From NCBI RefSeq assembly GCF_026651875.1, contig NZ_CP104067.1, positions 3,472,001-3,536,000 of the forward strand: a stretch of DNA of 64,000 nt. Reading direction: 5' to 3'. Below the pieces are notes generated by a model, which worked only from the letters and a program-made list of their open reading frames with translations, ran no database searches and was not told where the DNA came from. The position numbers were made by a program, and so were the translations under genes. The DNA is from Alicyclobacillus fastidiosus (lineage in GTDB: Bacteria > Bacillota > Bacilli > Alicyclobacillales > Alicyclobacillaceae). Of the stretch, positions 1-64,000 are shown piece after piece; position 1 is the stretch's first letter; each line of letters begins with the position of its first letter.

Positions 1-469
1 GTACCCATCCGTCAATGCCGCCCGCAAACAGTGCCTCGGCCTGTTCGCGATACAGCCCTGTGAGTTGTTGGCGCTCCTCGACGGAGAGCGCACTGCCATA
101 CCGCAATCCACCCTGAATGGGCCCGATCGTGCCATACACGCAAGCCTTTTGCGCTGCAGCCCGGCGGGCGATGACGACGGCGGCATGGTTGATGTCCGAG
201 ACCTTGTCGGCGAGCCCGTGCCGCTCTAAACTCGTGCGGTTGGCGCCGAACGTGTTCGTTTGAATCAGCGTCGCGCCCGCCTGTACATAAGCGCGATGAA
301 CGTCCTCGACCAGCGTCGGCGACGACAAATTTAACTCCTCGGCACATACCCGAATGGGGACGCCACATTGGTGCAAATACGTGGCCATCGCACCATCACC
401 GATGACAAACGTGGTCGATCCCACCTGTACACCACGAGGCAAATAGTCATGTGTGCTCGCGTCCATCAT
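1..469 (-). CDS. Homocysteine S-methyltransferase, N-terminal part (YitJ-like), cut by window start
   Basis: The reading frame opens at an ATG pair behind a GGAGGGG site and runs off the left edge without a stop, so only about 156 residues are visible. The motif DGAMATYL near residue 25 and the segment ELNLSSP followed by QTNTFGANR are typical of the zinc-dependent homocysteine S-methyltransferase domain (Pfam 02574). It lies 68 bp downstream of metH on the same strand. In Bacilli a protein of this kind is often fused to a 5,10-methylenetetrahydrofolate reductase domain (YitJ) and sits beside metH, so that it would supply methyltetrahydrofolate for the methionine synthase reaction; the reductase half is outside the window and cannot be confirmed. 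The zinc-binding cysteines are also not visible. Confidence 0.85.
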   Translation of the reverse strand, partial: MMDASTHDYLPRGVQVGSTTFVIGDGAMATYLHQCGVPIRVCAEELNLSSPTLVEDVHRAYVQAGATLIQTNTFGANRTSLERHGLADKVSDINHAAVVIARRAAAQKACVYGTIGPIQGGLRYGSALSVEERQQLTGLYREQAEALFAGGIDGWV

Positions 470-537
470 GCCCCTCCTTGTCGTTGACCCCGCTGGCGGT
501 GCAAAGCGGGGTACTCCTCATGTCCTCTCGTGTGGTG

Positions 538-3500
538 TCAAACTGCCTCGACGTTAAAATACTTTGCCTCTGGATGGCTAAACGCCAGTGCCGAGACCGA
601 CGCCTCTGGATCCATCATGAATCCGTCGGTGAGGGTCAAGCCGATGTCCTCAGGGCGCAGTAGAGAAAAGAGTGTCGCTTGTTGATCTAAATCTGGGCAG
701 GCCGGGTAGCCAAACGATACGCGAATGCCCTGATAGCGCGCGATAAATCGTTCGCGCATCGTCATCGCCAAGGGGTCTGGGAAGCCCCACATGTCGCGCA
801 GCATCTGGTGCACCCGTTCGGCGAACGCCTCTGCCATCTCCAGTGCGATGGCCTGCAGCGCGTGCGCCCGAAGGTACTCCCCAGCCGCCTTCAGCCGCTC
901 GGCTTCCTCGCGAACCTGGCTGCCCGTCGTCAGCGCAAACATCGCCATATAGTCGTGCCTGTCACTTTCTACCGGGCGCACGAAATCGGCAACGCACAAA
1001 TACGGCGCTTTTCCTTGCCGCGGAAACGGGATGCGCGCGCGCTCTGCGGCTCCGTCGGCGCGATAGATGACGAGGTCGTCGCCGTCGGCCGCACTCGGGA
1101 AGAACTGATACACCGCGTTTGCCCGAAGCCAACGTTTCTCGACCGCTTCTTCGATGAGCAATTCCACCATATCCAACAGCTCGACGGCTTGCTTGTCGCC
1201 TTCGGCAAGACGCTTCTCCACGTTGCCCGCGAGACCGAGGTGCTTGCCGAGGAGCATCTGCAAGTTCAGATACGGGCGGATCAGCTTGACGGGATAATCG
1301 CGCAGGACGTGCCGTTCTAAGTCCGGCGGTGAAAACACAGGCGCCTCGCGACTGATTTCCGAACGCGGGCGCACACTGGTCTTCACAGGTGCCACCTCGT
1401 GTACTTTGCTCTGTTCCACAAAACCGTCGCGCTCCGCCTGGTTTCTCGCCAACAGTTGAGCACGGCTGTGATCCGCCATCAACTGGTTCGCGAAGTCGAG
1501 CCCTTCCATCGCGTCCTTGGCGTAGATCACAGGTCCATCGTACTTGTCGGCGATTTTCGTGAGTGTGAACTTCTTCGTCAAGGCGGCGCCGCCGACCAAC
1601 ATCGGCAGGTCGATGCCCGCGTGGCGGAAATCCTCCGCGGTCGTCACCATTTGCTGCGCAGACTTGACGAGGAGGCCGGAGAGGCCAATCATATCCGGCT
1701 GATACTCCCTAACCGCCTGAATGAGTTGTTCCGGTGCCACCTTGATCCCCAGGTTCACCACGTCAAAACCGTTGTTCGACAGAATAATTTCCACGAGATT
1801 CTTCCCGATGTCGTGGACGTCCCCCTTGACGGTGGCGAGGATCAACCGGCCCTTCGCGTGTGAATCCGCGCGCTCCATATGCGGTTCCAAATAGGCCACC
1901 GCAGCCTTCATCACCTCGGCCGACTGCAAGACCTCGGCCACAATCAGCTCGTTGTTGTTGAACAGTCGACCCACTTCCGACATGCCGTCCATGAGCGGGC
2001 CATTGATGATGTCGAGTGGTTTGGCGGTGGTGAGGGCCTCGTCGAGATCGGCGATGAGGCCATCCTTTGTCCCTTCGACGACGTATCTCGCCAACCGCGC
2101 TTCAAGCGGCAGGTCCGACACCGCGATCACAGACGTGACGCGCCGTTCCCGGTAATGCGCCGTAAATTCGGCCACCAGCTCGTCCGTGGTCGTAAACAGC
2201 AGGCGATCGGAAAGCGCGCGCTCCTCCTCGGGAATGGACGCGTACCGTTCGAGGCGCTCACTGTTGACGATGGCGTAGGACAATCCCGCCTTCGTACAGT
2301 GGTAGAGAAAGACGGCGTTCAACACCTCGCGCCCTGCCGGGGGCAGGCCGAACGAGACGTTGCTAATGCCGAGAATCGTCGGGCACTCCGGCAGGCGTTC
2401 GCGCAAGATGCGGATGGCCTCAACTGTCTCCCTGGCGGATCCGATGTACTTCTCGTCACCAGTGCCGACCGGGAACGTCAATGGATCGATCAGGATGTCC
2501 GACTTACGCAACCCGTGCTTTTCTGTCAGAAGTTTCACGATACGCAAGGCAATTTCGACTTTTCGATCGCGGCTGACGGCCATTCCTTCCTCGTCGATCG
2601 TCCCCACCACGAGCGCCGCCCCGTACGTGCGCGCCAGGTTTGCATAGGTCGCAAGGCGAGATTCGCCGTCCTCGAGGTTGGTCGAATTGATGATGGACTT
2701 CCCTTGAATTTGCTTCAGTGAGGCCTCGACGACGGCCGGGTCAGTCGAGTCGATCATGATGGGGACCTTGATCTTCCGAACCGCGAGTGGAAGCAATTGC
2801 CCCATATCGGACAGTTCGTCGCGGTCAGGGTCCGCCAGACACACATCGACCACCTGTGCGCCTGCACGCACCTGCGTGCGCGCCACCTCGGCCGCCGCGT
2901 CAAAGTCGCCGCTCGCGATGAGGCGGCGGAACTTGCGCGAGCCAATCACGTTCGTGCGCTCGCCGACGAGGACCGGGCGCATGTCGTCCGTGAGCAGCAT
3001 CGCTTCCATGCCAGATACGGCGTGCGGGTGCAGAGGAGCGTAAGCTCGCGGTGGCAGGCCCGCGATTTGCTTTGCGAGTTCGCGGATGTGCTCGGGTGTC
3101 GTGCCGCAACAGCCGCCGGCGATGTTCAACCACCCTTCGCGCGCGAAGTCGGACATCTTCTTGGCGAACGCATACGGCGTTTCCAGGTAACACCCCTCTT
3201 CATCCGGGAGGCCGGCATTCGGGTGACAGCTGACCGCGCATTCTGCTAGTGATGAGAGAGCACGGACGTGATCTCGCATCAGCTCTGGCCCTGTCGCACA
3301 GTTCATCCCGACGGCAAACGGCCGGAGGTGTTCGACGGAGAGGTAAAACGCTTCGATGCTCTGTCCGGCGAGCGTCGTGCCCATGGCTTCGATGGTGCCA
3401 CTGACCATAATCGGAATACGACGGCTGAGCTTCTCCGACACGCGCTGGATGGCGATGCCACAAGCCTTGACATTCAGCAGGTCCTGCGACGTCTCGACCA

Positions 3501-3975
3501 TCAGAAAATCGGCCCCGCCGACCACGAGCCCTTCGGCCTGCACCGCATAGCTCTCGACGAGCTCGTCAAACGTGGCCCCGCCGGTTACCGACAAGCTCTT
3601 CGTCGTGGGCCCCATCGACCCCGCCACAAACCGAGGCCTATCCGCCGTCGCAAACTTATCGGCCGCCTCGCGAGCGAGGACGGCGGAGAGGCGACTGATT
3701 TCAAACGCGCGATGGGCGAGATCGTACTCCGCGAGCACAAGCGGCGTACTGCCAAACGAGTTGGTTTCCACGATATCGGCGCCCGCCTCGAAATACGCTT
3801 CGTGAATCGCTCGAATGAGGTCCGGCCGAGTCACATTTAGATTTTCATTGCACCCTTCGAGGGCAGGACCGCCAAAGTCGTGAGCTGTCAGGTTGCTCTG
3901 CTGGATCATGGTGCCCATTGCGCCATCGAGGATGAGAATGCGTTCTTTGATCAGATTCTCTATGTCTTGTGCCAC
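538..3975 (-). CDS. metH: Cobalamin-dependent methionine synthase MetH
   Basis: About 1145 residues with the full modular order: homocysteine-binding domain (DGAMGTM near residue 20, zinc site GGCCGTT near 290), pterin-binding domain (LVGERTNVIGS), cobalamin cap, cobalamin-binding domain with GDVHDIGKN (the axial histidine, near residue 730) and a C-terminal AdoMet reactivation domain. It transfers the methyl group of methyltetrahydrofolate through B12 to homocysteine in the cytoplasm. The frame is open to a GTG at 4029, but that GTG overlaps a possible extended -10 (TGTGCTACAAT); I prefer the GTG at 3975, about 8 bases after GGAG. No S-box riboswitch is visible in the short upstream gap. The YitJ-like gene follows in the same direction. 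Confidence 0.95.
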   Translation of the reverse strand: MAQDIENLIKERILILDGAMGTMIQQSNLTAHDFGGPALEGCNENLNVTRPDLIRAIHEAYFEAGADIVETNSFGSTPLVLAEYDLAHRAFEISRLSAVLAREAADKFATADRPRFVAGSMGPTTKSLSVTGGATFDELVESYAVQAEGLVVGGADFLMVETSQDLLNVKACGIAIQRVSEKLSRRIPIMVSGTIEAMGTTLAGQSIEAFYLSVEHLRPFAVGMNCATGPELMRDHVRALSSLAECAVSCHPNAGLPDEEGCYLETPYAFAKKMSDFAREGWLNIAGGCCGTTPEHIRELAKQIAGLPPRAYAPLHPHAVSGMEAMLLTDDMRPVLVGERTNVIGSRKFRRLIASGDFDAAAEVARTQVRAGAQVVDVCLADPDRDELSDMGQLLPLAVRKIKVPIMIDSTDPAVVEASLKQIQGKSIINSTNLEDGESRLATYANLARTYGAALVVGTIDEEGMAVSRDRKVEIALRIVKLLTEKHGLRKSDILIDPLTFPVGTGDEKYIGSARETVEAIRILRERLPECPTILGISNVSFGLPPAGREVLNAVFLYHCTKAGLSYAIVNSERLERYASIPEEERALSDRLLFTTTDELVAEFTAHYRERRVTSVIAVSDLPLEARLARYVVEGTKDGLIADLDEALTTAKPLDIINGPLMDGMSEVGRLFNNNELIVAEVLQSAEVMKAAVAYLEPHMERADSHAKGRLILATVKGDVHDIGKNLVEIILSNNGFDVVNLGIKVAPEQLIQAVREYQPDMIGLSGLLVKSAQQMVTTAEDFRHAGIDLPMLVGGAALTKKFTLTKIADKYDGPVIYAKDAMEGLDFANQLMADHSRAQLLARNQAERDGFVEQSKVHEVAPVKTSVRPRSEISREAPVFSPPDLERHVLRDYPVKLIRPYLNLQMLLGKHLGLAGNVEKRLAEGDKQAVELLDMVELLIEEAVEKRWLRANAVYQFFPSAADGDDLVIYRADGAAERARIPFPRQGKAPYLCVADFVRPVESDRHDYMAMFALTTGSQVREEAERLKAAGEYLRAHALQAIALEMAEAFAERVHQMLRDMWGFPDPLAMTMRERFIARYQGIRVSFGYPACPDLDQQATLFSLLRPEDIGLTLTDGFMMDPEASVSALAFSHPEAKYFNVEAV

Positions 3976-4058
3976 GCTCTCCACTCCACTCACATTCGAA
4001 GGACAAATTGATTTCAAATATTGTAGCACAGCCGGAATACTCCGACTACACAGATTAT

Positions 4059-4488
4059 CTAAGCCCGCTGGGCGCCTGTCGGCTCGTTTGCGCGCACCTT
4101 CATAGCTTGATGGTAGGTCAAGTAGAGCGGAATCACCAATAGCGCCATGAGGATGGCACCCACCTCTGCAGCCCGCAGCAGACCGAACCGATGCGCGAGA
4201 CTGACAAACAGCGGCGCCCCCACAGAGAAGCCGAGGACGTATGCTGCGTTGTAGATGCCATTCATGGCCCCGCGAACGACATCTGGCGATTCATCGCCGA
4301 TGACGCTGTCCACCACACACGTACGCGATGGCGTACGCGGTCACCATCCAACCGATGAATCCGAGGGACTGGTGTAATTGTCCCGCCAGTTCGCCCTCCG
4401 CCGGGAACAGCACGGCGTTTGGCATCATGGCCACCATCGACGCAAACATCAAGGTCAGTAACCACAACCGCTGTTTCGCGCGCACCAT
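4059..4488 (-). pseudogene. MFS transporter remnant with large internal deletion
   Basis: Two overlapping frames together give the start and end of one transporter. The first (from 4488) encodes a first membrane helix and the beginning of a second (TAYAIAYVCGG); the second (to 4059) encodes two late helices with the segment GAMNGIYNAAYVLGFSVGAP, typical of the second half of drug-type MFS permeases. The frames meet near 4316-4345, so everything between helix 2 and about helix 9 is missing and the junction is out of frame. An intact member is near 400 residues. The remnant cannot encode a working carrier. It sits between metH and a small hypothetical gene and may share their transcription. Confidence 0.75.
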
Positions 4489-4567
4489 CCTCGGCCAAAC
4501 GACGTTGTCAGAATTTCATAGACACTTTCCCAGCATAGCAGACGCACATCGCGAGAGGAACACAAGA

Positions 4568-4597
4568 AGACGCAGGAAGGTTCCCCCTCCTGCGTCT
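4568..4597 (-). terminator. Rho-independent terminator
   Basis: A 10-bp perfect stem (AGACGCAGGA/TCCTGCGTCT) with a 10-base loop, followed on the minus strand by a pyrimidine-rich run (TCTTCTTGTGTT). It lies downstream of glyQS and the small gene at 4624. Confidence 0.6.
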
Positions 4598-4623
4598 CAT
4601 GAAGGTGTGAATCATGTGTCGTG

Positions 4624-4815
4624 TCAACCGTTTGAATGTCGACGACCGTGGTCGATATTCACACGGTGATACTGTTTCCACGGAACTACCCCTTCCAGGC
4701 GAGTGCTCATCATGTGATTGCGTCGTGCAACAAACGACTCAAAATGACGATTCTGTTCCAACGCGCCGACGAAGGCAAAATTCTCGTTGTGGTTCTCAGT
4801 ATGCTGACCTGACAT
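4624..4815 (-). CDS. Small hypothetical hydrophilic protein, 63 aa
   Basis: A 63-codon frame begins at an ATG five bases after GGGGTGG and ends just before a good terminator, 57 bp downstream of glyQS. The product is polar and rich in Asn, His and Arg (starts MSGQHTENHNENFAF) with no membrane segment, no signal peptide and no motif I recognise. The plausible ribosome site and the terminator placement favour a real gene; the low complexity and lack of a known family argue for caution. Confidence 0.35.
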   Translation of the reverse strand: MSGQHTENHNENFAFVGALEQNRHFESFVARRNHMMSTRLEGVVPWKQYHRVNIDHGRRHSNG

Positions 4816-4872
4816 CCTCGCCACCCCCGTCTTGGTTTGCCCGAGAGCCAGCCGTCTCATGTACGGGCAAGA

Positions 4873-6246
4873 TCAGACGCGAAGCGAGAGCCACGCGGCG
4901 ACGTCCGCGATGGCGACGCGTTCCTGCTCCATGCTGTCCCGGTGGCGAATCGTCACGGCGCCATCCGTCTGCGATTCAAAGTCGTACGTGATACAGTACG
5001 GCGTCCCGATTTCGTCGTGGCGGCGATATCGCTTGCCGATGGATCCCGACTCGTCGTAGTCGACACTGAACTGTTTTGACAGCGTCGCAAACAACTCCGT
5101 CGCCGGCTCCGCCAATTTTTTCGAGAGCGGGAACACAGCCGCGTGGAACGGCGCGATGGACGGGTGTAGGCGTAAAACGACACGCGTGTCGTTCTCCCCG
5201 ACCTCCTCTTCCTCGTACGCGTCCGCAAACAGCGCGAGGAACAGCCTGTCTACGCCGATGGACGGCTCGATGCAGTACGGGATAAACGGCTCTTGTCCCT
5301 CTTCTTGCACCGTCATGTTTTCGCCCGAGTGCGTCGCGTGCGCCTTCAAATCGTAGTCCGTCCGATCCGCCACACCGAGCAGCTCTCCCCAACCGAACGG
5401 GAATTTGTACTCCACATCGGTCGTCGCAGCACTGTAGTGTGAGAGCTGTTCCTTCTCGTGGTCGCGAAGGCGCAAGTTCTCCTCTTTCATGCCAATCGAC
5501 AACAAGAAGTCATAGCAGAACTGGCGCCAGTGCCGGAACCATGCGAGGTCCTCCCCAGGTGCACAGAAAAATTCAAGCTCCATCTGTTCAAACTCGCGCG
5601 TCCGGAATGTAAAGTTGCCAGGCGTGATCTCATTTCGGAAGCTCTTGCCTATTTGGCCAATCCCAAACGGCAGCTTCTTGCGCATCGCGCGCTGTACGTT
5701 TTTGAAGTTCACGAAGATGCCCTGGGCGGTCTCCGGTCGGAGGTACACCTCATTCGCCGCCTCTTCGGTGACGCCCTGATGCGTCTTAAACATCATGTTG
5801 AACTGGCGAATGGCCGTGAAATCCTTGGCCCCGCAGTCAGGACAGGCGACCTCATACTTGACGAGCAGCTCGTCCATCTGTTCGAATGGAAGGCCATCGA
5901 CGATGATCTCCTCGCCGAGTGCCGCAGCGGCATCTTCAATCAGCTTGTCCGCGCGAAAGCGCGATTTGCACTGGCGGCAATCCACCATCGGGTCGTTGAA
6001 ATTGCCGACGTGTCCAGATGCCACCCAGACGTTTCGATTCATCAAAATGGCGGAGTCAAGTCCGACATTGTACGGATTTTGCTCGATAAATTGCTTCCAC
6101 CACGCGCGCTTGATATTTTGCTTCATCTGCGCGCCGAGCGGGCCGTAATCCCACGTATTCGCCAACCCGCCGTAAATCTCCGAGCCCGGGAAAATAAATC
6201 CGCGGCGCTTTGCTAATGATACCAGTTGATCCATCGTCTTTTGCAT
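4873..6246 (-). CDS. glyQS: Glycyl-tRNA synthetase, single-chain dimeric type
   Basis: 457 residues, the usual length of the alpha2-type class II enzyme that charges tRNA-Gly. Visible marks are the N-terminal segment FPGSEIYGG, motif 2 as FRNEI within the stretch after SFRNEITPG, motif 3 as [13 protein letters not shown] near the C-terminal third, and a C-terminal anticodon-binding domain. An insertion with CRQC and CPDC pairs could bind zinc. The ATG at 6246 follows GGGAGG by six bases; the frame is open further upstream but has no better start. I see no T-box leader in the 200 bases before it. Confidence 0.97.
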
Positions 6247-6459
6247 GTTGATCCTCCCGTGACGGTTGAATACGGCTATCATAGCGGAATTTATGCGCGA
6301 TAAGCAATGATTTCCCGCGTTCGTGACGCTGTGGTCTCGCCTCGCCACCGCGGTGTGTATAATGATTTCGTGTCCCATCAACTGATTTCGCGTTTTAAGC
6401 TACGCGTGGCGGAATGATTCTTGGAGACATGGTCCAATCCCGGAGAGGAGCTCGGAGAG

Positions 6460-7263
6460 ATGACAGAGACAAACATCGAAATGGTATTTCTCGACATCGA
6501 TGGTACCTTGTATGCCGATGGTGCCTTGGTGCGAAGCGGCATTCGGGCAGTCGAGCAATTACTCAAACGGGATATCCCCGTCGCACTGTGCACCGGACGC
6601 TCTGTCCTCCACGCGCAGCACGTCCAAGACGAATTAGGCGTCCCCTACGGAATTTACTTTAACGGCGGGTTGGTCAAGTCGAGATCGACTGTGCTCTACA
6701 AAGCGCCGTTCCCGGTCGAAGACGTTCTCGGGATCATGCACTACGCCGACCAATTGGGCATTCCAACTGTCGTTCACACACACGAAAAGGCGGTGGCATT
6801 TCAGTCCATCCCGGAGCAATACGAGCCCGTCTTGCGCTCGTTCGATTTCCCACACATCGAAATCGTGCACAACGACCTCGATTTGCTTCGCACCCTGCCC
6901 GTCTACCAGATCAATGCCTTCATGACACCAGAGCGGGATGCGGATTTTGAACAAAGGTTTCCTGGCTGCTATATCTATCGTTGGAATCCAACCGCCGTCG
7001 ACTTCCAACGCCGCAAGTCGGACAAATCGATTGGCGCCATGCACCTGCTGGAGCACCTTGGCATCTCCCCCCAGAAGGCCGTTCACATCGGCGACGGCGG
7101 CAACGACATCGGCATGTTTCGCGCGCTCGGCCACTCGTACGCGATGGGCAACGCACAAGAAGACGTCAAACGCGCAGCCAAACGCGTGACCGCAGACGCG
7201 CTCGACGACGGCGTGGCAAAAGCCCTATACGAGCTCGGCCTCATCGACGCCGTCACCCGCTAA
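6460..7263 (+). CDS. HAD-superfamily phosphatase, Cof/IIB type
   Basis: 267 residues with all HAD motifs: DIDGT at residues 12-16 (nucleophile Asp12, acid Asp14), CTGRS near residue 45, a conserved lysine in KSIGAMHLL and GDGGNDIG at 211-218. A capping domain of the IIB type fits between motifs II and III. Such proteins dephosphorylate sugar phosphates, flavin or other small phosphorylated metabolites; the substrate cannot be read from the sequence. The ATG at 6460 is chosen because AGGAG lies 9 bases before it; the frame also opens at a TTG at 6421. It is transcribed in the same direction as lexA but has its own intergenic space. Confidence 0.9.
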   Translation: MTETNIEMVFLDIDGTLYADGALVRSGIRAVEQLLKRDIPVALCTGRSVLHAQHVQDELGVPYGIYFNGGLVKSRSTVLYKAPFPVEDVLGIMHYADQLGIPTVVHTHEKAVAFQSIPEQYEPVLRSFDFPHIEIVHNDLDLLRTLPVYQINAFMTPERDADFEQRFPGCYIYRWNPTAVDFQRRKSDKSIGAMHLLEHLGISPQKAVHIGDGGNDIGMFRALGHSYAMGNAQEDVKRAAKRVTADALDDGVAKALYELGLIDAVTR

Positions 7264-7306
7264 ACGCCATCGTCCTGGGTGAATTGCTAAGTCTATCCGC
7301 TAAGAG

Positions 7307-7320
7307 CGAACAGATGTTTG
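7307..7320 (+). promoter_or_regulatory. LexA (SOS) box before lexA
   Basis: The 14-mer CGAACAGATGTTTG matches the Bacillus-type SOS operator CGAAC-N4-GTTCG with one change. It abuts and overlaps the -35 hexamer of the lexA promoter, as expected for autorepression. Confidence 0.9.
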
Positions 7321-7347
7321 CCATCTGTGACCAAATTGTGATACGAT
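7318..7347 (+). promoter_or_regulatory. Sigma-A promoter of lexA
   Basis: TTGCCA (-35), 18-base spacer, TACGAT (-10). The -35 overlaps the last bases of the LexA box. Confidence 0.7.
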
Positions 7348-7379
7348 GATGACAAACAACGGTAAGGGATGTGTCAACC

Positions 7380-8027
7380 GTGAGCCAACTCACCGCCCGA
7401 CAAGAAGCGATTCTCGCATTTATCCGAAAAAACGTACATGAAAAGGGATATCCCCCGTCGGTTCGGGAAATTGGCGAAGCGGTCGGATTGGCATCTAGCT
7501 CAACCGTTCACGGGCATTTGGAACGCCTGCAGCAAAAGGGGCTCATCCGGCGAGATCCGACAAAGCCGCGCGCGCTCGAACTTCTCTCGGGCGCTGTGGA
7601 AGCGGACGATACCCGGACCGATACCGCGACGCCGAGTGTTCTGCCGAGCGCATTCATGGCCCCTATCGTCGGACGGGTCACGGCAGGACTGCCTATCAGC
7701 GCATTTGAAGATGTGCAGGGATACCTTCCGCTGCCAAACGAATTCACGCGCGAAGACGAGGTGTTCGTGCTGACCGTAACAGGCGACAGCATGATTGAGG
7801 CCGGGATTTTGAACGGCGATATGGTCATCGTCCGACGGCAGTCAAACGCCGTAAACGGGGATATTGTCGTCGCCATGACGATGGACGACGAAGCCACGGT
7901 GAAACGCTTTTTCCGGGAGAACGGACAGGTTCGATTACAACCTGAAAACAGCCAGATGCCACCACTGATTTACCACGACGTCAGCATCCTTGGCAAAGTC
8001 ATCGGCGTGTTCCGCAATCTGCGCTAG
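7380..8027 (+). CDS. lexA: SOS repressor LexA
   Basis: 215 residues. An N-terminal winged helix ([13 protein letters not shown], residues 25-37) is followed by an S24 self-cleavage domain with the scissile Ala102-Gly103 in VTAG, catalytic Ser137 in GDSMIEAG and Lys175 in EATVKRF. RecA filaments trigger cleavage and derepress SOS genes; a matching operator sits before this gene and before recA in the same window. I place the start at the GTG at 7380, about 10 bases after AAGGGA, which aligns with Bacillus LexA; an in-frame GTG at 7371 is possible but too near the ribosome site. Confidence 0.96.
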
Positions 8028-8073
8028 TTTCGCCTATTCCAAAGCACCATGCGGTCAACTAATACAACAAGTC

Positions 8074-8106
8074 GGGCTGTGTCGGCGCTCATGCGCTGGC
8101 CAGCCC
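8074..8106 (+). terminator. Probable lexA terminator
   Basis: Imperfect hairpin GGGCTG...CAGCCC with an inner GGCGC/GCGC pairing, followed by TTATTGCGTTGT. Confidence 0.45.
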
Positions 8107-8221
8107 TTATTGCGTTGTCTGAGATTAGCTGTACGGTACATCGCTAAGGCCATGTGCAGCAGAGTCCAATGACGACGCGCGCAAGGAACGTACATGCCCC
8201 GATCTCGTATGGCCACGAAAA

Positions 8222-8247
8222 AAGTGGACGGCCAAAGCCGCCCACTT
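8222..8247 (-). terminator. glnRA terminator
   Basis: Stem AAGTGG-CGGC/GCCG-CCACTT with one mismatch and a CAAA loop; on the minus strand it is followed by a T-run. It lies 33 bp after the glnA stop. Confidence 0.8.
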
Positions 8248-8279
8248 CTATCGCGTAAGGTGAAGTGTCCACCCGTTGC

Positions 8280-9617
8280 TTAATAAAGGCCGAGATACTG
8301 CTCTTTTTCCCACTCGGTCACTTGTGTGCGATACATATTGTACTCAATTTTCTTCGCTTCGACGAAGTGTACCAACACGTGTTGCCCGAGCGCCTCACAG
8401 AGGACCGAATCTTTCAGCAGGGCATCCACTGCGTCATTGAGCGTCGCCGGAAGGCTGCGAATGCCGACTTCTTCCTTCTCGGCATCGGACATAATGTAAA
8501 TGTTGCGGTTCACTGGCGGCGCCAACTCGAGGCTGCGCTCGATGCCGTCGAGGCCGGAGGCGAACAGCGTGGCGATGGCCAGGTATGGGTTACACATCGG
8601 GTCTGGGCTGCGAACCTCAATCCGAGTGCCTTGACCGCGGGCAGCCGGTACGCGAACCAGCGGCGAGCGGTTCTTGCCGCTCCACGCGATGTAACTCGGC
8701 GCCTCGTAACCCGGGACCAGTCGCTTGTACGAGTTGACCGTCGGATTGCAGATGGCCGTGAAACCGGAGGCGTGCTCGAGAATGCCCGCGAGGAAGTGGC
8801 GAGCCGTCACACTGAGGCCCAGTTCGTCAGATTCGTCGTAGAACGCGTTCTCAGCACCTTTGAAGAGTGATAGGTGCGAGTGCATTCCGGAACCGTTGAT
8901 TCCGTATACGGGCTTGGCCATAAATGTAGCATGTAGTCCGTGTTGGCGCGCGATGGTCTTGACGACGAGGCGGAACGTCGCGATGTTGTCTGCCGCTTCG
9001 ACGGCGTCGGTGTATTTAAAGTCGATTTCGTGTTGTCCTGGTGCCACTTCGTGGTGCGATGCTTCGATTTCGAAGCCCATGTTTTCAAGCGTGAGCACGA
9101 TGTCGCGGCGGCAGTTTTCTCCGAGGTCTAGAGGCGCCCAGTCGAAATACCCGCCCTCATCGTTTACTTGGTCGGTAGGATTGCCGTTCGCGTCGATTTT
9201 GAACAGGAAAAACTCCGGCTCTGGACCGACGTTAAAGGAGGTGAATCCGAGATTCTTAGCGCGTTCTAACACGCCTTTCAGCACCGAGCGAGGGTCGCCA
9301 GGGAACGGGGAACCGTCCGGCAGGTGGATATCGCAAATCAGGCGAGCGATGTTGCCCTGCGGTGTATCCCACGGGAACACCAACCACGTAGCCAAATCGG
9401 GCACGAGGTACATGTCTGACTCCTCAATGCGGACAAAACCTTCGATGGAAGACCCGTCGAACATGATCTTGTTATCGAGCGCTTTGGCCAATTGGTCTAC
9501 CGGAATTTCCACGTTTTTCACGATGCCCAGCAAGTCGGTAAACTGCAGACGCACGTAGCGGACGTTGCTCGATTCCGCGTGTTGTAAGATCTCTTCTTTG
9601 GTATACTGTTTCCGCAT
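8280..9617 (-). CDS. glnA: Glutamine synthetase type I
   Basis: 445 residues, the length of the Bacillus GSI-alpha enzyme, which joins ammonia to glutamate with ATP. Seen are the N-terminal beta-grasp ([17 protein letters not shown]), the active-site signature FDGSSIEGF, the catalytic core segment [11 protein letters not shown] and the ATP-site segment [13 protein letters not shown]. It lacks the adenylylation region of GSI-beta enzymes, fitting feedback control through GlnR. The ATG follows GGAGGATGACAG. It is 15 bp downstream of glnR in one operon controlled by the GlnR box upstream. Confidence 0.97.
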
Positions 9618-9632
9618 TCTGTCATCCTCCAA

Positions 9633-10025
9633 TTAACGTTTTCGATAGAACCGCGAGAGGTCTCCTTGAAACAGAGATTCGGATTTAAATTGATTGCCGA
9701 GCATCTCACGCTCCAACCACTTGTAGACTTCCGTGTCGGACAAATCCTGTTTGTTCGTATGCTTCGGATGCGCCCGACGCCGTTCCATCTCCTCGAAATT
9801 GCGTTTGACGCCAGCCATGTTGTGGCCCTCATCCAACCACTGACGAATGAGCATCAGCCGTTCGACGTCGGCAAACGAGAACTGCCGCTGCTTTCCCGTG
9901 GTACGGGCGGGCTGCACCAGCTCATGCTCTTCGTAGTAGCGGATCTGACGGGCGCTCAGTCCCGTCAATTTTTGGACTGTTCCGATAGAGAACAGTGGCA
10001 GTTGACGACGGTCACTTAAATCCAT
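9633..10025 (-). CDS. glnR: MerR-family nitrogen regulator GlnR
   Basis: 130 residues. A MerR-type winged helix at the N-terminus (FSIGTVQKLTGLSARQIRYY) is followed by a short C-terminal tail, as in Bacillus GlnR, which senses feedback-inhibited glutamine synthetase and represses glnRA in nitrogen excess. It is first in the glnR-glnA operon and a GlnR-type operator lies directly upstream of its promoter. The ATG at 10025 is preceded by a GGGGG stretch. Confidence 0.95.
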   Translation of the reverse strand: MDLSDRRQLPLFSIGTVQKLTGLSARQIRYYEEHELVQPARTTGKQRQFSFADVERLMLIRQWLDEGHNMAGVKRNFEEMERRRAHPKHTNKQDLSDTEVYKWLEREMLGNQFKSESLFQGDLSRFYRKR

Positions 10026-10059
10026 GGCGCTGCCCCCATCCCACTAGCGCTTCTCTAAC

Positions 10060-10088
10060 ATCCTAGCACGTTGATGAAAAAGGGGCAA
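10060..10088 (-). promoter_or_regulatory. Sigma-A promoter of glnRA
   Basis: On the minus strand TTGCCC, 17-base spacer, TAGGAT, with a TG one base before the -10 (extended -10). Confidence 0.75.
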
Positions 10089-10095
10089 CGCATCA

Positions 10096-10112
10096 CGTTA
10101 TTTTTTCTTACA
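10096..10112 (-). promoter_or_regulatory. GlnR/TnrA box before glnRA
   Basis: TGTAAGAAAAAATAACG on the minus strand fits TGTNA-N7-TNACA with one mismatch in the last base, and lies just upstream of the -35, as in the B. subtilis glnRA promoter. Confidence 0.75.
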
Positions 10113-10123
10113 TGAACTGAACA

Positions 10124-11377
10124 TTACTCTACATCATCGCGCAGTTCATCGGGTGCAAGCTGTTGCAACACGCGTTTGAGCGCGACGACTGCGTGCTCGT
10201 ACGTCAGTCCCCCCTGCACGTACGCCGTGTAAGGTGGGCGCATGGGTGCGTCCGCGGACAACTCCAAGGATGCTCCTTGAATGAACGTCCCCGCCGCCAT
10301 GACGACTTCATCCTCGTATCCCGCCATCTCGTCTGCTTCCGGGCGGACATGGGCGTCAATCGGGGCAGCGCTTTGGACGGCGCGACAAAATGCCAACAAC
10401 TTGTCCTTGGTGCCGAGTTCGACCGCTAAGATCAGGTCCGTTCGCGGCGTCGACGGCAGCGGTGACACTCCGTAGCCAAGCCCCTGAAGAGCCTCGGCGA
10501 ACAGTACGGAGCCGCGGACGGCCTGCGATACGGCGTGCGGCGCGAGGAACAAGGCCTGATAAAACAGTTGCAGGTAAGGGCCTGTCGGACCGTACTCCGC
10601 GCCGGTCCCCGGGGCCACAAGGCGCGCCGCCACTTGCTCCACCACGTCGGTTGTACCCACGATATAACCGCCAGTGGGCGCGATGCCGGCACCCGGGTTC
10701 TTGATGAGCGACCCCATCACCAAGTCGGCGCCGACGTGCGATGGCTCTCTGCACTCGACGAATTCGCCGTAGCAATTATCGACGCCGATCAAGACGTTCG
10801 GATATCGCTCTTTGATGGTGGTAAACGCGTGTTCCAGCACGTCGACGCACAACGCCTCCCGCGTCCCATAACCGCGCGAGCGCTGAAACATCACGAGCTT
10901 CGTCCGCTGCCCAATTTCGTCCAGCACCAGAGGGATATTGATGGATCCGTCCGGCATCAAGTCCACCACTTTGGACGTTACGCCCCACTCCGCGAGGCTA
11001 CCCTTTTCCGGGCGCAGACCGACCACGCCGTGCAAGGTGTCATAAGGTGCCCCGGTGGCGAACAGGATTTCTTCCCCCGGGCGCAACACGCCAAAAAAGC
11101 CAAGCGTCAAGGCGTGCGTGCCCGAGACGATCTGCGGGCGCACCAAAGCCGCCTGTGCACCGAACACGTCGGCAAAGGCGGCTTCAAATTTTTCGCGCCC
11201 GACGTCGGACAAACCGTAACCAGTGGAGCCAAGGAGGTCTGTCTGGGCCACGCGATGCGTCCAATACGCTTCGAGCACGCGTTCCTGATTCACGAGCGCA
11301 ATCTCCTGAATCCGGCGCGCCATAGGCGCAATTTGTTCTTCACAACGTCTGATATAGTCAATGATTTTGTGGTTCAT
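10124..11377 (-). CDS. ynbB: YnbB-like PLP-dependent enzyme (methionine gamma-lyase / aluminium-resistance family)
   Basis: 417 residues with the fold of Cys/Met-metabolism PLP enzymes; the segments TGYGLSDVGREKFE, GVDNCYGEF and SLIKNPGAG (the likely PLP lysine) are those of the family annotated as aluminium-resistance protein or methionine gamma-lyase-like. The true substrate is not established. Position between hflX and glnR is conserved with B. subtilis ynbB. The ATG at 11377 follows GGGAG; its start overlaps the end of hflX, so translation is probably coupled. Confidence 0.85.
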   Translation of the reverse strand: MNHKIIDYIRRCEEQIAPMARRIQEIALVNQERVLEAYWTHRVAQTDLLGSTGYGLSDVGREKFEAAFADVFGAQAALVRPQIVSGTHALTLGFFGVLRPGEEILFATGAPYDTLHGVVGLRPEKGSLAEWGVTSKVVDLMPDGSINIPLVLDEIGQRTKLVMFQRSRGYGTREALCVDVLEHAFTTIKERYPNVLIGVDNCYGEFVECREPSHVGADLVMGSLIKNPGAGIAPTGGYIVGTTDVVEQVAARLVAPGTGAEYGPTGPYLQLFYQALFLAPHAVSQAVRGSVLFAEALQGLGYGVSPLPSTPRTDLILAVELGTKDKLLAFCRAVQSAAPIDAHVRPEADEMAGYEDEVVMAAGTFIQGASLELSADAPMRPPYTAYVQGGLTYEHAVVALKRVLQQLAPDELRDDVE

Positions 11378-12638
11378 GTGCACTCCCGTCTTGCCGCTGT
11401 TGCTGCCATAGATGTGCGTCCCGTCGACTGGTCACGGCTGTGACGAGCCATTCCTCCGAAGATAGAGGGTCCGCAGATTCGATCCGACCGCTCTTCAGCA
11501 GCCTGTCCCAGATGAAGTCGTTCGGATGCGTGTGCAACGTCACCCGCACTTCATCCAACGACAACAGGCGCTCTACGGTTTCGTACAGTGGTTCTAGTGA
11601 TTCCTTGGCGGCGGCACCGTACAAGGTCTCCACCGCGTGTACGTCAGGAGCCGGTTGAATTGGGCTGACGTCCATCTTATTAAAAAAGGTGACAATCGGT
11701 TTGTCCAGCGCGTCGAGGTCTCGAAGCACCCGCCGCGTCGTTTCGAGATGAGCGAGCGGCTCGTGGCCCGCATCGACGACAACGACAATGACGTCGGCGT
11801 ACTTCGTCTCCTCCAGAGTCGCCTTAAACGCGTCGACCAAGTGGTGCGGCAAATCCTCGACAAACCCCACCGTGTCAATCACCACGTACTCGTTGCCGAG
11901 TTTCGTTCGGACTTGGCGAGCGGTCGGATCGAGCGTATCAAACAATCGATTTTGGCCCGCCGGTGCAGCCGCATTGGCTTTGTCGCGCACCCACATCGAC
12001 TGCAAGGTGGTCTTGCCCGCGTTGGTATACCCCACCAATGCAACGACTGGGACGTCCCGGCGCCTTCTCCCGCGCATCGTGGCACGCTGTCGTTCGACGG
12101 CGGCCAATTCCTTGCGCAGATGCGCCATCCGCGTGCGAATTCGGCGCCGGTCCATCTCCAACTGCGTCTCGCCGGGCCCGCGGGTGCCAATTCCGCCGCC
12201 GAGCCTCGACAGTTCCACGCCACGTCCCATCAGCCTTGGCATAAGATAGTTCAACTGGGCGATTTCGACTTGCACTCGGCCTTCCCTCGTCTGTGCGCGC
12301 CTTGCGAAGATGTCGAGAATCAACTGCGTACGATCCACAATTCGACATGGCAACACGCGTTCTAGATTACGCACCTGAGCAGGTGTCAGTTCCCTGTCGG
12401 CGACGATGAGATGAGCCTCGTTCTGTTCCGCCAAATTCGCCAATTCATCCAACTTTCCAGAGCCGAGTAACGTCCGCCCGTCCACCTGCGCACGCTTTTG
12501 CGAGACCACGCCAATGACGGTCCCCCCGGCCGCTTCACATAGACCCGTCAGTTCCTGTTCTCGATAGGCGACACGTTCATCCGTCTCCTGGCCGACTTGG
12601 CACATCGCCAGAATGACTCTATTTTCCTCTTGCTGCAC
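11358..12638 (-). CDS. hflX: Ribosome-associated GTPase HflX
   Basis: 426 residues. An N-terminal HflX domain with the glycine-rich signature GGGIGTRGPGE is followed by a TRAFAC GTPase domain with G1 GYTNAGKTT, G3 DTVGF and G4 FNKMD. HflX splits or rescues stalled 70S ribosomes under heat or antibiotic stress. I use the GTG at 12638 (site GGTGAGG), which leaves 4 bp to the preceding gene; longer forms would overlap that gene heavily. It is part of the spoVK-to-ynbB run of tightly packed genes. Confidence 0.93.
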   Translation of the reverse strand: MQQEENRVILAMCQVGQETDERVAYREQELTGLCEAAGGTVIGVVSQKRAQVDGRTLLGSGKLDELANLAEQNEAHLIVADRELTPAQVRNLERVLPCRIVDRTQLILDIFARRAQTREGRVQVEIAQLNYLMPRLMGRGVELSRLGGGIGTRGPGETQLEMDRRRIRTRMAHLRKELAAVERQRATMRGRRRRDVPVVALVGYTNAGKTTLQSMWVRDKANAAAPAGQNRLFDTLDPTARQVRTKLGNEYVVIDTVGFVEDLPHHLVDAFKATLEETKYADVIVVVVDAGHEPLAHLETTRRVLRDLDALDKPIVTFFNKMDVSPIQPAPDVHAVETLYGAAAKESLEPLYETVERLLSLDEVRVTLHTHPNDFIWDRLLKSGRIESADPLSSEEWLVTAVTSRRDAHLWQQQRQDGSAHEPQNH

Positions 12639-12642
12639 GGCC

Positions 12643-12852
12643 TCACCCCTGATTTTGCAAGTCACACGCACGGTACTCTCGTTCATCATCGCAAATCGGA
12701 CAACGCTGTTCAAGTTGGTACGCCGCGCGAAGCATCATTGGAACCTCGGCGAGGGCCTTTCGCCTGCCCTGCTTTTGTCCGATCACACGTCCAAATCCAT
12801 ACGCGACGAAAAAGGTAAATAGAAGCGCGGCGATATAAACCATCATGACCAT
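12643..12852 (-). CDS. Small membrane protein with CPIC motif, 69 aa
   Basis: A single N-terminal membrane helix (VYIAALLFTFFVAYGFG) is followed by a basic linker and a C-terminal CPICDD pair plus one more Cys, which could bind a metal or form a disulfide. The start at 12852 lies 9 bases after GGAGGAG and overlaps the stop of the upstream membrane protein by 10 bp; hflX starts 4 bp after it. Dense packing supports a real gene. I do not recognise the family. Confidence 0.7.
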   Translation of the reverse strand: MVMMVYIAALLFTFFVAYGFGRVIGQKQGRRKALAEVPMMLRAAYQLEQRCPICDDEREYRACDLQNQG

Positions 12853-13463
12853 GGTTCCCACTCCTCCTCCTCAGGTTCCAACACTTTGGTCGTCGTCACA
12901 TCAAATACGATACTCAGGATGACGAGTGCGACGAGTGCTAACATCGTCCAAAACACCTCGGCGTAGAGCGCCAGACAAAAGACGATGAGGATGGCGACGA
13001 GCGTCTCCACCAGCCCGAAACGAATCGCCACGTTTGCCTGGCCGCTAATTGCGTCCTTGCGCCGATCCATCACGTCATCCAGCCAATCGATCATACTCAT
13101 TGCGGCCATCCCCCAGAGGGCGTCCTTCCAGCCGACCAGAATCACGAGCAGGCACGCGGCGATGACAATTTCCACGTACGCCGGGACGCGACTGGGCAGG
13201 AACTCCTCTGCGCGCGTGAACATCCCGACGGCATAACTGCCGAGGAACACAGCCAAGGCCACATCCCGATTGGCCATCATGGCGAGGCCGAAGGTCAGGA
13301 GGCTATACGGGAGAGACGCGCGCCCCAAGCGGGCAGCCAGCGTACGTCGACCGCGGCACAGGTCATACTCCACATCCAGTGCGTCGTCCATCATCTTGAC
13401 CGTGGCCCCGGCGAGCAAAATCGCGACAAACGTCGTCAAGAGGTCAAGCCAATCGCCAAACAT
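12843..13463 (-). CDS. Multi-pass membrane protein resembling a UbiA-type fold
   Basis: 206 residues, about six membrane helices. Two acidic clusters, KMMDDALDVEYD near residue 25 and DWLDDVMDRRKD near 130, are placed like the two Asp-rich motifs of UbiA prenyltransferases, and GQANVAIRFGLVE resembles their second repeat, but the protein is shorter than the usual 280-300 residues. The C-terminus is very acidic. Function is not known; a role in the sporulation membrane is suggested only by position after spoVK and a GTPase, with overlapping frames on both sides. Ribosome site GAGGTG precedes the ATG. Confidence 0.7.
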   Translation of the reverse strand: MFGDWLDLLTTFVAILLAGATVKMMDDALDVEYDLCRGRRTLAARLGRASLPYSLLTFGLAMMANRDVALAVFLGSYAVGMFTRAEEFLPSRVPAYVEIVIAACLLVILVGWKDALWGMAAMSMIDWLDDVMDRRKDAISGQANVAIRFGLVETLVAILIVFCLALYAEVFWTMLALVALVILSIVFDVTTTKVLEPEEEEWEPWS

Positions 13464-14073
13464 GGCGCTTCACCTCTTGAAACCCGGTCCCCTCGCGCGC
13501 AGAGATGGCAAGGATTCGGTCTTTGTCAAGATACTGGCGCAGCCATCGATAGCCCTCGCGCGCACCAGGAAGGTCCATCTTGTTCGCAAGCACGATGTAA
13601 CTCGACCGAGAGCGGCCGAGGGCGAACATCTGCTCGTCGAGATCGTTCAAGCGAAACCCTGTCGTCTCCCCGGCGCGCTGTAACGCCTGCCCGACGACCG
13701 AAGCGTCAATGACGTGAAACACGACTTTGGCTTCGATCATCGACCGGAGCGTCTGCGCCATGGCCCGGCGCACGGATGCGTCGTGATGCAGTCCGTCAGC
13801 GAGGCCGGTGGAGTCGGTCACGCGAATGATGCGATCCGACTTTCCTCGCGGTACGGACAAAATCAGTGTCTGCAGTTCCCTGGTTTGGTGCGCATCCCCG
13901 GAGGAGAGAATTCCCTGCGCCTCGGAGAGCAGCATCCGTCTGCGCTCGGTGCACCCGTCGGTGCGCTCGACCAGCCAATTCAACTCCCGAAGGCCCAGTG
14001 CTCGGGCGAGACGCAGGCAAAAAGACGTCTTGCCGGCGTTCGTCCGTCCGATGACCAACCCGTCTGTATTCAT
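13444..14073 (-). CDS. Small Ras-like GTPase downstream of spoVK
   Basis: 209 residues with G1 GRTNAGKTS at residues 9-17, G3 DSTG, G4 NKMD and G5 ISAREG, so a P-loop GTPase of the TRAFAC class with no extra domain. The ATG follows GGAGGCGAGGAT and overlaps the spoVK stop (ATGA), so it is translationally coupled to the 3' part of spoVK. Partner and role are unknown. It is present only when transcription enters from spoVK or from a promoter within the interrupting element. Confidence 0.85.
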   Translation of the reverse strand: MNTDGLVIGRTNAGKTSFCLRLARALGLRELNWLVERTDGCTERRRMLLSEAQGILSSGDAHQTRELQTLILSVPRGKSDRIIRVTDSTGLADGLHHDASVRRAMAQTLRSMIEAKVVFHVIDASVVGQALQRAGETTGFRLNDLDEQMFALGRSRSSYIVLANKMDLPGAREGYRWLRQYLDKDRILAISAREGTGFQEVKRHVWRLA

Positions 14074-14492
14074 ATCCTCGCCTCCTGCACGAAGTCTGCC
14101 GCCTGTAGCGTGAGTAAGTCCTCCCGCTTTGGACTTTGGACGTCGAACAGCCGAACGGCTTGGTGCCGAACCGCTCGCTCCACGACATTGCGCACCCAAC
14201 GAGCGTTACTAAACGGTTGTCGTCCGTGCACCTGCGAAAGCACTTCCCGGATCTGCTTGCGCAGTTTGAGTTCTGCGTCCACGCTCAACCGATATTGTCG
14301 ATTCGCCACCGCGCGCTTGGCGATGTGCAAAAGCGATTCCGCGTCGTAATCCGGAAAGTGAATCTGGATTGGAAAGCGGCTGGGCAGCCCTGGATTGGTA
14401 CTCAAAAACCACTCCATCTCCGATTCGTAACCGGCCAAAATCGTGATGAACTGGTCTTTATAATCCTCCATCCCCTTGACCAGCGTTGACAT
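14070..14492 (-). CDS. spoVK: spoVK, 3' part (split gene)
   Basis: Encodes the C-terminal 135-140 residues of the AAA+ sporulation protein SpoVK: sensor segment ILAGYESEMEWFLSTNPGL with the SRFP box, then the helical lid. The local ATG at 14492 is part of the inserted element, so the natural frame begins at AAG after the junction repeat at 14476-14480. The Walker A and B motifs are encoded about 3.1 kb away at 17612-18193. Joining the two pieces at GTCAA gives DCLVKGMED across the junction, matching intact SpoVK proteins. Alone this piece cannot bind ATP. Confidence 0.9.
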   Translation of the reverse strand: MSTLVKGMEDYKDQFITILAGYESEMEWFLSTNPGLPSRFPIQIHFPDYDAESLLHIAKRAVANRQYRLSVDAELKLRKQIREVLSQVHGRQPFSNARWVRNVVERAVRHQAVRLFDVQSPKREDLLTLQAADFVQEARI

Positions 14493-16149
14493 TCTTAGAG
14501 TCGGGGCCGCGCAGGTAGGCCCCGTCAGCCCATGCGGTATAGATTTCGATCACGTCATCCTGCAACACTACTTTTCGAATCAACAAATCGACCAGCTGCT
14601 TTTTCTCCGAATCGCCAATTCCACCGGCCAAGTAGCGCCTAAAGGACGCTATCGCCGCCCCCGCTCGCCCACCTTCGCCTGTCGCAGTGAGGGAGGCCAA
14701 CTCCTGTTCCGCGCGGCGCAGTTGGCTCGATAGTTCAGCGAGGTCCCGCAAAAGGGGATGTAGCGCTTCATCTAACTCTGAATCGTCGACCCGGCCCTTA
14801 GCCGCCAGTTGAAGCCAGCGTTTGCGCTCCGCCCGCTTCTGTGCCACAGCGGATAATAGCTTCTGCCGGCGCGTCTTCACCTCTGTCAAACGAAGCGCTT
14901 CCGACCGCTCCCCCCAGATCTGCTCCAACGCGCTGCGCGCCTCTGCAAGACACGAACACACAAAGCGCCACACGTAGTCATCGACCACATCCTGCCGCCA
15001 ATTTCTTCCCGCGCACGCGTGTACTTGCCGCCCGGTACCCACCTCAAAGATTTTTCGCCCCTTTCCCGAGCACGCGTAATAGCGATATATCGGCTCACCG
15101 GTCTGTTTATCTCGCGAGGGCGCACCGGCCACCACCGCGGCGCCACATCGCCCACATCGCACGAGCCCTTTTAGCAAATACGGAGCCTTTGGTTTCGCGC
15201 CGCGGTTGCGCCTGCCAAGAAGAGATATGCGCTCCTGCAATTGATGAAACGTCTTCTCGTCGATATAGGCGGGCACCGGTACCGACTGCCATTCGTGCGC
15301 CGGCCTCCTCACGATTTCCTTCCTGCCGGCCCGTTGGCGGCACTCCGTCTTGCCGTAGTAAAACGTGCCCGTGTAAACCGGGTTCTTGACGATTCGACTC
15401 ACCGTCGCCTGGTACCACTTGTCGCCGCTTGGAGCAGGTATCCCAAGTAGCGAAAGCTCTCTGGCGACGGACGTCAGAGTCATTTGCCGACCGTCCTTCC
15501 CGCGCAAAATCCAGTCGACCATCATGAGGTAGACGTCCCGTTCCACTTCGTTCACCACCAGCGTGTCGTTTGCTTTGTCAAAGCAATAGCCATAAATCCT
15601 TCGTACTCCGGGGATTTTCCCGTTCATCACTTTCGCGCGTCTGCCACGTTTCGAGTTCGCCAAGATCTTCGCCTTGTTGTATTGAGCAATGGCGCCTTGG
15701 ATGTTATACAGCAGCAGCGACTCGGGATTGTTCGGGTCTACGTCCATCTCGACGAAGACGATTTCACAGCCGGCGTTCCATATCCGCTCCGTGATGAAGA
15801 GCTGTAATTTTAAATCGCGTGCCAACCGATCCGGATGCAGCACCACAAACTTATTCCCAACTCCCTGCTCGACCAACCACAACGCCTGGTTTAACGCCGG
15901 GCGATTGGGGTCATCCCCCATCTCGCCTTGTTCCACCACCGCAAGGACGTCTTCGTCCGCGATCTCGTATTTCGTCTCGAGCAATTCGAGGGAACGAGCG
16001 ATTTGTGATTCTAACGAGTACCCGTGTTTCGCCTGATCCTGAGTCGATACGCGCGCGTAAATCACGGCTTTAATGCTGGTCATCAGATGTGTGAGTTCCT
16101 GTTTCGAGTACTCGTGGCCAAAATTTCTGTCGACCGCCAACGTGATCAT
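14458..16149 (-). CDS. Large serine recombinase of the spoVK element
   Basis: 563 residues. The N-terminal resolvase domain has the nucleophile Ser35 in YARVSTQDQ and the HPDRLARD segment; a recombinase domain (AHEW/YIDEKTF region), a zinc ribbon (CGRCGAAV and two further cysteines) and a coiled-coil follow, the layout of SpoIVCA and SprA. It should cut and rejoin the two GTCAA sites. The ATG at 16149 overlaps the stop of the small upstream gene as ATGA. The last seven codons run through the junction repeat into spoVK sequence, so the C-terminus would change on excision. Same orientation as spoVK. Confidence 0.93.
   Translation of the reverse strand: MITLAVDRNFGHEYSKQELTHLMTSIKAVIYARVSTQDQAKHGYSLESQIARSLELLETKYEIADEDVLAVVEQGEMGDDPNRPALNQALWLVEQGVGNKFVVLHPDRLARDLKLQLFITERIWNAGCEIVFVEMDVDPNNPESLLLYNIQGAIAQYNKAKILANSKRGRRAKVMNGKIPGVRRIYGYCFDKANDTLVVNEVERDVYLMMVDWILRGKDGRQMTLTSVARELSLLGIPAPSGDKWYQATVSRIVKNPVYTGTFYYGKTECRQRAGRKEIVRRPAHEWQSVPVPAYIDEKTFHQLQERISLLGRRNRGAKPKAPYLLKGLVRCGRCGAAVVAGAPSRDKQTGEPIYRYYACSGKGRKIFEVGTGRQVHACAGRNWRQDVVDDYVWRFVCSCLAEARSALEQIWGERSEALRLTEVKTRRQKLLSAVAQKRAERKRWLQLAAKGRVDDSELDEALHPLLRDLAELSSQLRRAEQELASLTATGEGGRAGAAIASFRRYLAGGIGDSEKKQLVDLLIRKVVLQDDVIEIYTAWADGAYLRGPDSKNVNAGQGDGGL
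14476..14480 (-). repeat. Junction repeat, spoVK 3' side (att core)
   Basis: GTCAA read on the minus strand, in frame as GTC AAG; the partner copy is at 17610-17614. Confidence 0.8.
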
Positions 16150-16346
16150 CGGCATTCCCCTTCGCTGGCAGACGCGTGCGAGGACTGCGCACGCTCCTCG
16201 GGATCATCCTTGGCGTACATCCTAACTGCCCTGCCCATCAGAGTCACGAGCACATGTGACATCAAGCCTAAGCGTTCAGACAGTGTGACGTCATCTTCGG
16301 CCGGGATCGCGATGACGGAGAATCGGTTCGGGTGCTGGTGTCCCAA
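16146..16346 (-). CDS. 66-aa protein coupled to the recombinase; candidate directionality factor
   Basis: Begins at a TTG seven bases after a GGGGGG site and ends in an ATGA overlap with the recombinase start. The product is soluble, with a central segment SERLGLMSHVLVTLMGRAVR that may form one or two helices, and a polar tail. I do not recognise a family. Because serine integrases need a small recombination directionality factor for excision, and such a factor is often encoded next to the recombinase, this is a candidate; nothing in the sequence proves it. A CATACACA at 16382-16389, on the minus strand, resembles a sigma-E -10, without a good -35. Confidence 0.55.
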   Translation of the reverse strand: MGHQHPNRFSVIAIPAEDDVTLSERLGLMSHVLVTLMGRAVRMYAKDDPEERAQSSHASASEGECR

Positions 16347-16471
16347 CTGCCATCCCCCCTGATTCTGAGTGTCAGAGTGATGTGTATGCACCGGACGAAG
16401 GCGGACAAACCAGCGCTTGTGGATTGCGGTTACGCTCGAGTTCGCTCGCGAACCATCGTGCAAAATAAACA

Positions 16472-16513
16472 GGGGTTGTCCCAAAGTCGTTGGCGTGACT
16501 TTGGAACAACCCC
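16472..16513. repeat. Long hairpin: terminator or IS-end palindrome
   Basis: Two 17-base arms (GGGGTTGT-CCAAAGTC type) pair with one mismatch around an 8-base loop. On the minus strand it is followed by TGTTTATTTTG, so it could terminate transcription. The arm also resembles terminal repeats of some insertion sequences (GGGG-TGTCCCAAA), so a MITE-like origin is possible. Confidence 0.6.
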
Positions 16514-16610
16514 GTCTTCCGATCACGCTCAGCGCGGCCGGACTCTATGTAGTTGTTAAAGACTAGCGCACGCGTGCACAGCTTCCGAGATTGCCCGTGT
16601 GCTAGCACAT

Positions 16611-16794
16611 TTACCCCAAAAAACGATAGTCCCCCGTACTTGATTTCTAGGACCTGCCCATCACGCCATCATTCGCCATGTCACCCACTAACCCGCTAAA
16701 CCGATTGGGAGGCAACCATGTTACCCTATTGGAGTCAATCATAAAAACAAGCCGAATCCTGTTTACGCAGGTACGGGGGACTTTATTTGGGGTG
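16611..16794. repeat. Inverted-repeat pair before the NlpC/P60 gene
   Basis: Left arm (16612-16642) ACCCCAAA ... AGTCCCCCGTACTTG and right arm (16768-16794) CAGGTACGGGGGACT ... TTTGGGGT are imperfect inverted copies about 30 bp long, enclosing about 125 bp without a convincing gene. A 12-bp perfect palindrome TGTGCTAGCACA lies just before it at 16598-16609. The arrangement is MITE-like, or could be an operator pair for the hydrolase gene. Confidence 0.5.
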
Positions 16795-16880
16795 AATCGT
16801 GAAGGGTTTTGCCTTTCACGTAGGGACATTTCTTCCACCGAACCCGTCAACTAACCTCGGAGGCTCTGGGAGGAAAGCTT

Positions 16881-17411
16881 TTGAATATCAAATCTGTCGT
16901 CGCTGGATTGGCTGGTATGGCCACGGTCTTTACGCTGGGTACGTCCGTATCTATGGCAAGCACGTTTCAGTTGCCACCTGGGGTAAGTATCGATCACTCC
17001 ATCAAACCGCTCGCCTCTGAGAGCGCGTCGACGCAAGCGAAAACCACCGCGGTTCTGAAGGTCGCTGAGAGCAAACTCGGGACGCCTTACATCTGGGGAC
17101 ACAACGAAGACCGCGGACAGTATGGTTTTGACTGCTCCAATTTCACGGCATACGTCTATCACCATGCACTGGGTTACAAGATCACCACCTTTTCTACAAA
17201 ACAGTACACGTCGGTTGGTTACAAGGAACCCAAGTCAGATTTGCAGCCGGGGGATTTACTGTCGTTTAATGACGGCGGACACTCTGGCATTTACGTTGGC
17301 AACGGTGAAATGATTCAATGTGGCGGCGGACTCGGAAAAGTTGGATATCTGAGCGTGAAGCCAGGTTCCTACTGGTACAAGCACCTGTCAGCCGTGAAAA
17401 AGATGTACTAA
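16881..17411 (+). CDS. Secreted NlpC/P60 cell-wall peptidase
   Basis: 176 residues. A signal peptide covers the first 27 or so residues (ends MAS). The NlpC/P60 domain has the catalytic Cys in FDCSNFTAYVY, the catalytic His in GGHSGIYVG and the usual GTPYIWG entry segment. It should cleave stem peptides of peptidoglycan outside the membrane. The TTG start lies 8 bases after GGGAGG. It is the passenger of the spoVK element, facing the other way from the recombinase, and is closed by a strong hairpin. A role in spore or mother-cell wall turnover is only an inference from its location. Confidence 0.88.
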   Translation: MNIKSVVAGLAGMATVFTLGTSVSMASTFQLPPGVSIDHSIKPLASESASTQAKTTAVLKVAESKLGTPYIWGHNEDRGQYGFDCSNFTAYVYHHALGYKITTFSTKQYTSVGYKEPKSDLQPGDLLSFNDGGHSGIYVGNGEMIQCGGGLGKVGYLSVKPGSYWYKHLSAVKKMY

Positions 17412-17491
17412 ACCTCCCACATCAGAGGACGCGAACGCATGACGATTCGACTGTGTTCGCAGATGTGCACCGACGCTGTGCTCGTGAGGAT

Positions 17492-17520
17492 AACGGGGGC
17501 GCCCAATGGGCGCCCCCGTT
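17492..17520 (+). terminator. Strong hairpin terminator
   Basis: 13-bp perfect stem AACGGGGGCGCCC with a 3-base loop, then GTCATTTACGTTTT. It ends the NlpC/P60 unit; in an excised circle it would also lie directly after the extended recombinase frame. Confidence 0.75.
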
Positions 17521-17596
17521 GTCATTTACGTTTTCCCTGCCTTCAGTGACGCGTCATCCACTGCGTCGAGCCAAAGCTCAACCTCACCACCATATT

Positions 17597-18193
17597 TCAA
17601 TCCTTCGTGTTGACGAGACAGTCAATTGCCTCCCGACCAAAGTCTTTTTCCCCGCCTCTCGCCAGCGAGTATGCTTCGTCGATGAACAGCACCCCACCCA
17701 GCGCTTTTTTAATCAGTTCCCGCGTCTTTTGGGCTGTGTGTCCAATGTACTCACCGACGAGATCCGCTCGCTCCACTTCCACCAAGTGTCCCTGCGACAA
17801 AAGCCCACATTCGTGGAACAACCGCGCTAAGATCCGGGCCACAGTGGTTTTCCCTGTACCTGGATTGCCAAGAAAAACCATATGAAGAACCACGGGTTCC
17901 GCTTTGAGGTGATGGCGTATACGCGTTTGTTGTACGAATACGTACGCAAAGATCTCACGCACCACTCGCTTGACTTCGCCTAGCCCCACCAATTCATCTA
18001 ATTCTGTGAGGAGCGACACCAGTCGTGATTTGTCCACCTCCGGACGTCCCGACGACGCTGTGGAATGATGTCCAGAAAGTTGTTGCAAGGCTTCCGTCAG
18101 GGCGATTTGACCCTGTTCATATTCCTGAATCACCTGTAGTGACATCTCTTTTTTCGGTGTGTGGGTCATTCGATTTCGGCTGCCAGGTTTCAT
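17597..18193 (-). CDS. spoVK: spoVK, 5' part (split gene)
   Basis: Encodes the N-terminal 194 native residues of SpoVK plus four element-derived residues before a TGA. Visible are Walker A ([16 protein letters not shown]), the segment [15 protein letters not shown] and Walker B ([16 protein letters not shown]). The protein breaks off at EAIDCLV, exactly where the junction repeat lies, so the sensor and lid of the AAA+ module are missing. The ATG at 18193 follows GAGGGGTGG. SpoVK is needed for mature heat-resistant spores in B. subtilis and is made in the mother cell; the truncated form should be inactive. Confidence 0.9.
17610..17614 (-). repeat. Junction repeat, spoVK 5' side (att core)
   Basis: GTCAA on the minus strand, in frame as GTC AAC; partner of 14476-14480. 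Confidence 0.8.
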
Positions 18194-18287
18194 GGAACCA
18201 CCCCTCGTTTGACGTATTTGCCCGAGCGGCCAACACCTCAACCTATGCATGGGCGCAAATATGGGTGATGGCCCAGAACAAAATGAG

Positions 18288-18312
18288 GCACCCTGGGCAT
18301 GACCTAGGGTGC
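18288..18312 (-). terminator. spoVAF terminator
   Basis: GCACCCT...AGGGTGC stem with further inner pairing; on the minus strand followed by CTCATTTTGTTC. Confidence 0.65.
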
Positions 18313-18321
18313 TTGGTGAAA

Positions 18322-19824
18322 TTATGCGCGCCCCCGCCTTCTTCGGAGGATCTCCGGCACCCCTCCGAGTTTGTAGCTGGGCTGACGAATTAAGGTATCG
18401 GTCAATCCGTGCTTCCACTTGAATGGAATGAGCGGCCACAAATACGGCTTCCCAAACGTCTTCATGGTGGCCAACAGGATGAACCAAGAGACAAACGAAA
18501 TGGCGAAGCCTATGACCCCGAAGATGGCGGTCCAGCCCATGATCCAGAACCGCGCCATTTGATTCGCGGAACCGAGTTCGTAAGACGAAGTGGCATACTG
18601 GGCCATCATGACAAATCCCATGTAGACCAGGACCTCAGGTTGCAACAACTGGATGGTCGTCGCAAACTGTCCGAACAGCAAGGCCGCGACGATGCCGACA
18701 GCAGATGCCATCACAGAGGGGGTGTTAATGACCGCCAGCCGCAAGATATCTAACGAAACTTCAGCGACTAGCAACTGCGCCCACAGCGGCAAAGGATCGT
18801 GACGATTGGACAGAAAGAAAGCACCCCATTTTGGAACCCAGTGCGGATGTGCATTCACCAGTAAGAAGACGCCAGGCAAAAAAATGCTCATGTACACTGC
18901 GAAAGCAATCAACCATCGCAAGTACGTCCCGATCATGGGATATGAGTGATACTCTTGCGGATGCTGCATATGCTGCCAAAACGTGGACGGCGCGACGATG
19001 ACCTCGGGCGTGTTGTCCACCACGATGACAACCTGGCCCTCAAGCAGTGCCGTACTCGCCACATCTGGCCGTTCCGTATAGCGGGCGATGGGGTAGGGAT
19101 TCCACTTCAATTTGCCGAGATAGTCCATGACCTGTTGCTCGCCAAGCACAAGTCCGCCGGAGTCGATGGACTTCAGCTTGCCACGAATGTCTTTGACGAG
19201 GCCCTCATCTGCCACGTCTTTTAGATACATAAAACTCACGTCGTTCTGACCGCGATTGCCAATCTGCATGAGTTCCACCCGCAATCGAGGATCGCGAAGG
19301 CGACGACGAATGAGGCTCGTGTTCATCAACATCGTTTCCGTAAAGCCGTCGTGATTTCCCCTTGCAACCCGCTCCATCGTCGGTTCCGTGATACTTCGCA
19401 TCGGATAAATACGCGTGTCAATCATCAGTGCCTTATCGTAGCCGTCGATAAACGTCATCAAGGGACCGGACAATATAAACCGCACGGCATCGGCCATCTT
19501 ATCGAACACTTGTACCTGGACAAATGAGACGTTCGTATTGAGGTAGACGACGAGCTGGTCAAGCGTATAATCTTCATTCTCGTGCTTCTTTTCAAACGCT
19601 TCGATACTCGCCTGAAGATTTTCGAGGATCAGCACCACGTTCATCGTCAGAAAAAAACCGTTCGCCACGTACGACATCATATTCAACCGCCCAAACTTGA
19701 ACGGTTTTGCGATGACGTCCCACGTCGTTCCAATTCCCAAAAGGTTGTTGAGGTACGTAACATTCTCCTCTAGTTTCGGGCTTATGACCTGTTCTTTCAC
19801 TTCTGGTATCTGTTTGACCACCAT
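18322..19824 (-). CDS. spoVAF: Spore germination protein SpoVAF (GerA-family)
   Basis: 500 residues of the GerA/SpoVAF family: a long N-terminal soluble region with [18 protein letters not shown] and the segment [12 protein letters not shown], then about five membrane helices from near residue 285 and a short basic tail. These proteins sit in the spore inner membrane and work with the SpoVA channel in dipicolinate movement. The C-terminal region after the helices is short, as in SpoVAF rather than GerAA. ATG after GGGAGGAATG. It stands alone here, without spoVAA-AE beside it, and precedes spoVK in the same direction but with its own terminator. Confidence 0.88.
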
Positions 19825-19906
19825 GCATTCCTCCCGAAGCCGCTATCTCCTTTACTCATTCCCCAATCGTTTCCAAACGATTCGCGAACAAGGCAAAATA
19901 TTGAGG

Positions 19907-19935
19907 TTGCACAGGAGCCCGCTCGCCGTTACACT
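19907..19935 (+). promoter_or_regulatory. Sigma-A promoter of the TRIC channel gene
   Basis: TTGCAC, 17-base spacer, TACACT, ending 28 bases before the ATG. Confidence 0.75.
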
Positions 19936-19963
19936 GGCAGACGGAATTAAAGAGGTGAACCAG

Positions 19964-20587
19964 ATGGTCTGGCAAGTGATGAATGTGATTGGCACGATTG
20001 CTTTTGCGGTGAGTGGATCTATCGTGGCGATGGAAGAGGGATTCGATTTGCTCGGTCTCTTTGTCCTCGGCTTTGTTACCGCATTTGGTGGCGGAATGGT
20101 CCGCAACCTCGTCCTCGGATTGCCCGTGACAAACATCTGGCACCAGCCTGGGCTGTTCCTCACGGCGACATTCACGATTTTTCTGGTCTTCGTCATGCCT
20201 TCCAGCTGGTTACGCCACTGGCATCGCATGGGCAGTTTTTTCGACGCGTTAGGCCTGGCGGCGTTTGCGACTGAAGGCGCGACATATGCCCACGCGGCAC
20301 ACAGTACGCTGACCACCACCATCATCGCTGCGCTCATGACGGGAATTGGCGGTGGAATCATCCGAGACATCCTCGCAGGGCGAAAGCCGCTCGTCTTCCG
20401 GACGGAGATTTATGCGCTCTGGTGTATTCTAGCAGGCCTCATAATCGGGCTCAACTTGGCCCGCGAAGTGTGGATGCAATACGCGTTGTTCGCCGTCGTC
20501 GCCGTGATGCGAATGATATCGCTCCGATACGGCTGGGAGCTACCGCGAAAGTCCCTAACGAATACGGAACACACCTGGACCCATTAG
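19964..20587 (+). CDS. TRIC-type (UPF0126) cation channel membrane protein
   Basis: 207 residues with seven membrane helices in two related halves. The glycine-rich repeats TAFGGGMVRN and TGIGGGIIRDIL mark the prokaryotic TRIC family, trimeric potassium-selective channels of the cytoplasmic membrane. AAAGAGGTG precedes the ATG at 19964 by 6 bases and a clear sigma-A promoter lies upstream. Single-gene unit between divergent spoVAF and a convergent aldolase gene. Confidence 0.9.
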   Translation: MVWQVMNVIGTIAFAVSGSIVAMEEGFDLLGLFVLGFVTAFGGGMVRNLVLGLPVTNIWHQPGLFLTATFTIFLVFVMPSSWLRHWHRMGSFFDALGLAAFATEGATYAHAAHSTLTTTIIAALMTGIGGGIIRDILAGRKPLVFRTEIYALWCILAGLIIGLNLAREVWMQYALFAVVAVMRMISLRYGWELPRKSLTNTEHTWTH

Positions 20588-20635
20588 CCTCACCCTCAGG
20601 CCCAAAGCACCTCGCAAGGGCCGGTCCCGTCCGAA

Positions 20636-20671
20636 GCAAAAAGGCCTCGACCGACGGCCGTGGCCTTTTGC
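20636..20671. terminator. Bidirectional terminator
   Basis: GCAAAA-GGCC...GGCC-TTTTGC stem, A-rich before and T-rich after, between convergent genes. Confidence 0.75.
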
Positions 20672-20742
20672 GCAGGACATTCACCCTTACGAAATCAACA
20701 GCATAAACGACGCAGTGATCATGCGCTGGCCTAGGCGATACG

Positions 20743-21477
20743 TCATCGTACGCGCCCGTGCCGACCTGTCGGCTCAATAGCGCTTTCCTCCATTACGCCA
20801 TACAGGTGACCATCACGTTTGGCTCGTTCATAATAGTACATCCACGATTTTTCAATGTTTTTCTGAATCCAAATGGACTTCCCCACCCGTTCTATCTCAT
20901 CCGCACTCAATGCGGCATTGGGGTTCAGAAGACGGGCAAACACCTGTCGATTGGAATTGACTTCTAGATACTTCGAGGCGACAAGCACTTCCTCCAGCGT
21001 CTGTCCCGTGACAATCGCTCCATGAGCACGCAACACGACAACCTTCCTATCCCGAAGACACGCGGCGACAGCTTGGCCTCGTTCACGCGTACTGATGGAA
21101 TCCGGGTCGTGGTAAACGGGAATCTGAGTGCCGAGTCCGCAGGTGACGGAGCTGACAGGGCGTATCGGAACGCCTGCGAGACTCAGTATGTTCGTCCAAT
21201 GCGCATGAAAATGCGCAATGGCGTTTATGTCCGGGCGCACTCGATAAATTTCCGAGTGAATATACACTTCATTTGGAGGCTCGTGGTTTCCTTCCAAGAC
21301 GGCTGCGTCCCAATCCACTTTAATGATGTCGTTGACCGTCAGCGTGGCACGAGCCGCTTGTCGGCCATGCGTGAAAAAACCGCCCTCTGTCCGCAGACTG
21401 ACGTGGCCGTTCATGTCGAATAAGTCCAATGCCTCAAACAGCCTAACGGTCTCGGCGAGCTTCACTCTCTCATTCAT
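20743..21477 (-). CDS. Class II aldolase/adducin family protein
   Basis: 244 residues. Metal-binding residues of the family are present in PNEVYIHSEIYR and HFHAHW, with a third His in LRAHGAIVTG; these are the zinc ligands of fuculose-phosphate-aldolase-type enzymes. Members act as aldolases, epimerases or decarboxylases on hydroxy acids and sugar phosphates, so the reaction is open. The ATG at 21477 follows GGGAG. It is the last gene of the cluster that also holds an MFS carrier, cupins and a TctABC transporter, which suggests a C-C cleavage step in a catabolic route. Confidence 0.85.
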   Translation of the reverse strand: MNERVKLAETVRLFEALDLFDMNGHVSLRTEGGFFTHGRQAARATLTVNDIIKVDWDAAVLEGNHEPPNEVYIHSEIYRVRPDINAIAHFHAHWTNILSLAGVPIRPVSSVTCGLGTQIPVYHDPDSISTRERGQAVAACLRDRKVVVLRAHGAIVTGQTLEEVLVASKYLEVNSNRQVFARLLNPNAALSADEIERVGKSIWIQKNIEKSWMYYYERAKRDGHLYGVMEESAIEPTGRHGRVR

Positions 21478-21508
21478 CAGGAACTCCCACCCGATTGATT
21501 TTTTCTGC

Positions 21509-22768
21509 CTAGCCTGACACATTCGCGACGTCGGCACTGCCAGCACTCCAATTTCCGCGCCAGTATATCAGTGCGCCCGCCAGGTAAGACAGCCCAACAA
21601 AAACAAAGAACGCCGCAAATCCAAAGTGACTCACGACGATAGACAAGACGAGTGGCCACATGGATGACGCAGCAAACGTGATTCCAAAAAAGAGGCTATA
21701 CGCACTTGCTTGCAAATCATTCGACGTGATATCCGACATGATGGTCTGCTCGACGGGGCTGTACCCGTACACAAAGAGCCCCATGATGAGGAGGATAGGA
21801 CATAACAGCCAGACACGGATGGTCACCGATGAAAAGACGACCATCACGAACGACATTGTACAGGCCCCGTATAAGAGGAAACTCAGAAATTTTGGGCGAT
21901 GGAAACGGTCGGATAATTTACCAGTGATCATTGGACCTATTACACTCGTCACCGTAAACAACGTGAACAACACACCTGTGACCGACTTGCTATAGTGGAG
22001 ATGGTTGAGGAAAAATAGGGGAAGAAACGTCTGCATGATGCCAATCCCTTTTCCCCCCGCGGTGATAGACGCCGTGACAATCAATCTTCTCACATACCGA
22101 CTCTTCAACGGTTCAAAAAATCCCGCCGTGAAACTCAGATTGTTTTTCGACTTCGCCGTGAGCATTTCTGCTGGCATCGAAAACAGAATGATCACGCCTA
22201 TGAGCAAACCCGGAAGCGTGAACACATACAGTGTGCCACGCCATCCTACAACGGAGATGAGGAGCGTTGCCAACAGAGGGCAGATGACGGTGGCCACGTT
22301 GGCTGTCGCAAAATGAATCGCCTGCGCGGCCCCCCGTTTGGTCTTGCTAAACCACTTGCCTAACATAGCACTACCAATGGGATGATGCGGGCTGGCGACA
22401 ATTTGACCCAACGTGACGTAACCCGTCAGTTCCGCAAAATTGTGGGCGAGTCCACATAACCCGATTCCGATCCCGACGCCAATGTTCTCCAGGACGATGA
22501 TATCTCTTCCAGATACATATTTTGCCACGGCACCCCAGATGCCCTGTAAGAGTCCGTTCACAAGCCTCGTAAATGTCAACATGGCGCCCAGTTCAACGTA
22601 TCCAAATCCCATGCTGTTCATCAGAATTGGGTAAATCAGAGGCATCACCGCCCCCTGCATATGCGTCACACCATGTCCGGCACTGAGGATCCCCAGACGC
22701 CAGCGCGCTTGTGCTGGACTTTCATCAGACAGATACGAGATGGATTCATTTTCTATTTGAGTTGCCAC
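21509..22768 (-). CDS. MFS permease
   Basis: 419 residues, 12 predicted helices, with the loop motif SKTKRGAAQAIHF and the segment IGPMITGKLSDRFHRPKF between helices, typical of major facilitator carriers for organic anions. The GTG at 22768 lies 7 bases after GGAGG. It is between a Ni/Co permease and the aldolase, 31 bp before the latter. The substrate is not evident; by context a carboxylate or aromatic acid is plausible. Confidence 0.85.
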   Translation of the reverse strand: MATQIENESISYLSDESPAQARWRLGILSAGHGVTHMQGAVMPLIYPILMNSMGFGYVELGAMLTFTRLVNGLLQGIWGAVAKYVSGRDIIVLENIGVGIGIGLCGLAHNFAELTGYVTLGQIVASPHHPIGSAMLGKWFSKTKRGAAQAIHFATANVATVICPLLATLLISVVGWRGTLYVFTLPGLLIGVIILFSMPAEMLTAKSKNNLSFTAGFFEPLKSRYVRRLIVTASITAGGKGIGIMQTFLPLFFLNHLHYSKSVTGVLFTLFTVTSVIGPMITGKLSDRFHRPKFLSFLLYGACTMSFVMVVFSSVTIRVWLLCPILLIMGLFVYGYSPVEQTIMSDITSNDLQASAYSLFFGITFAASSMWPLVLSIVVSHFGFAAFFVFVGLSYLAGALIYWRGNWSAGSADVANVSG

Positions 22769-22874
22769 ATACGTTCCTCCTCCCTGCAGGCAGGTGTAAA
22801 TCGACAGCGAAAGCCGCTTCGACTTTCAGTCCTCGCTATGTTTTTGCAAGCGACAGAGCCCATGTAGTTGTCGA

Positions 22875-23903
22875 CTATTCTGGGGATGACCACCTTTGTT
22901 CAATCCGGAAAAATTTCCAAATGCCATAAGACAGTCCCCAAGAGAGAACAAATAGAGACACGATGACAAATCCTAGGTTACCTAGATCCAGGTTGTCGAG
23001 CCAGCCGAAAAAACCTTGGCTCGCTCCAAATTGGGGCATGAGGATTTGAAGTGCCTCGACGAGCCCAATCACAAGGGCGGAGACAACGGATAATCCCGTC
23101 ACCGTCAAGTTGTAATACATCTTGCGGACGGGCGTCGCCAAGGCCCAGTTGTAGGCGGAGCTCATGAAGACGCCGTCCGCCGTATCCATCAGGCTCATAG
23201 CGGACGCGAAGAGCAGAGGCAGCGACAAAACACCTGTGACCGGGAGCGAATTCTTCGCCGCTCCAGCCGAGATCGCCAAGAGTGCAATTTCACTGGCGGT
23301 GTCGAATCCGAGCCCAAACAGAAAGCCAATCGGGTAGATGTGATAATCTCGGTTCACCAACCGAAAGAGCGGACTGACGAATCTGGTGATCAGACCGCGC
23401 GACTGCAACAATTTCTCCATTTTTTCCTCACTGATCCGGCTTTGCCTCATCTCCTTGAACAATCGGGAGATGTTGATGAGGATGGCGCAGTTCAGCAGAC
23501 CGATGAGAATGAGGAAGGAGGAGGAGACAAGTGTCCCAACGATTCCACCGACGGTTTGTAACTGCGGAATGTGTCGTTGGGCCCACTCTACGGCAAAGGC
23601 AGTAACCACCGCCATGACACAAACCACCGTGGAGTGACCAAGCGAAAAATAAAATCCTACGCCGATGGCACTTCGCCTTTGCTGTCTCAGTTTCCGAACC
23701 GTGTTGTCAATTGCGGCAATGTGGTCCGCATCGAATGCATGACGGAGGCCAAATGTGTAAGCTAACAATGCGAGCCCTAGCAGCGACGGGTGATGCGGAA
23801 TGGCCGTCATCAAAAAACTGATTCCCACTACGTGGAGAAGGACGACGACGACACCATAGCCTACCCAGCCAGGCTTCCCAGTTCCATGTGCTTTTGTTTT
23901 CAC
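22875..23903 (-). CDS. NiCoT-family nickel/cobalt permease
   Basis: 342 residues, eight helices. The helix-II signature RHAFDADHIAAIDN is diagnostic for the HoxN/NixA/NicT group, and LGFDTASEIALL and the LPLLFASAMSLMDTADG segment are the other conserved motifs. It imports Ni(II) or Co(II) at high affinity. The start is the GTG at 23903 after GAGGGG. Its place between cupin genes and an MFS gene, near an EutA-like gene, suggests that a metal cofactor (nickel for a cupin, or cobalt for B12) is needed by the pathway; that is an inference. Confidence 0.92.
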   Translation of the reverse strand: MKTKAHGTGKPGWVGYGVVVVLLHVVGISFLMTAIPHHPSLLGLALLAYTFGLRHAFDADHIAAIDNTVRKLRQQRRSAIGVGFYFSLGHSTVVCVMAVVTAFAVEWAQRHIPQLQTVGGIVGTLVSSSFLILIGLLNCAILINISRLFKEMRQSRISEEKMEKLLQSRGLITRFVSPLFRLVNRDYHIYPIGFLFGLGFDTASEIALLAISAGAAKNSLPVTGVLSLPLLFASAMSLMDTADGVFMSSAYNWALATPVRKMYYNLTVTGLSVVSALVIGLVEALQILMPQFGASQGFFGWLDNLDLGNLGFVIVSLFVLSWGLSYGIWKFFRIEQRWSSPE

Positions 23904-24112
23904 GTCTGCCCCTCGCAATCCAGAAAAGCCTGTTGATGCACGTCACCAAAATCGATTCAACGCACTCACGGTTTTCTCACTGTCACCTGATCTGTCGTCT
24001 GGAATCAATGCGCCCGCCGGAGGATACGGATTGTAGCGAATGCCTTGTAGATTCGGGGGGCTATTTGCCGCTCGTGGCCATCTCCGCATCCTCCTGACGC
24101 CGCAGGTGAGCC

Positions 24113-24724
24113 TTACTCGACGTTGGTCTTGACCACTAACATCTCGGCCACGATCTCGGCATTAAGCGCTACACCCTGCCTGTACTCAGGTGCGTTCTCG
24201 AGCTGTTCCAAATCATTCAATCCCGAATATTTGTAGATTCGGTTGATGGCTGAGATCATACGCACTGGATGCTCGGGGTCCGCGTTGAAATGTTGATGAA
24301 TGGTGTTTGGCGGAATGTAGATCACGTCCCCCGACTTCCACTCGAACCGCTTGACTTCAGCCTGTGGTACCCAATGATACGTATCGGTGATCTCGACATC
24401 GCAGTCCTGATGCAAATCGTATCCTCGCCCCTCCAGGACGTATAAACACTCTTCTGCCAGATGCCGATGCTTGCCGGACCGACTACCAGGGGGGATGATC
24501 TGCATGTACGCGTCAACCGTTTCCATTCGCGTGTTCATCTGGGGGTTGATCATGTGCTTCAGAATACCTTGTGGCGCTAGCTCCCACGGCATCTCAGAAG
24601 GTTTGACGATCTTCTTGCGCCCCTTGTCGCGAATGGGTTTCTCCACGGCATCTGTCAGTGTGTCCTGGTAAAACGCCAAACTCTTGTCACCTTGATTCCA
24701 CGCCTTCGCTTCTCCCCACGCCAT
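24113..24724 (-). CDS. Cupin-domain protein, 203 aa
   Basis: One cupin fold with metal ligands in GKHRHLAEE (motif 1, His-His-Glu) and PPNTIHQHFNADPEHPVR (motif 2, His). It is a paralogue of the protein at 24751 and of the halves of the double cupin at 30257. Such single cupins can be dioxygenases, isomerases or ligand-binding proteins; no substrate can be read. The Ni/Co permease gene lies about 210 bp downstream with no clear gene between. Confidence 0.85.
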   Translation of the reverse strand: MAWGEAKAWNQGDKSLAFYQDTLTDAVEKPIRDKGRKKIVKPSEMPWELAPQGILKHMINPQMNTRMETVDAYMQIIPPGSRSGKHRHLAEECLYVLEGRGYDLHQDCDVEITDTYHWVPQAEVKRFEWKSGDVIYIPPNTIHQHFNADPEHPVRMISAINRIYKYSGLNDLEQLENAPEYRQGVALNAEIVAEMLVVKTNVE

Positions 24725-24750
24725 ATCGCATTCCTCCTACGTTTGCTCAA

Positions 24751-25296
24751 TTAGATTTGTGTATCGTCATCCTGCCGAGGAACGAAGTCGACCCCGTGCT
24801 CGGTCGGTTCCGTGGGTCTTGGCACAACCGTTTTCTGGAACAACATGTTCATAAACATATACATAGGTTTGGTCTTGATCACCAAGGCGCGGGCCGGTTT
24901 CTCTGGGTCGGCGTTGTTGTGCTGGTGAACGCAGTTATTGTGCACGATGGCGATGTCTCCGGCCTCCCAGTCATAGCGCTCGCCATCGTGAATTTCGTAA
25001 CCGCGACCGTCTAAAATATAGAACGCGGCTTCGTTTACGTGGCCGTGTTTTTGAGATTTCCCGCCCGGTGCATATTCTTCAAGGTGAATGTGAAGGGTCT
25101 GACCCAATCCGTCGACTGGTTCGAGATAGTGTTTGCTAAACGTTTGCGGCCCGTCGAGGAACTGAATGTTGTCCCCGCTTCGAATCCGTGGCAATGACCT
25201 CAAGCGCGCCAATTCCGTCTTCAAGTTGTACTCCCCCGCGATGGCACGAACAAAGACCCTATCCTTCTTGCTGTGATAATGGGATTCCGTTCCCAT
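24751..25296 (-). CDS. Cupin-domain protein, 181 aa
   Basis: One cupin fold: motif 1 QKHGHVNEAAFYILDGRGYE and motif 2 NNCVHQHNNADPEKPAR carry the metal-binding His and Glu. Start ATG at 25296 after AGGAGGAGTGTTC. It is 26 bp before the next cupin and 35 bp after tctB, so transcription with the tripartite transporter is likely. Confidence 0.85.
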   Translation of the reverse strand: MGTESHYHSKKDRVFVRAIAGEYNLKTELARLRSLPRIRSGDNIQFLDGPQTFSKHYLEPVDGLGQTLHIHLEEYAPGGKSQKHGHVNEAAFYILDGRGYEIHDGERYDWEAGDIAIVHNNCVHQHNNADPEKPARALVIKTKPMYMFMNMLFQKTVVPRPTEPTEHGVDFVPRQDDDTQI

Positions 25297-25330
25297 GAAC
25301 ACTCCTCCTCAATCTACGTTCGAAACAACG

Positions 25331-25846
25331 TTAGCTAAACAAAACGCCCGAGTACAAATGTAAGTCGAGTACTCTTGCGAACACACCCGACGTCAATATC
25401 CCCATCGCCACGGCGGCTCCTACCGCCAATTTCCAATTGCGGTGACTCTTCTGAATGAGGAAATAGACGAAGAAAAACAAAGGGATGGCGGGCGCAAAAC
25501 CAATCAATAAAATACCCAGGATCAACGACGCAGCCCATAGAATCGAAACCCACTGCCCCAGTTGAGAGACCTCCCCAGTCTCTGGTACCGGCTCGGGCGC
25601 CAGCGCAATCGGGGGAGTTCCCGCAGTGTCCTTGCGATCGCCGAGTTTTCTATCGTGCGTCAAAAATCGCATCCTGGGTATGAAGTTCCCCATGAGCTGC
25701 GTGATGCCGACGATGATCGCCGTCACGCCCACTACCATCGGAATTAGGCGACCTGCCGGAGGGTACCGGGATGCCATGGCAACGTAAACTGACGCAAAGA
25801 CAATCCAAGCGATGTCGAGGAGCATCTCTAGCCGCAACCGTCTCAT
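25331..25846 (-). CDS. tctB: Tripartite tricarboxylate transporter small membrane subunit TctB
   Basis: 171 residues with four membrane helices and a polar central loop, the layout of TctB. The start overlaps the tctA stop as ATGA. With TctA and the binding protein TctC it should import a carboxylate driven by an ion gradient. Confidence 0.88.
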   Translation of the reverse strand: MRRLRLEMLLDIAWIVFASVYVAMASRYPPAGRLIPMVVGVTAIIVGITQLMGNFIPRMRFLTHDRKLGDRKDTAGTPPIALAPEPVPETGEVSQLGQWVSILWAASLILGILLIGFAPAIPLFFFVYFLIQKSHRNWKLAVGAAVAMGILTSGVFARVLDLHLYSGVLFS

Positions 25847-27357
25847 GCACTCATTTCCCCCTTCGACTCGACTGGGTTCCGTCTGAATCGCTTCAGATAC
25901 GGGTTCAGTACGACAAACAAAATGATCAGGATCATAAAGTCTGTCAGCGGGCGTTTGAACATCGATAGGCCAAATAGCTGTTGAGTGAGATACAGGTTCT
26001 GCTCCGCCACGGATCCCAAAATGAATCCGATCATCGCCGCTGGAACGGAGTAGTGAAAGCGCTTCATCAACAGCCCGACGATGCCAAACCCAAATACGGC
26101 AATCACTTGCCCCATGCTCTGGTCCGCCGCAAACGAACCCAGGGCGGCGAGGGCGAAGATAAACGGCACCAAAATAGCCGTCGGCACCTGGCTGACCCTG
26201 GCCAGGTGCGGTACGATGGTGAGCCCCATGGCACTGGACAACAAGCTGCCGATGGCGATGACAAATGCCATCGCGAAGACGGCGTCCAGGTTCGTTTTGA
26301 GCATGCTTGGACCCGGCACGATGCCGAGAATCGTGAATCCGCTCATCAAGACGGCCATTCCCACTCCGCCTGGCACACCCAAGGCGACTGTAGGGACGAG
26401 ATTGCCCGCCTCTTTCGAAATGGACGAGGACTCCGGTGCAATGATGCCCTCCGGTATCCCGGTTCCGAATTTTTCAGGGTGCTTCGACGTCTTCATCGCC
26501 TGCCCATACGAGATGAAGTTGGCGGCGACGCCACCAATGCCTGGGACGACGCCGAGGAGGGTGCCGAGAATCGCAGACCGAATCATCAACCACGGATGTG
26601 CGAGGACGTCCTTCATGCCGTCTAGCACGCCGGAACCTGGCGTCTTCCCCAACAGGTTGACCCTTCCCTCCTCAGTGCGCGCCCGCTTCAGGCTGTACAG
26701 GTGGAACATCTCGGCGAAAGCAAAGATCCCGAGCGCTACCGCCGTGATGTTGAACCCGTTGTAGAGAGCCAATTGGTGAAAAGTGAAGCGCTGGACGCCG
26801 GTGATCGGGTCGTACCCGACAAATGACATCATCAGGCCGAACAACCCCGACAATAACCCTTTCGTCATCGAGCCCGAGCGCATTTGCCCAATCAGCACAA
26901 TCGCCAAAATCGCCAGTACGAGGTACTCAGACGGTTGAAACAACTTAATCAGTTGGAACATGAAGGGAATCACGATGAGCAACAATCCTACCCCGATCCA
27001 GCCGCCCACCGTCGTGGACAGAGCAGAGATGCCGAGCGCCCGTTTCGCTTGGCCTCGTCTGGTCATGGCATACCCGTCGAATGTGGTGGCCGCCGACTCT
27101 GGTGCACCGGGCGTGTTGAGGAGAATCGCCGTGACCGAGCCGCTGAAGTAAATGCCAGAGTGTGCCGCCAACAGCAGACATAAGGCCGGGATCACGGGCA
27201 TTCCGTAAATAAACGGAAGCAACATGGTCATCAGTACGGCCCCGCCGAGACCGGGAATGGCCCCGACAAACGTGCCGAGCAAAGAACCGAAGAGAATCAT
27301 CAGCATTCCATCGAGCGTGAACAGCGAGTCAAAGCCTAGTATCATCTGATGCAGCAT
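25843..27357 (-). CDS. tctA: Tripartite tricarboxylate transporter large membrane subunit TctA
   Basis: 504 residues, about 11-12 helices. The duplicated signatures GTFVGAIPGLGGA near residue 30 and LGVVPGIGGVAANF further on are diagnostic for TctA, as is GIIAPESSSISKEAGNLVP. It forms the translocation path of a binding-protein-dependent secondary transporter. ATG after GGAGGTGTCATC. Genes run tctC-tctA-tctB. Confidence 0.95.
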   Translation of the reverse strand: MLHQMILGFDSLFTLDGMLMILFGSLLGTFVGAIPGLGGAVLMTMLLPFIYGMPVIPALCLLLAAHSGIYFSGSVTAILLNTPGAPESAATTFDGYAMTRRGQAKRALGISALSTTVGGWIGVGLLLIVIPFMFQLIKLFQPSEYLVLAILAIVLIGQMRSGSMTKGLLSGLFGLMMSFVGYDPITGVQRFTFHQLALYNGFNITAVALGIFAFAEMFHLYSLKRARTEEGRVNLLGKTPGSGVLDGMKDVLAHPWLMIRSAILGTLLGVVPGIGGVAANFISYGQAMKTSKHPEKFGTGIPEGIIAPESSSISKEAGNLVPTVALGVPGGVGMAVLMSGFTILGIVPGPSMLKTNLDAVFAMAFVIAIGSLLSSAMGLTIVPHLARVSQVPTAILVPFIFALAALGSFAADQSMGQVIAVFGFGIVGLLMKRFHYSVPAAMIGFILGSVAEQNLYLTQQLFGLSMFKRPLTDFMILIILFVVLNPYLKRFRRNPVESKGEMSA

Positions 27358-27402
27358 GATGACACCTCCATGTAGAGGTAGAGCGACGCGGCCTCACAGC
27401 GT

Positions 27403-28482
27403 TCATTTCTGGTCGTCGAGGAGTGGTTTTAACAAATTCGTGTTGTTCATCGCTTCCTGCACCATGTTTGTAAGTTGTGAACCGGATAGATACCCGACGT
27501 ACAAATGTGCTTTTTGGGCGGCGGCGACAAAACTGGGGTCTTGCAAAGACTGAGACATCGCGTGGTCGAGGGCTTGAACGCGATCCGCCGGAACCCCAGG
27601 CGGCGCAATAAAAGCATGGCCGAGGTCCATGATGTTCGCCATCGCTTTTAAGCCGTCGATGGCATTCGCGCTAAGCCCTGCCTGTTGTGCGAGATCGACA
27701 ATGGTTGGTACGCCTGGCAGCTTATCGAACGATTGGTCAGACTGAAGAACGACCACCTTGGCTTTGCCTCCCGTCTGAGCGATGTCGGAAGCGGAGAGCG
27801 ATGTGGTGTCGCCGTCTCCTCGCAGAAATGCAGCTTTTTCATCACTGCTTCCACTGAAGGCAGCCACCATGTCGAACGGGATGTGAAATGCGTTGAACGC
27901 GATCACGGCGGCGTTGTAATCAGAGCTTCCCTTTCCCGTTGCCAACGCTTTCACCGGCTGCTTCGCCTTCTCTAAATCGGCAAAAGATTGATATGGACCA
28001 CTGGGGTGGACGGCAATCACGTGCGGATCGTCGTCGGGTCGAGCGAGCCACGTCATCTTTGTAACGTCGAACGTCATCCCACTTGCACCAACCATTTGGT
28101 CAAATACGTCGCCGCCCGCATTCGTATCACCAATCGTGAGCCCATCTGGTTTCGCGGCATACACCTCATTCGTTCCAACCAAACCGCCACCGCCCGGTGC
28201 ATTCACGACTTCAACCTGCTTCAAGTCAAGGTACTTTTGCAGATACGGTGCGATGAGGCGCGCCCACTGGTCGTAACCGCCGCCGGGACCATACGGTACG
28301 ATAAGTTGCATCGTCTTCCCCCTGAAGAACGCTGCGGCTGACTGTCCAGTTGCCGGCGAAGACGCGGTCGCCGAGCTCGCGGTGGACGACGCTTGTGAAG
28401 CGGTCCCACAACCGCTCGCGAGCGTGGCCAAGGTTACGGCAAAAACGGCTCCAAGTGCAAAACGTTTCACAGTAAAGTTCAT
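27403..28482 (-). CDS. tctC: Tripartite tricarboxylate transporter binding lipoprotein TctC
   Basis: 359 residues. A lipoprotein signal peptide ends at LASGC, followed by a Ser/Ala/Thr-rich linker. The mature part has KTMQLIVPYGPGGGYDQWARL and the NAPGGGGLVGTNEV loop of the Bug/TctC family, which grips a carboxylate ligand. Several extra acidic stretches and the IGDTNAGGDVFDQMVG segment may set ligand choice. ATG at 28482 after GGAGGGAGAGT. It captures substrate outside the membrane for TctAB. Confidence 0.92.
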   Translation of the reverse strand: MNFTVKRFALGAVFAVTLATLASGCGTASQASSTASSATASSPATGQSAAAFFRGKTMQLIVPYGPGGGYDQWARLIAPYLQKYLDLKQVEVVNAPGGGGLVGTNEVYAAKPDGLTIGDTNAGGDVFDQMVGASGMTFDVTKMTWLARPDDDPHVIAVHPSGPYQSFADLEKAKQPVKALATGKGSSDYNAAVIAFNAFHIPFDMVAAFSGSSDEKAAFLRGDGDTTSLSASDIAQTGGKAKVVVLQSDQSFDKLPGVPTIVDLAQQAGLSANAIDGLKAMANIMDLGHAFIAPPGVPADRVQALDHAMSQSLQDPSFVAAAQKAHLYVGYLSGSQLTNMVQEAMNNTNLLKPLLDDQK

Positions 28483-28646
28483 ACTCTCCCTCCGACCTTC
28501 GGTAGTGTTCACGGCTTACGGTTTCGGAACGAACAAATCTGTTCGTCGTGCATCGGGTGGAATCGGGTTCCCACAACATGGCCCCAAGGCACACACCATC
28601 CGCTTTCGAGACATCACCCCCTTCACGAGGAGAAGAGAAACCGAAG

Positions 28647-30260
28647 TCAGTGGACGTGTCGAGTAGTGGATGGCCTCCGCTTTGCCATCTCAAACACCAA
28701 TGACTTAACCGTTACCGGCACGACGCCGGCAGGCTGAATCATGCGTCCGATGTCGATGAAGTCGAAGTCCTGCAACAGGATTCCGTCGAGGACCAACAGT
28801 GGACTCGCGACCCCGAGTTCGTCTGTCAGAATCCGCCCGACACTTTGGGCGATGTCGCCGTCGAGCACGAGCGTCACCTGTCGTCTTCCTTTGAACGACT
28901 CGGGAATCGCCCTGACGAGTGCTTCACAAAAAGCCCGCAGCCGCGGATACGACGGCGGACCGCCCCAATGAAACGAAAGTGCGAAGTCAGACTGACCGTC
29001 GACGAGGTCGAATCGCTTGATGTGATCGGCAATTTGTCTTGAAATTCGCGGCGGTTCAATGTCGTGATGCAAGTCACATGGCGCATGTACGACTTGCAGG
29101 TTGCGCACGGGCAAGACTTTAGAACTCGTGAGAAACAGCGTATTGCCACTCATTTGCAGGCTGTATTCAGAAGCCCCTAACACGGTCGCGCGAATCCGCT
29201 CGGAGGCGTCGAGCATGGGTCCGACTTCAGAAGCGTGCAAAAAGCGCGCGCGAAGTTCCCGCCCGAGGTAGGGACCGAGGTCTCCGAAATCCGATTGCTC
29301 CAGGTCGTAGACGTATTCACCGACGCCGCCGGAGAACACGATTCCGGCGTACGGTGCCTGTTCAGAGAGCGGATCGGTCAGAAACAGGTTGGTTTCCTTG
29401 GCGGCGGTGTTCGGGCCCACGACCGCCTCGTATACCCGCTCTGCCATCCACTTCGCGATGCGCTCTTTCACCTGCGAGGTGATGCGCTCGCCCTCTACGA
29501 GATGGATGCCAACCGCCTTGGCGGCGGCCTGACCGCCTGGTTCCAAACGCGTGATACACCCGCTCGTATCGGTCGCGATGAGGCGCCCACCGACGTGAAT
29601 GGCCCCCGTATCCACAACCTTTCCATTTTCGGCGACGGCGAACTTGGTCGTTCCACCACCTATGTCGATGTTTAAGATTCGCGCCTTGCGCTGATAGGAG
29701 AGGTAGACTGTACCGGACCCGTAGGCGGCCAGCAGCGCCTCCATGTTGTGTCCCGCAATCGCGCAGACGAATCGTCCCCCCTGAACCGATAGCAGTTGAC
29801 TGATGGCCTCTGCGTTCTCCCGTCGAATCGCCTCGCCGGTCAAAATGACCGCACCAGTATCGACATCCTTCGGTGCCAACCGGGCTTCTCGGTAAGCGTT
29901 TTCAATGATGTTCCCCAAGGCCTCTTCATCGATTCGGCGCGCGTCTCGATACGGGGTTAAGGCAATCGGTGAACGATATATAGACTCCCGTCCGATGACG
30001 CGGTACCTGCTGGAGAGGGCATTGCCCATGCGCTCCAGGATCAGTTTCGAAAAGACGACCTGCGTGGATGCGGAACCGATGTCCACGCCGACACTCGTCA
30101 ATTGGAAGTTGTCGGACACCCACAAACCGTTGGTCTCAAGCGACGTTTCGCCGTCTTCCTCATGAAAGTGGTCATCTCCAATGTCGTGAAGATACATGGG
30201 GACGATGTCGATGTCGGCGGTGTGCAGCAGGCACGCGCCAAACCCGAAATCCCTATTCAT
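28647..30260 (-). CDS. EutA-like cobalamin-enzyme reactivase, ASKHA fold
   Basis: 537 residues. From about residue 55 it follows EutA along its length: SVGVDIGSASTQVVFSKL, ILTGEAIRRENA, LNIDIGGGTTKFAVAENG, IVFSGGVGEYVY, DLGPYLGREL, LPVRNLQV and the end segment GVVPVTVKSLVFE. EutA frees ethanolamine ammonia-lyase from damaged cobalamin using ATP. Here no eutB or eutC is near; the partner in this window is a double cupin whose stop overlaps the EutA-like start (ATGA). The extra N-terminal 55 residues with several His and Asp are unusual. It may serve another B12 enzyme, or have a new role. Confidence 0.85.
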   Translation of the reverse strand: MNRDFGFGACLLHTADIDIVPMYLHDIGDDHFHEEDGETSLETNGLWVSDNFQLTSVGVDIGSASTQVVFSKLILERMGNALSSRYRVIGRESIYRSPIALTPYRDARRIDEEALGNIIENAYREARLAPKDVDTGAVILTGEAIRRENAEAISQLLSVQGGRFVCAIAGHNMEALLAAYGSGTVYLSYQRKARILNIDIGGGTTKFAVAENGKVVDTGAIHVGGRLIATDTSGCITRLEPGGQAAAKAVGIHLVEGERITSQVKERIAKWMAERVYEAVVGPNTAAKETNLFLTDPLSEQAPYAGIVFSGGVGEYVYDLEQSDFGDLGPYLGRELRARFLHASEVGPMLDASERIRATVLGASEYSLQMSGNTLFLTSSKVLPVRNLQVVHAPCDLHHDIEPPRISRQIADHIKRFDLVDGQSDFALSFHWGGPPSYPRLRAFCEALVRAIPESFKGRRQVTLVLDGDIAQSVGRILTDELGVASPLLVLDGILLQDFDFIDIGRMIQPAGVVPVTVKSLVFEMAKRRPSTTRHVH

Positions 30261-31372
30261 GCAGCGGACCCTGACGCTTCTAAGGCCGCCAGCTCTGCCT
30301 CATACGCCGATTTCATCTGCGATCCCAGCCCATTCTTCGCCAGTTCTTCTTCAAAGACGCGACGCACCATCTCGTCCTCATCCGCGTAATCGATTTGATC
30401 TCCGCCGATGCGCTTGCTGATCCACGCTTTCGGTACGCCCTGTTCGTTGCGAATGGACGTTCCTTCGTACTTCAAGGCCAGATAACGAGCGGGTGTCACC
30501 CCTGTGTTGAAGTGTTGATGATACCACCGATCCGGCGGAACAATCATGCTCCCCTCCTGCCAGTCATAGCGATTCAGCGGGGAATTTTCGGGCCACATGA
30601 AACTGAATCCGGAGCCGTCAAGGATGATGACGTGCGCGCCAGGTCCGTGTAAATGTGCCTTCTTGTACGTGCCGACGGGAAATTCGGAAATATGGCTGTT
30701 CATCGATCCCTTCGCCAAGTTAAAGCGAATATGGCCGCCCCCGGCGCCTCGTTCCTTCGCATTGATGAGGGGCAACGACCGCGTGTCGGCGACAAAATTC
30801 GTCTCCAAGAGGAACCCGCTTTGCGTCCCCTCGTTGGCAAAGTACTCGGGTTCCCCGTGGAAGCGGCTCGTGAAGTCATACGGTGTATTGAACACAAAAT
30901 CGACTTCCTCGTACAAGTTGATGACCATTGGCGCGTTGGTCACGGCCAGGTAGCGAGCCTTTTCTAGACCAGACCCATTGAAATGCTGGTGCCAACAGTT
31001 GAGGGGGATGGCAAACAGTGAGCCAGCGTTCCATTCAAACGTCACACGTTGGCCTGCATCATTCCACACAGAGGTCGATCCGTGCCCATCCAGGACGTAT
31101 ATCATCTCCTCGTACAGTTGTCGTTGAGGAGCGAGTTTCCCGCCCGCAGGAATGTCGCACACGTAACAGTCGTTTGAGTGCCTCGACGCCTCGTGGTTGA
31201 TATAGACGCCGGCTCCCCCGCGCCGCGGCCACGGTTTCACGTCGACATGGTGCAAATTGGGGACATAATGTCCGGCGATGATGTCAAGTCCCTCATTGCG
31301 CACCCAGTCCTGATATTTCGAACCCTTTTCTGTGGCAAACCGTTTTGCAAGCTCTTCCGACACTTTTGGCAC
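30257..31372 (-). CDS. Double-cupin protein, 371 aa
   Basis: Two cupin domains, near residues 70-165 and 230-330. The first has YEEMIYVLDGHGS and NCWHQHFNGSG; the second has KKAHLHGPGAHVIILDGSG and DRWYHQHFNTG. The second motif-1 has HLHGPG, while the first lacks an obvious His pair, so perhaps only one site binds metal, as in several bicupin dioxygenases. The GTG at 31372 follows GGAGGG; a longer frame exists but lacks a site. It heads the cluster and is coupled to the EutA-like gene. Gentisate-type dioxygenases have this general shape, but I cannot assign a substrate. Confidence 0.8.
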   Translation of the reverse strand: MPKVSEELAKRFATEKGSKYQDWVRNEGLDIIAGHYVPNLHHVDVKPWPRRGGAGVYINHEASRHSNDCYVCDIPAGGKLAPQRQLYEEMIYVLDGHGSTSVWNDAGQRVTFEWNAGSLFAIPLNCWHQHFNGSGLEKARYLAVTNAPMVINLYEEVDFVFNTPYDFTSRFHGEPEYFANEGTQSGFLLETNFVADTRSLPLINAKERGAGGGHIRFNLAKGSMNSHISEFPVGTYKKAHLHGPGAHVIILDGSGFSFMWPENSPLNRYDWQEGSMIVPPDRWYHQHFNTGVTPARYLALKYEGTSIRNEQGVPKAWISKRIGGDQIDYADEDEMVRRVFEEELAKNGLGSQMKSAYEAELAALEASGSAA

Positions 31373-31499
31373 TGGTGTTCCCTCCTTCGCATTCGAAACC
31401 GCCAATCGCCTAGCTTTGACTACCTAAAACCGCGTAGCCAACTCGTTTGCCAAACCTTCCTCCCACGCGACGCCCCGCGGCAAAATTTGATCGCACCCG

Positions 31500-31735
31500 C
31501 GGCTCCCTCCACGGCCTGCAAATAGTTGCAATATTCAATTTTTTAGACACGAAGCGATGCGTCCCTGGGGCGCGCAGCCACTCGTAATCCGGATGAGGTG
31601 GAACCCGTCGCGAGGCCCCATGTAGGTCCATACGACGCCGCCGACTTCCCAGCAAGGGTAAGCGCGCGTCGTCACCTTGTCCTTGAAGTTGCTTTCCGGG
31701 GGCTCATTCGGCATATCGACGTCATTGACCAGCCA
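31500..31735 (-). pseudogene. Rieske aromatic-ring oxygenase alpha subunit remnant
   Basis: On the minus strand three frames in succession give VDMPNEPPESNFKDKV ... GGVVWTYMGP, then VPPHPDYEWLRAPGTHRF with VSKKL, then CNYLQAVEG. This order is that of phthalate/vanillate-type Rieske oxygenase large subunits between the Rieske domain and the catalytic domain. Frame changes lie near 31612 and 31535, the Rieske cluster itself and the rest of the catalytic domain are gone. It is just upstream of the double-cupin gene and suggests that the cluster once dealt with an aromatic acid. Confidence 0.75.
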
Positions 31736-31887
31736 ATGATTTCAACAACTCCTCTCACGTTTGGCTGATTCGATTGTATTCGCGTTTGGCGGAGTCGGGG
31801 GGCGAGCTTTTCTGCTATGTAAAACATCCAACAAAATTTTTTACACAAAATTCGCGGAGCGTTCGAACGAGGCCCCGCAAACATGCA

Positions 31888-31915
31888 AAAAGGCCACTCG
31901 CAGGAGTGGCCTTTT
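31888..31915 (-). terminator. Terminator of the tRNA array
   Basis: 12-bp perfect stem AAAAGGCCACTC with a 4-base loop; on the minus strand it ends in a T-run. Confidence 0.85.
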
Positions 31916-31934
31916 ATTTCGATAGAATAGCGAT

Positions 31935-32010
31935 TGGTGGGCGTTGACGGGCTCGAACCGCCGACCCTCTGCTTGTAAGGCAGATGCTCTCCCAACTGAG
32001 CTAAACGCCC
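31935..32010 (-). tRNA. tRNA-Val (anticodon TAC)
   Basis: Complete cloverleaf with encoded CCA; anticodon loop CTTACAA between TCTGC and GCAGA; T loop GTTCGAG. Last gene of a seven-tRNA array. Confidence 0.95.
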
Positions 32011-32015
32011 TCGAC

Positions 32016-32091
32016 TGGAGCTCCCAACCAGGCTTGAACTGGTGACCTCATCCTTACCATGGATGCGCTCTGCCAACTGAGCTATGGGAGC
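32016..32091 (-). tRNA. tRNA-Thr (anticodon GGT)
   Basis: Cloverleaf with CCA; anticodon loop ATGGTAA between CATCC and GGATG. Confidence 0.95.
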
Positions 32092-32097
32092 AAAACT

Positions 32098-32172
32098 TGG
32101 CTCCCCGAGTAGGATTCGAACCTACGACCCTCCGATTAACAGTCGGATGCTCTACCGCTGAGCTATCGAGGA
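32098..32172 (-). tRNA. tRNA-Asn (anticodon GTT)
   Basis: Cloverleaf with CCA; anticodon loop CTGTTAA between TCCGA and TCGGA; acceptor stem has one G-T pair. Confidence 0.95.
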
Positions 32173-32175
32173 ATG

Positions 32176-32251
32176 TGGTGGAGGTAGACGGATTCGAACC
32201 GACGACCCCCTGCTTGCAAGGCAGGTGCTCTCCCAGCTGAGCTATACCCCC
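32176..32251 (-). tRNA. tRNA-Ala (anticodon TGC)
   Basis: Cloverleaf with CCA; anticodon TGC in the loop CTTGCAA. Confidence 0.95.
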
Positions 32252-32263
32252 ACGGAGTAAATC

Positions 32264-32339
32264 TGGCAGGGGCGGCAGGATTCGAACCCACGACATGCGG
32301 TTTTGGAGACCGCCGTTCTACCAGCTGAACTACGCCCCT
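32264..32339 (-). tRNA. tRNA-Trp (anticodon CCA)
   Basis: Cloverleaf with CCA end; anticodon loop CTCCAAA between GCGGT and ACCGC. Confidence 0.95.
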
Positions 32340-32346
32340 ATGTAAC

Positions 32347-32430
<84 letters not shown>

Positions 32431-32434
32431 GGAT

Positions 32435-32510
<76 letters not shown>

Positions 32511-32634
32511 GCTCTTAGCGACAGATCTTAAGTTAACACATCCAAAGCTATTGTGTCAATGCATAATTTTACGCATGAACCCCTGATAAGCATTGGAACT
32601 TTGATCCTGTACGCACGGCTCCAATCCGGACGGA

Positions 32635-32892
32635 TTACGCTTCCGAGTCAGCGTCAGAAGACGTGTTTTCGGAAGCGAGATTGACTTGCCGCATCGGAAT
32701 AAACGTGGAGATGGCATGCTTGTAAATCATCTGTTGCTTACCCTCTGCTTCCACGACGATGGTGAAATTGTCGAACGCGCGCACGATCCCGCGAATTTGG
32801 AAGCCATTCACCAGATATACAATGACCGGTATACGGTCCTTGCGTACTTGATTCAAAAACGTATCTTGGATGTTAATTTGCTGCTTGCTCAT
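32635..32892 (-). CDS. hfq: RNA chaperone Hfq
   Basis: 85 residues, with Sm1 ([21 protein letters not shown]) cut short here to its key parts: the QDTFLN start that forms the proximal RNA face and the VNGFQIRG turn, and Sm2 ending in YKHAISTF. A short acidic tail follows. The hexamer binds A/U-rich RNA. It follows miaA by 38 bp, the order conserved in Bacilli. ATG at 32892. Confidence 0.97.
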
Positions 32893-32930
32893 GGACCGAT
32901 TGTCACACTCCCATTTTGCGCCTATCCTTT

Positions 32931-33896
32931 TTATTCGTGGCGGATGTGGTATTTTCCTTCCACGAAATCACGAATCGTGCCCCACATTCGATCCGCCTCT
33001 CCGTCGGCGAACGCCCCGTCAGCCGTTCGCTCAAACCAATGAATTCGCGCATCGCGGCGAAACCACGAAAGTTGGCGCTTGACGAAGCGCCGGGTGTTGC
33101 GCTTGATGGCGTCGATTGCGTCGTCAAATGTACAATCCCCGCGCAGATATTGCACCATTTCCTTGTAGCCGATGGCCTGTAAAGCGGGGAGCTCTGCGCT
33201 GGCCCCGGCCGCCAAGAGGCGCTTTACCTCGGCTTCGAGACCCTGTTCAACCATCTTGTCCACGCGCAGCTCCACGCGCCGATACAGTGCCTGGCGCTCC
33301 ATCCACAACCCGACGAGCAACACGTCGTACCTCCCCGTCTTCTCCGTGAAGTCGTAGTCGTGGGAGAGCGGCGCCGGGGCCGTCTCCGCGACCTCCAGTG
33401 CCCGAATCACGCGCTTGACATCGTTTGGGTGGAGGCGTGCGGCACTGGCGGGATCTACCTCCTGAAGCGCCTGGTGCAACGCCTCGACCCCCTGCGCATC
33501 GACGTAGGCCTGCCAGCGAGTGCGGATGTCTGACGCCTGCGGCCGCTCCCCGAACGTCAGGTCATCGGTGACGGAGCGGATGTAGAGCCCCGTCCCACCA
33601 CAGACAATTGGAAGCCTGTTGCGCTGTGCGATCTCGTGAATGAGATCGTCCGCCGCCTCTTTCCAGGTCGCCACTGTAAACAAATCCATCGGTTCGACGA
33701 CATCGAGCATGTGATGTGCCACCCCGCGCTGTTCTGCAGGCGACAGTTTCGCCGTTCCGATATCCATGCCGCGATACACTTGCATCGAGTCGGCGGAGAT
33801 GACCTCCCCACCGTACTCCAGAGCGATATCGATGGCGACGTCGCTCTTGCCGACAGCCGTCGGCCCGACGACACAGATGACTCTTTGCTTGCTCAT
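32931..33896 (-). CDS. miaA: tRNA dimethylallyltransferase MiaA
   Basis: 321 residues with P-loop GPTAVGKS near residue 11, the [15 protein letters not shown] catalytic segment (Asp at 36) and GGTGLYIRS. It prenylates A37 of tRNAs that read UNN codons, making i6A, the substrate of MiaB, whose gene is also in this window. The start overlaps the stop of the upstream methyltransferase as ATGA, so the two are coupled. Confidence 0.96.
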
Positions 33897-34696
33897 AACT
33901 TCTTATTCCACACTCCGTACGCAATTTTTCGGCGAGGGAGATCCGGTGTCAAGCCAAGGCGATGAAACACCCCGGAAGTCGGCCGTTCCTTCACCACCAC
34001 ACAATTTCGAGCGACGCGCTTTGCCTCTTCCACCGCTTCCGGCAGCAGTGCGGACGATTCGGCGAAACTGCGCAGTGGCGCCATCGAGGACGACTCTTCC
34101 TCTGGCGTTCGAAACATCGGATCGAAATAAATCGCGTCGACGCTGTCGTCCGGCTGACGCTTGAGCCATGTGAGGTGATGGACGCAGTGGATGTCGACCC
34201 TTCGAAGAAGTTGCGTCGCCTCCGGGTAGCGCGTTGAACCGAACTGCTGTACTGCGGCCAATACCCCGTACAGATAGGGGCTCGCCTCGATGCCGACGAC
34301 CTGTCCGCCTGGCCCGACCTGACGTGCGAAGACCAGCGCGTCACTCGCAAGCCCCAGTGTCGCGTCGACCACGACGTGCCGGGGCTGTACGCCCATCACC
34401 TTCAAGAGCCTATCCGTTTCGCCCCGCTCTATCCGCTCGATCCGCTGCGCCCCCATACTCGGATGGAAAAACAGCGGCGTGGCCGCTTTGCGGTGCCACA
34501 ATTTCACGGGGTCGTCCGCCACGATAATGGCCTCTACCCCGTATGCTTCGTACAACTGCTCGAGCCCCAGGTCGTCACGCGCGACATAGCGCACGCCAAA
34601 GTGCTTCGCGAGCGTGGCCGCCAGCTCAATTTGTCGGGCCGTTGCGTTGCGCGGCGCCGTGGCGATGGCTGGCAACGGAGTCGTCATGTCAGACAA
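33893..34696 (-). CDS. Class I SAM methyltransferase of the RsmJ/YpiP kind
   Basis: 267 residues. The SAM-binding fold shows VVDATLGLASDAL near residue 110 and the catalytic-type motif YFDPMF, similar to the LDPM motif of RsmJ, which methylates G1516 of 16S rRNA. An extra N-terminal region of about 90 residues is present. The TTG at 34696 is 10 bases after AAAGGAG and overlaps the mutL stop; an ATG at 34687 is the alternative. The position between mutL and miaA suggests RNA modification, but the target is not proved. Confidence 0.75.
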   Translation of the reverse strand: MSDMTTPLPAIATAPRNATARQIELAATLAKHFGVRYVARDDLGLEQLYEAYGVEAIIVADDPVKLWHRKAATPLFFHPSMGAQRIERIERGETDRLLKVMGVQPRHVVVDATLGLASDALVFARQVGPGGQVVGIEASPYLYGVLAAVQQFGSTRYPEATQLLRRVDIHCVHHLTWLKRQPDDSVDAIYFDPMFRTPEEESSSMAPLRSFAESSALLPEAVEEAKRVARNCVVVKERPTSGVFHRLGLTPDLPRRKIAYGVWNKKL

Positions 34697-36584
34697 TACG
34701 CTTAAACTCCTTTTCTAACTGCTTGCCCGTCCACTGGAGGAAGATGGGTCGGCCATGGGGACAGTGAAACGGGTCGTCTGCCTCTGTCAACGCGTGGCAC
34801 AGGGCCTCTAGTTCCTCTTGCGACAAATACCAATTCGCCTTCACCGCCGCCTTGCACGCCCTCGTCGCAATGACGTCGTGCATCGTCTGGAAGAAATCAT
34901 CCGTCGATGCGCCCGCACTCGGAATGCGTGCAATCGTCTCCTCAACCAGCGCGTGGACGTCGAGTCCTTCCCACACGTCAGGCACGGTTCGAACGACCAC
35001 GTCGTAGCCACCAAACGGATCGATAGTCAGCCCCAATTGAGACAGGCGGTCGATTTCCTCTGTCACCCGGGTGTAGACCGAGGGCGTCAACGTCAGTTGC
35101 ATCGGGGCGAGCAGCGGCATGGCATGCACTTGTCGACCGGACAGCCGCTTGTAGAACTCCTCGAACAGAATGCGCTCGTGTGCTGCGTGCTGATCAATAA
35201 TATACAACGATTCGCCGTCGTCCGCTAAGACGTACATGCCAAGCGCTTGGCCGATCGGCCGAAGCTGCCAATTTTGCTTGCGGGCCTCTGCGTAAGGCTC
35301 CTCTGGCAACGCGCGGTCGTCAGGCGCATTCGACGGGGCTCCTTGGCCGCCCGTGACCAAGGCTTCCGCCCCGACCTCGCCAGAGGGCGGCCTGCCGTAC
35401 GCCATATCCAGTTCCCGCGCAGTCGCGGTCTGCGGCCGTGCACCACTGGGATAGGCGAGGCGCGGTCCACTGCCAGACGCCCTCATCTTGTCACGGCCCG
35501 TCCCTTCATCCGCCTGTCTGGGGCGAAAATCGAGGGCGAACGGTTGTGCCTCCGACACTTCCCGCGGCCTGCGCCCCTCCGGCGTCGGCGCCAGCAGCGT
35601 CCCGTCGAGCGCCTTGGCAACTGCGCGCGCCACGCACCGGCACACGTCGGCCTCTTCACTAAACCGCACTTCCGCCTTGTGCGGGTGCACATTCACGTCA
35701 ACGAGACTCGGGTCCATCGCAATCGCGATACTGTACACTGGCTGTTTGCCGATCATCAAGCGATTTTTGTACCCTTGTACAACCGCCTGGTGCACCGCCA
35801 CGTTGCGCACCGGTCGACCGTTGACGAACAAATGGGCTTGCGCTTTGCTGTTGCGCCCTTGCGTGGGCCGTCCGATAAATCCCGTGACGCGGTAATCGGG
35901 CGTCGCCTCTTCGATGGCGAGCAGTTGCTTTGCCTCGCCGACGCCGTACAGCGCCGCGAGCACCGCTCGAACGTCCCCGTTCCCCGGCGTTTGAAAGAGC
36001 ACGTGATGCTCCGTCTGACAGGTAAACGCCACATCTGGCCGAGACAGGGCGGCCTTTTGAACAGTCTCGACCGACTTGGCCTGCTCGGTCTGGACCGTCC
36101 GCAGGTACTTCAGTCTGGCAGGGGTGTTGTAGAATAAATCGGCAACCTCAATTCGCGTTCCGAAGGTCGCACCCACGTGCTCGACGGGGGACATCTCCCC
36201 GCCTTCCACACGGACGCAGACGCCGTATTCACAGCCTCTCTCCCGCGTCGTCAAGGTCACCCGCGACACCGCCGCGATGGACGCCAACGCCTCGCCGCGA
36301 AAGCCCAGGGTGTGAATTCGCACGAGATCTCGCTCGTGGAACAGTTTGCTCGTCGCGTGGCGGAAAAACGCAATTTGCGCGTCTTCCTCGTCCATTCCGG
36401 CGCCGTCGTCCTGCACGATGATCTGTGCGATGCCGCCCTCTCGCAGTGTCACGGTGATCTGCTTCGCCCCCGCATCCAGACTGTTTTCCAGCAACTCTTT
36501 CACGCACGAGGCCGGGCGAACCACCACTTCCCCTGCGGCAATTTGATTGGCGAGCGAGGTCGACATCGTTTGAATGTTCCCCAT
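34689..36584 (-). CDS. mutL: Mismatch repair protein MutL
   Basis: 631 residues. The GHKL ATPase has N-box ELLENSLDAGA, DDGAGM, HATSKL and the GFRGEAL lid; the C-terminal part has DQHAAHERILFEE, the endonuclease motif DQHA(X)2E of MutL proteins that nick DNA, and CKAAVKANW and CPHGRPI for the metal site. So this is an endonuclease-type MutL, fitting the absence of MutH in Bacilli. Its ATG overlaps the mutS stop. Confidence 0.97.
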   Translation of the reverse strand: MGNIQTMSTSLANQIAAGEVVVRPASCVKELLENSLDAGAKQITVTLREGGIAQIIVQDDGAGMDEEDAQIAFFRHATSKLFHERDLVRIHTLGFRGEALASIAAVSRVTLTTRERGCEYGVCVRVEGGEMSPVEHVGATFGTRIEVADLFYNTPARLKYLRTVQTEQAKSVETVQKAALSRPDVAFTCQTEHHVLFQTPGNGDVRAVLAALYGVGEAKQLLAIEEATPDYRVTGFIGRPTQGRNSKAQAHLFVNGRPVRNVAVHQAVVQGYKNRLMIGKQPVYSIAIAMDPSLVDVNVHPHKAEVRFSEEADVCRCVARAVAKALDGTLLAPTPEGRRPREVSEAQPFALDFRPRQADEGTGRDKMRASGSGPRLAYPSGARPQTATARELDMAYGRPPSGEVGAEALVTGGQGAPSNAPDDRALPEEPYAEARKQNWQLRPIGQALGMYVLADDGESLYIIDQHAAHERILFEEFYKRLSGRQVHAMPLLAPMQLTLTPSVYTRVTEEIDRLSQLGLTIDPFGGYDVVVRTVPDVWEGLDVHALVEETIARIPSAGASTDDFFQTMHDVIATRACKAAVKANWYLSQEELEALCHALTEADDPFHCPHGRPIFLQWTGKQLEKEFKRIV

Positions 36585-39208
36585 TACAAGAGTTCCCTCG
36601 CTTTCTCAATCAACTCATTCAGGCGATTCATCGCCTGAAGTGGCGTCATCGAGAGCAGATTCTCCGCTGCCACCGCCTCCGCGAACGACCGATAGGGCCC
36701 GTCGAACAGCGCGAGCTCGGGCGACGTCTGTGCCCTTTCCTTCCCATTCGCGGCGCCGCCGCCGCTCTCTTCAACGGGTCGCTCTCGCACTTCCGACGTG
36801 GCGGCCGCGAGCGCGAGAGCACTGTCGGCCCCAGCGGATTCACGGGCCTCAAGCAGCGCTTGTGCCCGGCGAACGACGTGTGGCGGGAGGCCTGCCAGTT
36901 TGGCCACCTGAATCCCATAACTGCGATCCGACGGGCGAGTGACGACAGTGTGCAAAAACGCGATGCCGTCTTTTTTCTCCTCGACCGCCATCGAATAATT
37001 GCGCACCGACGGAAACCGCTCCGAAAAGTTGATCAGCTCGTGATAGTGCGTCGCGAACATCGTCAAGGGCTTTTCCTCTCGGCTCGCCAGTTCCTCGAGC
37101 ACCGCCTCGGCGATGGACAACCCGTCGTAGGTCGACGTTCCTCGCCCGATTTCATCGAGCAAGACGAGGCTGCGCGATGTCGATTGGCGCAGGATTTCCG
37201 CCAGTTCGATCATCTCGACCATAAACGTACTCTGACCCCGGCCCAGGTCGTCCGCCGCCCCAATGCGCGCGAAAATCTGGTCGACTATCCCGACGACCGC
37301 CCGCTGTGCAGGTACGAAGCTCCCCATCTGCGCCATCATGACGATGATCGCCGTCTGGCGCATATACGTACTTTTTCCGCCCATGTTTGGACCCGTCAGG
37401 ACGATGATGTGCTCCCCTTGCACGAGCCGCGTATCGTTTGGTACAAACTGACCTGTGGCCATCGCTTCCACCACCGGGTGACGTCCGCCGACGATGTCAA
37501 TCCCCACGGAACGGTTGATTTGCGGCCGCACGAATCGGCGCTCACTGGCCACGTGCGCGAGCGACTGAACGACGTCGATTTGAGCGAGCGCGTCAGCGAA
37601 ACTCTGGATGTCGGTTCGCCGTTCCAGCACGCGGTCGCGAAACGATTGAAACAGCTCTGCTTCCTTAGCCATGGCGCGCTCCTCGGCGGAGAGGATCTCC
37701 GCTTCTCGCTCTTTTAACTCAGGAAGAATAAAGCGCTCTGCACCCGTCAGCGTCTGCCGTCGCTCGTACTCAGCCGGAACGCTTGCAAGATTCGCCTTGG
37801 AGACCTCGATATAGTACCCAAACACTTTGTTGTAGCCGATTTTCAACGACTTGATACCAGTTCGTTCGCGCTCTCTCTGTTCGAGGTCGCGCAGCCAGGT
37901 CCGACCCGACGTCTGCAAACTGCGGAGTCGGTCCAGTTCATCGTCCACCCCGCTTCGAAACATGCCGCCGTCCCGCGTGAGAGCCGGCGGCTCCTCGACG
38001 ACACTCGCCTCGATGTGGAGGGCGAGTGGCATTAGGTCCGGCAACTCGTCAATCAGCGACGAAACGAGTTCCGGCGCTTCGGCCGCCTCCAACGTCTCGA
38101 TAACGGCTTGTCCTTTGACGAGCGAATGCGCAAGCGACAAAAGGTCGCGCGCATTGGCGCTGCCAAATGCGAAGCGGGCGACCAAACGGGCGAGATCGTG
38201 AATGCCGCGTAGCGAATCTCGCACTTCTTCGCGCAGTATCAGGTCGTCGACAAAGAAGCCCACCGCGTCGTGACGGCGGACGATCTCTGCCTCCTGACAA
38301 AGCGGCCGCTCCAACCACGTTCGCAAAAGCCGCGCGCCTGCCGCCGTCACCGTCGCGTCGAGCAGCCCGAGCAGCGACCCCTTCTTCTGACCGTCTCGAG
38401 CCGTCTGTGTGATCTCGAGGTGATGAATGGCCGTCTGATTGAGGGCTAAGTGCGTGTTCCGAAACAGTGGGCGAGGATCTTGCAGGTGCCGAAGTTTCAT
38501 TTTCTGCGTTTCATCTATGTACGTCAGAGCAAGGAGCAGCGCGAGGGTGGACGCTGACGCCTCACAGAGCCCAAGCGCCGTCATGCTCGTCACATTGTAC
38601 TGCTCTTCGACGAGCTGCTTGGGGCCGCTCTTACGCGGCGTCAGTAGCGTGGCTGTACTCGATGCAAAGTGGTCAAGCCAACTCGGTACGTGGGCGCCGG
38701 CGTTTACGACGATTTCAATGGGACGCAAGAGCCGCAACTGGTCCTGACAAGCCTCTGCATCTGCCTCCCCGATGAGCACCTCCCCTGTGCCGACGTCGAC
38801 AAAGGCGAGGCCGAAGCGCTGGCCAGATTCGACGACAGCAGCTAGAAACCGCTGGTCCGTCTCTTTCGAGAGCGCTGTACCCGGTGTCACAATCCGAACG
38901 ACTTCGCGTTGGACCAGCCCTTTTGCCGCTTTGGGGTCTTCGACTTGCTCGCAGATAGCCACTCGGTATCCGCGGTCGATGAGCCGTTCTAGGTACTGCT
39001 CCACCGCGTGGTAGGGAACGCCGCACATGGGAATTCTCCCCGCCTCGCCGGCGTCTCGGCCCGTCAGTGTGATATCGAGTTCCCGACTTGCCGTCACTGC
39101 GTCCTCAAAGAATAGTTCATAGAAATCCCCCAGTCGAAACATCAACAGCGCATCCTGATGAGCTTCCTTCACTTCCTGGTATTGACGCATCATCGGTGTC
39201 AGTGCCAT
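36584..39208 (-). CDS. mutS: DNA mismatch recognition ATPase MutS
   Basis: 874 residues. The N-terminal mismatch-binding FYELF motif, the Walker A GPNMGGKST near residue 610, Walker B region LVLLDEIGRGTST and the helix-turn region end with a MutS C-terminal tail. Start at the ATG after GGAGGAAGAGTGT. It is followed directly by mutL. In B. subtilis cotE lies between ricA and mutS; here it does not. Confidence 0.97.
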   Translation of the reverse strand: MALTPMMRQYQEVKEAHQDALLMFRLGDFYELFFEDAVTASRELDITLTGRDAGEAGRIPMCGVPYHAVEQYLERLIDRGYRVAICEQVEDPKAAKGLVQREVVRIVTPGTALSKETDQRFLAAVVESGQRFGLAFVDVGTGEVLIGEADAEACQDQLRLLRPIEIVVNAGAHVPSWLDHFASSTATLLTPRKSGPKQLVEEQYNVTSMTALGLCEASASTLALLLALTYIDETQKMKLRHLQDPRPLFRNTHLALNQTAIHHLEITQTARDGQKKGSLLGLLDATVTAAGARLLRTWLERPLCQEAEIVRRHDAVGFFVDDLILREEVRDSLRGIHDLARLVARFAFGSANARDLLSLAHSLVKGQAVIETLEAAEAPELVSSLIDELPDLMPLALHIEASVVEEPPALTRDGGMFRSGVDDELDRLRSLQTSGRTWLRDLEQRERERTGIKSLKIGYNKVFGYYIEVSKANLASVPAEYERRQTLTGAERFILPELKEREAEILSAEERAMAKEAELFQSFRDRVLERRTDIQSFADALAQIDVVQSLAHVASERRFVRPQINRSVGIDIVGGRHPVVEAMATGQFVPNDTRLVQGEHIIVLTGPNMGGKSTYMRQTAIIVMMAQMGSFVPAQRAVVGIVDQIFARIGAADDLGRGQSTFMVEMIELAEILRQSTSRSLVLLDEIGRGTSTYDGLSIAEAVLEELASREEKPLTMFATHYHELINFSERFPSVRNYSMAVEEKKDGIAFLHTVVTRPSDRSYGIQVAKLAGLPPHVVRRAQALLEARESAGADSALALAAATSEVRERPVEESGGGAANGKERAQTSPELALFDGPYRSFAEAVAAENLLSMTPLQAMNRLNELIEKARELL

Positions 39209-39283
39209 ACACTCTTCCTCCCACCAGCACGGCAGAGATGACTTCCTAAAAGACGATAACCCTCGCGTCACGGTATGCACAAA

Positions 39284-39307
39284 GCGGCCGCCGAATTAGG
39301 CGACCGC
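39284..39307. other. GC-rich hairpin between ricA and mutS
   Basis: GCGG-CGCC/GGCG-CCGC stem with a GAATTA loop and one mismatch, followed on the minus strand by TTTGTG. It lies upstream of ricA and downstream of mutS start region; it may be a weak terminator or leader structure before ricA-distal genes. Confidence 0.35.
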
Positions 39308-39378
39308 CAAGGGGATGTCCGTAAAGGTCCTATCGTCGTTCCGGAACGACATCGATGCCTATTTCGAACATGTCGTGT

Positions 39379-39822
39379 TTAGTGTGCCGAACAAGAACAG
39401 CCGCCGCCCGTCGAACAACTGCCTCCAGATCCGCAACTGCGCGGCCCCTGTTCCACCGGCACCTCCGTTTTCAAGTGTGCGAGAAGGACGAGCATCACCT
39501 CTTGCAACATGGCGTTGAGTTCGTCTTGCGCGGCCTTGTACTGAAGTGCCACAGGAATCTCGGCCAGACGTGCCTCGATGAGCTCGGCTTGCTCCTTCAC
39601 CCGCTGATATTTATCGCTTTGTTCCCCTACGCGATCCTTTAGAACGAGAAGCCCATTCGTCTTCTTTTTCAGGTCGTCGAACAGCCCCTGTGCCTCCTGA
39701 TGACGCATCATTTTGTCGCGCGCCTGCCAGTACATGGACGCCGCCTCCGACTGCGCGATGCCGTTGGCAATCTCGTCCACCTTAGCAAACAGCTGTTGCG
39801 TCGTCGGATCCAAGACACTCAC
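39379..39822 (-). CDS. ricA: RicA (YmcA/YlbF family) with cysteine-rich tail
   Basis: 147 residues. The helical YlbF/YmcA domain is followed by a Cys-rich end (SCGSGGSCSTGGGCSCSAH), which fits the iron-sulfur cluster of the RicA-RicF-RicT complex that aids mRNA processing by RNase Y and the sporulation phosphorelay. GTG start overlaps the miaB stop (GTGA), so miaB-ricA are coupled, as in B. subtilis. RNase Y itself is encoded in this window at 55505. Confidence 0.9.
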   Translation of the reverse strand: MSVLDPTTQQLFAKVDEIANGIAQSEAASMYWQARDKMMRHQEAQGLFDDLKKKTNGLLVLKDRVGEQSDKYQRVKEQAELIEARLAEIPVALQYKAAQDELNAMLQEVMLVLLAHLKTEVPVEQGPRSCGSGGSCSTGGGCSCSAH

Positions 39823-41354
39823 GAGACACCCTCCTCACTGTCCACAAGTTGCCCCTTTAAGAGGAACGTCTGCGGATGCGTAATCACGACATCGACGTGT
39901 TCACCTCGAAGCGAACTATCGCCCGGGAAGAGAATGAGGTGATTGGTTCTCGTTCTACCAGTGAGCACCTCACGGTTGGTCTTGCTCTCGCCTTCGACCA
40001 GAACCTCGACGACCTTGCCCGCAAGCGCCTGGTTGCGCTTCAAACTGATCTCGTACTGAGCCTCGTTTAAGCGGCGCAAACGGTCCTTCTTCTCGGCGAA
40101 CGTAGCCTCATCTGCGAATTTCGCCGCAGGGGTGTTTTCCCGCGGGGAGTAAATAAACGTAAATGCATTGTCGAACTCGACTTCGCGGATCAAGGACAGC
40201 GTATCTTGGAACGCTTCCTCCGTCTCGCCGGGGAAGCCGACGATGATATCTGTCGTCAGGCTGACGTTTGGAATCGCTGTACGAATTTTATCTACCAACT
40301 GCAGGTAATACTCGCGCGTATGCGTGCGATTCATCCGCTTCAAGATGTCATTGTTGCCGGATTGAACGGGCAGATGAACGTGTTCCACGACGTGACTGCA
40401 CTCGGCGATGGCCAGAATCAGTTCGTCCGTAAAGTTCCACGGATTAGACGTGGTGAACCGAATGCGGTCAATGCCTTCGATGTCGTTGACCTGTCGAAGC
40501 AACTCCGCAAACGTAATCGTCCCCAAATCTACGCCGTAGTCATTTACGTTCTGGCCGAGCAGCGTGATTTCGCGGTACCCGGCTCCTACCAACTCACGCA
40601 CTTCAGCCAGGATATCCTCCGGCTGCCGACTGCGTTCACGCCCTCGCGTGTACGGGACGATGCAGTACGTGCAAAACTTGTTGCAACCATATTGGATATT
40701 GACCCAGGCGCGCACGCTGTCCTTGCGCAGCTTGGGGATATCCTCCACCGTCTCGGCCGCCTTCTCCCAGACCTCCATCACCGTCTCTTGCGACTGCTTG
40801 GCAGCCGTCAGAATGGCGGGCAAGCGATGGATGTTGTGTGTTCCGAACACCACATCCACCCACGGGAATTTCTCGAGCACCATCTTCTGCACGCCTTGCT
40901 CCTGCGCCATGCAGCCGCACAAGCCGAGCAAAAGCTCAGGGTTCCTCGCCTTTAACGGACGAAGCCGACCGATCTCGCCAAACACTTTCGACTCCGCATT
41001 TTCGCGGACCGCGCAAGTGTTGAACAAGATAAAATCCGCGTCCATATCGTCGTCGGTGTGTTCGTACCCCATCGCCAAGAGAAGGCCCGACATCACTTCC
41101 GTGTCGTGCTCGTTCATCTGACAACCGTACGTCTTAATGACAAAACGGTAAGGAGATCCGTCCGCTTTCTTGCCAACGCGGTACGCCTTCGTCAACGCAT
41201 CTATATCGTAAGCCACTCGCTCCACCTGATTGGGGCGATGTGTGCCAAAGGTCAGTCCAAGGCCTTGTTCCAAGCGCCCTTCGCGCGCCAGCTTGACCAG
41301 GTTTTCCAACCTCAACAACTCCTCGTGCCGAAGAAAAGATTTGTGATTGCACAT
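39819..41354 (-). CDS. miaB: tRNA methylthiotransferase MiaB
   Basis: 511 residues. The N-terminal UPF0004 domain has TYGCQMNEHDTE with its cluster cysteines, plus NTCAVRENA and GLCGCMAQ; the radical-SAM motif is CNKFCTYCIVPYTRGRE; a TRAM domain ends the protein. It turns i6A37 (made by MiaA) into ms2i6A37 in tRNA. The ATG at 41354 has a weak site. The divergent small gene at 41419 shares the upstream gap. Confidence 0.97.
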   Translation of the reverse strand: MCNHKSFLRHEELLRLENLVKLAREGRLEQGLGLTFGTHRPNQVERVAYDIDALTKAYRVGKKADGSPYRFVIKTYGCQMNEHDTEVMSGLLLAMGYEHTDDDMDADFILFNTCAVRENAESKVFGEIGRLRPLKARNPELLLGLCGCMAQEQGVQKMVLEKFPWVDVVFGTHNIHRLPAILTAAKQSQETVMEVWEKAAETVEDIPKLRKDSVRAWVNIQYGCNKFCTYCIVPYTRGRERSRQPEDILAEVRELVGAGYREITLLGQNVNDYGVDLGTITFAELLRQVNDIEGIDRIRFTTSNPWNFTDELILAIAECSHVVEHVHLPVQSGNNDILKRMNRTHTREYYLQLVDKIRTAIPNVSLTTDIIVGFPGETEEAFQDTLSLIREVEFDNAFTFIYSPRENTPAAKFADEATFAEKKDRLRRLNEAQYEISLKRNQALAGKVVEVLVEGESKTNREVLTGRTRTNHLILFPGDSSLRGEHVDVVITHPQTFLLKGQLVDSEEGVS

Positions 41355-41418
41355 CTATCACTTGATGATACCATAATGTGAGACGCGTCTCACGTGGAAA
41401 TAATGGAGGTGAATTGCC

Positions 41419-41667
41419 ATGTCGGACAAGCTGAATATTCCTACTTTCGAGGTCTATGTAACGGATCGGGAAGAAGGGTACGACGGGGCGGTCGTCGCCC
41501 CAGACAAGCAGTCGTTCGCAAGTGACTTGCCAGACATCGACAAAATTGTCCGCGCGCACCAAGCGCTGCTCGTGTATGACAGTACGTGGCGGTACATCCC
41601 GTTTCATCAAGTTCGTCTGATCACCAAGGGCAAACGCCGTTTTGCGCTCCCATGGCCGCTCGTCTAA
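41419..41667 (+). CDS. Small hypothetical protein, 82 aa
   Basis: Starts at an ATG after GGAGGTGAATTGCC, a strong ribosome site, and is divergent from miaB. The product is soluble, acidic at the start and basic at the end, with no motif I recognise (segments TFEVYVTDREEGYDGAVVA and QVRLITKGKRRFALPWP). The upstream CATAATGT at 41370-41377 is the same octamer found before the recombinase at 51148 and resembles a sigma-E -10, so sporulation expression is possible. Confidence 0.75.
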   Translation: MSDKLNIPTFEVYVTDREEGYDGAVVAPDKQSFASDLPDIDKIVRAHQALLVYDSTWRYIPFHQVRLITKGKRRFALPWPLV

Positions 41668-41681
41668 CCGGATCGCAAAAA

Positions 41682-41715
41682 GCGCGTAAGCCTGAGCGAA
41701 GACCTGCTTACGCGC
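41682..41715 (-). terminator. Terminator of the YheC/YheD operon
   Basis: 10-bp perfect stem GCGCGTAAGC with a 14-base loop, followed on the minus strand by TTTTTGCG. It lies 40 bp after the stop at 41755 and would also face the small plus-strand gene. Confidence 0.75.
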
Positions 41716-41754
41716 ATCCTCAAGACCACAGGACACAACGCTCGCACCTCGTCC

Positions 41755-43023
41755 TCAGGTTCCAGAGCGGTCCCTCAATTGGTCGATGACGCCTTGTAGC
41801 GACTTTTGACGAATCTCCGGTTCGTCAAACTTCATCGGTTTCGAATTCGCTTCGAAAAACCAGGGATGCCCCTGTGGGTCGATGCCGATATCCATGGACA
41901 TCTCACCGAGTTGGCCTTGGTACCCAAAGTCGATGGCTTGGGCGGCCTGCACAACCGCTTGCACCAACTCGTCATTGACGCTCGACGCGTGCTCCCCAAA
42001 ACTCTCTTCGAGCACCGCGTCCGCATTCGCGATGGATCCGCCATTGGGGACGTGCGTCGTAATCCGGCCTGCGCCGCTGACGCGAACCCCCCGCCCCACC
42101 ACTTGCCAGACATCACTCTGTTTTTGGAGCAGGACGCGAAAATCACAGGGATGACCCCGATACTCAATCATGGGGATAGCCTGCTGAATGACATAGCTCC
42201 CAGGCACGCGTTCGCGACGCACCGTATACCATACGGTGGACGCCGTACTACAGACATACTTTTGCGTCGAGCCGTGCTTGAGCACAGAGACACCCCAGCC
42301 ACCTTTCACCGAGTCGATCCGAATCATACCGTGGCCGACACTGCCACCCGCTGGTTTCAGATACACGGAGCTGTGCTTTTTCAACATGCTGACGAGTTTA
42401 TCCTCATTCAGTTCGGGCTCCGTATCAGGTAAGAAGCCGCTCACGCCCCATTGCTTCAACATCTCGTAAATGCGCGCCTTGTTAAAGTACTCTGGGTTGA
42501 ACATGGGAATCCCCATCTGGCTGCAGATCTGCCGCGCGCGTATGGCACTTGGACGACGTTCCAACGCGCGCGTTGGAATGCGGTTGTACACGGCCTGCGG
42601 CCGTGGGCACGGAATTCGTACCCAGCGCTGTTGGCCCAGTCGCACGTAGCCATACCAGATATTCCCCAGCTGTACTTCGTTCGTTGGGATGACGTACATA
42701 AACGCGCCCGTTTCGCGGGCGGTCGCGATGACATCTCGGAAATTAAGCCGCGCACCAATAAACCCGTTCTTCCCTTCGCCGGCGAGAATGGCAAAGACGG
42801 GACCCACCTCGGCAACTGCGCCTGTTTCCTTCAGCGAAATTGGGCACCGGTACAAAATCTGGCCGCGGGGGAGGTTCGCTGTGATCGGCAACTGTATACC
42901 GCCGCCTGCGAACCTTGCATGTACGGGCCACTTTTTCCCCTTATTAGCCAGCGGCCGGACGGCGTTCGCGATGTGGTTGCCCTGTCGCAACCACACCAAT
43001 TCTGCGTTCTGTTCTTGGCTCAA
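41755..43023 (-). CDS. YheC/YheD-type ATP-grasp protein (1)
   Basis: 422 residues of the spore-coat-associated YheC/YheD family. An N-terminal domain (GPVFAILAGEGKNGF) precedes an ATP-grasp fold: lysine in SSVYLKPAGGSVGHG, the CDFRVLLQK segment, and the metal-binding end MDIGIDPQGHPWFFEANSKP. ATP-grasp enzymes join a carboxylate to an amine or thiol through an acyl phosphate. The TTG at 43023 follows GAGGGG by 9 bases. Last gene of a four-gene ligase operon; the substrate is unknown. Confidence 0.88.
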   Translation of the reverse strand: MSQEQNAELVWLRQGNHIANAVRPLANKGKKWPVHARFAGGGIQLPITANLPRGQILYRCPISLKETGAVAEVGPVFAILAGEGKNGFIGARLNFRDVIATARETGAFMYVIPTNEVQLGNIWYGYVRLGQQRWVRIPCPRPQAVYNRIPTRALERRPSAIRARQICSQMGIPMFNPEYFNKARIYEMLKQWGVSGFLPDTEPELNEDKLVSMLKKHSSVYLKPAGGSVGHGMIRIDSVKGGWGVSVLKHGSTQKYVCSTASTVWYTVRRERVPGSYVIQQAIPMIEYRGHPCDFRVLLQKQSDVWQVVGRGVRVSGAGRITTHVPNGGSIANADAVLEESFGEHASSVNDELVQAVVQAAQAIDFGYQGQLGEMSMDIGIDPQGHPWFFEANSKPMKFDEPEIRQKSLQGVIDQLRDRSGT

Positions 43024-43042
43024 AAGATGTGACCCCTCTTCC

Positions 43043-44512
43043 TCATCGAGCCCCTGCGACTTTTGCCCGACGCGTTTTAACGCTCGATTTGACGCTCGTG
43101 CGCTGGGTGGGGATGCCCCATTCGACGCGGACGTCCACGTTTTCATTCCACGTCCGTCCTTGTTCGATCATGACGAAGAGCGGCTCGATATACTCCCGGT
43201 ACTGACTGTATGCAGCGTGCCGCCGAATGGTCTCTATATTGCGTTGAATCAACGGTCGGATTACACCGACGTTCCCGTCATAAAAAGCGGTTTGCACATT
43301 TGGCGTATACAGGTCGGGAATGCTGAAATCCCGGTAATGTGTGGCGAGCATGTGCGCCAAATGGAACGCTGCGGTGGTGACGGTCTCGCTGCATATGAAA
43401 CTAGCTGGCGTACGGTATTCAAAGCCACCGTAGTCCTTGTGTCGAACATCGCCAAGGTACCCATACTTTGGTCGTCGCCAGCCGGCTGTCTGCCTGACTT
43501 CGACAGCCATCAGAGGCAATCCCAAGTAGTTGTCCAGTACTTTAACCAACTGACTGGAGAACGGAATCCCCGAGAAATGGATGTGTCCGCCGGTACAATA
43601 CGGTCGAAATGGCATACTGCCAGCCCGCCATTCGACGTTGGCCCGGTTAATTCGCTCACTTGCCTCTCGCATCGTTCCTCTCAAGTTTTGCAAGAGACCG
43701 TTCGGCGTCGGGTCTGGAGAGGGACGAAGCTCCAACAACGGCAGTCGCTTGCCGTCAAAGTTTACACTTCGGTCGTCGCACCCGACGCGACCCCGCCTGG
43801 TGAAATAGTTGCTGGCGAGGACCATCTTCCCCTGTGGATTGCGTAGCATCAACTCTACGTCCGAGCCCAACGTCACCGTGTAGGTTCCGCGACGCGCCTG
43901 CTCCTCCCGCTCCATAAAGGCCGTCATCGCATCTTTGTACATCTCGAGCATGCGCCCTTCGAGCACAGGCGTCGCGGTCACGTCCATCACCTGCAGCAAG
44001 CCCTTGGGTCCGACACCGATACTGACCATCCCAAAATCGAGCCCAAGCGCGTGCAAGGTTCTCGTGGCAAGAAAAATAGCCCGCCGCGTCTGTTTGTCTT
44101 CGGTCACCGCGATCTCGTCGAACGACGCGTGGACACGCGATATTCGTGCGCTGGCCCAATTCGCACCAGAGTCGGATCGGAAACAACCAATCGGCACTAA
44201 ATCAAACATCGGAATTCGGTACTGCCGACTAAACGTCGTGACCCCACCGAACTTGGTCGTCCGCGCGGCCACGCGAACGCCGACGCGGCGAAGGAATTTG
44301 CCCATTTCCACGCGGGACGCAATTCGCGCAATGGCATCCTTGGTGTTGAGTACCGAACCTTGCTGTGGGTCGCTCTCCTCAGCAGCACCCCAGCGGAGTA
44401 AGACATCTGAGTCCGTTACCGAATTTGTCGCGACATATCGAGATAATCGAGATAATTTCGCCAACAACCTCTTCGCAGAAGGCTGGTTTCGATGTAGTAG
44501 GTAATACGCCAT
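43043..44512 (-). CDS. ATP-grasp-like/phiEco32-type COOH-NH2 ligase fusion
   Basis: 489 residues in two parts. Residues 1 to about 210 look like a reduced ATP-grasp (VLNTKDAIARIASRVEMGKF, then LGLDFGMVSIGVGPKG). From about 215 to the end is a glutamine-synthetase-fold amidoligase: VTLGSDVELMLRNPQGKM, LLELRPSPDPTPNG and CTGGHIHFSGIPFS, the marks of the phage phiEco32-like ligase family (Pfam 14395 in my judgement). Such enzymes make amide bonds on peptides or proteins. Being fused and flanked by YheC/YheD ligases, it points to stepwise tailoring of a spore-linked substrate. Confidence 0.85.
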   Translation of the reverse strand: MAYYLLHRNQPSAKRLLAKLSRLSRYVATNSVTDSDVLLRWGAAEESDPQQGSVLNTKDAIARIASRVEMGKFLRRVGVRVAARTTKFGGVTTFSRQYRIPMFDLVPIGCFRSDSGANWASARISRVHASFDEIAVTEDKQTRRAIFLATRTLHALGLDFGMVSIGVGPKGLLQVMDVTATPVLEGRMLEMYKDAMTAFMEREEQARRGTYTVTLGSDVELMLRNPQGKMVLASNYFTRRGRVGCDDRSVNFDGKRLPLLELRPSPDPTPNGLLQNLRGTMREASERINRANVEWRAGSMPFRPYCTGGHIHFSGIPFSSQLVKVLDNYLGLPLMAVEVRQTAGWRRPKYGYLGDVRHKDYGGFEYRTPASFICSETVTTAAFHLAHMLATHYRDFSIPDLYTPNVQTAFYDGNVGVIRPLIQRNIETIRRHAAYSQYREYIEPLFVMIEQGRTWNENVDVRVEWGIPTQRTSVKSSVKTRRAKVAGAR

Positions 44513-44539
44513 TCCCCACGTCCCCCTCTCTCCGAGGCT

Positions 44540-45928
44540 CTATTTCGCCGTTTTTGTCGCCAGGTAGATGGCATACCGCATCGGCCGTTCGAACGAAAGG
44601 TCTACCAGGTCCTGGCGTCCTTTATCCGTCGTGGGCGCCTTCCTCGGTTTGGAGTTCACCTCGATGATCCACACTTTCCCCGACGTATCCAGACCTAGGT
44701 CGATACCCAGTTCGCCAAACGTCCGTCCTGAGTTTTTTTCAAGCGCGTCGACAACCTGTCGAGAAAGTCTGCGAATCTGGTTCTTCGCCCGCGTTCTCTG
44801 GTCCGCCTTTGCCAGGCATTCGGCAAGCGCATCGTCGACGGGCATCGCATCTCCGCCACCGCTCAGATTGGACGTGAAGTCACCCGACTTGGCGACACGA
44901 GCGAACATTTTCGTCCGTTTCCAGTCCCCGGTCTGATCCCGCTGCATCAAGATGCGGAAATCGGCAGGTCTTTGCTGATACGTTGCAAGAGGTACCCCTT
45001 CTTGCCAGATATACGGTCGATTCTTCAACCTTGTGCGAAATGCGCTGAGGACTTCTTTCGCAGATGATCCCTTTCCACGCAAAATCGAGGATGTCTTCTG
45101 TTTTAACTCGTACGTAAGTGACCCGTCTCGGTGCTTGACAAACCGTGCAATCCCAAGACCCAGGCTTCCGTGCAGGGGTTTCAGAAAGGAGACGGCGTGT
45201 GCGTTGACAAACGCAACGGCAGACGAAAAGGTGCTGTGCCTTTGCGTCTTCGGCAGGTGGTCGCGAACGGTCAAGTCGTCCTTGAGCCAGTCATAGACCT
45301 GCCACTTGTCAAAGAATCCGTCGTTAAATAGCTTTTCGCCATACCGCATTGAGAGGGCTTCGCGAATTCCCTGAACATCTTTGTCCCTCTCCAACTTGCG
45401 GGAATGTAGTTGGTCGTAGATCACGTCCGGCAGGGGCAGTTCACGTCGGTACCACTTGCCCTCGTGCAAGACGTATCCGGAGACGGTCCCCTTCCGCAGG
45501 TTGACCGAGAGAATATTGAACACAAAACAAACGGCACCGTGTTCGCACCCTGCCTCCACCAAACGTTTGAGCGACTGGGTTTGACTGGTGTTGCGGAGCG
45601 TCTTTGCATCTTTATCCCACCGCGGGTTCGAGAGGATTCCAATGAGTGGCCCGAACTGAATTCGCCCTCTTGAAACCCCCGCTGGCATCTGCCAGGTGTA
45701 TTCCGTCAACCGAAGTTGTTCTGCTGCCTTGCTGCTCATCGACAAGGCGTCATTCGGCAATGACCGATCAATTACGGCCGGAAGCGTCACCCTCCGTCCC
45801 CCATGGACACATTCCACGGAACGAAACGGTGTGATTGCTGCCAGATGACCGGCAGAGGGGTTCAGACGCAGGAGTGGTTCCGCGCTTTGGAACGTTTTTA
45901 CGCGTAGCTGTCGTTGCTCCCCTTCCAT
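44540..45928 (-). CDS. YheC/YheD-type ATP-grasp protein (2)
   Basis: 462 residues. The N-terminal half has IGILSNPRWDKD, the family mark; the ATP-grasp half has VSFLKPLHGSLGLGIARF, DFRILMQRD and LGIDLGLDTSGKVWIIEVNS near the end. Start ATG after GGGAGC. It lies between ligase 3 and the amidoligase fusion, 27 bp from the latter. YheC and YheD of B. subtilis are found with the forming spore; their chemistry is not settled. Confidence 0.88.
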   Translation of the reverse strand: MEGEQRQLRVKTFQSAEPLLRLNPSAGHLAAITPFRSVECVHGGRRVTLPAVIDRSLPNDALSMSSKAAEQLRLTEYTWQMPAGVSRGRIQFGPLIGILSNPRWDKDAKTLRNTSQTQSLKRLVEAGCEHGAVCFVFNILSVNLRKGTVSGYVLHEGKWYRRELPLPDVIYDQLHSRKLERDKDVQGIREALSMRYGEKLFNDGFFDKWQVYDWLKDDLTVRDHLPKTQRHSTFSSAVAFVNAHAVSFLKPLHGSLGLGIARFVKHRDGSLTYELKQKTSSILRGKGSSAKEVLSAFRTRLKNRPYIWQEGVPLATYQQRPADFRILMQRDQTGDWKRTKMFARVAKSGDFTSNLSGGGDAMPVDDALAECLAKADQRTRAKNQIRRLSRQVVDALEKNSGRTFGELGIDLGLDTSGKVWIIEVNSKPRKAPTTDKGRQDLVDLSFERPMRYAIYLATKTAK

Positions 45929-46030
45929 GATTCACGGCTCCCTTCCTATGCGAATCCGAAAAGGCCCAGTGTTTCACAGGAGCGAGTTACGCCGCACAGT
46001 GAACCCCTTCGGACAACCGCTTCATGCATC

Positions 46031-47398
46031 CTAACCACCAAAGCCAGTTGCCCTGATAGCATATTCAAGGAGACACTCCAGTGATAGACGGCGGGTGTCC
46101 GGTGACAACATGCGCAGCATCCGTCGACCTGGGGTGGGATTGACTTCAAAAATGAAGATGCGCCCGTCGGGCCTGAGCGCTAAATCGACGCCCAATTCGG
46201 CAAATGCTCCATAGCGATTCGCCAACGTCTTCACAACTGCTGACGCCAGTTCATCCATCTTGGCAATTTTATCCTTGACACTGTCTCGTCCGACGACTTT
46301 CTGAACCAATTCTTCCGCTTCGTGCGCCGCGCCGCCCGTGTGGATGTTCGTCGTGACGGCGCCTCTTTGCCCGACGCGGGCCACGCGGGCGACGACGCTT
46401 GGCTCGTCACTGGATTGCACGAGCCAACGAAAGTCGTACGGTTTACCATCCGACTGGGCCAGTTCGATGGTGTCCTGAACGACGGCGCGCGCCAATCGCG
46501 TCCGCTTCCAGAATGCTGTACACTCTTGTGGCGTCCGAATCGTGAGTGTCTCGACGGTGGTGCGCGGCTCAAATATTTTTGAATACCGCTCAGTACTCCG
46601 CGGAACGATTCGCCGCTCAAACGAAACTTGGATAGCGTGACCTTTACGCGTCATGTGGTAAACCGAAACGCCCTGAGACCCGCCGGGCGGTTTCACGTAT
46701 ACGTCTCGGCGCGCCATCACCTCTTGAAACAGTTGGGTGCCGCTTGTGCACAAAGTGGTGGTTGGCAGGTGTGCTCGTAATTCAGACGTCGACCGCAGTA
46801 CTTGATACAGCGCCCACTTGTTGCTACACTGGCTCGGCAACGTGTGTAGGCGCCCTCGAGCCATCAGTTGCTGTAACTCCTGCTTGGCCACTTGAGCGTG
46901 CGACTTGTGAAAAGTACCTGTCCGGCGAAGGACGAGGTCAGGCGTCAGATTTTGCATCGTCGTCCACGTTCTCGCGCCTCCGTCGTACACCTGAGCCGAT
47001 TTGGCGCCGACATCTCCCGGCGTCTGAACGACGATGAATGCACCCAGTGCCTGTCCGTATGTACTCAGTTCTTCAAACATGCGAGTCTGTTCGCCAAATT
47101 GCCGGTCCGCCGAGGCCAACCTGTCTGCGTACAGTCCCACGACGGGACCGAGCTTCCACACACTCCCGCGCGATTGCACATGCAACACGAAACTCATCTT
47201 CGCGCCAAATAGAGCGCTCGCCAACGCTGTGGAAACGTAGATCGCAGATGTCTTTGCCTGACCTGTTCGCCTCGTGCACTGTACGGTGGTCATCCGCCCT
47301 CCAAACAGCAATTTATTGGGCAGCTTGTGGCCGCCAAGGCCGCTCACCTGGATGTGATTCCCCCGCAAATTTGCAGCGATTTTCACAGACATCCGCAT
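46031..47398 (-). CDS. YheC/YheD-type ATP-grasp protein (3)
   Basis: 455 residues. Family mark LGPVVGLYADRLASAD; ATP-grasp parts VYVKPPGGSQGVSVYHM, YDFRWLVQ and ELGVDLALRPDGRIFIFEVN. ATG after GGGAGG. First ligase of the operon; a hairpin (47421-47449) separates it from the cotE 3' piece, which ends 69 bp upstream. In the excised state it would be the second gene of a cotE transcript. Confidence 0.88.
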   Translation of the reverse strand: MRMSVKIAANLRGNHIQVSGLGGHKLPNKLLFGGRMTTVQCTRRTGQAKTSAIYVSTALASALFGAKMSFVLHVQSRGSVWKLGPVVGLYADRLASADRQFGEQTRMFEELSTYGQALGAFIVVQTPGDVGAKSAQVYDGGARTWTTMQNLTPDLVLRRTGTFHKSHAQVAKQELQQLMARGRLHTLPSQCSNKWALYQVLRSTSELRAHLPTTTLCTSGTQLFQEVMARRDVYVKPPGGSQGVSVYHMTRKGHAIQVSFERRIVPRSTERYSKIFEPRTTVETLTIRTPQECTAFWKRTRLARAVVQDTIELAQSDGKPYDFRWLVQSSDEPSVVARVARVGQRGAVTTNIHTGGAAHEAEELVQKVVGRDSVKDKIAKMDELASAVVKTLANRYGAFAELGVDLALRPDGRIFIFEVNPTPGRRMLRMLSPDTRRLSLECLLEYAIRATGFGG

Positions 47399-47420
47399 GT
47401 TGAGAACCTCCCTGAAAAGT

Positions 47421-47449
47421 GGGCAGGGGCAGCAAAGACGCCCCTCCCC
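47421..47449 (-). terminator. Hairpin between cotE tail and ligase operon (attenuator-like)
   Basis: GGGG-AGGGGC type 10-base arms with one mismatch and a 9-base loop, followed on the minus strand by ACTTTTC. It could reduce read-through from cotE into the ligases. Confidence 0.55.
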
Positions 47450-47466
47450 ATCCTTAGGTCTTGGCC

Positions 47467-47562
47467 TTAGTCCTCGATTTCGACCTCTTCAAGTAAGCTT
47501 TCTTCCTCGAAGAAATCCTCATCTTTCTTCTCAACCAATTCAGCTGTCAAAACACAGAGCTT
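47467..47562 (-). CDS. cotE: cotE, 3' part (split gene)
   Basis: The frame reads KLCVLTAELVEKKDED and then an acidic end EEVEIED before TAA. It has no start codon or ribosome site of its own that I trust. Intact CotE proteins have the same layout after GETK: a short hydrophobic stretch and a Glu/Asp-rich tail. The junction repeat AAGCT (47558-47562) matches the one at the end of the 5' piece. Joining gives QTKLCVLTAEL in frame and a total of 178 residues, against 181 in B. subtilis. Confidence 0.88.
   Translation of the reverse strand, partial: KLCVLTAELVEKKDEDFFEEESLLEEVEIED
47558..47562 (-). repeat. Junction repeat, cotE 3' side (att core)
   Basis: AAGCT on the minus strand within AAG CTC TGT; partner at 52556-52560. 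A TGT follows one base later in both copies. Confidence 0.8.
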
Positions 47563-47662
47563 GGTGTGTCACCGGAAAACACATCCCCTAGTCGCGCACC
47601 ACTCGCAGGGCAGTGACGACATAACACGAGAATTGCAGACGAGCCGTCTTTTCTTTCAGCCC

Positions 47663-47691
47663 TGTACACAGAATCGCGTACTTATTATGAT
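47663..47691 (+). promoter_or_regulatory. Possible sigma-A promoter of the kinase gene
   Basis: TGTACA, 17-base spacer, TATGAT, 31 bases before the start codon. The -35 is weak, 4 of 6. Confidence 0.5.
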
Positions 47692-47721
47692 AATTAAGGA
47701 TATATTCGCGAGTCGAAAGAG

Positions 47722-49278
47722 ATGGTGTACATAGTGAACAATGAAACTGAGCATTCGGTGGACGAACACAATGCGACGCTCAACCGCCTCGCAGCTATCG
47801 GAGAGGTTTCCGCTGGTATCGCACATGAAATACGAAATCCACTGACAGCGGTAAAAGGATTTCTCCAGTTGATGGAACGCGACTACCCAAGCCCGCACTG
47901 GAGTGTCGTGCAGTCGGAACTAGAACAGGCGATTGGGACCGTGCACGAACTGCTGTCGGTGTCCAAACCCAATTTAGTCACCGAACCAAAAAGGCAATTT
48001 AGTCTGTGCGCCATTATCGAAAACATCCTCTCGCTGTTTCACAAAGAGATGTATCGAGTGAAGGTTCACAAACGCTTTCACCATACAAAAGCGATGGTTT
48101 ACGGGAAACAAAATCAAGTCAAACGAGCAATTTTCAATTTATTGAAAAATGCATTTGAAGCCATCGAAGATGAAGGCAACATCGTCATTGAACACCGTCG
48201 TTCATCCGATTCGGTCATTTTGACCATCAGCGACAGCGGCCCTGGCATCCCACAGGACAAACTTTCCTTACTCGGCACTCCGTTTTTCACGACGAAGGAT
48301 ACTGGAACAGGGCTGGGGTTATCTCAAGTATATTCGACGTTCTACGAACATGGCGCCGATATCACGGTCAAATCGAACGGCGAAGGGACGGTGTTCACCA
48401 TCATATTTCCAACGGTTTCATCGGGCATCGACGGTTCGCGGGCAGCCGAGCTCACCTACGTCGAAGGAGAAGCCATAAAGGAATTTTTTCGCCGCCACCG
48501 GACACAATTCAACGAAGCAATGGAATCCGAAGCGAAAACCACGTTTGAAATCGTGTCGCAGTCGAAACTGGTCTCCACGAGTGACCTACTCGAGCACGCC
48601 AACCAAATTCTCAATTTAATTCACGACGGGTTGACACAAGAAGTGATCGCGTTGGCTCAGGAACGCGGAATCGTTTGGGCACAATCGGATATCCCCATCA
48701 TTTCGAAAATGGAATGGTTCTACGCGCTCCGCAAGGTGATATGGAGACTCCTCAGCTTTTACCACGTCAATTCTCAGGTGACGGCCGCAGAGGCATTTGA
48801 CATCGCCGACCGCATCAGCGATACGCTCGACAACTTTATCATTCACTTCAACGTGAGCTTTACGCGCTATCGCGACAACATCGTCCGTTCCCAACAATCG
48901 ATTATTGATGAACTTACCGTTCCAGTCATTCCCCTATTCAATCACGTCGCCGTCCTGCCGCTCATCGGCGTCTTCGACGAAAAACGAATCGAAAAAATCG
49001 AGGAGCGACTGCTCGATGATATCGAATCCAAGGGGATCCAAAAACTGTTTATCGACCTCTCCGGCGCAGTCATCACAGACGCCCAGGTCGCCGAACTGTT
49101 TCGAAAGGTGTTCAATGGAGTCTCCCTGCTCGGCTGCATAACAGTGTTGACGGGTATCCGGGCGGCAACCGCCAAAGTCATGCTGAAATCTGGGTTGGAC
49201 TTTAGCCAAATCACAGTGGAAAGCACGCTTCAACAAGCCTTGGCTAAAGAATCCACGAACGGATGCGCAGCCATCTGA
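47722..49278 (+). CDS. Soluble histidine kinase fused to an RsbR-like helical domain and STAS domain
   Basis: 518 residues, no membrane helix and no sensor domain before the kinase. HisKA with phospho-accepting His35 in AHEIRNPLTAVKGF (the pattern of sporulation kinases), N-box NLLKNAFEAI near 139-148, G1 DSGPGIP at 171-177, G2 GTGLGLS at 195-201. Residues 245-395 are helical, like the N-terminal region of RsbR-type proteins; residues 398-508 are a STAS domain with VAVLPLIGVFDEKRIEKI and LFIDLSGAVITDAQVAELF. The fusion ties a phosphorelay-type kinase to a stressosome-type module. It is carried by the cotE element. Start uncertain: ATG 47722 or a GTG 12 bases later. Confidence 0.9.
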   Translation: MVYIVNNETEHSVDEHNATLNRLAAIGEVSAGIAHEIRNPLTAVKGFLQLMERDYPSPHWSVVQSELEQAIGTVHELLSVSKPNLVTEPKRQFSLCAIIENILSLFHKEMYRVKVHKRFHHTKAMVYGKQNQVKRAIFNLLKNAFEAIEDEGNIVIEHRRSSDSVILTISDSGPGIPQDKLSLLGTPFFTTKDTGTGLGLSQVYSTFYEHGADITVKSNGEGTVFTIIFPTVSSGIDGSRAAELTYVEGEAIKEFFRRHRTQFNEAMESEAKTTFEIVSQSKLVSTSDLLEHANQILNLIHDGLTQEVIALAQERGIVWAQSDIPIISKMEWFYALRKVIWRLLSFYHVNSQVTAAEAFDIADRISDTLDNFIIHFNVSFTRYRDNIVRSQQSIIDELTVPVIPLFNHVAVLPLIGVFDEKRIEKIEERLLDDIESKGIQKLFIDLSGAVITDAQVAELFRKVFNGVSLLGCITVLTGIRAATAKVMLKSGLDFSQITVESTLQQALAKESTNGCAAI

Positions 49279-49297
49279 CAACCCGCTGTCATGGAAT

Positions 49298-49321
49298 GAG
49301 GTCGCCCCTAGGGACGACCTC
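49298..49321 (+). terminator. Terminator after the kinase-STAS gene
   Basis: GAGGTCG/CGACCTC 7-bp stem with a 10-base loop, then GTTGGGGTATT; modest T content. Confidence 0.5.
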
Positions 49322-49388
49322 GTTGGGGTATTCGGCGCGGCACGCGATGCTGCCTCATACGCGGTTGAAGCTTGTACAAACATGGCGC

Positions 49389-49520
49389 TTAAAGCCAATG
49401 TTGGACCAAATACCGGTACAGGTATCCACACAGAATGAGGGCGGCAATTAGCCCAAACACAGTCGCGCCAACCTTGGTCCTGGTATCTAAAGTACGGGAT
49501 TGTCCGTCTTCCGTTCGCAT
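49389..49520 (-). CDS. 43-aa single-helix membrane protein
   Basis: An N-terminal polar half (MRTEDGQSRTLDTRTK) and one membrane helix (VGATVFGLIAALILCGYLYR) up to the end. The ATG follows GGGAGG by 9 bases, but that site is inside a perfect 15-bp hairpin. No known family. Encoded within the cotE element. Confidence 0.65.
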   Translation of the reverse strand: MRTEDGQSRTLDTRTKVGATVFGLIAALILCGYLYRYLVQHWL

Positions 49521-49525
49521 AGGTT

Positions 49526-49565
49526 TTCGCCTCCCCGCACTTAGAATGAGGTGCGGGGAGGCGAA
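49526..49565 (-). promoter_or_regulatory. Hairpin hiding the ribosome site of the 43-aa gene
   Basis: Arms TTCGCCTCCCCGCAC and GTGCGGGGAGGCGAA pair over 15 bp with a 10-base loop. The 3' arm holds GGGGAGG, the ribosome site of the ATG at 49520. No T-run follows on either strand, so translation control fits better than termination. Confidence 0.6.
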
Positions 49566-49653
49566 CCATGCAGACAAATCATGTTATCCTCGTCACGTGA
49601 TCACGCGTAGATACCCGTTGACTTCCAGGTTGGACCCGTCCCCAGAACCGGTG

Positions 49654-50076
49654 CTACGCTGCGCGGTACGAACGAAGGAATTGTTCTAGTCGGCCGGACC
49701 TGACGCGGTACGGTGTGTATTTTTTCTTCCGGTATCGAACCACTTCCACCATTTCGTCCCCATACAGGTACATATTCAGTAGGAACGTGGTCTTCCCTTG
49801 AATGATTTTCACCACGACCGGCTGCTCTTTGAACTGTGGGATGATTCCACCTTCATAGAGAAAGTTCGCCCCGTTGAAATCCTCAATAAACGATTCGCGA
49901 TCCGCCGGCGCAAGTCGCTCCTCGTTGATGAAAACGTCAGAAACGTGGTTGGGTCGGAGCTTGGGATGCGTCGAAAACTGATCGAAAAACCAATTTGCCC
50001 AGGCCGTTGGCGGAGTCATAAAAAATGCAAGGACAATATGAACGGCTAACAGTATGACGATGATCCAAAAAATCAT
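49654..50076 (-). CDS. YfmQ-like protein, 140 aa
   Basis: One N-terminal membrane helix (FWIIVILLAVHIVLAFF), then a soluble domain with ANWFFDQFSTHPKL, FNGANFLYEGG and a basic end VVRYRKKKYTPYRVRSGRL. Length and the end segment resemble B. subtilis YfmQ, whose function is unknown. ATG at 50076 follows GGGGAGG by 7 bases; a longer frame has no site. Encoded in the cotE element, in the minus direction. Confidence 0.75.
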   Translation of the reverse strand: MIFWIIVILLAVHIVLAFFMTPPTAWANWFFDQFSTHPKLRPNHVSDVFINEERLAPADRESFIEDFNGANFLYEGGIIPQFKEQPVVVKIIQGKTTFLLNMYLYGDEMVEVVRYRKKKYTPYRVRSGRLEQFLRSYRAA

Positions 50077-50335
50077 TGGCAATCCTCCCCACTCAAACTG
50101 GAATCTATAAATGTCCGCGATTTGCGTGCGATTTTGCAACAGCGCGGCAGGGCGCCAATCAGCGTCTCTCAATGACGTTATTATAGCGCGAAACTCCGCC
50201 ATCCAAACCGCGAAATCGGATCATTCACAGGTACGTAAAACTTTGTTAATCATTTACACACAAATTCGCCGTATTTCCGACACACAGTTGGACCCCCCGG
50301 GCCGTCGCTCCTGTTGTACAATGTCGTGAAGGAAG

Positions 50336-50502
50336 TGATATCAGAGGTATCACAAGCATACATTAGAGTGCAGGGAGAACTGGCTCGACGACTACTGACC
50401 GTGATGGGTCGTCGCAAAATGCGGAAGACAAAGGGCCCCGAGAAGTCACTTGCTCAATCGATGTGTAAGCCTCACCTTACACAACGGGTTATCACGGTTT
50501 TT
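50336..50502 (+). ncRNA. Possible structured RNA facing the toxin-like gene
   Basis: A TACAAT at 50318-50323 could be a -10 (no good -35). The downstream stretch has hairpins GTGATA/TATCAC and GTGTAAG/CTTACAC, and CCGTGAT near 50399 can pair with ATCACGG at 50491-50497, which is followed by T6. The end overlaps the end of the peptide gene on the other strand. A 60-codon frame also runs through it, so a protein cannot be excluded. Confidence 0.3.
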
Positions 50503-50593
50503 TGCGCTTCCACTGTTTAAGCAGTTGGACGAGTGCTGAGGACACTTGAAGCAGCAAAAGTGTGATTTTTAGAGCAGATACGAGCTCCTTCAC
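50492..50593 (-). CDS. 33-aa hydrophobic peptide with basic tail, type I toxin-like
   Basis: A GTG six bases after AGGGGAG opens a frame for a helix-forming peptide: KELVSALKITLLLLQ, then SSALVQLLKQWKRKKP. Size, single hydrophobic helix and the lysine-rich end resemble the small membrane toxins of bsrG/SR4-type systems. Its 3' end overlaps the terminator of a possible RNA on the plus strand. It lies in the cotE element, where an addiction function would stabilise the element or its circle; this is inference. Confidence 0.5.
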   Translation of the reverse strand: MKELVSALKITLLLLQVSSALVQLLKQWKRKKP

Positions 50594-51095
50594 GGTGGTC
50601 TCCCCTCTCAATTCGGGGCCCAACGTCTCCTACTAAATAGATATGATTCCATGTCCAAGAATATTCCTATTGACATACAAGTGTTGGCATGTTTTCAAAT
50701 CTTCGTGTGATCCAGCCACACGCCCCGCTCGACGACTGGGCACCCGCCCTTGTCCACATTTGCTTTGCGCCTTGGGCGCGAACGCCCCGCACCCAACATC
50801 ACCTCACGTCGCATGCGGCGCTGAATCCCTTCAATTCGCCTCCTTCCCATTCCTCGATGTGCCCACTGCACGGATCACGAAGTCCTGATACGCTTTGGTG
50901 TGCGCCTGCGTCCAACGTCCCACGACCGTGATGGTGGGCGGTTTCGGCTGTAATTTCTCCACAATATCACCCCCAGAGATCCCGTTTCACCGCTCCCGCA
51001 CCGGCGCGTGACCGCCGCTGCCAGACATTCCTCACTCATTCCTATGCCGGGCAGGTTTGTCTGTTTGCCCGACTGAGCGTGGTGACAACACAGAT
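50594..51095. other. Gene-free stretch inside the cotE element
   Basis: About 500 bases between the toxin-like gene and the recombinase promoter. A TTGACA at 50670 has no fitting -10. No convincing gene or hairpin was found on either strand. Confidence 0.4.
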
Positions 51096-51125
51096 GCATG
51101 TCGCGAGGGGTCGTCGCCATAATGT
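51096..51125 (+). promoter_or_regulatory. Sigma-E-like promoter before the cotE-element recombinase
   Basis: GCATGTC, 15-base spacer, CATAATGT, about 22 bases before the start codon. The -10 keeps CATA and the final T of the sigma-E consensus; the -35 fits in five of seven places. Mother-cell expression would suit an excision enzyme. Confidence 0.4.
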
Positions 51126-51147
51126 GACAAGTGAAGGGGTGAATCCG

Positions 51148-52542
51148 ATGCGAGCCGCCATTTACATTCGCGTGTCCACGCAGGAACAAGCAAGCGAAGG
51201 ATTTTCCTTGTCGGCACAGACACAAAAACTGCGTGCCTATTGTGAGAGTCAAGACTGGAGCGTCGCAGATGTGTATGCCGACGAGGGATTCTCTGCAAAA
51301 GACACCGACCGACCGTCCCTACAACGTTTGATGCAGGACATTTCGAACCGTCAACTCGACGTGGTACTTGTGTATAAACTCGATCGCCTCACGCGATCCG
51401 TCTCTGACCTCTATGAACTCCTGCGATGGTTCGATAAGTATGACGTCGGCTTTAAATCGGCGACGGAAATATTCGATACGACAACCGCCATTGGCCGGCT
51501 CTTTATCACCATGGTCGCGGCGATGGCGCAATGGGAGCGAGAGACCATCGGTGAACGGGTATCGGTTGGCATGGCACAAAAGGCGCTAGAGGGAAAGCGC
51601 GTGACGGCGAGCGCGCCGTTTGGGTATATCAAACGCGGTGACACATTGGTCGTTCAAGAATCAGAGGCCGAAATCGTCCGGGAGGTATTTCGCAAATACA
51701 TCTGTGGGTATGGCCTTCACCGTCTCAACAAGTGGTTGCAAAGTACGCATGCCAGCGACCGGATCGCTGACCCCCACACAATTGCCTACATGCTGGAGAA
51801 TCCGGTGTACATCGGCAAACTGCGCTGGGGATTTAGAAGCTCCAAGAGTCACCAAGAGGTGATCATTACAGACGGAGACCACCCCCCCATCATCGACGAT
51901 GGAACGTGGGAACTAGCACAAGCTGTCCGCGGGCGGAGGCGGTGTGCTTCCCCGCGATCCGGCACTGGGTTGTTTCCATTTACCGGACTGCTCTACTGTT
52001 CGCAGTGCGGTGGGAAAATGGTCGGGTATCACGGGCGCAAATATCGATACTACCGATGCAGAAATCACCGCCTGCATATGTGTCGCGCCAAAATGGTCCG
52101 ATGTGACGTAATGGAACCTGTCATCATCGGTTTTCTCGACCAGATGAGCCAGGAATCCCTTTCCAGGGGCACACCGCCCGCTTCGGTGGAGACGGCATCC
52201 GCCAAGATGCGCGACGTGGAGCGAGGGAGAAGCTTACTGGAGGCTAGAAAGAGACGATTGTGGGACGCATATGAACGGGAAAGCATCACTCTTGAGGAAT
52301 TGAGCGAACGCCTCAAACGAATCGAACAAGAAGAACGCGCCTTGAACGACCAGGAGGTGGGTACAAACCAGGAAAAAACGAACGACGAGCCATCGCGACC
52401 TTCAATCGCAGAGGTGACACAGCGATTGAGCGTTGGTTGGGAGTCACTGCAACCATTACAGCGCAAAGAACTCGCGCGCGCACTCATCGAACGGATAGAC
52501 GTCGATCGCGAGCACATTCAGGTTCAGCTGAAACGGATGTAG
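51148..52542 (+). CDS. Large serine recombinase of the cotE element
   Basis: 464 residues. Resolvase domain with nucleophile Ser10 in YIRVSTQEQ and the KLDRLTRS segment; recombinase domain (PFGYIKRG ... NPVYIGKLRWG); zinc ribbon YCSQCGGKM with partner YRCRNH..MCRAK; coiled coil with many Glu/Arg; short end. This is the architecture of SpoIVCA and related integrases. ATG after GAAGGGG. It stops 14 bp short of the AAGCT repeat and is read against cotE. It is clearly different from the spoVK-element recombinase, so each element has its own enzyme. Confidence 0.94.
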   Translation: MRAAIYIRVSTQEQASEGFSLSAQTQKLRAYCESQDWSVADVYADEGFSAKDTDRPSLQRLMQDISNRQLDVVLVYKLDRLTRSVSDLYELLRWFDKYDVGFKSATEIFDTTTAIGRLFITMVAAMAQWERETIGERVSVGMAQKALEGKRVTASAPFGYIKRGDTLVVQESEAEIVREVFRKYICGYGLHRLNKWLQSTHASDRIADPHTIAYMLENPVYIGKLRWGFRSSKSHQEVIITDGDHPPIIDDGTWELAQAVRGRRRCASPRSGTGLFPFTGLLYCSQCGGKMVGYHGRKYRYYRCRNHRLHMCRAKMVRCDVMEPVIIGFLDQMSQESLSRGTPPASVETASAKMRDVERGRSLLEARKRRLWDAYERESITLEELSERLKRIEQEERALNDQEVGTNQEKTNDEPSRPSIAEVTQRLSVGWESLQPLQRKELARALIERIDVDREHIQVQLKRM

Positions 52543-52555
52543 TTCGAAGGAACAA

Positions 52556-52560
52556 AGCTT
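52556..52560 (-). repeat. Junction repeat, cotE 5' side (att core)
   Basis: AAGCT on the minus strand within ACT AAG CTT TGT; partner at 47558-47562. Confidence 0.8.
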
Positions 52561-53001
52561 AGTTTGCCCGATCACTTCCACGCCGAGTTCCTTCTCCACG
52601 CGAACCAGTACTTCCGAGCCGTTCCCAGTGAGGGTGGCGTCCAGGCAGTTCGGACTCTGGATGACACTGACGTTGACTTCGCGGGAGTCACGGATGCATT
52701 CCGCGTCGAGATCGCGTAGGGCAATCTGTTCGACGTACGTGACCGTTTCCTTCGCAACAGCCGTCTCGGAGTTATTGTTGTGCGAGTACCAGACATTCAC
52801 ATCGAAGCGACCGTGAATCTCGACGTAATCCCCGACGAGTTCCGCCTCGTACATGTGATTCATAACCCAGCAACCACCGATTGTACTTGGACGATACGTG
52901 GGGCGGACCGTATATGTCGTCTGTGCATATTTACTGCCCCGGCCGCAGACCGCGTTGGCCATGATCTCACGGTAGTTGAGGTCTTTGTTTGAAAGCACCA
53001 T
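52558..53001 (-). CDS. cotE: cotE, 5' part (split gene), outer spore coat morphogenetic protein
   Basis: The first 148 residues follow CotE: NYREIMANAVCGRG, STIGGCWVMNHMYEAE, FDVNVWYSHNNN, QSPNCLDATL and a break after VIGQTK. Beyond the repeat the frame reads on into antisense recombinase sequence to 52456 and loses all likeness. CotE drives assembly of the outer coat and binds many coat proteins, in part through its C-terminal region, which is missing here. ATG at 53001 after GAGGAGG. The tail is encoded at 47467-47562. Confidence 0.93.
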
Positions 53002-53064
53002 GCGGCAACCTCCTCTAATTTGGCTCAGGTGATGAACATAGTCATACGCCCGAGTTTGATACTG

Positions 53065-53094
53065 TATCGGTATGCGGGGCGAAAGAAAGTGGTG
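53065..53094 (-). promoter_or_regulatory. Possible sigma-K/sigma-E promoter of cotE
   Basis: On the minus strand CACC, 16 bases, CATACCGATA. This is near the sigma-K pattern (AC at -35, CATA and TA at -10, one base longer). B. subtilis cotE has both sigma-E and sigma-K promoters. Confidence 0.35.
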
Positions 53095-53213
53095 AACGCC
53101 GTGCCGCCTCATCTCCTACGAGTCAGTCGCCCAACCGCAACCACAAGACATCGTATGCGTTCGCCTAATGGGGTGCGCATGAAGAGGGATGTGCCGCTAC
53201 AAGATGGGCTTTT

Positions 53214-53257
53214 ACACAAGAGGAGAGCGCCCAATGTGGGACGCTCTCCTCTTGTGT
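53214..53257. terminator. Long hairpin downstream of the dipeptidase gene
   Basis: 16-bp perfect arms ACACAAGAGGAGAGCG/CGCTCTCCTCTTGTGT with further pairing inside. No long T-run follows, but its place 10 bp after the stop suggests termination or 3'-end protection. Confidence 0.55.
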
Positions 53258-53266
53258 CGTATGTCA

Positions 53267-54211
53267 TCACGCCGGCAATTGCCGAACTAAAAACGCCTCG
53301 AAATTGTCAAATAACAACTGCCTCGCCAAGTCGGGACCGTATCGGTCGGCTAGCTGCTCCGCGAAGCTCGCGTAATCGCTACTTCGCGCAAGTCCCTCCA
53401 CAGCGTGCGATGTACCGTCAAAATCTGAACCGAAGCCGATGTGTTTGGCGCCTCCGAGGTTCAAAACGTGATCGAGATGGCGAAATACATCATTCACAGT
53501 GGTCGACCCGTCAGTCAGGAAACTCGCTTCGAACGTCAGTCCCATCCAACCGTCTCGACGAATAATCTCCCGGATGACGTCGTCCGTCAAGTTGCGGCGG
53601 TGGTCGTGAATGGCACGGGCGTTCGCGTGGGAAGCCATCACGGGGCCATCTGTGAAGCGAAGAATATCCCGGACGCCCGTATCGTGGAGATGTGCGAGGT
53701 CAATCCACATGGAAAGGCGCTGTAACTCGCGCACCACTGCCCGACCAGCACGCGTCAAACCCGCTCCGCGCAGTTCACCACAACCGTCTGCCAACTCGTT
53801 GGCATCATTCCACGTCAGACCCATACCGCGTACGCCCAACTCGTGGAGCATTCGAAGAATTTCGACACTCCCACGAAGGCAACCGCCCCCCTCGAGCGAC
53901 AAGATGCCTGCGAGTTGCCCTTGTGCCCTGGCCGCACGCAGATCAGCTCGGGATTTCACGTGGCGTACAGTCGGTACCGTCGCAACTTGACCATAGAACG
54001 CATCGATCTCGCGAAGCACGTCATGCAGTTGACTGCCGGCATCTGCGTTTGGCGACACATACAGCGCGAATACCTGTGTTGCAACGTGCCCAAGAGCGAG
54101 TGACGGAAGACTGGCATCGAGTGACGGCCCATCCTCGGTAAATCGAATCTTTGTATCCAACAACTTCATTAATACATCGACATGCGCGTCCGCAACGAGC
54201 CATGGCTGCAA
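53267..54211 (-). CDS. Membrane-dipeptidase family (peptidase M19) hydrolase
   Basis: 314 residues. Metal ligands are in DAHVDVL near residue 8, the bridging Glu in LSLEGGG, and His residues in DLAHLHDTG and MASHANARAIHDHRRN; FGSDFDGT is the C-terminal Asp site. The family cleaves dipeptides, including D-amino-acid forms, with two zinc ions. A TTG start follows GAGGAG. It lies between spoVS and cotE, where B. subtilis has tdh and kbl. No signal peptide is seen, so it is cytoplasmic. Confidence 0.9.
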   Translation of the reverse strand: MQPWLVADAHVDVLMKLLDTKIRFTEDGPSLDASLPSLALGHVATQVFALYVSPNADAGSQLHDVLREIDAFYGQVATVPTVRHVKSRADLRAARAQGQLAGILSLEGGGCLRGSVEILRMLHELGVRGMGLTWNDANELADGCGELRGAGLTRAGRAVVRELQRLSMWIDLAHLHDTGVRDILRFTDGPVMASHANARAIHDHRRNLTDDVIREIIRRDGWMGLTFEASFLTDGSTTVNDVFRHLDHVLNLGGAKHIGFGSDFDGTSHAVEGLARSSDYASFAEQLADRYGPDLARQLLFDNFEAFLVRQLPA

Positions 54212-54252
54212 CTGTACTATCTCCTCTCATTCCGAAACACACGTGCGAAGAA

Positions 54253-54513
54253 TTACCGCGGTTCCACAAGAAGTCGAATGGCAGTTCTGTCTTCACCGTC
54301 AATTTGTATATCGGTGAACGCCGGTATACAAATCAAGTCTACGCCACTTGGGGCGACAAAACCTCTGGCAATGGCGACGGCCTTTACGGCTTGATTGAGC
54401 GCACCCGCACCGATCGCTTGTATTTCAGCGCTTCCTTGTTCGCGTAATACCCCTGCCAAAGCCCCCGCAACTGAATTCGGATTTGACTTAGCCGAGACCT
54501 TTAATACATCCAC
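54253..54513 (-). CDS. spoVS: Stage V sporulation protein SpoVS
   Basis: 86 residues, almost the same along its length as SpoVS of Bacillus (KVSAKSNPNSVAGALAGVL, GAGALNQAVKAVAIARGF, DLICIPAFTDIQIDGEDRT). It is an Alba-like small protein that affects septation and coat formation. GTG start after GGAGGTC. Located after ymdB as in B. subtilis. Confidence 0.97.
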   Translation of the reverse strand: MDVLKVSAKSNPNSVAGALAGVLREQGSAEIQAIGAGALNQAVKAVAIARGFVAPSGVDLICIPAFTDIQIDGEDRTAIRLLVEPR

Positions 54514-54633
54514 GATGAAATGACCTCCTCTATCCCCTTCGGCAGTAGGACAATATATCGATATTGCACACTAGCCCTATTTATGCTAAGAAGTGGACAA
54601 GAAAGATCTACATCTACATCATCGACATCGTGG

Positions 54634-55416
54634 TTAAGCGTCAGGTTCGTACCGATAAATCGGATCGATGCGCGTCGCGCGACCTGATTCGTCGTCAAAA
54701 TCCATCATCACGGCACAAAACTGCCTCGGTCCATCTGCTACTTCAAATTTCGCGGGAAGTTGCGTGCGCATCCGCCGTATCACCGATTCCCGTTTCATGC
54801 CGAGAATGCCGTTGCGCGGGCCGACCATGCCCACGTCAGAGATGTACGCCGTACCGCCGGGCAGGATTCGAGCGTCGGCGGTGGGGACGTGCGTATGCGT
54901 TCCAAGAACCGCGGATACGCGCCCAGCAAATTCCCAGCCCATCCCCAGTTTCTCTGAAGTGACTTCCGCGTGCATGTCGACGATGATGTGCTTGATATGG
55001 GGATGTTCCTTCAATATGTTCTCCACCGCCGCGAACGGACAGTCGATCGTACTGAGAAACGTTCTTCCCATCACGTTGATGATGAGTACTTCCCGTCGCC
55101 CCACGCGACACACCGTGAACCCACGTCCAGGTGTACCAGCAGGGTAATTTGCCGGACGGACAATCCGTTCGTCGTCATCAATGAAATCAAAAATCTGCCG
55201 CTGGTCCCACGTGTGGTTCCCCATCGTCACGATCTCGACGCCAGCGTCGTACAACTCCTCAGCGGAGTGGCTCGAAAGACCCCGGCCCCGGGTGGCGTTC
55301 TCGCCATTGGCGACGACCAAATCCGGTTTGTGTTCCGGCAGAAGCTCCTGCAGAACTTCCGCGACGTATTGGCGCCCTGGTTGCCCAACGATATCTCCTA
55401 TGAATAAGACCTTCAC
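54634..55416 (-). CDS. ymdB: YmdB metallophosphoesterase
   Basis: 260 residues. Di-metal ligands in FIGDIVGQPGR, NGENATRG, MGNHTWD, DMHAEVTSEK and GTHTHVPTAD. It hydrolyses 2',3'-cyclic nucleotides and in B. subtilis steers biofilm versus motility choice, partly through RNase Y whose gene is just upstream. GTG at 55416 after GGAAGGG. Confidence 0.95.
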   Translation of the reverse strand: MKVLFIGDIVGQPGRQYVAEVLQELLPEHKPDLVVANGENATRGRGLSSHSAEELYDAGVEIVTMGNHTWDQRQIFDFIDDDERIVRPANYPAGTPGRGFTVCRVGRREVLIINVMGRTFLSTIDCPFAAVENILKEHPHIKHIIVDMHAEVTSEKLGMGWEFAGRVSAVLGTHTHVPTADARILPGGTAYISDVGMVGPRNGILGMKRESVIRRMRTQLPAKFEVADGPRQFCAVMMDFDDESGRATRIDPIYRYEPDA

Positions 55417-55479
55417 AATCCTTATCCCTTCCACAACTGACCGATGTCAGAGCCGCGAAGTTTTCTCTTCCCTGGATGA

Positions 55480-55511
55480 AAAATAGAGCAGCCAATCGGC
55501 TACTCTATTTT
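55480..55511 (-). terminator. Terminator overlapping the rny stop
   Basis: Stem AAAATAGAG-AGCC/GGCT-CTCTATTTT with one mismatch and an AATC loop; T-run on the minus strand. It may allow partial read-through to ymdB. Confidence 0.75.
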
Positions 55512-57052
55512 GCGTATTCAACGGCTCTAGTTTCTCGAATTACAGTCACTTTAATCTGACCTGGGTAATCCAGTTCGCTTTCAATCTTCTTAGATATCTC
55601 CTTTGCCACCAACGCAGATTCCGCATCATCGATGAGTTCAGGCTTCACGATAATCCGAATCTCGCGCCCTGCTTGAATGGCGTAACTCTTCTCCACACCC
55701 GCGAATGACTCGGCGATGGACTCAAGTTTCTCTAGACGCTTCATGTAAATTTCCAACGTTTCCCTCCGCGCACCTGGACGGGCCGCAGAAATCGCATCAG
55801 CTGCCGCCACAATCACAGACACTGGAGAGGAGAACTCCACGTCGCCATGGTGAGCCGCAATCGCGTTGATGACGACGGGGTGCTCCTTGTACCGCCGCGC
55901 GAGGTCCACGCCGATTTCGACGTGTGAGCCTTCCACTTCGTGCGTGATAGCCTTACCCACGTCGTGGAGAAGTCCACCCCGTCTCGCCAGAGCGACATCA
56001 AGACCGAGTTCAGCGGCCATCATTCCGGCGAGGTGTGCAACTTCCACGGAGTGTTTCAGCACGTTCTGACCGTAGCTCGTCCGGAATTTCAATCGTCCGA
56101 GCAATTTCACGAGATCCGGATGCAAACCGTGCACGTTGCTATCAAACGTCGCCTGCTCTCCCTCTTCGCGAATCAAGTCATCGATATCGCGCCGTGCCTT
56201 CTCCACCATTTCTTCAATGCGAGCCGGGTGGATTCGCCCGTCTGCCACGAGCCGCTCTAAGGCAACACGAGCAATTTCGCGTCGAATCGGGTCAAAACCT
56301 GACAATATCACCGCTTCTGGCGTGTCATCAATGATGAGGTCAATACCTGTCAACGTCTCGAGCGTGCGGATATTTCGACCCTCACGTCCGATAATGCGAC
56401 CCTTCATCTCGTCATTCGGCAAGTTCACAACCGAGACGGTGATTTCAGATGCATGATCCGCAGCACATCGTTGAACAGCCATTGCGATAATGTCTCGAGC
56501 TCGACGCTCAGCGTCCCGCTTCGCTTCCTGCTCAATCTGCTTGACCATCACTGCAGCATCATGGCGAGTCTCGCGCTCAACCTGATTGAGGATAAGCTCC
56601 CGTGCACTCTCCCGGGTCAATCCAGACACCCGCTCGAGTTCACGCACTTGTTCCAACCGCAGCGATTCGATTTCATCTCTCAAAGATTCAAGATTTGCCT
56701 CTTGCTTACGCAGATCTTCCGCCTTCTGCTCCTGAGCTTCCAACTTCCGATCTAACGATTCTTCCTTCTGAAGAATCCGCCGTTCGAGACGCTGAATCTC
56801 GTTTCGGCGTTCGCGGAGTTCCTTTTCCGCTTCTTGTCGAATTCGATGTGTCTCTTCTTTTGCCTCTAAGATTGCTTCCTTACGTCTCGCATCAACATCA
56901 CGTTGAGCATTTTCTATAATTTGCAATGCACGCACTTCTGCCGTGCCAATCTTCGACTCGGCCATCATGCGCCGAGCGATGTAGCCGAGACCTAAGCCAA
57001 TCAACAAACCAACAACCGCTATGACAATGCACAACCAAATGGGAACTGTCAC
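55505..57052 (-). CDS. rny: Ribonuclease Y
   Basis: 515 residues. An N-terminal membrane helix ([19 protein letters not shown]), a long coiled coil to about residue 190, a KH domain ([15 protein letters not shown]) and an HD domain with [10 protein letters not shown] and HHGD. It starts mRNA decay at the membrane. GTG at 57052 after GGGAGG; a longer in-frame start has no site. RicA, its specificity partner, is also encoded in the window. Confidence 0.97.
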
Positions 57053-57146
57053 AAGGCAATGCCTCCCTGCTCCAGTTGGAATAACCAACCGTTCGCGTCA
57101 ATGAGTGACGGATTCGAGCTAGAGGCCGTAAATGATACGCATTTAT

Positions 57147-57176
57147 ATTCTAATTGTTCGTCCAAATCAGTGTCAA
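57147..57176 (-). promoter_or_regulatory. Sigma-A promoter of rny
   Basis: TTGACA, 18-base spacer, TAGAAT on the minus strand, about 95 bases before the start. Confidence 0.75.
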
Positions 57177-57250
57177 GAAAACACCAATTTATCCCCGAAA
57201 TCGACATTCAAACCAGAGTCTGTATAGTTCACAGAGACAAGACAACGCCC

Positions 57251-57910
57251 TTACTCGTCGGTACTCAACCCTTCAAGCGCGACATCGATAGCTCGGCGTA
57301 CCACTTCACTGGGACATCCCTTGCGGGCCAAGTGTTGCATAAGCTTGAGGCGCTCTCTGGCATCCGTGGGACGTCCGTGTCGGCGAACGTACTTTTCTGC
57401 CCAGCCGATGGCTGCCGTCAGCTCGACGTCCCGACTCAGGTGATGCACGAGCGCATCCTGCACGACATCGCGTGGAACGCCCCTGCGCAGCAACTTCTCC
57501 ATCAGTTGCCGTCTGCCCGTGCGCTCCCCTGATTGTTCGATAAATAGTGCCGCGTACGCCGCGTCATCAAGCACGCCAATCTGCTCTAAGTGGCGAATGA
57601 CGTCGCCAATCACACCCTCTTCTACCTCTTTGCGTTCGAGAAACGATTTGACTTGCGCCGACGTCTTTACACGTCCAGTGAGATATGTACGGGCGAGTTG
57701 TAATGCACCGACCATGTTTGCGCGGCGAACCAACTCCACATGTAACTCGCTTGCCACGGTCAACCCCACTTTTAAATGGAGGTCGACCCAATCTGCCACG
57801 CGGAGAAGTAGAGCGTCTCGATGATGAAAAAGAACCCGAACGACGTTCGGGTCCCCTGGTACCGCTTCACGGCCGACTATCGTGTCGAGAAAATCAGGTG
57901 AGGCTGCCAA
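57251..57910 (-). CDS. recX: RecA regulator RecX
   Basis: 219 residues, helical repeats typical of Rec[49 protein letters not shown]. It limits RecA filament growth. The TTG at 57910 overlaps the end of recA by 17 bp; the ribosome site is not strong. The recA-recX order suggests co-transcription under SOS control. Confidence 0.88.
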
Positions 57911-58955
57911 ACTCGAGCACGTCCTCGTCTTCCTCAGCGTCCACTACAGGAGGCACAACCTTCGCCACTGACACTTGATAGTGCTCTCGCACAGCCGCTT
58001 CAATCTGTGCCGCGATGTCCTCGTGCTCTTTCAGGAATTGCTTCGCGTTTTCACGACCTTGTCCCAGGCGCTCCTCGTTAAACGAATACCACGCGCCACT
58101 CTTTTGGATTACATCTATCTCAGACGCCATGTCGATGATGCTTCCCTCACGAGAAATCCCCTCGCCAAACATGATGTCGACGTCCGCTTGGCGGAACGGA
58201 GGCGCAACTTTGTTCTTCACAACCTTGATTCGCGTCCGCGAACCTACTACATCATTGCCTTGCTTAATCGCTTCGGCGCGGCGCACTTCCAAGCGCACAG
58301 TAGAGTAGAATTTGAGCGCACGACCGCCTGTGGTGGTTTCCGGATTCCCAAACATGACGCCGACCTTTTCGCGAATCTGATTGATAAAGATGGCGATGGT
58401 CTTGGATTTGCTAATCGCTCCGGCAAGTTTGCGCAACGCCTGCGACATCAACCGTGCTTGAAGGCCGACGTGAGAATCCCCCATATCGCCTTCCAACTCG
58501 TTCTTTGGCACCAGGGCCGCCACAGAGTCGATGACGATGACGTCGACTGCACCGCTGCGAACAAGTGCTTCAGCGATTTCGAGCGCCTGTTCCCCCGTAT
58601 CAGGTTGCGAGATGAGCAGATCATCGATATTTACACCCAGCTTGGCAGCGTACGCAGGGTCGAGTGCGTGCTCCGCGTCGATAAACGCGGCCTGCCCGCC
58701 CAACTTTTGAACCTCGGCGACCGTATGCAGCGCGACCGTGGTTTTACCAGATGATTCGGGACCGTACACCTCGATAATTCTTCCTCGCGGAAGTCCACCG
58801 ACACCCAGCGCGATGTCCAATGCGATAGATCCCGTGGAAACCGTCTCTACGTTCATTTGAGCGGAGGCTTCCCCAAGTTTCATGATGGAACCCTTGCCAA
58901 ACTGCTTCTCAATCTGCTTTAGGGCCATATCCAGCGCCGCGCGCTTGTCTCCCAT
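57894..58955 (-). CDS. recA: Recombinase RecA
   Basis: 353 residues. Walker [10 protein letters not shown] near residue 65, Walker [13 protein letters not shown], loop 2 and the signature [14 protein letters not shown]; an acidic C-terminus. It drives strand exchange and LexA self-cleavage. ATG after GAGGATGG. A LexA box and sigma-A promoter are about 130 bases upstream. Confidence 0.98.
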
Positions 58956-59085
58956 GACACACCATCCTCAATTCTTATCGATGAATCAGGTCATCCCGAA
59001 TGACAACCTGTGAGATGATTGAACCCTGTGATTCTCGATGCTTACATCATTAATTCGCGCTTCCTTGTCCTCTTCCTTTGAATCT

Positions 59086-59124
59086 ATTGTATCAACTCTA
59101 TCAACAAATGCAAACATTTGTTCG
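59086..59124 (-). promoter_or_regulatory. recA promoter with LexA box
   Basis: On the minus strand the operator CGAACAAATGTTTG (59111-59124) overlaps the -35 TTGCAT (59108-59113); a 16-base spacer and TACAAT (59086-59091) follow. Confidence 0.9.
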
Positions 59125-59140
59125 CATATCCATAAAAAAA

Positions 59141-59172
59141 GCAAGTTTGCGGCATCACCCCGACAAACTTGC
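59141..59172 (-). terminator. Terminator of the DEAD-box helicase gene
   Basis: 9-bp perfect stem GCAAGTTTG with a 14-base loop, followed on the minus strand by T7. Confidence 0.85.
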
Positions 59173-59214
59173 TTCATGCTTACGTGTTCCGCCACAGCGA
59201 ACAGCAGTGACTTC

Positions 59215-60795
59215 TTAGCTCCGGACGCCGCGCGGCTTCGCCGGTTCCAGGTTCACGCGGGTACCATTGATCCTGCTTTGACGCAACGCTTCATAGACGA
59301 ACGGTGCGCTATCCTGCTCGACCTCGATAAACGTGAATCGGTCGAAAATGTCGATCCGCCCCACTGCTGCACCCGGCACACCCGCCTCTTCCGAGATGGC
59401 GCGCACAAAATCGGCAGGACTCATGCGCGCGGTGCGGCCGATGTTCACGAAGAAACGAACCATGCCTGGACGAGCTCCCGTATCGCCAAAGTCGTAATCG
59501 TCGCCATCCGCGCGCGCCCCTTCGCCAGCGGAGGCGATCTTGAGCAGCGCCGATGCGATATCGACCGGGTCGTGATCGTCGATGAGGTTCCCCAAAATCG
59601 CGCGATAGTGCGCCAGCCCGCCTTCGTTTAACGTATCGACGACGCGGTTGCGCCACATCTCAGCCTGGCGCTCCGCCACGTCTTCGAGCGACGGAACTTC
59701 GCGCAACGCCATACTGACTTTCGTCTCGCGCTCAATCTGCTTCAACAGCTTGAACTCGCGCGGCGTCACCAACGTGATGGCGAGCCCGTGCTTGCCCGCG
59801 CGGCCCGTACGTCCGATGCGGTGGACGTAAGACTCTGGGTCCTGAGGAATATCGTAATTGACCACGTGTGTCACGTCGTCGACATCGAGACCGCGCGCAG
59901 CCACATCTGTCGCCACCAGCAACTCGATTTCATTCTTGCGGAAGCGGCGCATCACCCTGTCACGCTGTGCCTGACTGAGGTCGCCATGGAGGCCGTCAGC
60001 CATGTAACCGCGGGCCATCAACGCCTCGACGAGTTCATCCACGCCCCGCTTCGTACGGCAGAAAATGATACCCAATTGCACCTCTTCGCTGTCGACGATG
60101 CGACACAAGCTCTCCAGCTTATTGCGCTCTAAGACCTTATAACAAATTTGATCGATCCGAGGCACAGTCACCTCGCCGCGGTTCACGGTGACGTGCTGTG
60201 GCTCCTTCATATACCGCCCGGACAACCGTTTGACTTCAGACGGGAACGTAGCCGAGAACAACAGCGTCTGCCTGGTGTCTGGCGTCTCTCGCAAGATACT
60301 TTCGATATCCTCGATAAAGCCCATGTCGAGCATCTCGTCCGCCTCGTCGAGGACGACGGTCGTCACTTGACTGAGTCGCAGCGTACCGCGGCGGATGTGG
60401 TCGAGCACGCGACCAGGTGTTCCAATCACGATTTGCACGCCCTGTTTCAAGGCGCGAATTTGGTGACCGATGGACTGCCCGCCGTAGATCGGCAACGACC
60501 GCACGCGCTTGTGCTTCGCTATCTTGCGGACTTCTCCAGCCACCTGGATGGCCAACTCGCGGGTTGGGGTCAAGACGATAGCCTGAACGTGGTTATCTGG
60601 TGTCACGCGGTCGACCAGCGGGATGCCGAATGCCGCCGTCTTCCCCGTGCCCGTCTGCGCCTGGCCTATGACGTCTACTCCCTGCATGACGGTAGGGATA
60701 CAAGCTTGTTGAATCGGCGAAGGTTCTTCGAACCCCATATCGTGAATCGCCTGTAACACGCGGCGATGTAAACCAAACTCTTCAAATGATGACAT
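59215..60795 (-). CDS. DEAD-box RNA helicase, CshA/DeaD type
   Basis: 526 residues. Q motif, Walker A AQTGTGKT, PTRELAIQ, TPGRV, DEAD in VLDEADEML, SAT, and the second-lobe motifs VATDVAARGLD and HRIGRTGRAG. The C-terminal region from about 430 (FVNIGRTARMSPADFVRAI) is a DbpA-type RNA-binding domain. It unwinds RNA in ribosome assembly or the degradosome. ATG after AAAGGTGAG. Confidence 0.95.
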   Translation of the reverse strand: MSSFEEFGLHRRVLQAIHDMGFEEPSPIQQACIPTVMQGVDVIGQAQTGTGKTAAFGIPLVDRVTPDNHVQAIVLTPTRELAIQVAGEVRKIAKHKRVRSLPIYGGQSIGHQIRALKQGVQIVIGTPGRVLDHIRRGTLRLSQVTTVVLDEADEMLDMGFIEDIESILRETPDTRQTLLFSATFPSEVKRLSGRYMKEPQHVTVNRGEVTVPRIDQICYKVLERNKLESLCRIVDSEEVQLGIIFCRTKRGVDELVEALMARGYMADGLHGDLSQAQRDRVMRRFRKNEIELLVATDVAARGLDVDDVTHVVNYDIPQDPESYVHRIGRTGRAGKHGLAITLVTPREFKLLKQIERETKVSMALREVPSLEDVAERQAEMWRNRVVDTLNEGGLAHYRAILGNLIDDHDPVDIASALLKIASAGEGARADGDDYDFGDTGARPGMVRFFVNIGRTARMSPADFVRAISEEAGVPGAAVGRIDIFDRFTFIEVEQDSAPFVYEALRQSRINGTRVNLEPAKPRGVRS

Positions 60796-60943
60796 AAACT
60801 CACCTTTCTGTAGATGGTCGAAGGGAGGAACTGGCTCTCTCCACCACTTCGAACGCGCGATTTCTCAAATCGAGGACAAGCGAAACACACCTCGTGGTTC
60901 ACCGAACGCACAGGGTACAGTCAGCTATCGAGAAGTTCTCGAA

Positions 60944-62188
60944 CTATTCCATGATACCGAGTAGTCGCCACAGCGCCTGCTTGCACGTCCGAAGGCGGAC
61001 CTGCGCCCGCGACACGCGGTACTGCAGTCGATACACTTGCGTTTGACGGCCGTCCGCGACGGCGACATACACGAGACCCACCGGTTTCTCTGGCGTGCCG
61101 CCACCTGGACCGGCGATTCCGGTCACACCAATTCCATAGGTGGTGGACAGCCGGCGCCGAACACCCTCAGCCAAAGCCCGAGCGGTCGCTTCCGACACCG
61201 CGCCCTCCGTCGCCAATACATCCGACGGTACATCGAGCAAGGATTCCTTGATGCGGTTATCGTATGCGACGACGCCGCCCATGAAATACGCCGAACTGCC
61301 CGGAACATCTGTGAGCATGCTTGCGAGCAATCCACCCGTACAACTCTCCGCTACAGACAGCGTATGTTGTCGCTCAGCCAGACGACGCCCAACCACGCTC
61401 GGCAGCGTGTCGTCATCCACCCCGTACAGGTAAGACCCAAAACGCCTGCGGAGTTCCTCCTCAACAGGAGCGATTTTGGCTCGAGCAGACGACTCGCTGT
61501 CGGCGGTTGCGGTAATGCGCAAAAGCATTTCTCCCTCGCCGGCGAGTGGGGCGACCGTCGGATTTTGTCCAGCAGTCAAGTCCTGAATCTGTTCATCTAC
61601 GTCAGATTCACCGATACCACAAAAATGTAATACGCGGGAAATGAGGGCCTGCTGGCCACCGAAAACCTCTATTAGACGCGGAAGAACGTAATTTCGGAGC
61701 ATTGGGCGCATTTCGAGTGGCGGCCCAGGCAAGAGGAAGAAATGAACATTCCGGTCGAAAATGTACTGTCCAGGTGCTGTTCCATTCTCATTGGGGATCA
61801 GTTCCCCACCCTCTATGCAATACGCTTGTTTGCGATTTTCCTCAGGCATTTGTCGCTGTCTACCTGCAAAATACTGCATCAAATGATGCAGCGCTTCCTC
61901 GGACAGGACCAGTTTTCGGTCGAGAAATGAAGCCAGAGCCTCTTTCGTCAAATCGTCGGCGGTAGGTCCGAGACCGCCTGTGACAATGACGACGTTGGAC
62001 CGCTGCGACGCTGTTTCAAACGCCCTCCGTATCCGCTGTTCGTTGTCACCGACTGCACCGTGATGGTACACGTATAGACCGTATTTGGCAAGTTCAGCCG
62101 AGATGACCTGCGCGTGCGAATTGTTGATCTGGCCGAGCAAAATTTCCGAGCCGACTGCGATGAGTTCGGCCTGACACTGTGTACCCAC
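60944..62188 (-). CDS. cinA: CinA: competence-damage / NMN amidohydrolase protein
   Basis: 414 residues. N-terminal MoCF-like domain (AELIAVGSEILLGQINN, VIVTGGLGPTADD) and C-terminal CinA domain with SVAESCTGGLLA and VGVTGIAGPGGGTPEKPVG, which in the family deamidates nicotinamide mononucleotide. I take the GTG at 62188, 9 bases after GGAG. Order pgsA-cinA-(helicase)-recA resembles B. subtilis pgsA-cinA-recA. Confidence 0.94.
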   Translation of the reverse strand: MGTQCQAELIAVGSEILLGQINNSHAQVISAELAKYGLYVYHHGAVGDNEQRIRRAFETASQRSNVVIVTGGLGPTADDLTKEALASFLDRKLVLSEEALHHLMQYFAGRQRQMPEENRKQAYCIEGGELIPNENGTAPGQYIFDRNVHFFLLPGPPLEMRPMLRNYVLPRLIEVFGGQQALISRVLHFCGIGESDVDEQIQDLTAGQNPTVAPLAGEGEMLLRITATADSESSARAKIAPVEEELRRRFGSYLYGVDDDTLPSVVGRRLAERQHTLSVAESCTGGLLASMLTDVPGSSAYFMGGVVAYDNRIKESLLDVPSDVLATEGAVSEATARALAEGVRRRLSTTYGIGVTGIAGPGGGTPEKPVGLVYVAVADGRQTQVYRLQYRVSRAQVRLRTCKQALWRLLGIME

Positions 62189-62206
62189 TGCCACCATCTC
62201 CTGCAA

Positions 62207-62785
62207 TCATTCTGTGACGCGGATGATGCGCTTGTTCTTCAAGAAATAGTCGAGCCCCGAGAGCACCGTGATGACCACCATGATGTATAACATCAAGTTG
62301 GCAAACGGAAAACCCACCCAAGAAAACGGGAAATTATTGATGATGAGCACAACCATCGCAACGATTTGCGTCACGGTTTTCAACTTCGCCAATCGGCTGG
62401 CGGCGATGACGACACCCTCCGCTGCAGCCACGAGCCGCAGGCCCGTCACGGCGAACTCGCGGCTGATGATGACAATCGCAACCCACGCCGGCAGGCGGTG
62501 CATCTGCACCAAACTGATGAGGACTGCGGAGATAAGCAATTTATCTGCGAGCGGATCGAGAAACTTACCGAAGTTCGTCACAATCTGCCGCTTCCGTGCA
62601 ATATAGCCGTCGATACCATCGGTACTGGCGGCCAACACAAACACAAAGGCCGCTATCATCTCGCTTCCAGTCGTCGTCTGCTGGTTAATCGTAATCGACC
62701 AGAAGTTGTAGTGGATTAGGAGGACCAAACTCACGACAGGGACCAAGAAAATTCTCGCTATCGTGATGCGATTAGCCAAATTCAA
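62207..62785 (-). CDS. pgsA: CDP-diacylglycerol-glycerol-3-phosphate 3-phosphatidyltransferase
   Basis: 192 residues, about five helices. The CDP-alcohol phosphotransferase motif DGIDGYIAR with LDPLADK holds the catalytic Asp set. It makes phosphatidylglycerol phosphate at the membrane. TTG start after GGGGGAG. It is directly upstream of cinA. Confidence 0.95.
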   Translation of the reverse strand: MNLANRITIARIFLVPVVSLVLLIHYNFWSITINQQTTTGSEMIAAFVFVLAASTDGIDGYIARKRQIVTNFGKFLDPLADKLLISAVLISLVQMHRLPAWVAIVIISREFAVTGLRLVAAAEGVVIAASRLAKLKTVTQIVAMVVLIINNFPFSWVGFPFANLMLYIMVVITVLSGLDYFLKNKRIIRVTE

Positions 62786-62842
62786 ACACTATCTCCCCCG
62801 TCCCCATGAAAAAGCCATTCCTGCCCTATACGTCGGACACTG

Positions 62843-63334
62843 TCAACGGTAGTTCGTAAATTGAAGGGGTGCCTCGATATCTTCTGACTTCAACAACTGA
62901 ATCACCTGTTGAAGGTCATCTCTACTCTTTCCAGTGACGCGCACTTGATCACCTTGAATTTGTGCCTGGACTTTGAGTTTCGAATCGCGGATCAGCTTCG
63001 TGATCTGTTTCGCGACGGTCTGGTCGATACCCTGTTGTAAGGAAAAGACCTGGCGGACGGTACCGCCGGACGCGGGCTCAATTTTCCCTGGTTTTAGCGC
63101 TTTGAGAGAGACGTCACGCTTGATCAGTTTCGTCTGAAGAACGTCGAGTAGCTGCGACAATTTGAACTCATCATCGGAGATGAGCGTCAAGGAGTCATCC
63201 TCGAAGCGAATCTCACTCTTGCTCCCCTTGAAGTCAAACCGGGTTTCGATCTCGCGACGTGCCTGAGTGACGGCGTTGTTGACCTCTTGGAGATCGACTT
63301 TTGAAACGATGTCAAACGATGCATCCTTTGCCAC
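62843..63334 (-). CDS. YajQ family nucleotide-binding protein
   Basis: 163 residues with the family marks [28 protein letters not shown] and [16 protein letters not shown]. Members bind nucleotides or cyclic di-GMP. GTG start after AAGGAAGTG. It is set between the rodZ-like gene and pgsA, a position not shared with B. subtilis. Confidence 0.95.
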
Positions 63335-63365
63335 GATTTATCACTTCCTTATCACCAAAGTGCCA

Positions 63366-64000
63366 TTACTGCTTTTCAATGAGAATGTTTACCGCATTCG
63401 GAGTGTCAGGCAGCGTGACTGGTTGCCCGTTTACGGTCAATTGTACGCCCTGGACGTGCCCGAGGCGAAGCAAAATCGAACTGGTTCCAGAGAACGTCCT
63501 GGAGTCCCCAGGGTTCAGAATGTCGTTCGGGTCGACCATCTTGCTGTCCGACTGCACCTGAATCCAAAGTTGTCCCGTCTGTACTTTCAACTGAACCTTG
63601 AGATTCTGTGCGTTCTTTACGGTATATGTATGAGCGCCATTCTGCAGAGGTCCTGCGGTCACAACGGCGGCCGGAGGAGGCGTCGTCGTCGTCGTCGTGT
63701 TGTTCGCCACGCTATTCGTCGCATTCTTGGCCGTAGCGTTGGCGGACACGGCGTTGGTCGTCTCATTGCCAGTCGTCGTCGAACTCGCGTTGTTGACCAC
63801 TGACGCCGTACCTGTATTCGCACGCGTCGGCGGATTGTGGTGGCCCCGCAGCGCGAAATACCCACCTGCCACAACCGCCAACGCAGCGGCGATGATCAGC
63901 CCCTGCCCGACGCCTCCGCCAATCGCAAGGCGCCGAGAGCTTCGCTCCTGGCTTTGTTGCACCTGTGGTGATTTGCGCGGTACTTCGACGCTTTGCCGAG
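63366..64000 (-). CDS. RodZ-like membrane protein, C-terminal part, cut by window end
   Basis: The frame is open to the right edge, so at least 210 residues are visible and the N-terminus (expected helix-turn-helix domain) is outside. Seen are a basic stretch, one membrane helix (GLIIAAALAVVAGGYFALRG), a long Thr/Asn/Ala-rich linker and a beta-rich domain with VQLKVQTGQLWIQVQSDSK, which fits the DUF4115 end of RodZ/YmfM. Place before pgsA agrees with B. subtilis ymfM. It probably anchors the MreB-linked cell-shape complex. Confidence 0.75.
   Translation of the reverse strand, partial: RQSVEVPRKSPQVQQSQERSSRRLAIGGGVGQGLIIAAALAVVAGGYFALRGHHNPPTRANTGTASVVNNASSTTTGNETTNAVSANATAKNATNSVANNTTTTTTPPPAAVVTAGPLQNGAHTYTVKNAQNLKVQLKVQTGQLWIQVQSDSKMVDPNDILNPGDSRTFSGTSSILLRLGHVQGVQLTVNGQPVTLPDTPNAVNILIEKQ

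Follow-up and report, generated by a model that had tools for sequence, protein, structure and literature searches.

The spoVK gene of the window, the 64,000-nucleotide stretch of DNA analysed here, is read from the minus strand and is interrupted at its Lys195 codon by a 3134-bp element. This is probably an integrative element of the skin type that has been domesticated and whose excision in the mother cell would rebuild spoVK. Inserts of the same family occupy the same codon in 16 other genomes (17 loci with the window), so that the element looks like a conserved DNA switch and not like a broken gene. From purifying selection, a conserved sporulation-type -10 box and the analogy with published systems (excerpts of PMC6957869 and PMC5595907) we infer, as a preliminary description of this DNA had proposed, that spoVK is probably switched on by programmed DNA deletion during sporulation. 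spoVK is thereby added to the set of genes that seem to be activated in spore formers through DNA deletion.

The interrupted gene and its attachment core

The two spoVK pieces lie where the preliminary description had placed them (Table 1). The GTCAA direct repeats that it had seen at the joints are also present (plus strand TTGAC, 14476-14480 and 17610-17614), at a spacing of 3134 bp that leaves remainder 2 modulo 3 and matches the frame offset. Computed precise removal of the element restores the reading frame and yields the predicted 329-residue SpoVK, which matches TIGR02881 (spore_V_K) with an E value of 2.5e-122 and 406.9 bits, slightly less than the curated cut-off of 422.95. A second intact spoVK, which would have refuted the proposal, was not found in this genome by homology search at E 1e-5. 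The element interrupts an otherwise intact sporulation gene, whose mother-cell expression is taken from B. subtilis spoVK. The latter has sigmaE and sigmaK promoters and an almost complete dependence on SpoIIID, like the skin recombinase gene spoIVCA (excerpt of PMC517825). No description of an interrupted spoVK was found in the open PMC subset, outside which most subscription papers lie.

A five-base repeat is weak alone, as 13 other matches of 5-6 bases, some of them overlapping, exist between both end regions. The joint is more than chance because all 17 split spoVK genes are divided at one Lys codon and because the sister genome G007 has an empty site. GTCAA was rejected as the crossover sequence, being too long: it is found at both ends in four of the 17 loci, the window included, and the 5' joint reads AAC in four of the 17. 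What remains of the proposed joint is the AA of the Lys codon, the sole dinucleotide common to both ends in every locus. Joining at AA gives an open SpoVK frame in 17/17 cases, with no stop in any composite.

The LSR (large serine recombinase) of the window is assigned by sequence to the family found beside the spoVK Lys195 codon, and the ends of the element carry predicted attL and attR sites that share AA; exact removal of the element would give back a complete SpoVK gene. The predicted circle junction, attP, has a dyad (shuffle p<0.05 in 15 of the 17 elements) that is weaker in the window than in most relatives, and no dyad is found at the rebuilt gene site of any of the 17 loci. A. sacchari DSM 17974 is assembled with two copies of 7407 bp, 0 differences between them, that are joined by exactly the predicted attP. 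A genuine tandem dimer could account for this junction, as could an assembly loop beside an N gap, and the junction gives no timing of its formation. The 17 natural att pairs, in which a single dinucleotide is invariant, can serve directly as a specificity set for a serine integrase.

Table 1. Features of the spoVK locus and its intervening element (positions in the window)
Feature	Position	Strand	Remarks
spoVK 3' piece	14070..14477	-	Lys195 codon to stop; AAA lid; AAA_lid_6 E 1.2e-18
Large serine recombinase (LSR), 565 aa	14458..16155	-	Resolvase, Recombinase and zinc ribbon domains; YARVST motif
attR element half CTCTAAGAATGTCAACGCTGGTCAA	14476..14500	-	One arm of the predicted attP dyad; 12/28 positions here, shuffle p 0.034
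Intervening element, 3134 bp	14478..17611		Crossover set in the AA dinucleotide (plus strand TT 14476-14477 / 17610-17611)
Candidate recombination directionality factor, 66 aa	16146..16346	-	TTG start, placed after AGGGGGG
-10 box CATACACAT, sigmaE/sigmaK-like	16380..16388	-	Lies 42 nt before the candidate factor; relatives have a similar box
c-di-AMP (ydaO/yuaA) riboswitch	16740..16880	+	RF00379, 77.7 bits, gathering 38
NlpC/P60 cell-wall hydrolase	16881..17411	+	Host-type cargo behind the c-di-AMP riboswitch
attL element half AACACGAAGGATTGAAATATGG	17590..17611	-	Other arm of the predicted attP dyad
spoVK 5' piece	17610..18193	-	Starts at 18193; 194 codons and AA of the Lys195 codon; Walker A/B part; AAA E 3.8e-15
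Putative mother-cell spoVK promoter TCACCCATATTTGCGCCCATGCATAGGTT	18240..18268	-	By eye; similar in relatives

The LSR bears the sequence YARVST, which we take to be its catalytic-serine motif. Its ORF extends 18 bases beyond the core, with the final codons inside the spoVK 3' piece, and this LSR is the cognate site-specific recombinase beside the attachment site. Two other components of the element, the candidate directionality-factor ORF, which shares its last 10 nt with the beginning of the recombinase gene, and the riboswitch-controlled NlpC/P60 gene, were missing from the preliminary description. Pfam and PHROGs revealed no phage structural or replication genes among the three element ORFs scanned: the LSR matches integrases, the NlpC/P60 protein matches the hydrolase part of tail proteins and the small ORF holding the candidate factor has no family in either collection, nor do the factors of two relatives in Pfam. 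Relatives of the NlpC/P60 protein occur in 15/15 searched genomes of the genus, other places included. A minus-strand GGGGGACT motif was rejected as a second riboswitch, Rfam giving the plus-strand riboswitch only.

Split, intact and empty genes among relatives

A spoVK gene was found in all 41 genomes of the family, intact in 31 and in ten in two pieces that meet at about residues 190-200 (on separate contigs in G026 and G029). The same ten genomes carry, beside the 3' piece, an LSR 56-68% identical to that of the window. Seven further split loci lie outside the family, as far as Pelotomaculum. Four LSR relatives at about 41-43% identity (G073, G239, G263 and G296) are not at spoVK. Three elements, two from Paenibacillus and one from another genome, bring a replacement spoVK. 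A second spoVK-like gene of G029 (C79) was rejected as such a replacement copy; its very long branch marks it as a paralogue, which we judge to be CbbX-like.

Sequence comparison indicates that split spoVK genes are under purifying selection and kept for function. The dN/dS ratio is 0.021-0.046 in five of seven split pairs (dS is saturated in the other two) versus 0.037-0.137 in seven intact pairs, and 0.011-0.103 for the 3' piece alone; the pairs are few and non-independent, and dS is above 2 in two of the five. These values bear on the view that a mobile element has turned spoVK into a pseudogene, in a host sporulating without SpoVK or not at all. The interruption of the gene in the assembly would fit that view, as would the intact inner spoVK of the three replacement-type elements, which shows that disruption can be compensated in another way. 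We consider it improbable nonetheless: selection acts on both pieces, including the 3' piece that is cut off from the spoVK promoter and start, all composites are free of stops and no intact copy exists in this genome. Over the aligned part, the composite protein of G135 is identical to the SpoVK that two genomes of its genus encode intact.

Still less credible, to the point of being very improbable, is a truncated 198-residue SpoVK that is itself functional, with the element as a neutral passenger. The Walker part and the native upstream region are indeed still present in the 5' piece, but conservation of the 3' piece, which holds the AAA lid, is about that seen in intact genes, and the 5' pieces end at varying lengths, 4 to 56 residues beyond the joint, across the 17 loci.

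Intact relatives should carry the uninterrupted site if the description is right, and both that were examined have it, GGTCAAGGGGATGGAGG in G007 and GGTCAAAGGGATGGAAG in G001. The emptied window locus aligns with G007 over 1765 bp (90.4%, 0 gaps); in the range 9789 to 26000 this sister genome lacks one long stretch, the element. G007 also shows that the split state is dispensable, an observation that counts against an excision switch. Within the genus the recombinase tree agrees with the SpoVK tree, so that the split state has most likely persisted over several speciation events, although both trees carry long-branch warnings. This state is apparently inheritable through speciation, cleanly lost and reducible to a 3.1-kb element, so that a single family allows the steps between phage and gene switch to be followed.

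A candidate excision factor and its putative promoter

The candidate directionality factor is present in 10/10 family elements. Its HMM finds an LSR-adjacent ORF in three of the seven non-family elements (G412, 8.9e-7; G411, 3.7e-5; G168, 0.0016) and finds none beside the LSR in the three replacement-type elements or in G129, a genome without another full spoVK. The box CATACACAT resembles what we take to be the sigmaE/sigmaK -10 consensus. A CATA[CG] box precedes the factor in nine of the ten elements and in 5/6 lineages (P 1.5e-6 against background windows, for a motif chosen post hoc), while no -35 sequence was agreed on across elements. SpoIIID-like sites are seen by eye near the -10 box, and their strand and distance differ among elements.

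In the proposed mechanism a sigmaE/SpoIIID- or sigmaK-type promoter would activate the small ORF upstream of the recombinase in the mother cell. The product would act as a directionality factor with which the recombinase joins attL to attR, an event expected to release a circle and to restore spoVK, whose own promoter is mother-cell-like in look. The spore would keep the split gene because excision would be confined to the mother cell, which dies. The recombinase lacks a helix-turn-helix (HTH) tail and the element lacks phage genes, which suggests that it is kept for excision and not for transfer.

Excision might also be untimed, a decaying prophage remnant leaving at low frequency at any moment and only few revertants sporulating. 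The scarless absence of the element from G007 is as expected if germ-line excision also occurs, and the promoter shows a -10 box but no recognised -35 part. Long co-inheritance with host genes, however, needs retention through spores, and relatives have a similar sporulation-type -10 box before the candidate factor; we regard untimed excision as unlikely and excision in the mother cell as the better explanation. The candidate factor of the window is, by eye, among the more diverged, and this together with the weaker attP dyad means that the window copy could be partly decayed.

Known systems and integrases cut by their own insertion

The skin element of B. subtilis sigK combines an LSR (spoIVCA/skr) with a small directionality factor ORF, directly upstream and overlapping, and rebuilds a mother-cell gene; the LSR and candidate factor of the window are laid out alike. 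Skin differs in its target gene, in size (48 kb versus 3.1 kb) and in the factor overlap, 101 nt versus 10 nt for the candidate here (excerpts of PMC6957869). The gin element of B. cereus gerE is, like that of the window, a gene-intervening element that is not a prophage; it has its own recombinase and factor and is excised in sporulation. The gene and the recombinase set (girABC, girX) are others, as far as the excerpt of PMC5595907 goes. Phages phi3T (kamA) and SPbeta (spsM) have an att-rdf-int module like that predicted here, and their excision reconstitutes a mother-cell gene, but according to the portions of PMC6957869 and PMC8270828 at hand they are full phages, and their published att cores (PMC8270828) are different. 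Their integrases are absent from the best 12 phage matches listed to the window LSR (274 further records).

Among the matches listed is the integrase of the SPbeta-group phage vB_BsuS-Goe14 (also SPR, SPbetaL2, BUCT082 and BUCT083), 41% identical over 92% of the window recombinase. Goe14 reportedly integrates into spoVK of B. subtilis, a finding said to be that of Kohm et al. in 2022. The attachment site annotated in its record, AAG, lies where the core predicted here aligns. Among 619 AA-centred windows this site is the single best for eight of the 17 elements (that of the window included), tied best for three and ranks 7th-24th for six. Goe14 is a 125-kb phage with a 693-residue integrase, whereas the 3.1-kb window element has a 565-residue recombinase without HTH tail, no recognised phage genes and a host-type cargo gene.

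In the larger elements the attachment site is inside the integrase gene, so that their insertion also severs the HTH tail of the integrase. One reading, which we hold as possible though short of probable, is that a single LSR family of Bacilli and Pelotomaculum targets the spoVK Lys codon and that insertion of its larger members, with the site in their own gene, cuts both spoVK and the HTH tail. One excision would then rebuild SpoVK on the chromosome and the long integrase on the circle, and the state of the tail would signal whether the element is inside or outside the chromosome. Under this reading lineages would have settled in three ways, as phage-like elements with the tail, as domesticated excise-only elements without it (the window element) and as carriers of a replacement spoVK.

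New at the family level are the attachment site within the integrase gene and the three elements with a replacement spoVK. As far as a limited literature search and the excerpt of the review PMC8371274 show, no bacterial integrase that trims itself would have been described before this one. The suicidal tyrosine integrases of archaea (SSV1 type) likewise have their attachment site in the integrase gene, which integration cuts (same excerpt of PMC8371274). Here, by comparison, the integrase is a bacterial serine integrase that loses the C-terminal tail only and keeps complete catalytic and zinc-ribbon parts; from the window element this tail is absent. Severing of its own gene on insertion gives an integrase a possible, testable means of sensing its state.

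Among the LSR relatives away from spoVK the HTH tail is uncut in G239, G263 and G296, and G073 is without tail. A 137-residue ORF that follows the 5' piece in G019, G026 and G029 was considered as cargo of a new kind and rejected, as it corresponds to the integrase tail (the G019 ORF has an HNH match in PHROGs).

The split spoVK gene and its occurrence

The spoVK gene of the window lies in two pieces separated by an element that codes for a large serine recombinase (LSR). The preliminary description of a gene split between repeats 3134 bp apart is borne out by the coordinates, with TTGAC (plus strand) at 14476 and 17610. Joining at these repeats gives a 329-aa SpoVK, whose match to TIGR02881 (spore_V_K), at 2.5e-122, falls just short of the curated cut-off; the match to CbbX is far worse. 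A second intact spoVK, which that description took to be incompatible with programmed deletion, is not seen: a search of the genome (6.04 Mb, four contigs) at E 1e-5 finds no spoVK beyond the split one.

Features of the split spoVK locus in the window
Feature	Position	Strand	Length	Remarks
spoVK 5' piece	start 18193	-		break after bases 1-2 of the Lys195 codon
spoVK 3' piece	14477-14070	-		remainder of the gene from the break
Large serine recombinase	between the spoVK pieces		565 aa	Resolvase, Recombinase and zinc-ribbon domains
Small ORF (candidate factor)	between the spoVK pieces			overlaps the LSR start
NlpC/P60 hydrolase	between the spoVK pieces	opposite to LSR		c-di-AMP riboswitch ahead

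Taken alone, a five-base repeat and a fitting frame are weak evidence; it is the comparison with other genomes that settles that the split is more than chance. The gene is present in all 41 family genomes, as one stretch in 31 and as two pieces with their boundary at about residues 190-200 in ten (the window genome G000 and G004, G005, G006, G009, G011, G013, G019, G026 and G029, with the pieces on separate contigs in G026 and G029). Seven of the ten are assigned to A. suci, A. sp. SP_1, A. mengziensis, A. hesperidum, A. sacchari, A. tolerans and A. tengchongensis. An LSR 56-68% identical to that of the window adjoins the spoVK 3' piece in exactly those ten genomes, the next LSR matches among those listed in the 41 reaching at most 36% identity. 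In the eight loci with both joints on one contig, element length ranges from 3.1 to 34.7 kb. The sister genome G007 has an intact spoVK whose product is 96% identical to that of the window. The emptied window locus aligns with it over 1765 bp without gaps, and the element is the only long stretch of window 9789-26000 missing from G007.

Public genome contigs yielded 136 relatives, of which the best 80, corresponding to 79 loci, were kept. Each of the 11 loci among them with LSR identity of at least 41% (L089-L099) carries at least one spoVK piece, while the other 68 have none within the sequence stretch examined. The hosts of the 11 are seven Alicyclobacillus, two Paenibacillus, one Pelotomaculum terephthalicicum and a bin labelled Actinomycetes. 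This bin (L095) features a split spoVK, a window-type LSR and a candidate factor, and its label is probably wrong. Window-type LSRs are found at E 1e-90 in 15 of 398 sampled genomes of the class: eight of the family, three others with the LSR at spoVK (G129, G168 and G135) and four with it elsewhere (G073, G239, G263 and G296). The split spoVK loci that could be lined up number 17 in total, and their LSRs form one clade (100/100) with the four non-spoVK LSRs. Since the latter nest inside it at two places, more than one change of LSR target is probable.

Attachment site, predicted excision and selection

The crossover is placed at an AA dinucleotide of the Lys codon (the core), which is the sole dinucleotide common to both ends in 17/17 split loci; with the pieces joined there, the SpoVK frame is open in every case. 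Around AA, the two ends of the element make up an imperfect inverted repeat in 15 of the 17 loci (shuffle p<0.05; window element 0.034, 12/28 positions), G006 (0.15) and G135 (0.14) failing this threshold. No inverted repeat is found at the rebuilt gene site in any of the 17 loci. The record of phage Goe14 annotates the attachment site as AAG. Among 619 AA-centred windows of the 4.6-kb Goe14 locus, the annotated site is the single best for eight elements, including that of the window, tied best for three and ranked 7th to 24th for six. This match gives independent support to AA as the attachment site.

The assembly of A. sacchari DSM 17974 (G011, L078) contains two copies of the element, both 7407 bp long and with 0 differences between them. 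The sequence linking the copies is precisely the circle junction that was predicted (attP), and an N gap then follows. Most simply, reads over this junction existed, originating from a circle or a tandem.

The dN/dS of five split spoVK pairs is 0.034, 0.046, 0.042, 0.021 and 0.024, with dS >2 in two of these, versus 0.037-0.137 in seven intact pairs; two further split pairs are saturated and stand outside these figures. Computed on the 3' piece alone, the ratio is 0.011-0.103 for the five split pairs, and six of the seven intact pairs give 0.026-0.147. Within the genus the recombinase and SpoVK phylogenies are congruent, with the groupings (G006,(G000,(G004,G013))) and (G011,(G005,G009)), and intact G007 places beside G000. 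Thus spoVK probably remained split and functional through several speciations and, most simply, G007 lost the element. The rejoined SpoVK of G135 is identical, over the aligned part, to the intact SpoVK of two same-genus genomes, despite an element of ~158 kb. Interpretation as programmed excision is well supported by comparison, and we infer its timing in sporulation; the window element would work like skin.

Integrase trimming and proposed control of excision

Most spoVK elements have their attachment site within the coding frame of the LSR. When this frame is followed across the circle junction, the LSR becomes longer by 131-143 residues in G019, G026, G029, G135, G409 and G412, by 96 in G411, by 83 in G168 and by at most 28 in G000, G004, G013, G006, G129 and G410; those of G005, G009 and G011 end ahead of the core. 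When a profile is built from the six long tails, it matches the Goe14 integrase (693 aa, uncut) at 4e-27 from the core onward. It also matches, at about 1e-44, the LSRs of G239, G263 and G296, which are likewise uncut and come from genomes whose spoVK is whole. From these gains and matches, the carboxyl-terminal tail is cut wherever spoVK is cut (8/8 tail-bearing elements) and whole elsewhere (three of four genomes with uncut spoVK, the fourth, G073, having no tail, and phage Goe14). The A. mengziensis tail matches Sigma70_r4 (1.5e-7), a helix-turn-helix, while that of G135 gave weak matches only. The window element has no tail, which fits its retention for excision only; a role for the tail is conjectural.

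A small ORF, the candidate recombination directionality factor, ends at the recombinase start in 10/10 family elements and codes for 63-77 aa with starts placed after the ribosome-binding site. The region ahead is probably noncoding because its length differs by one base between G004 and G013. Run against 33 other loci, the ten-factor profile gives at E <0.5 no hits other than the ORF that directly precedes the LSR in G412 (8.9e-7), G411 (3.7e-5, present in two overlapping loci) and G168 (0.0016), with no match in G129, G135, G409 and G410. The 64-aa product of the skin factor gene skr has the same size, and its gene the same position (PMC6957869).

A CATA[CG] box lies 29-42 nt ahead of the candidate-factor start in nine of ten family elements and five of six lineages (AATAC in G006), with P 1.5e-6 versus windows of the same loci for a motif and lineages picked after the sequences were seen. 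It resembles the -10 consensus of sigmaE/sigmaK promoters, and no evident -35 accompanies it in the family elements. By eye, TCACCC and GCATAGG are common to the spoVK upstream regions, leaving out G001, whose upstream sequence is incomplete. In B. subtilis, both sigmaE and sigmaK promoters serve spoVK, which like spoIVCA depends nearly completely on SpoIIID (PMC517825).

Cargo, lifestyles and related loci

Three lifestyles are found. The first comprises the window element and 13 others, in genomes where no further full spoVK was found; their cargo is largely ordinary where examined. NlpC/P60 with the c-di-AMP riboswitch is present in the elements of G000, G004, G006 and G013, and NlpC/P60 relatives lie at other sites in 15/15 genus genomes searched. 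Among ten ORFs scanned, those of G004 (L074) include UbiA, a cytochrome oxidase subunit, lactate/malate dehydrogenase and a histidine kinase. Those of A. hesperidum (L077) include DeoR, PfkB, nitronate monooxygenase and a PTS protein of the fructose type, and A. mengziensis S30H14 (L080/L081) has a GerA protein. The mother cell would lose such host-type cargo (gerA, the cytochrome oxidase subunit and the fructose-type PTS gene) on excision. Because the A. mengziensis element also codes for a phage-type replication protein, the larger elements may be prophage-derived. Two adjacent fluoride riboswitches are found in the 34.7-kb G019 element (L081 12021-12215, minus strand).

The second lifestyle has an intact spoVK inside the element, as in G135 (L186, ~158 kb), Paenibacillus sp. 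NAIST15-1 (L215, ~148 kb) and P. senegalensis JC66 (L219, ~4.4 kb). The inner copies share 60-64% identity with the split copy of the same genome, and no candidate factor adjoins the LSR in these three elements. Outside them phage-borne SpoVK-like proteins are rare, occurring in 12 of 50,697 phage records, one of them annotated as stage V sporulation protein K.

The third lifestyle is that of SPbeta-group phages, which also carry an LSR of the window family; the window integrase is a relative of the Goe14 type of these phages. Goe14-type phages have already been reported to integrate into spoVK. As far as the literature search reached, the small domesticated element in spoVK, its spread, the candidate factor, the replacement copies and the self-trimming integrases are new.

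A second LSR gene (487 aa) lies at 51079-52542 (plus strand) of the window; genome-wide, PF07508 matches number 12. Outside the window, G000:C1:4383222-4391797 (L230) holds a sigK-like gene in three pieces (model positions 4-74, 65-143 and 141-225), with an LSR gene in each of the two intervals between successive pieces; it would be unusual for a single sigma factor gene to hold two intervening elements. The same genome also has an intact sigK-like gene at a separate site, 2109838-2110506, which scores above the family cut-off.
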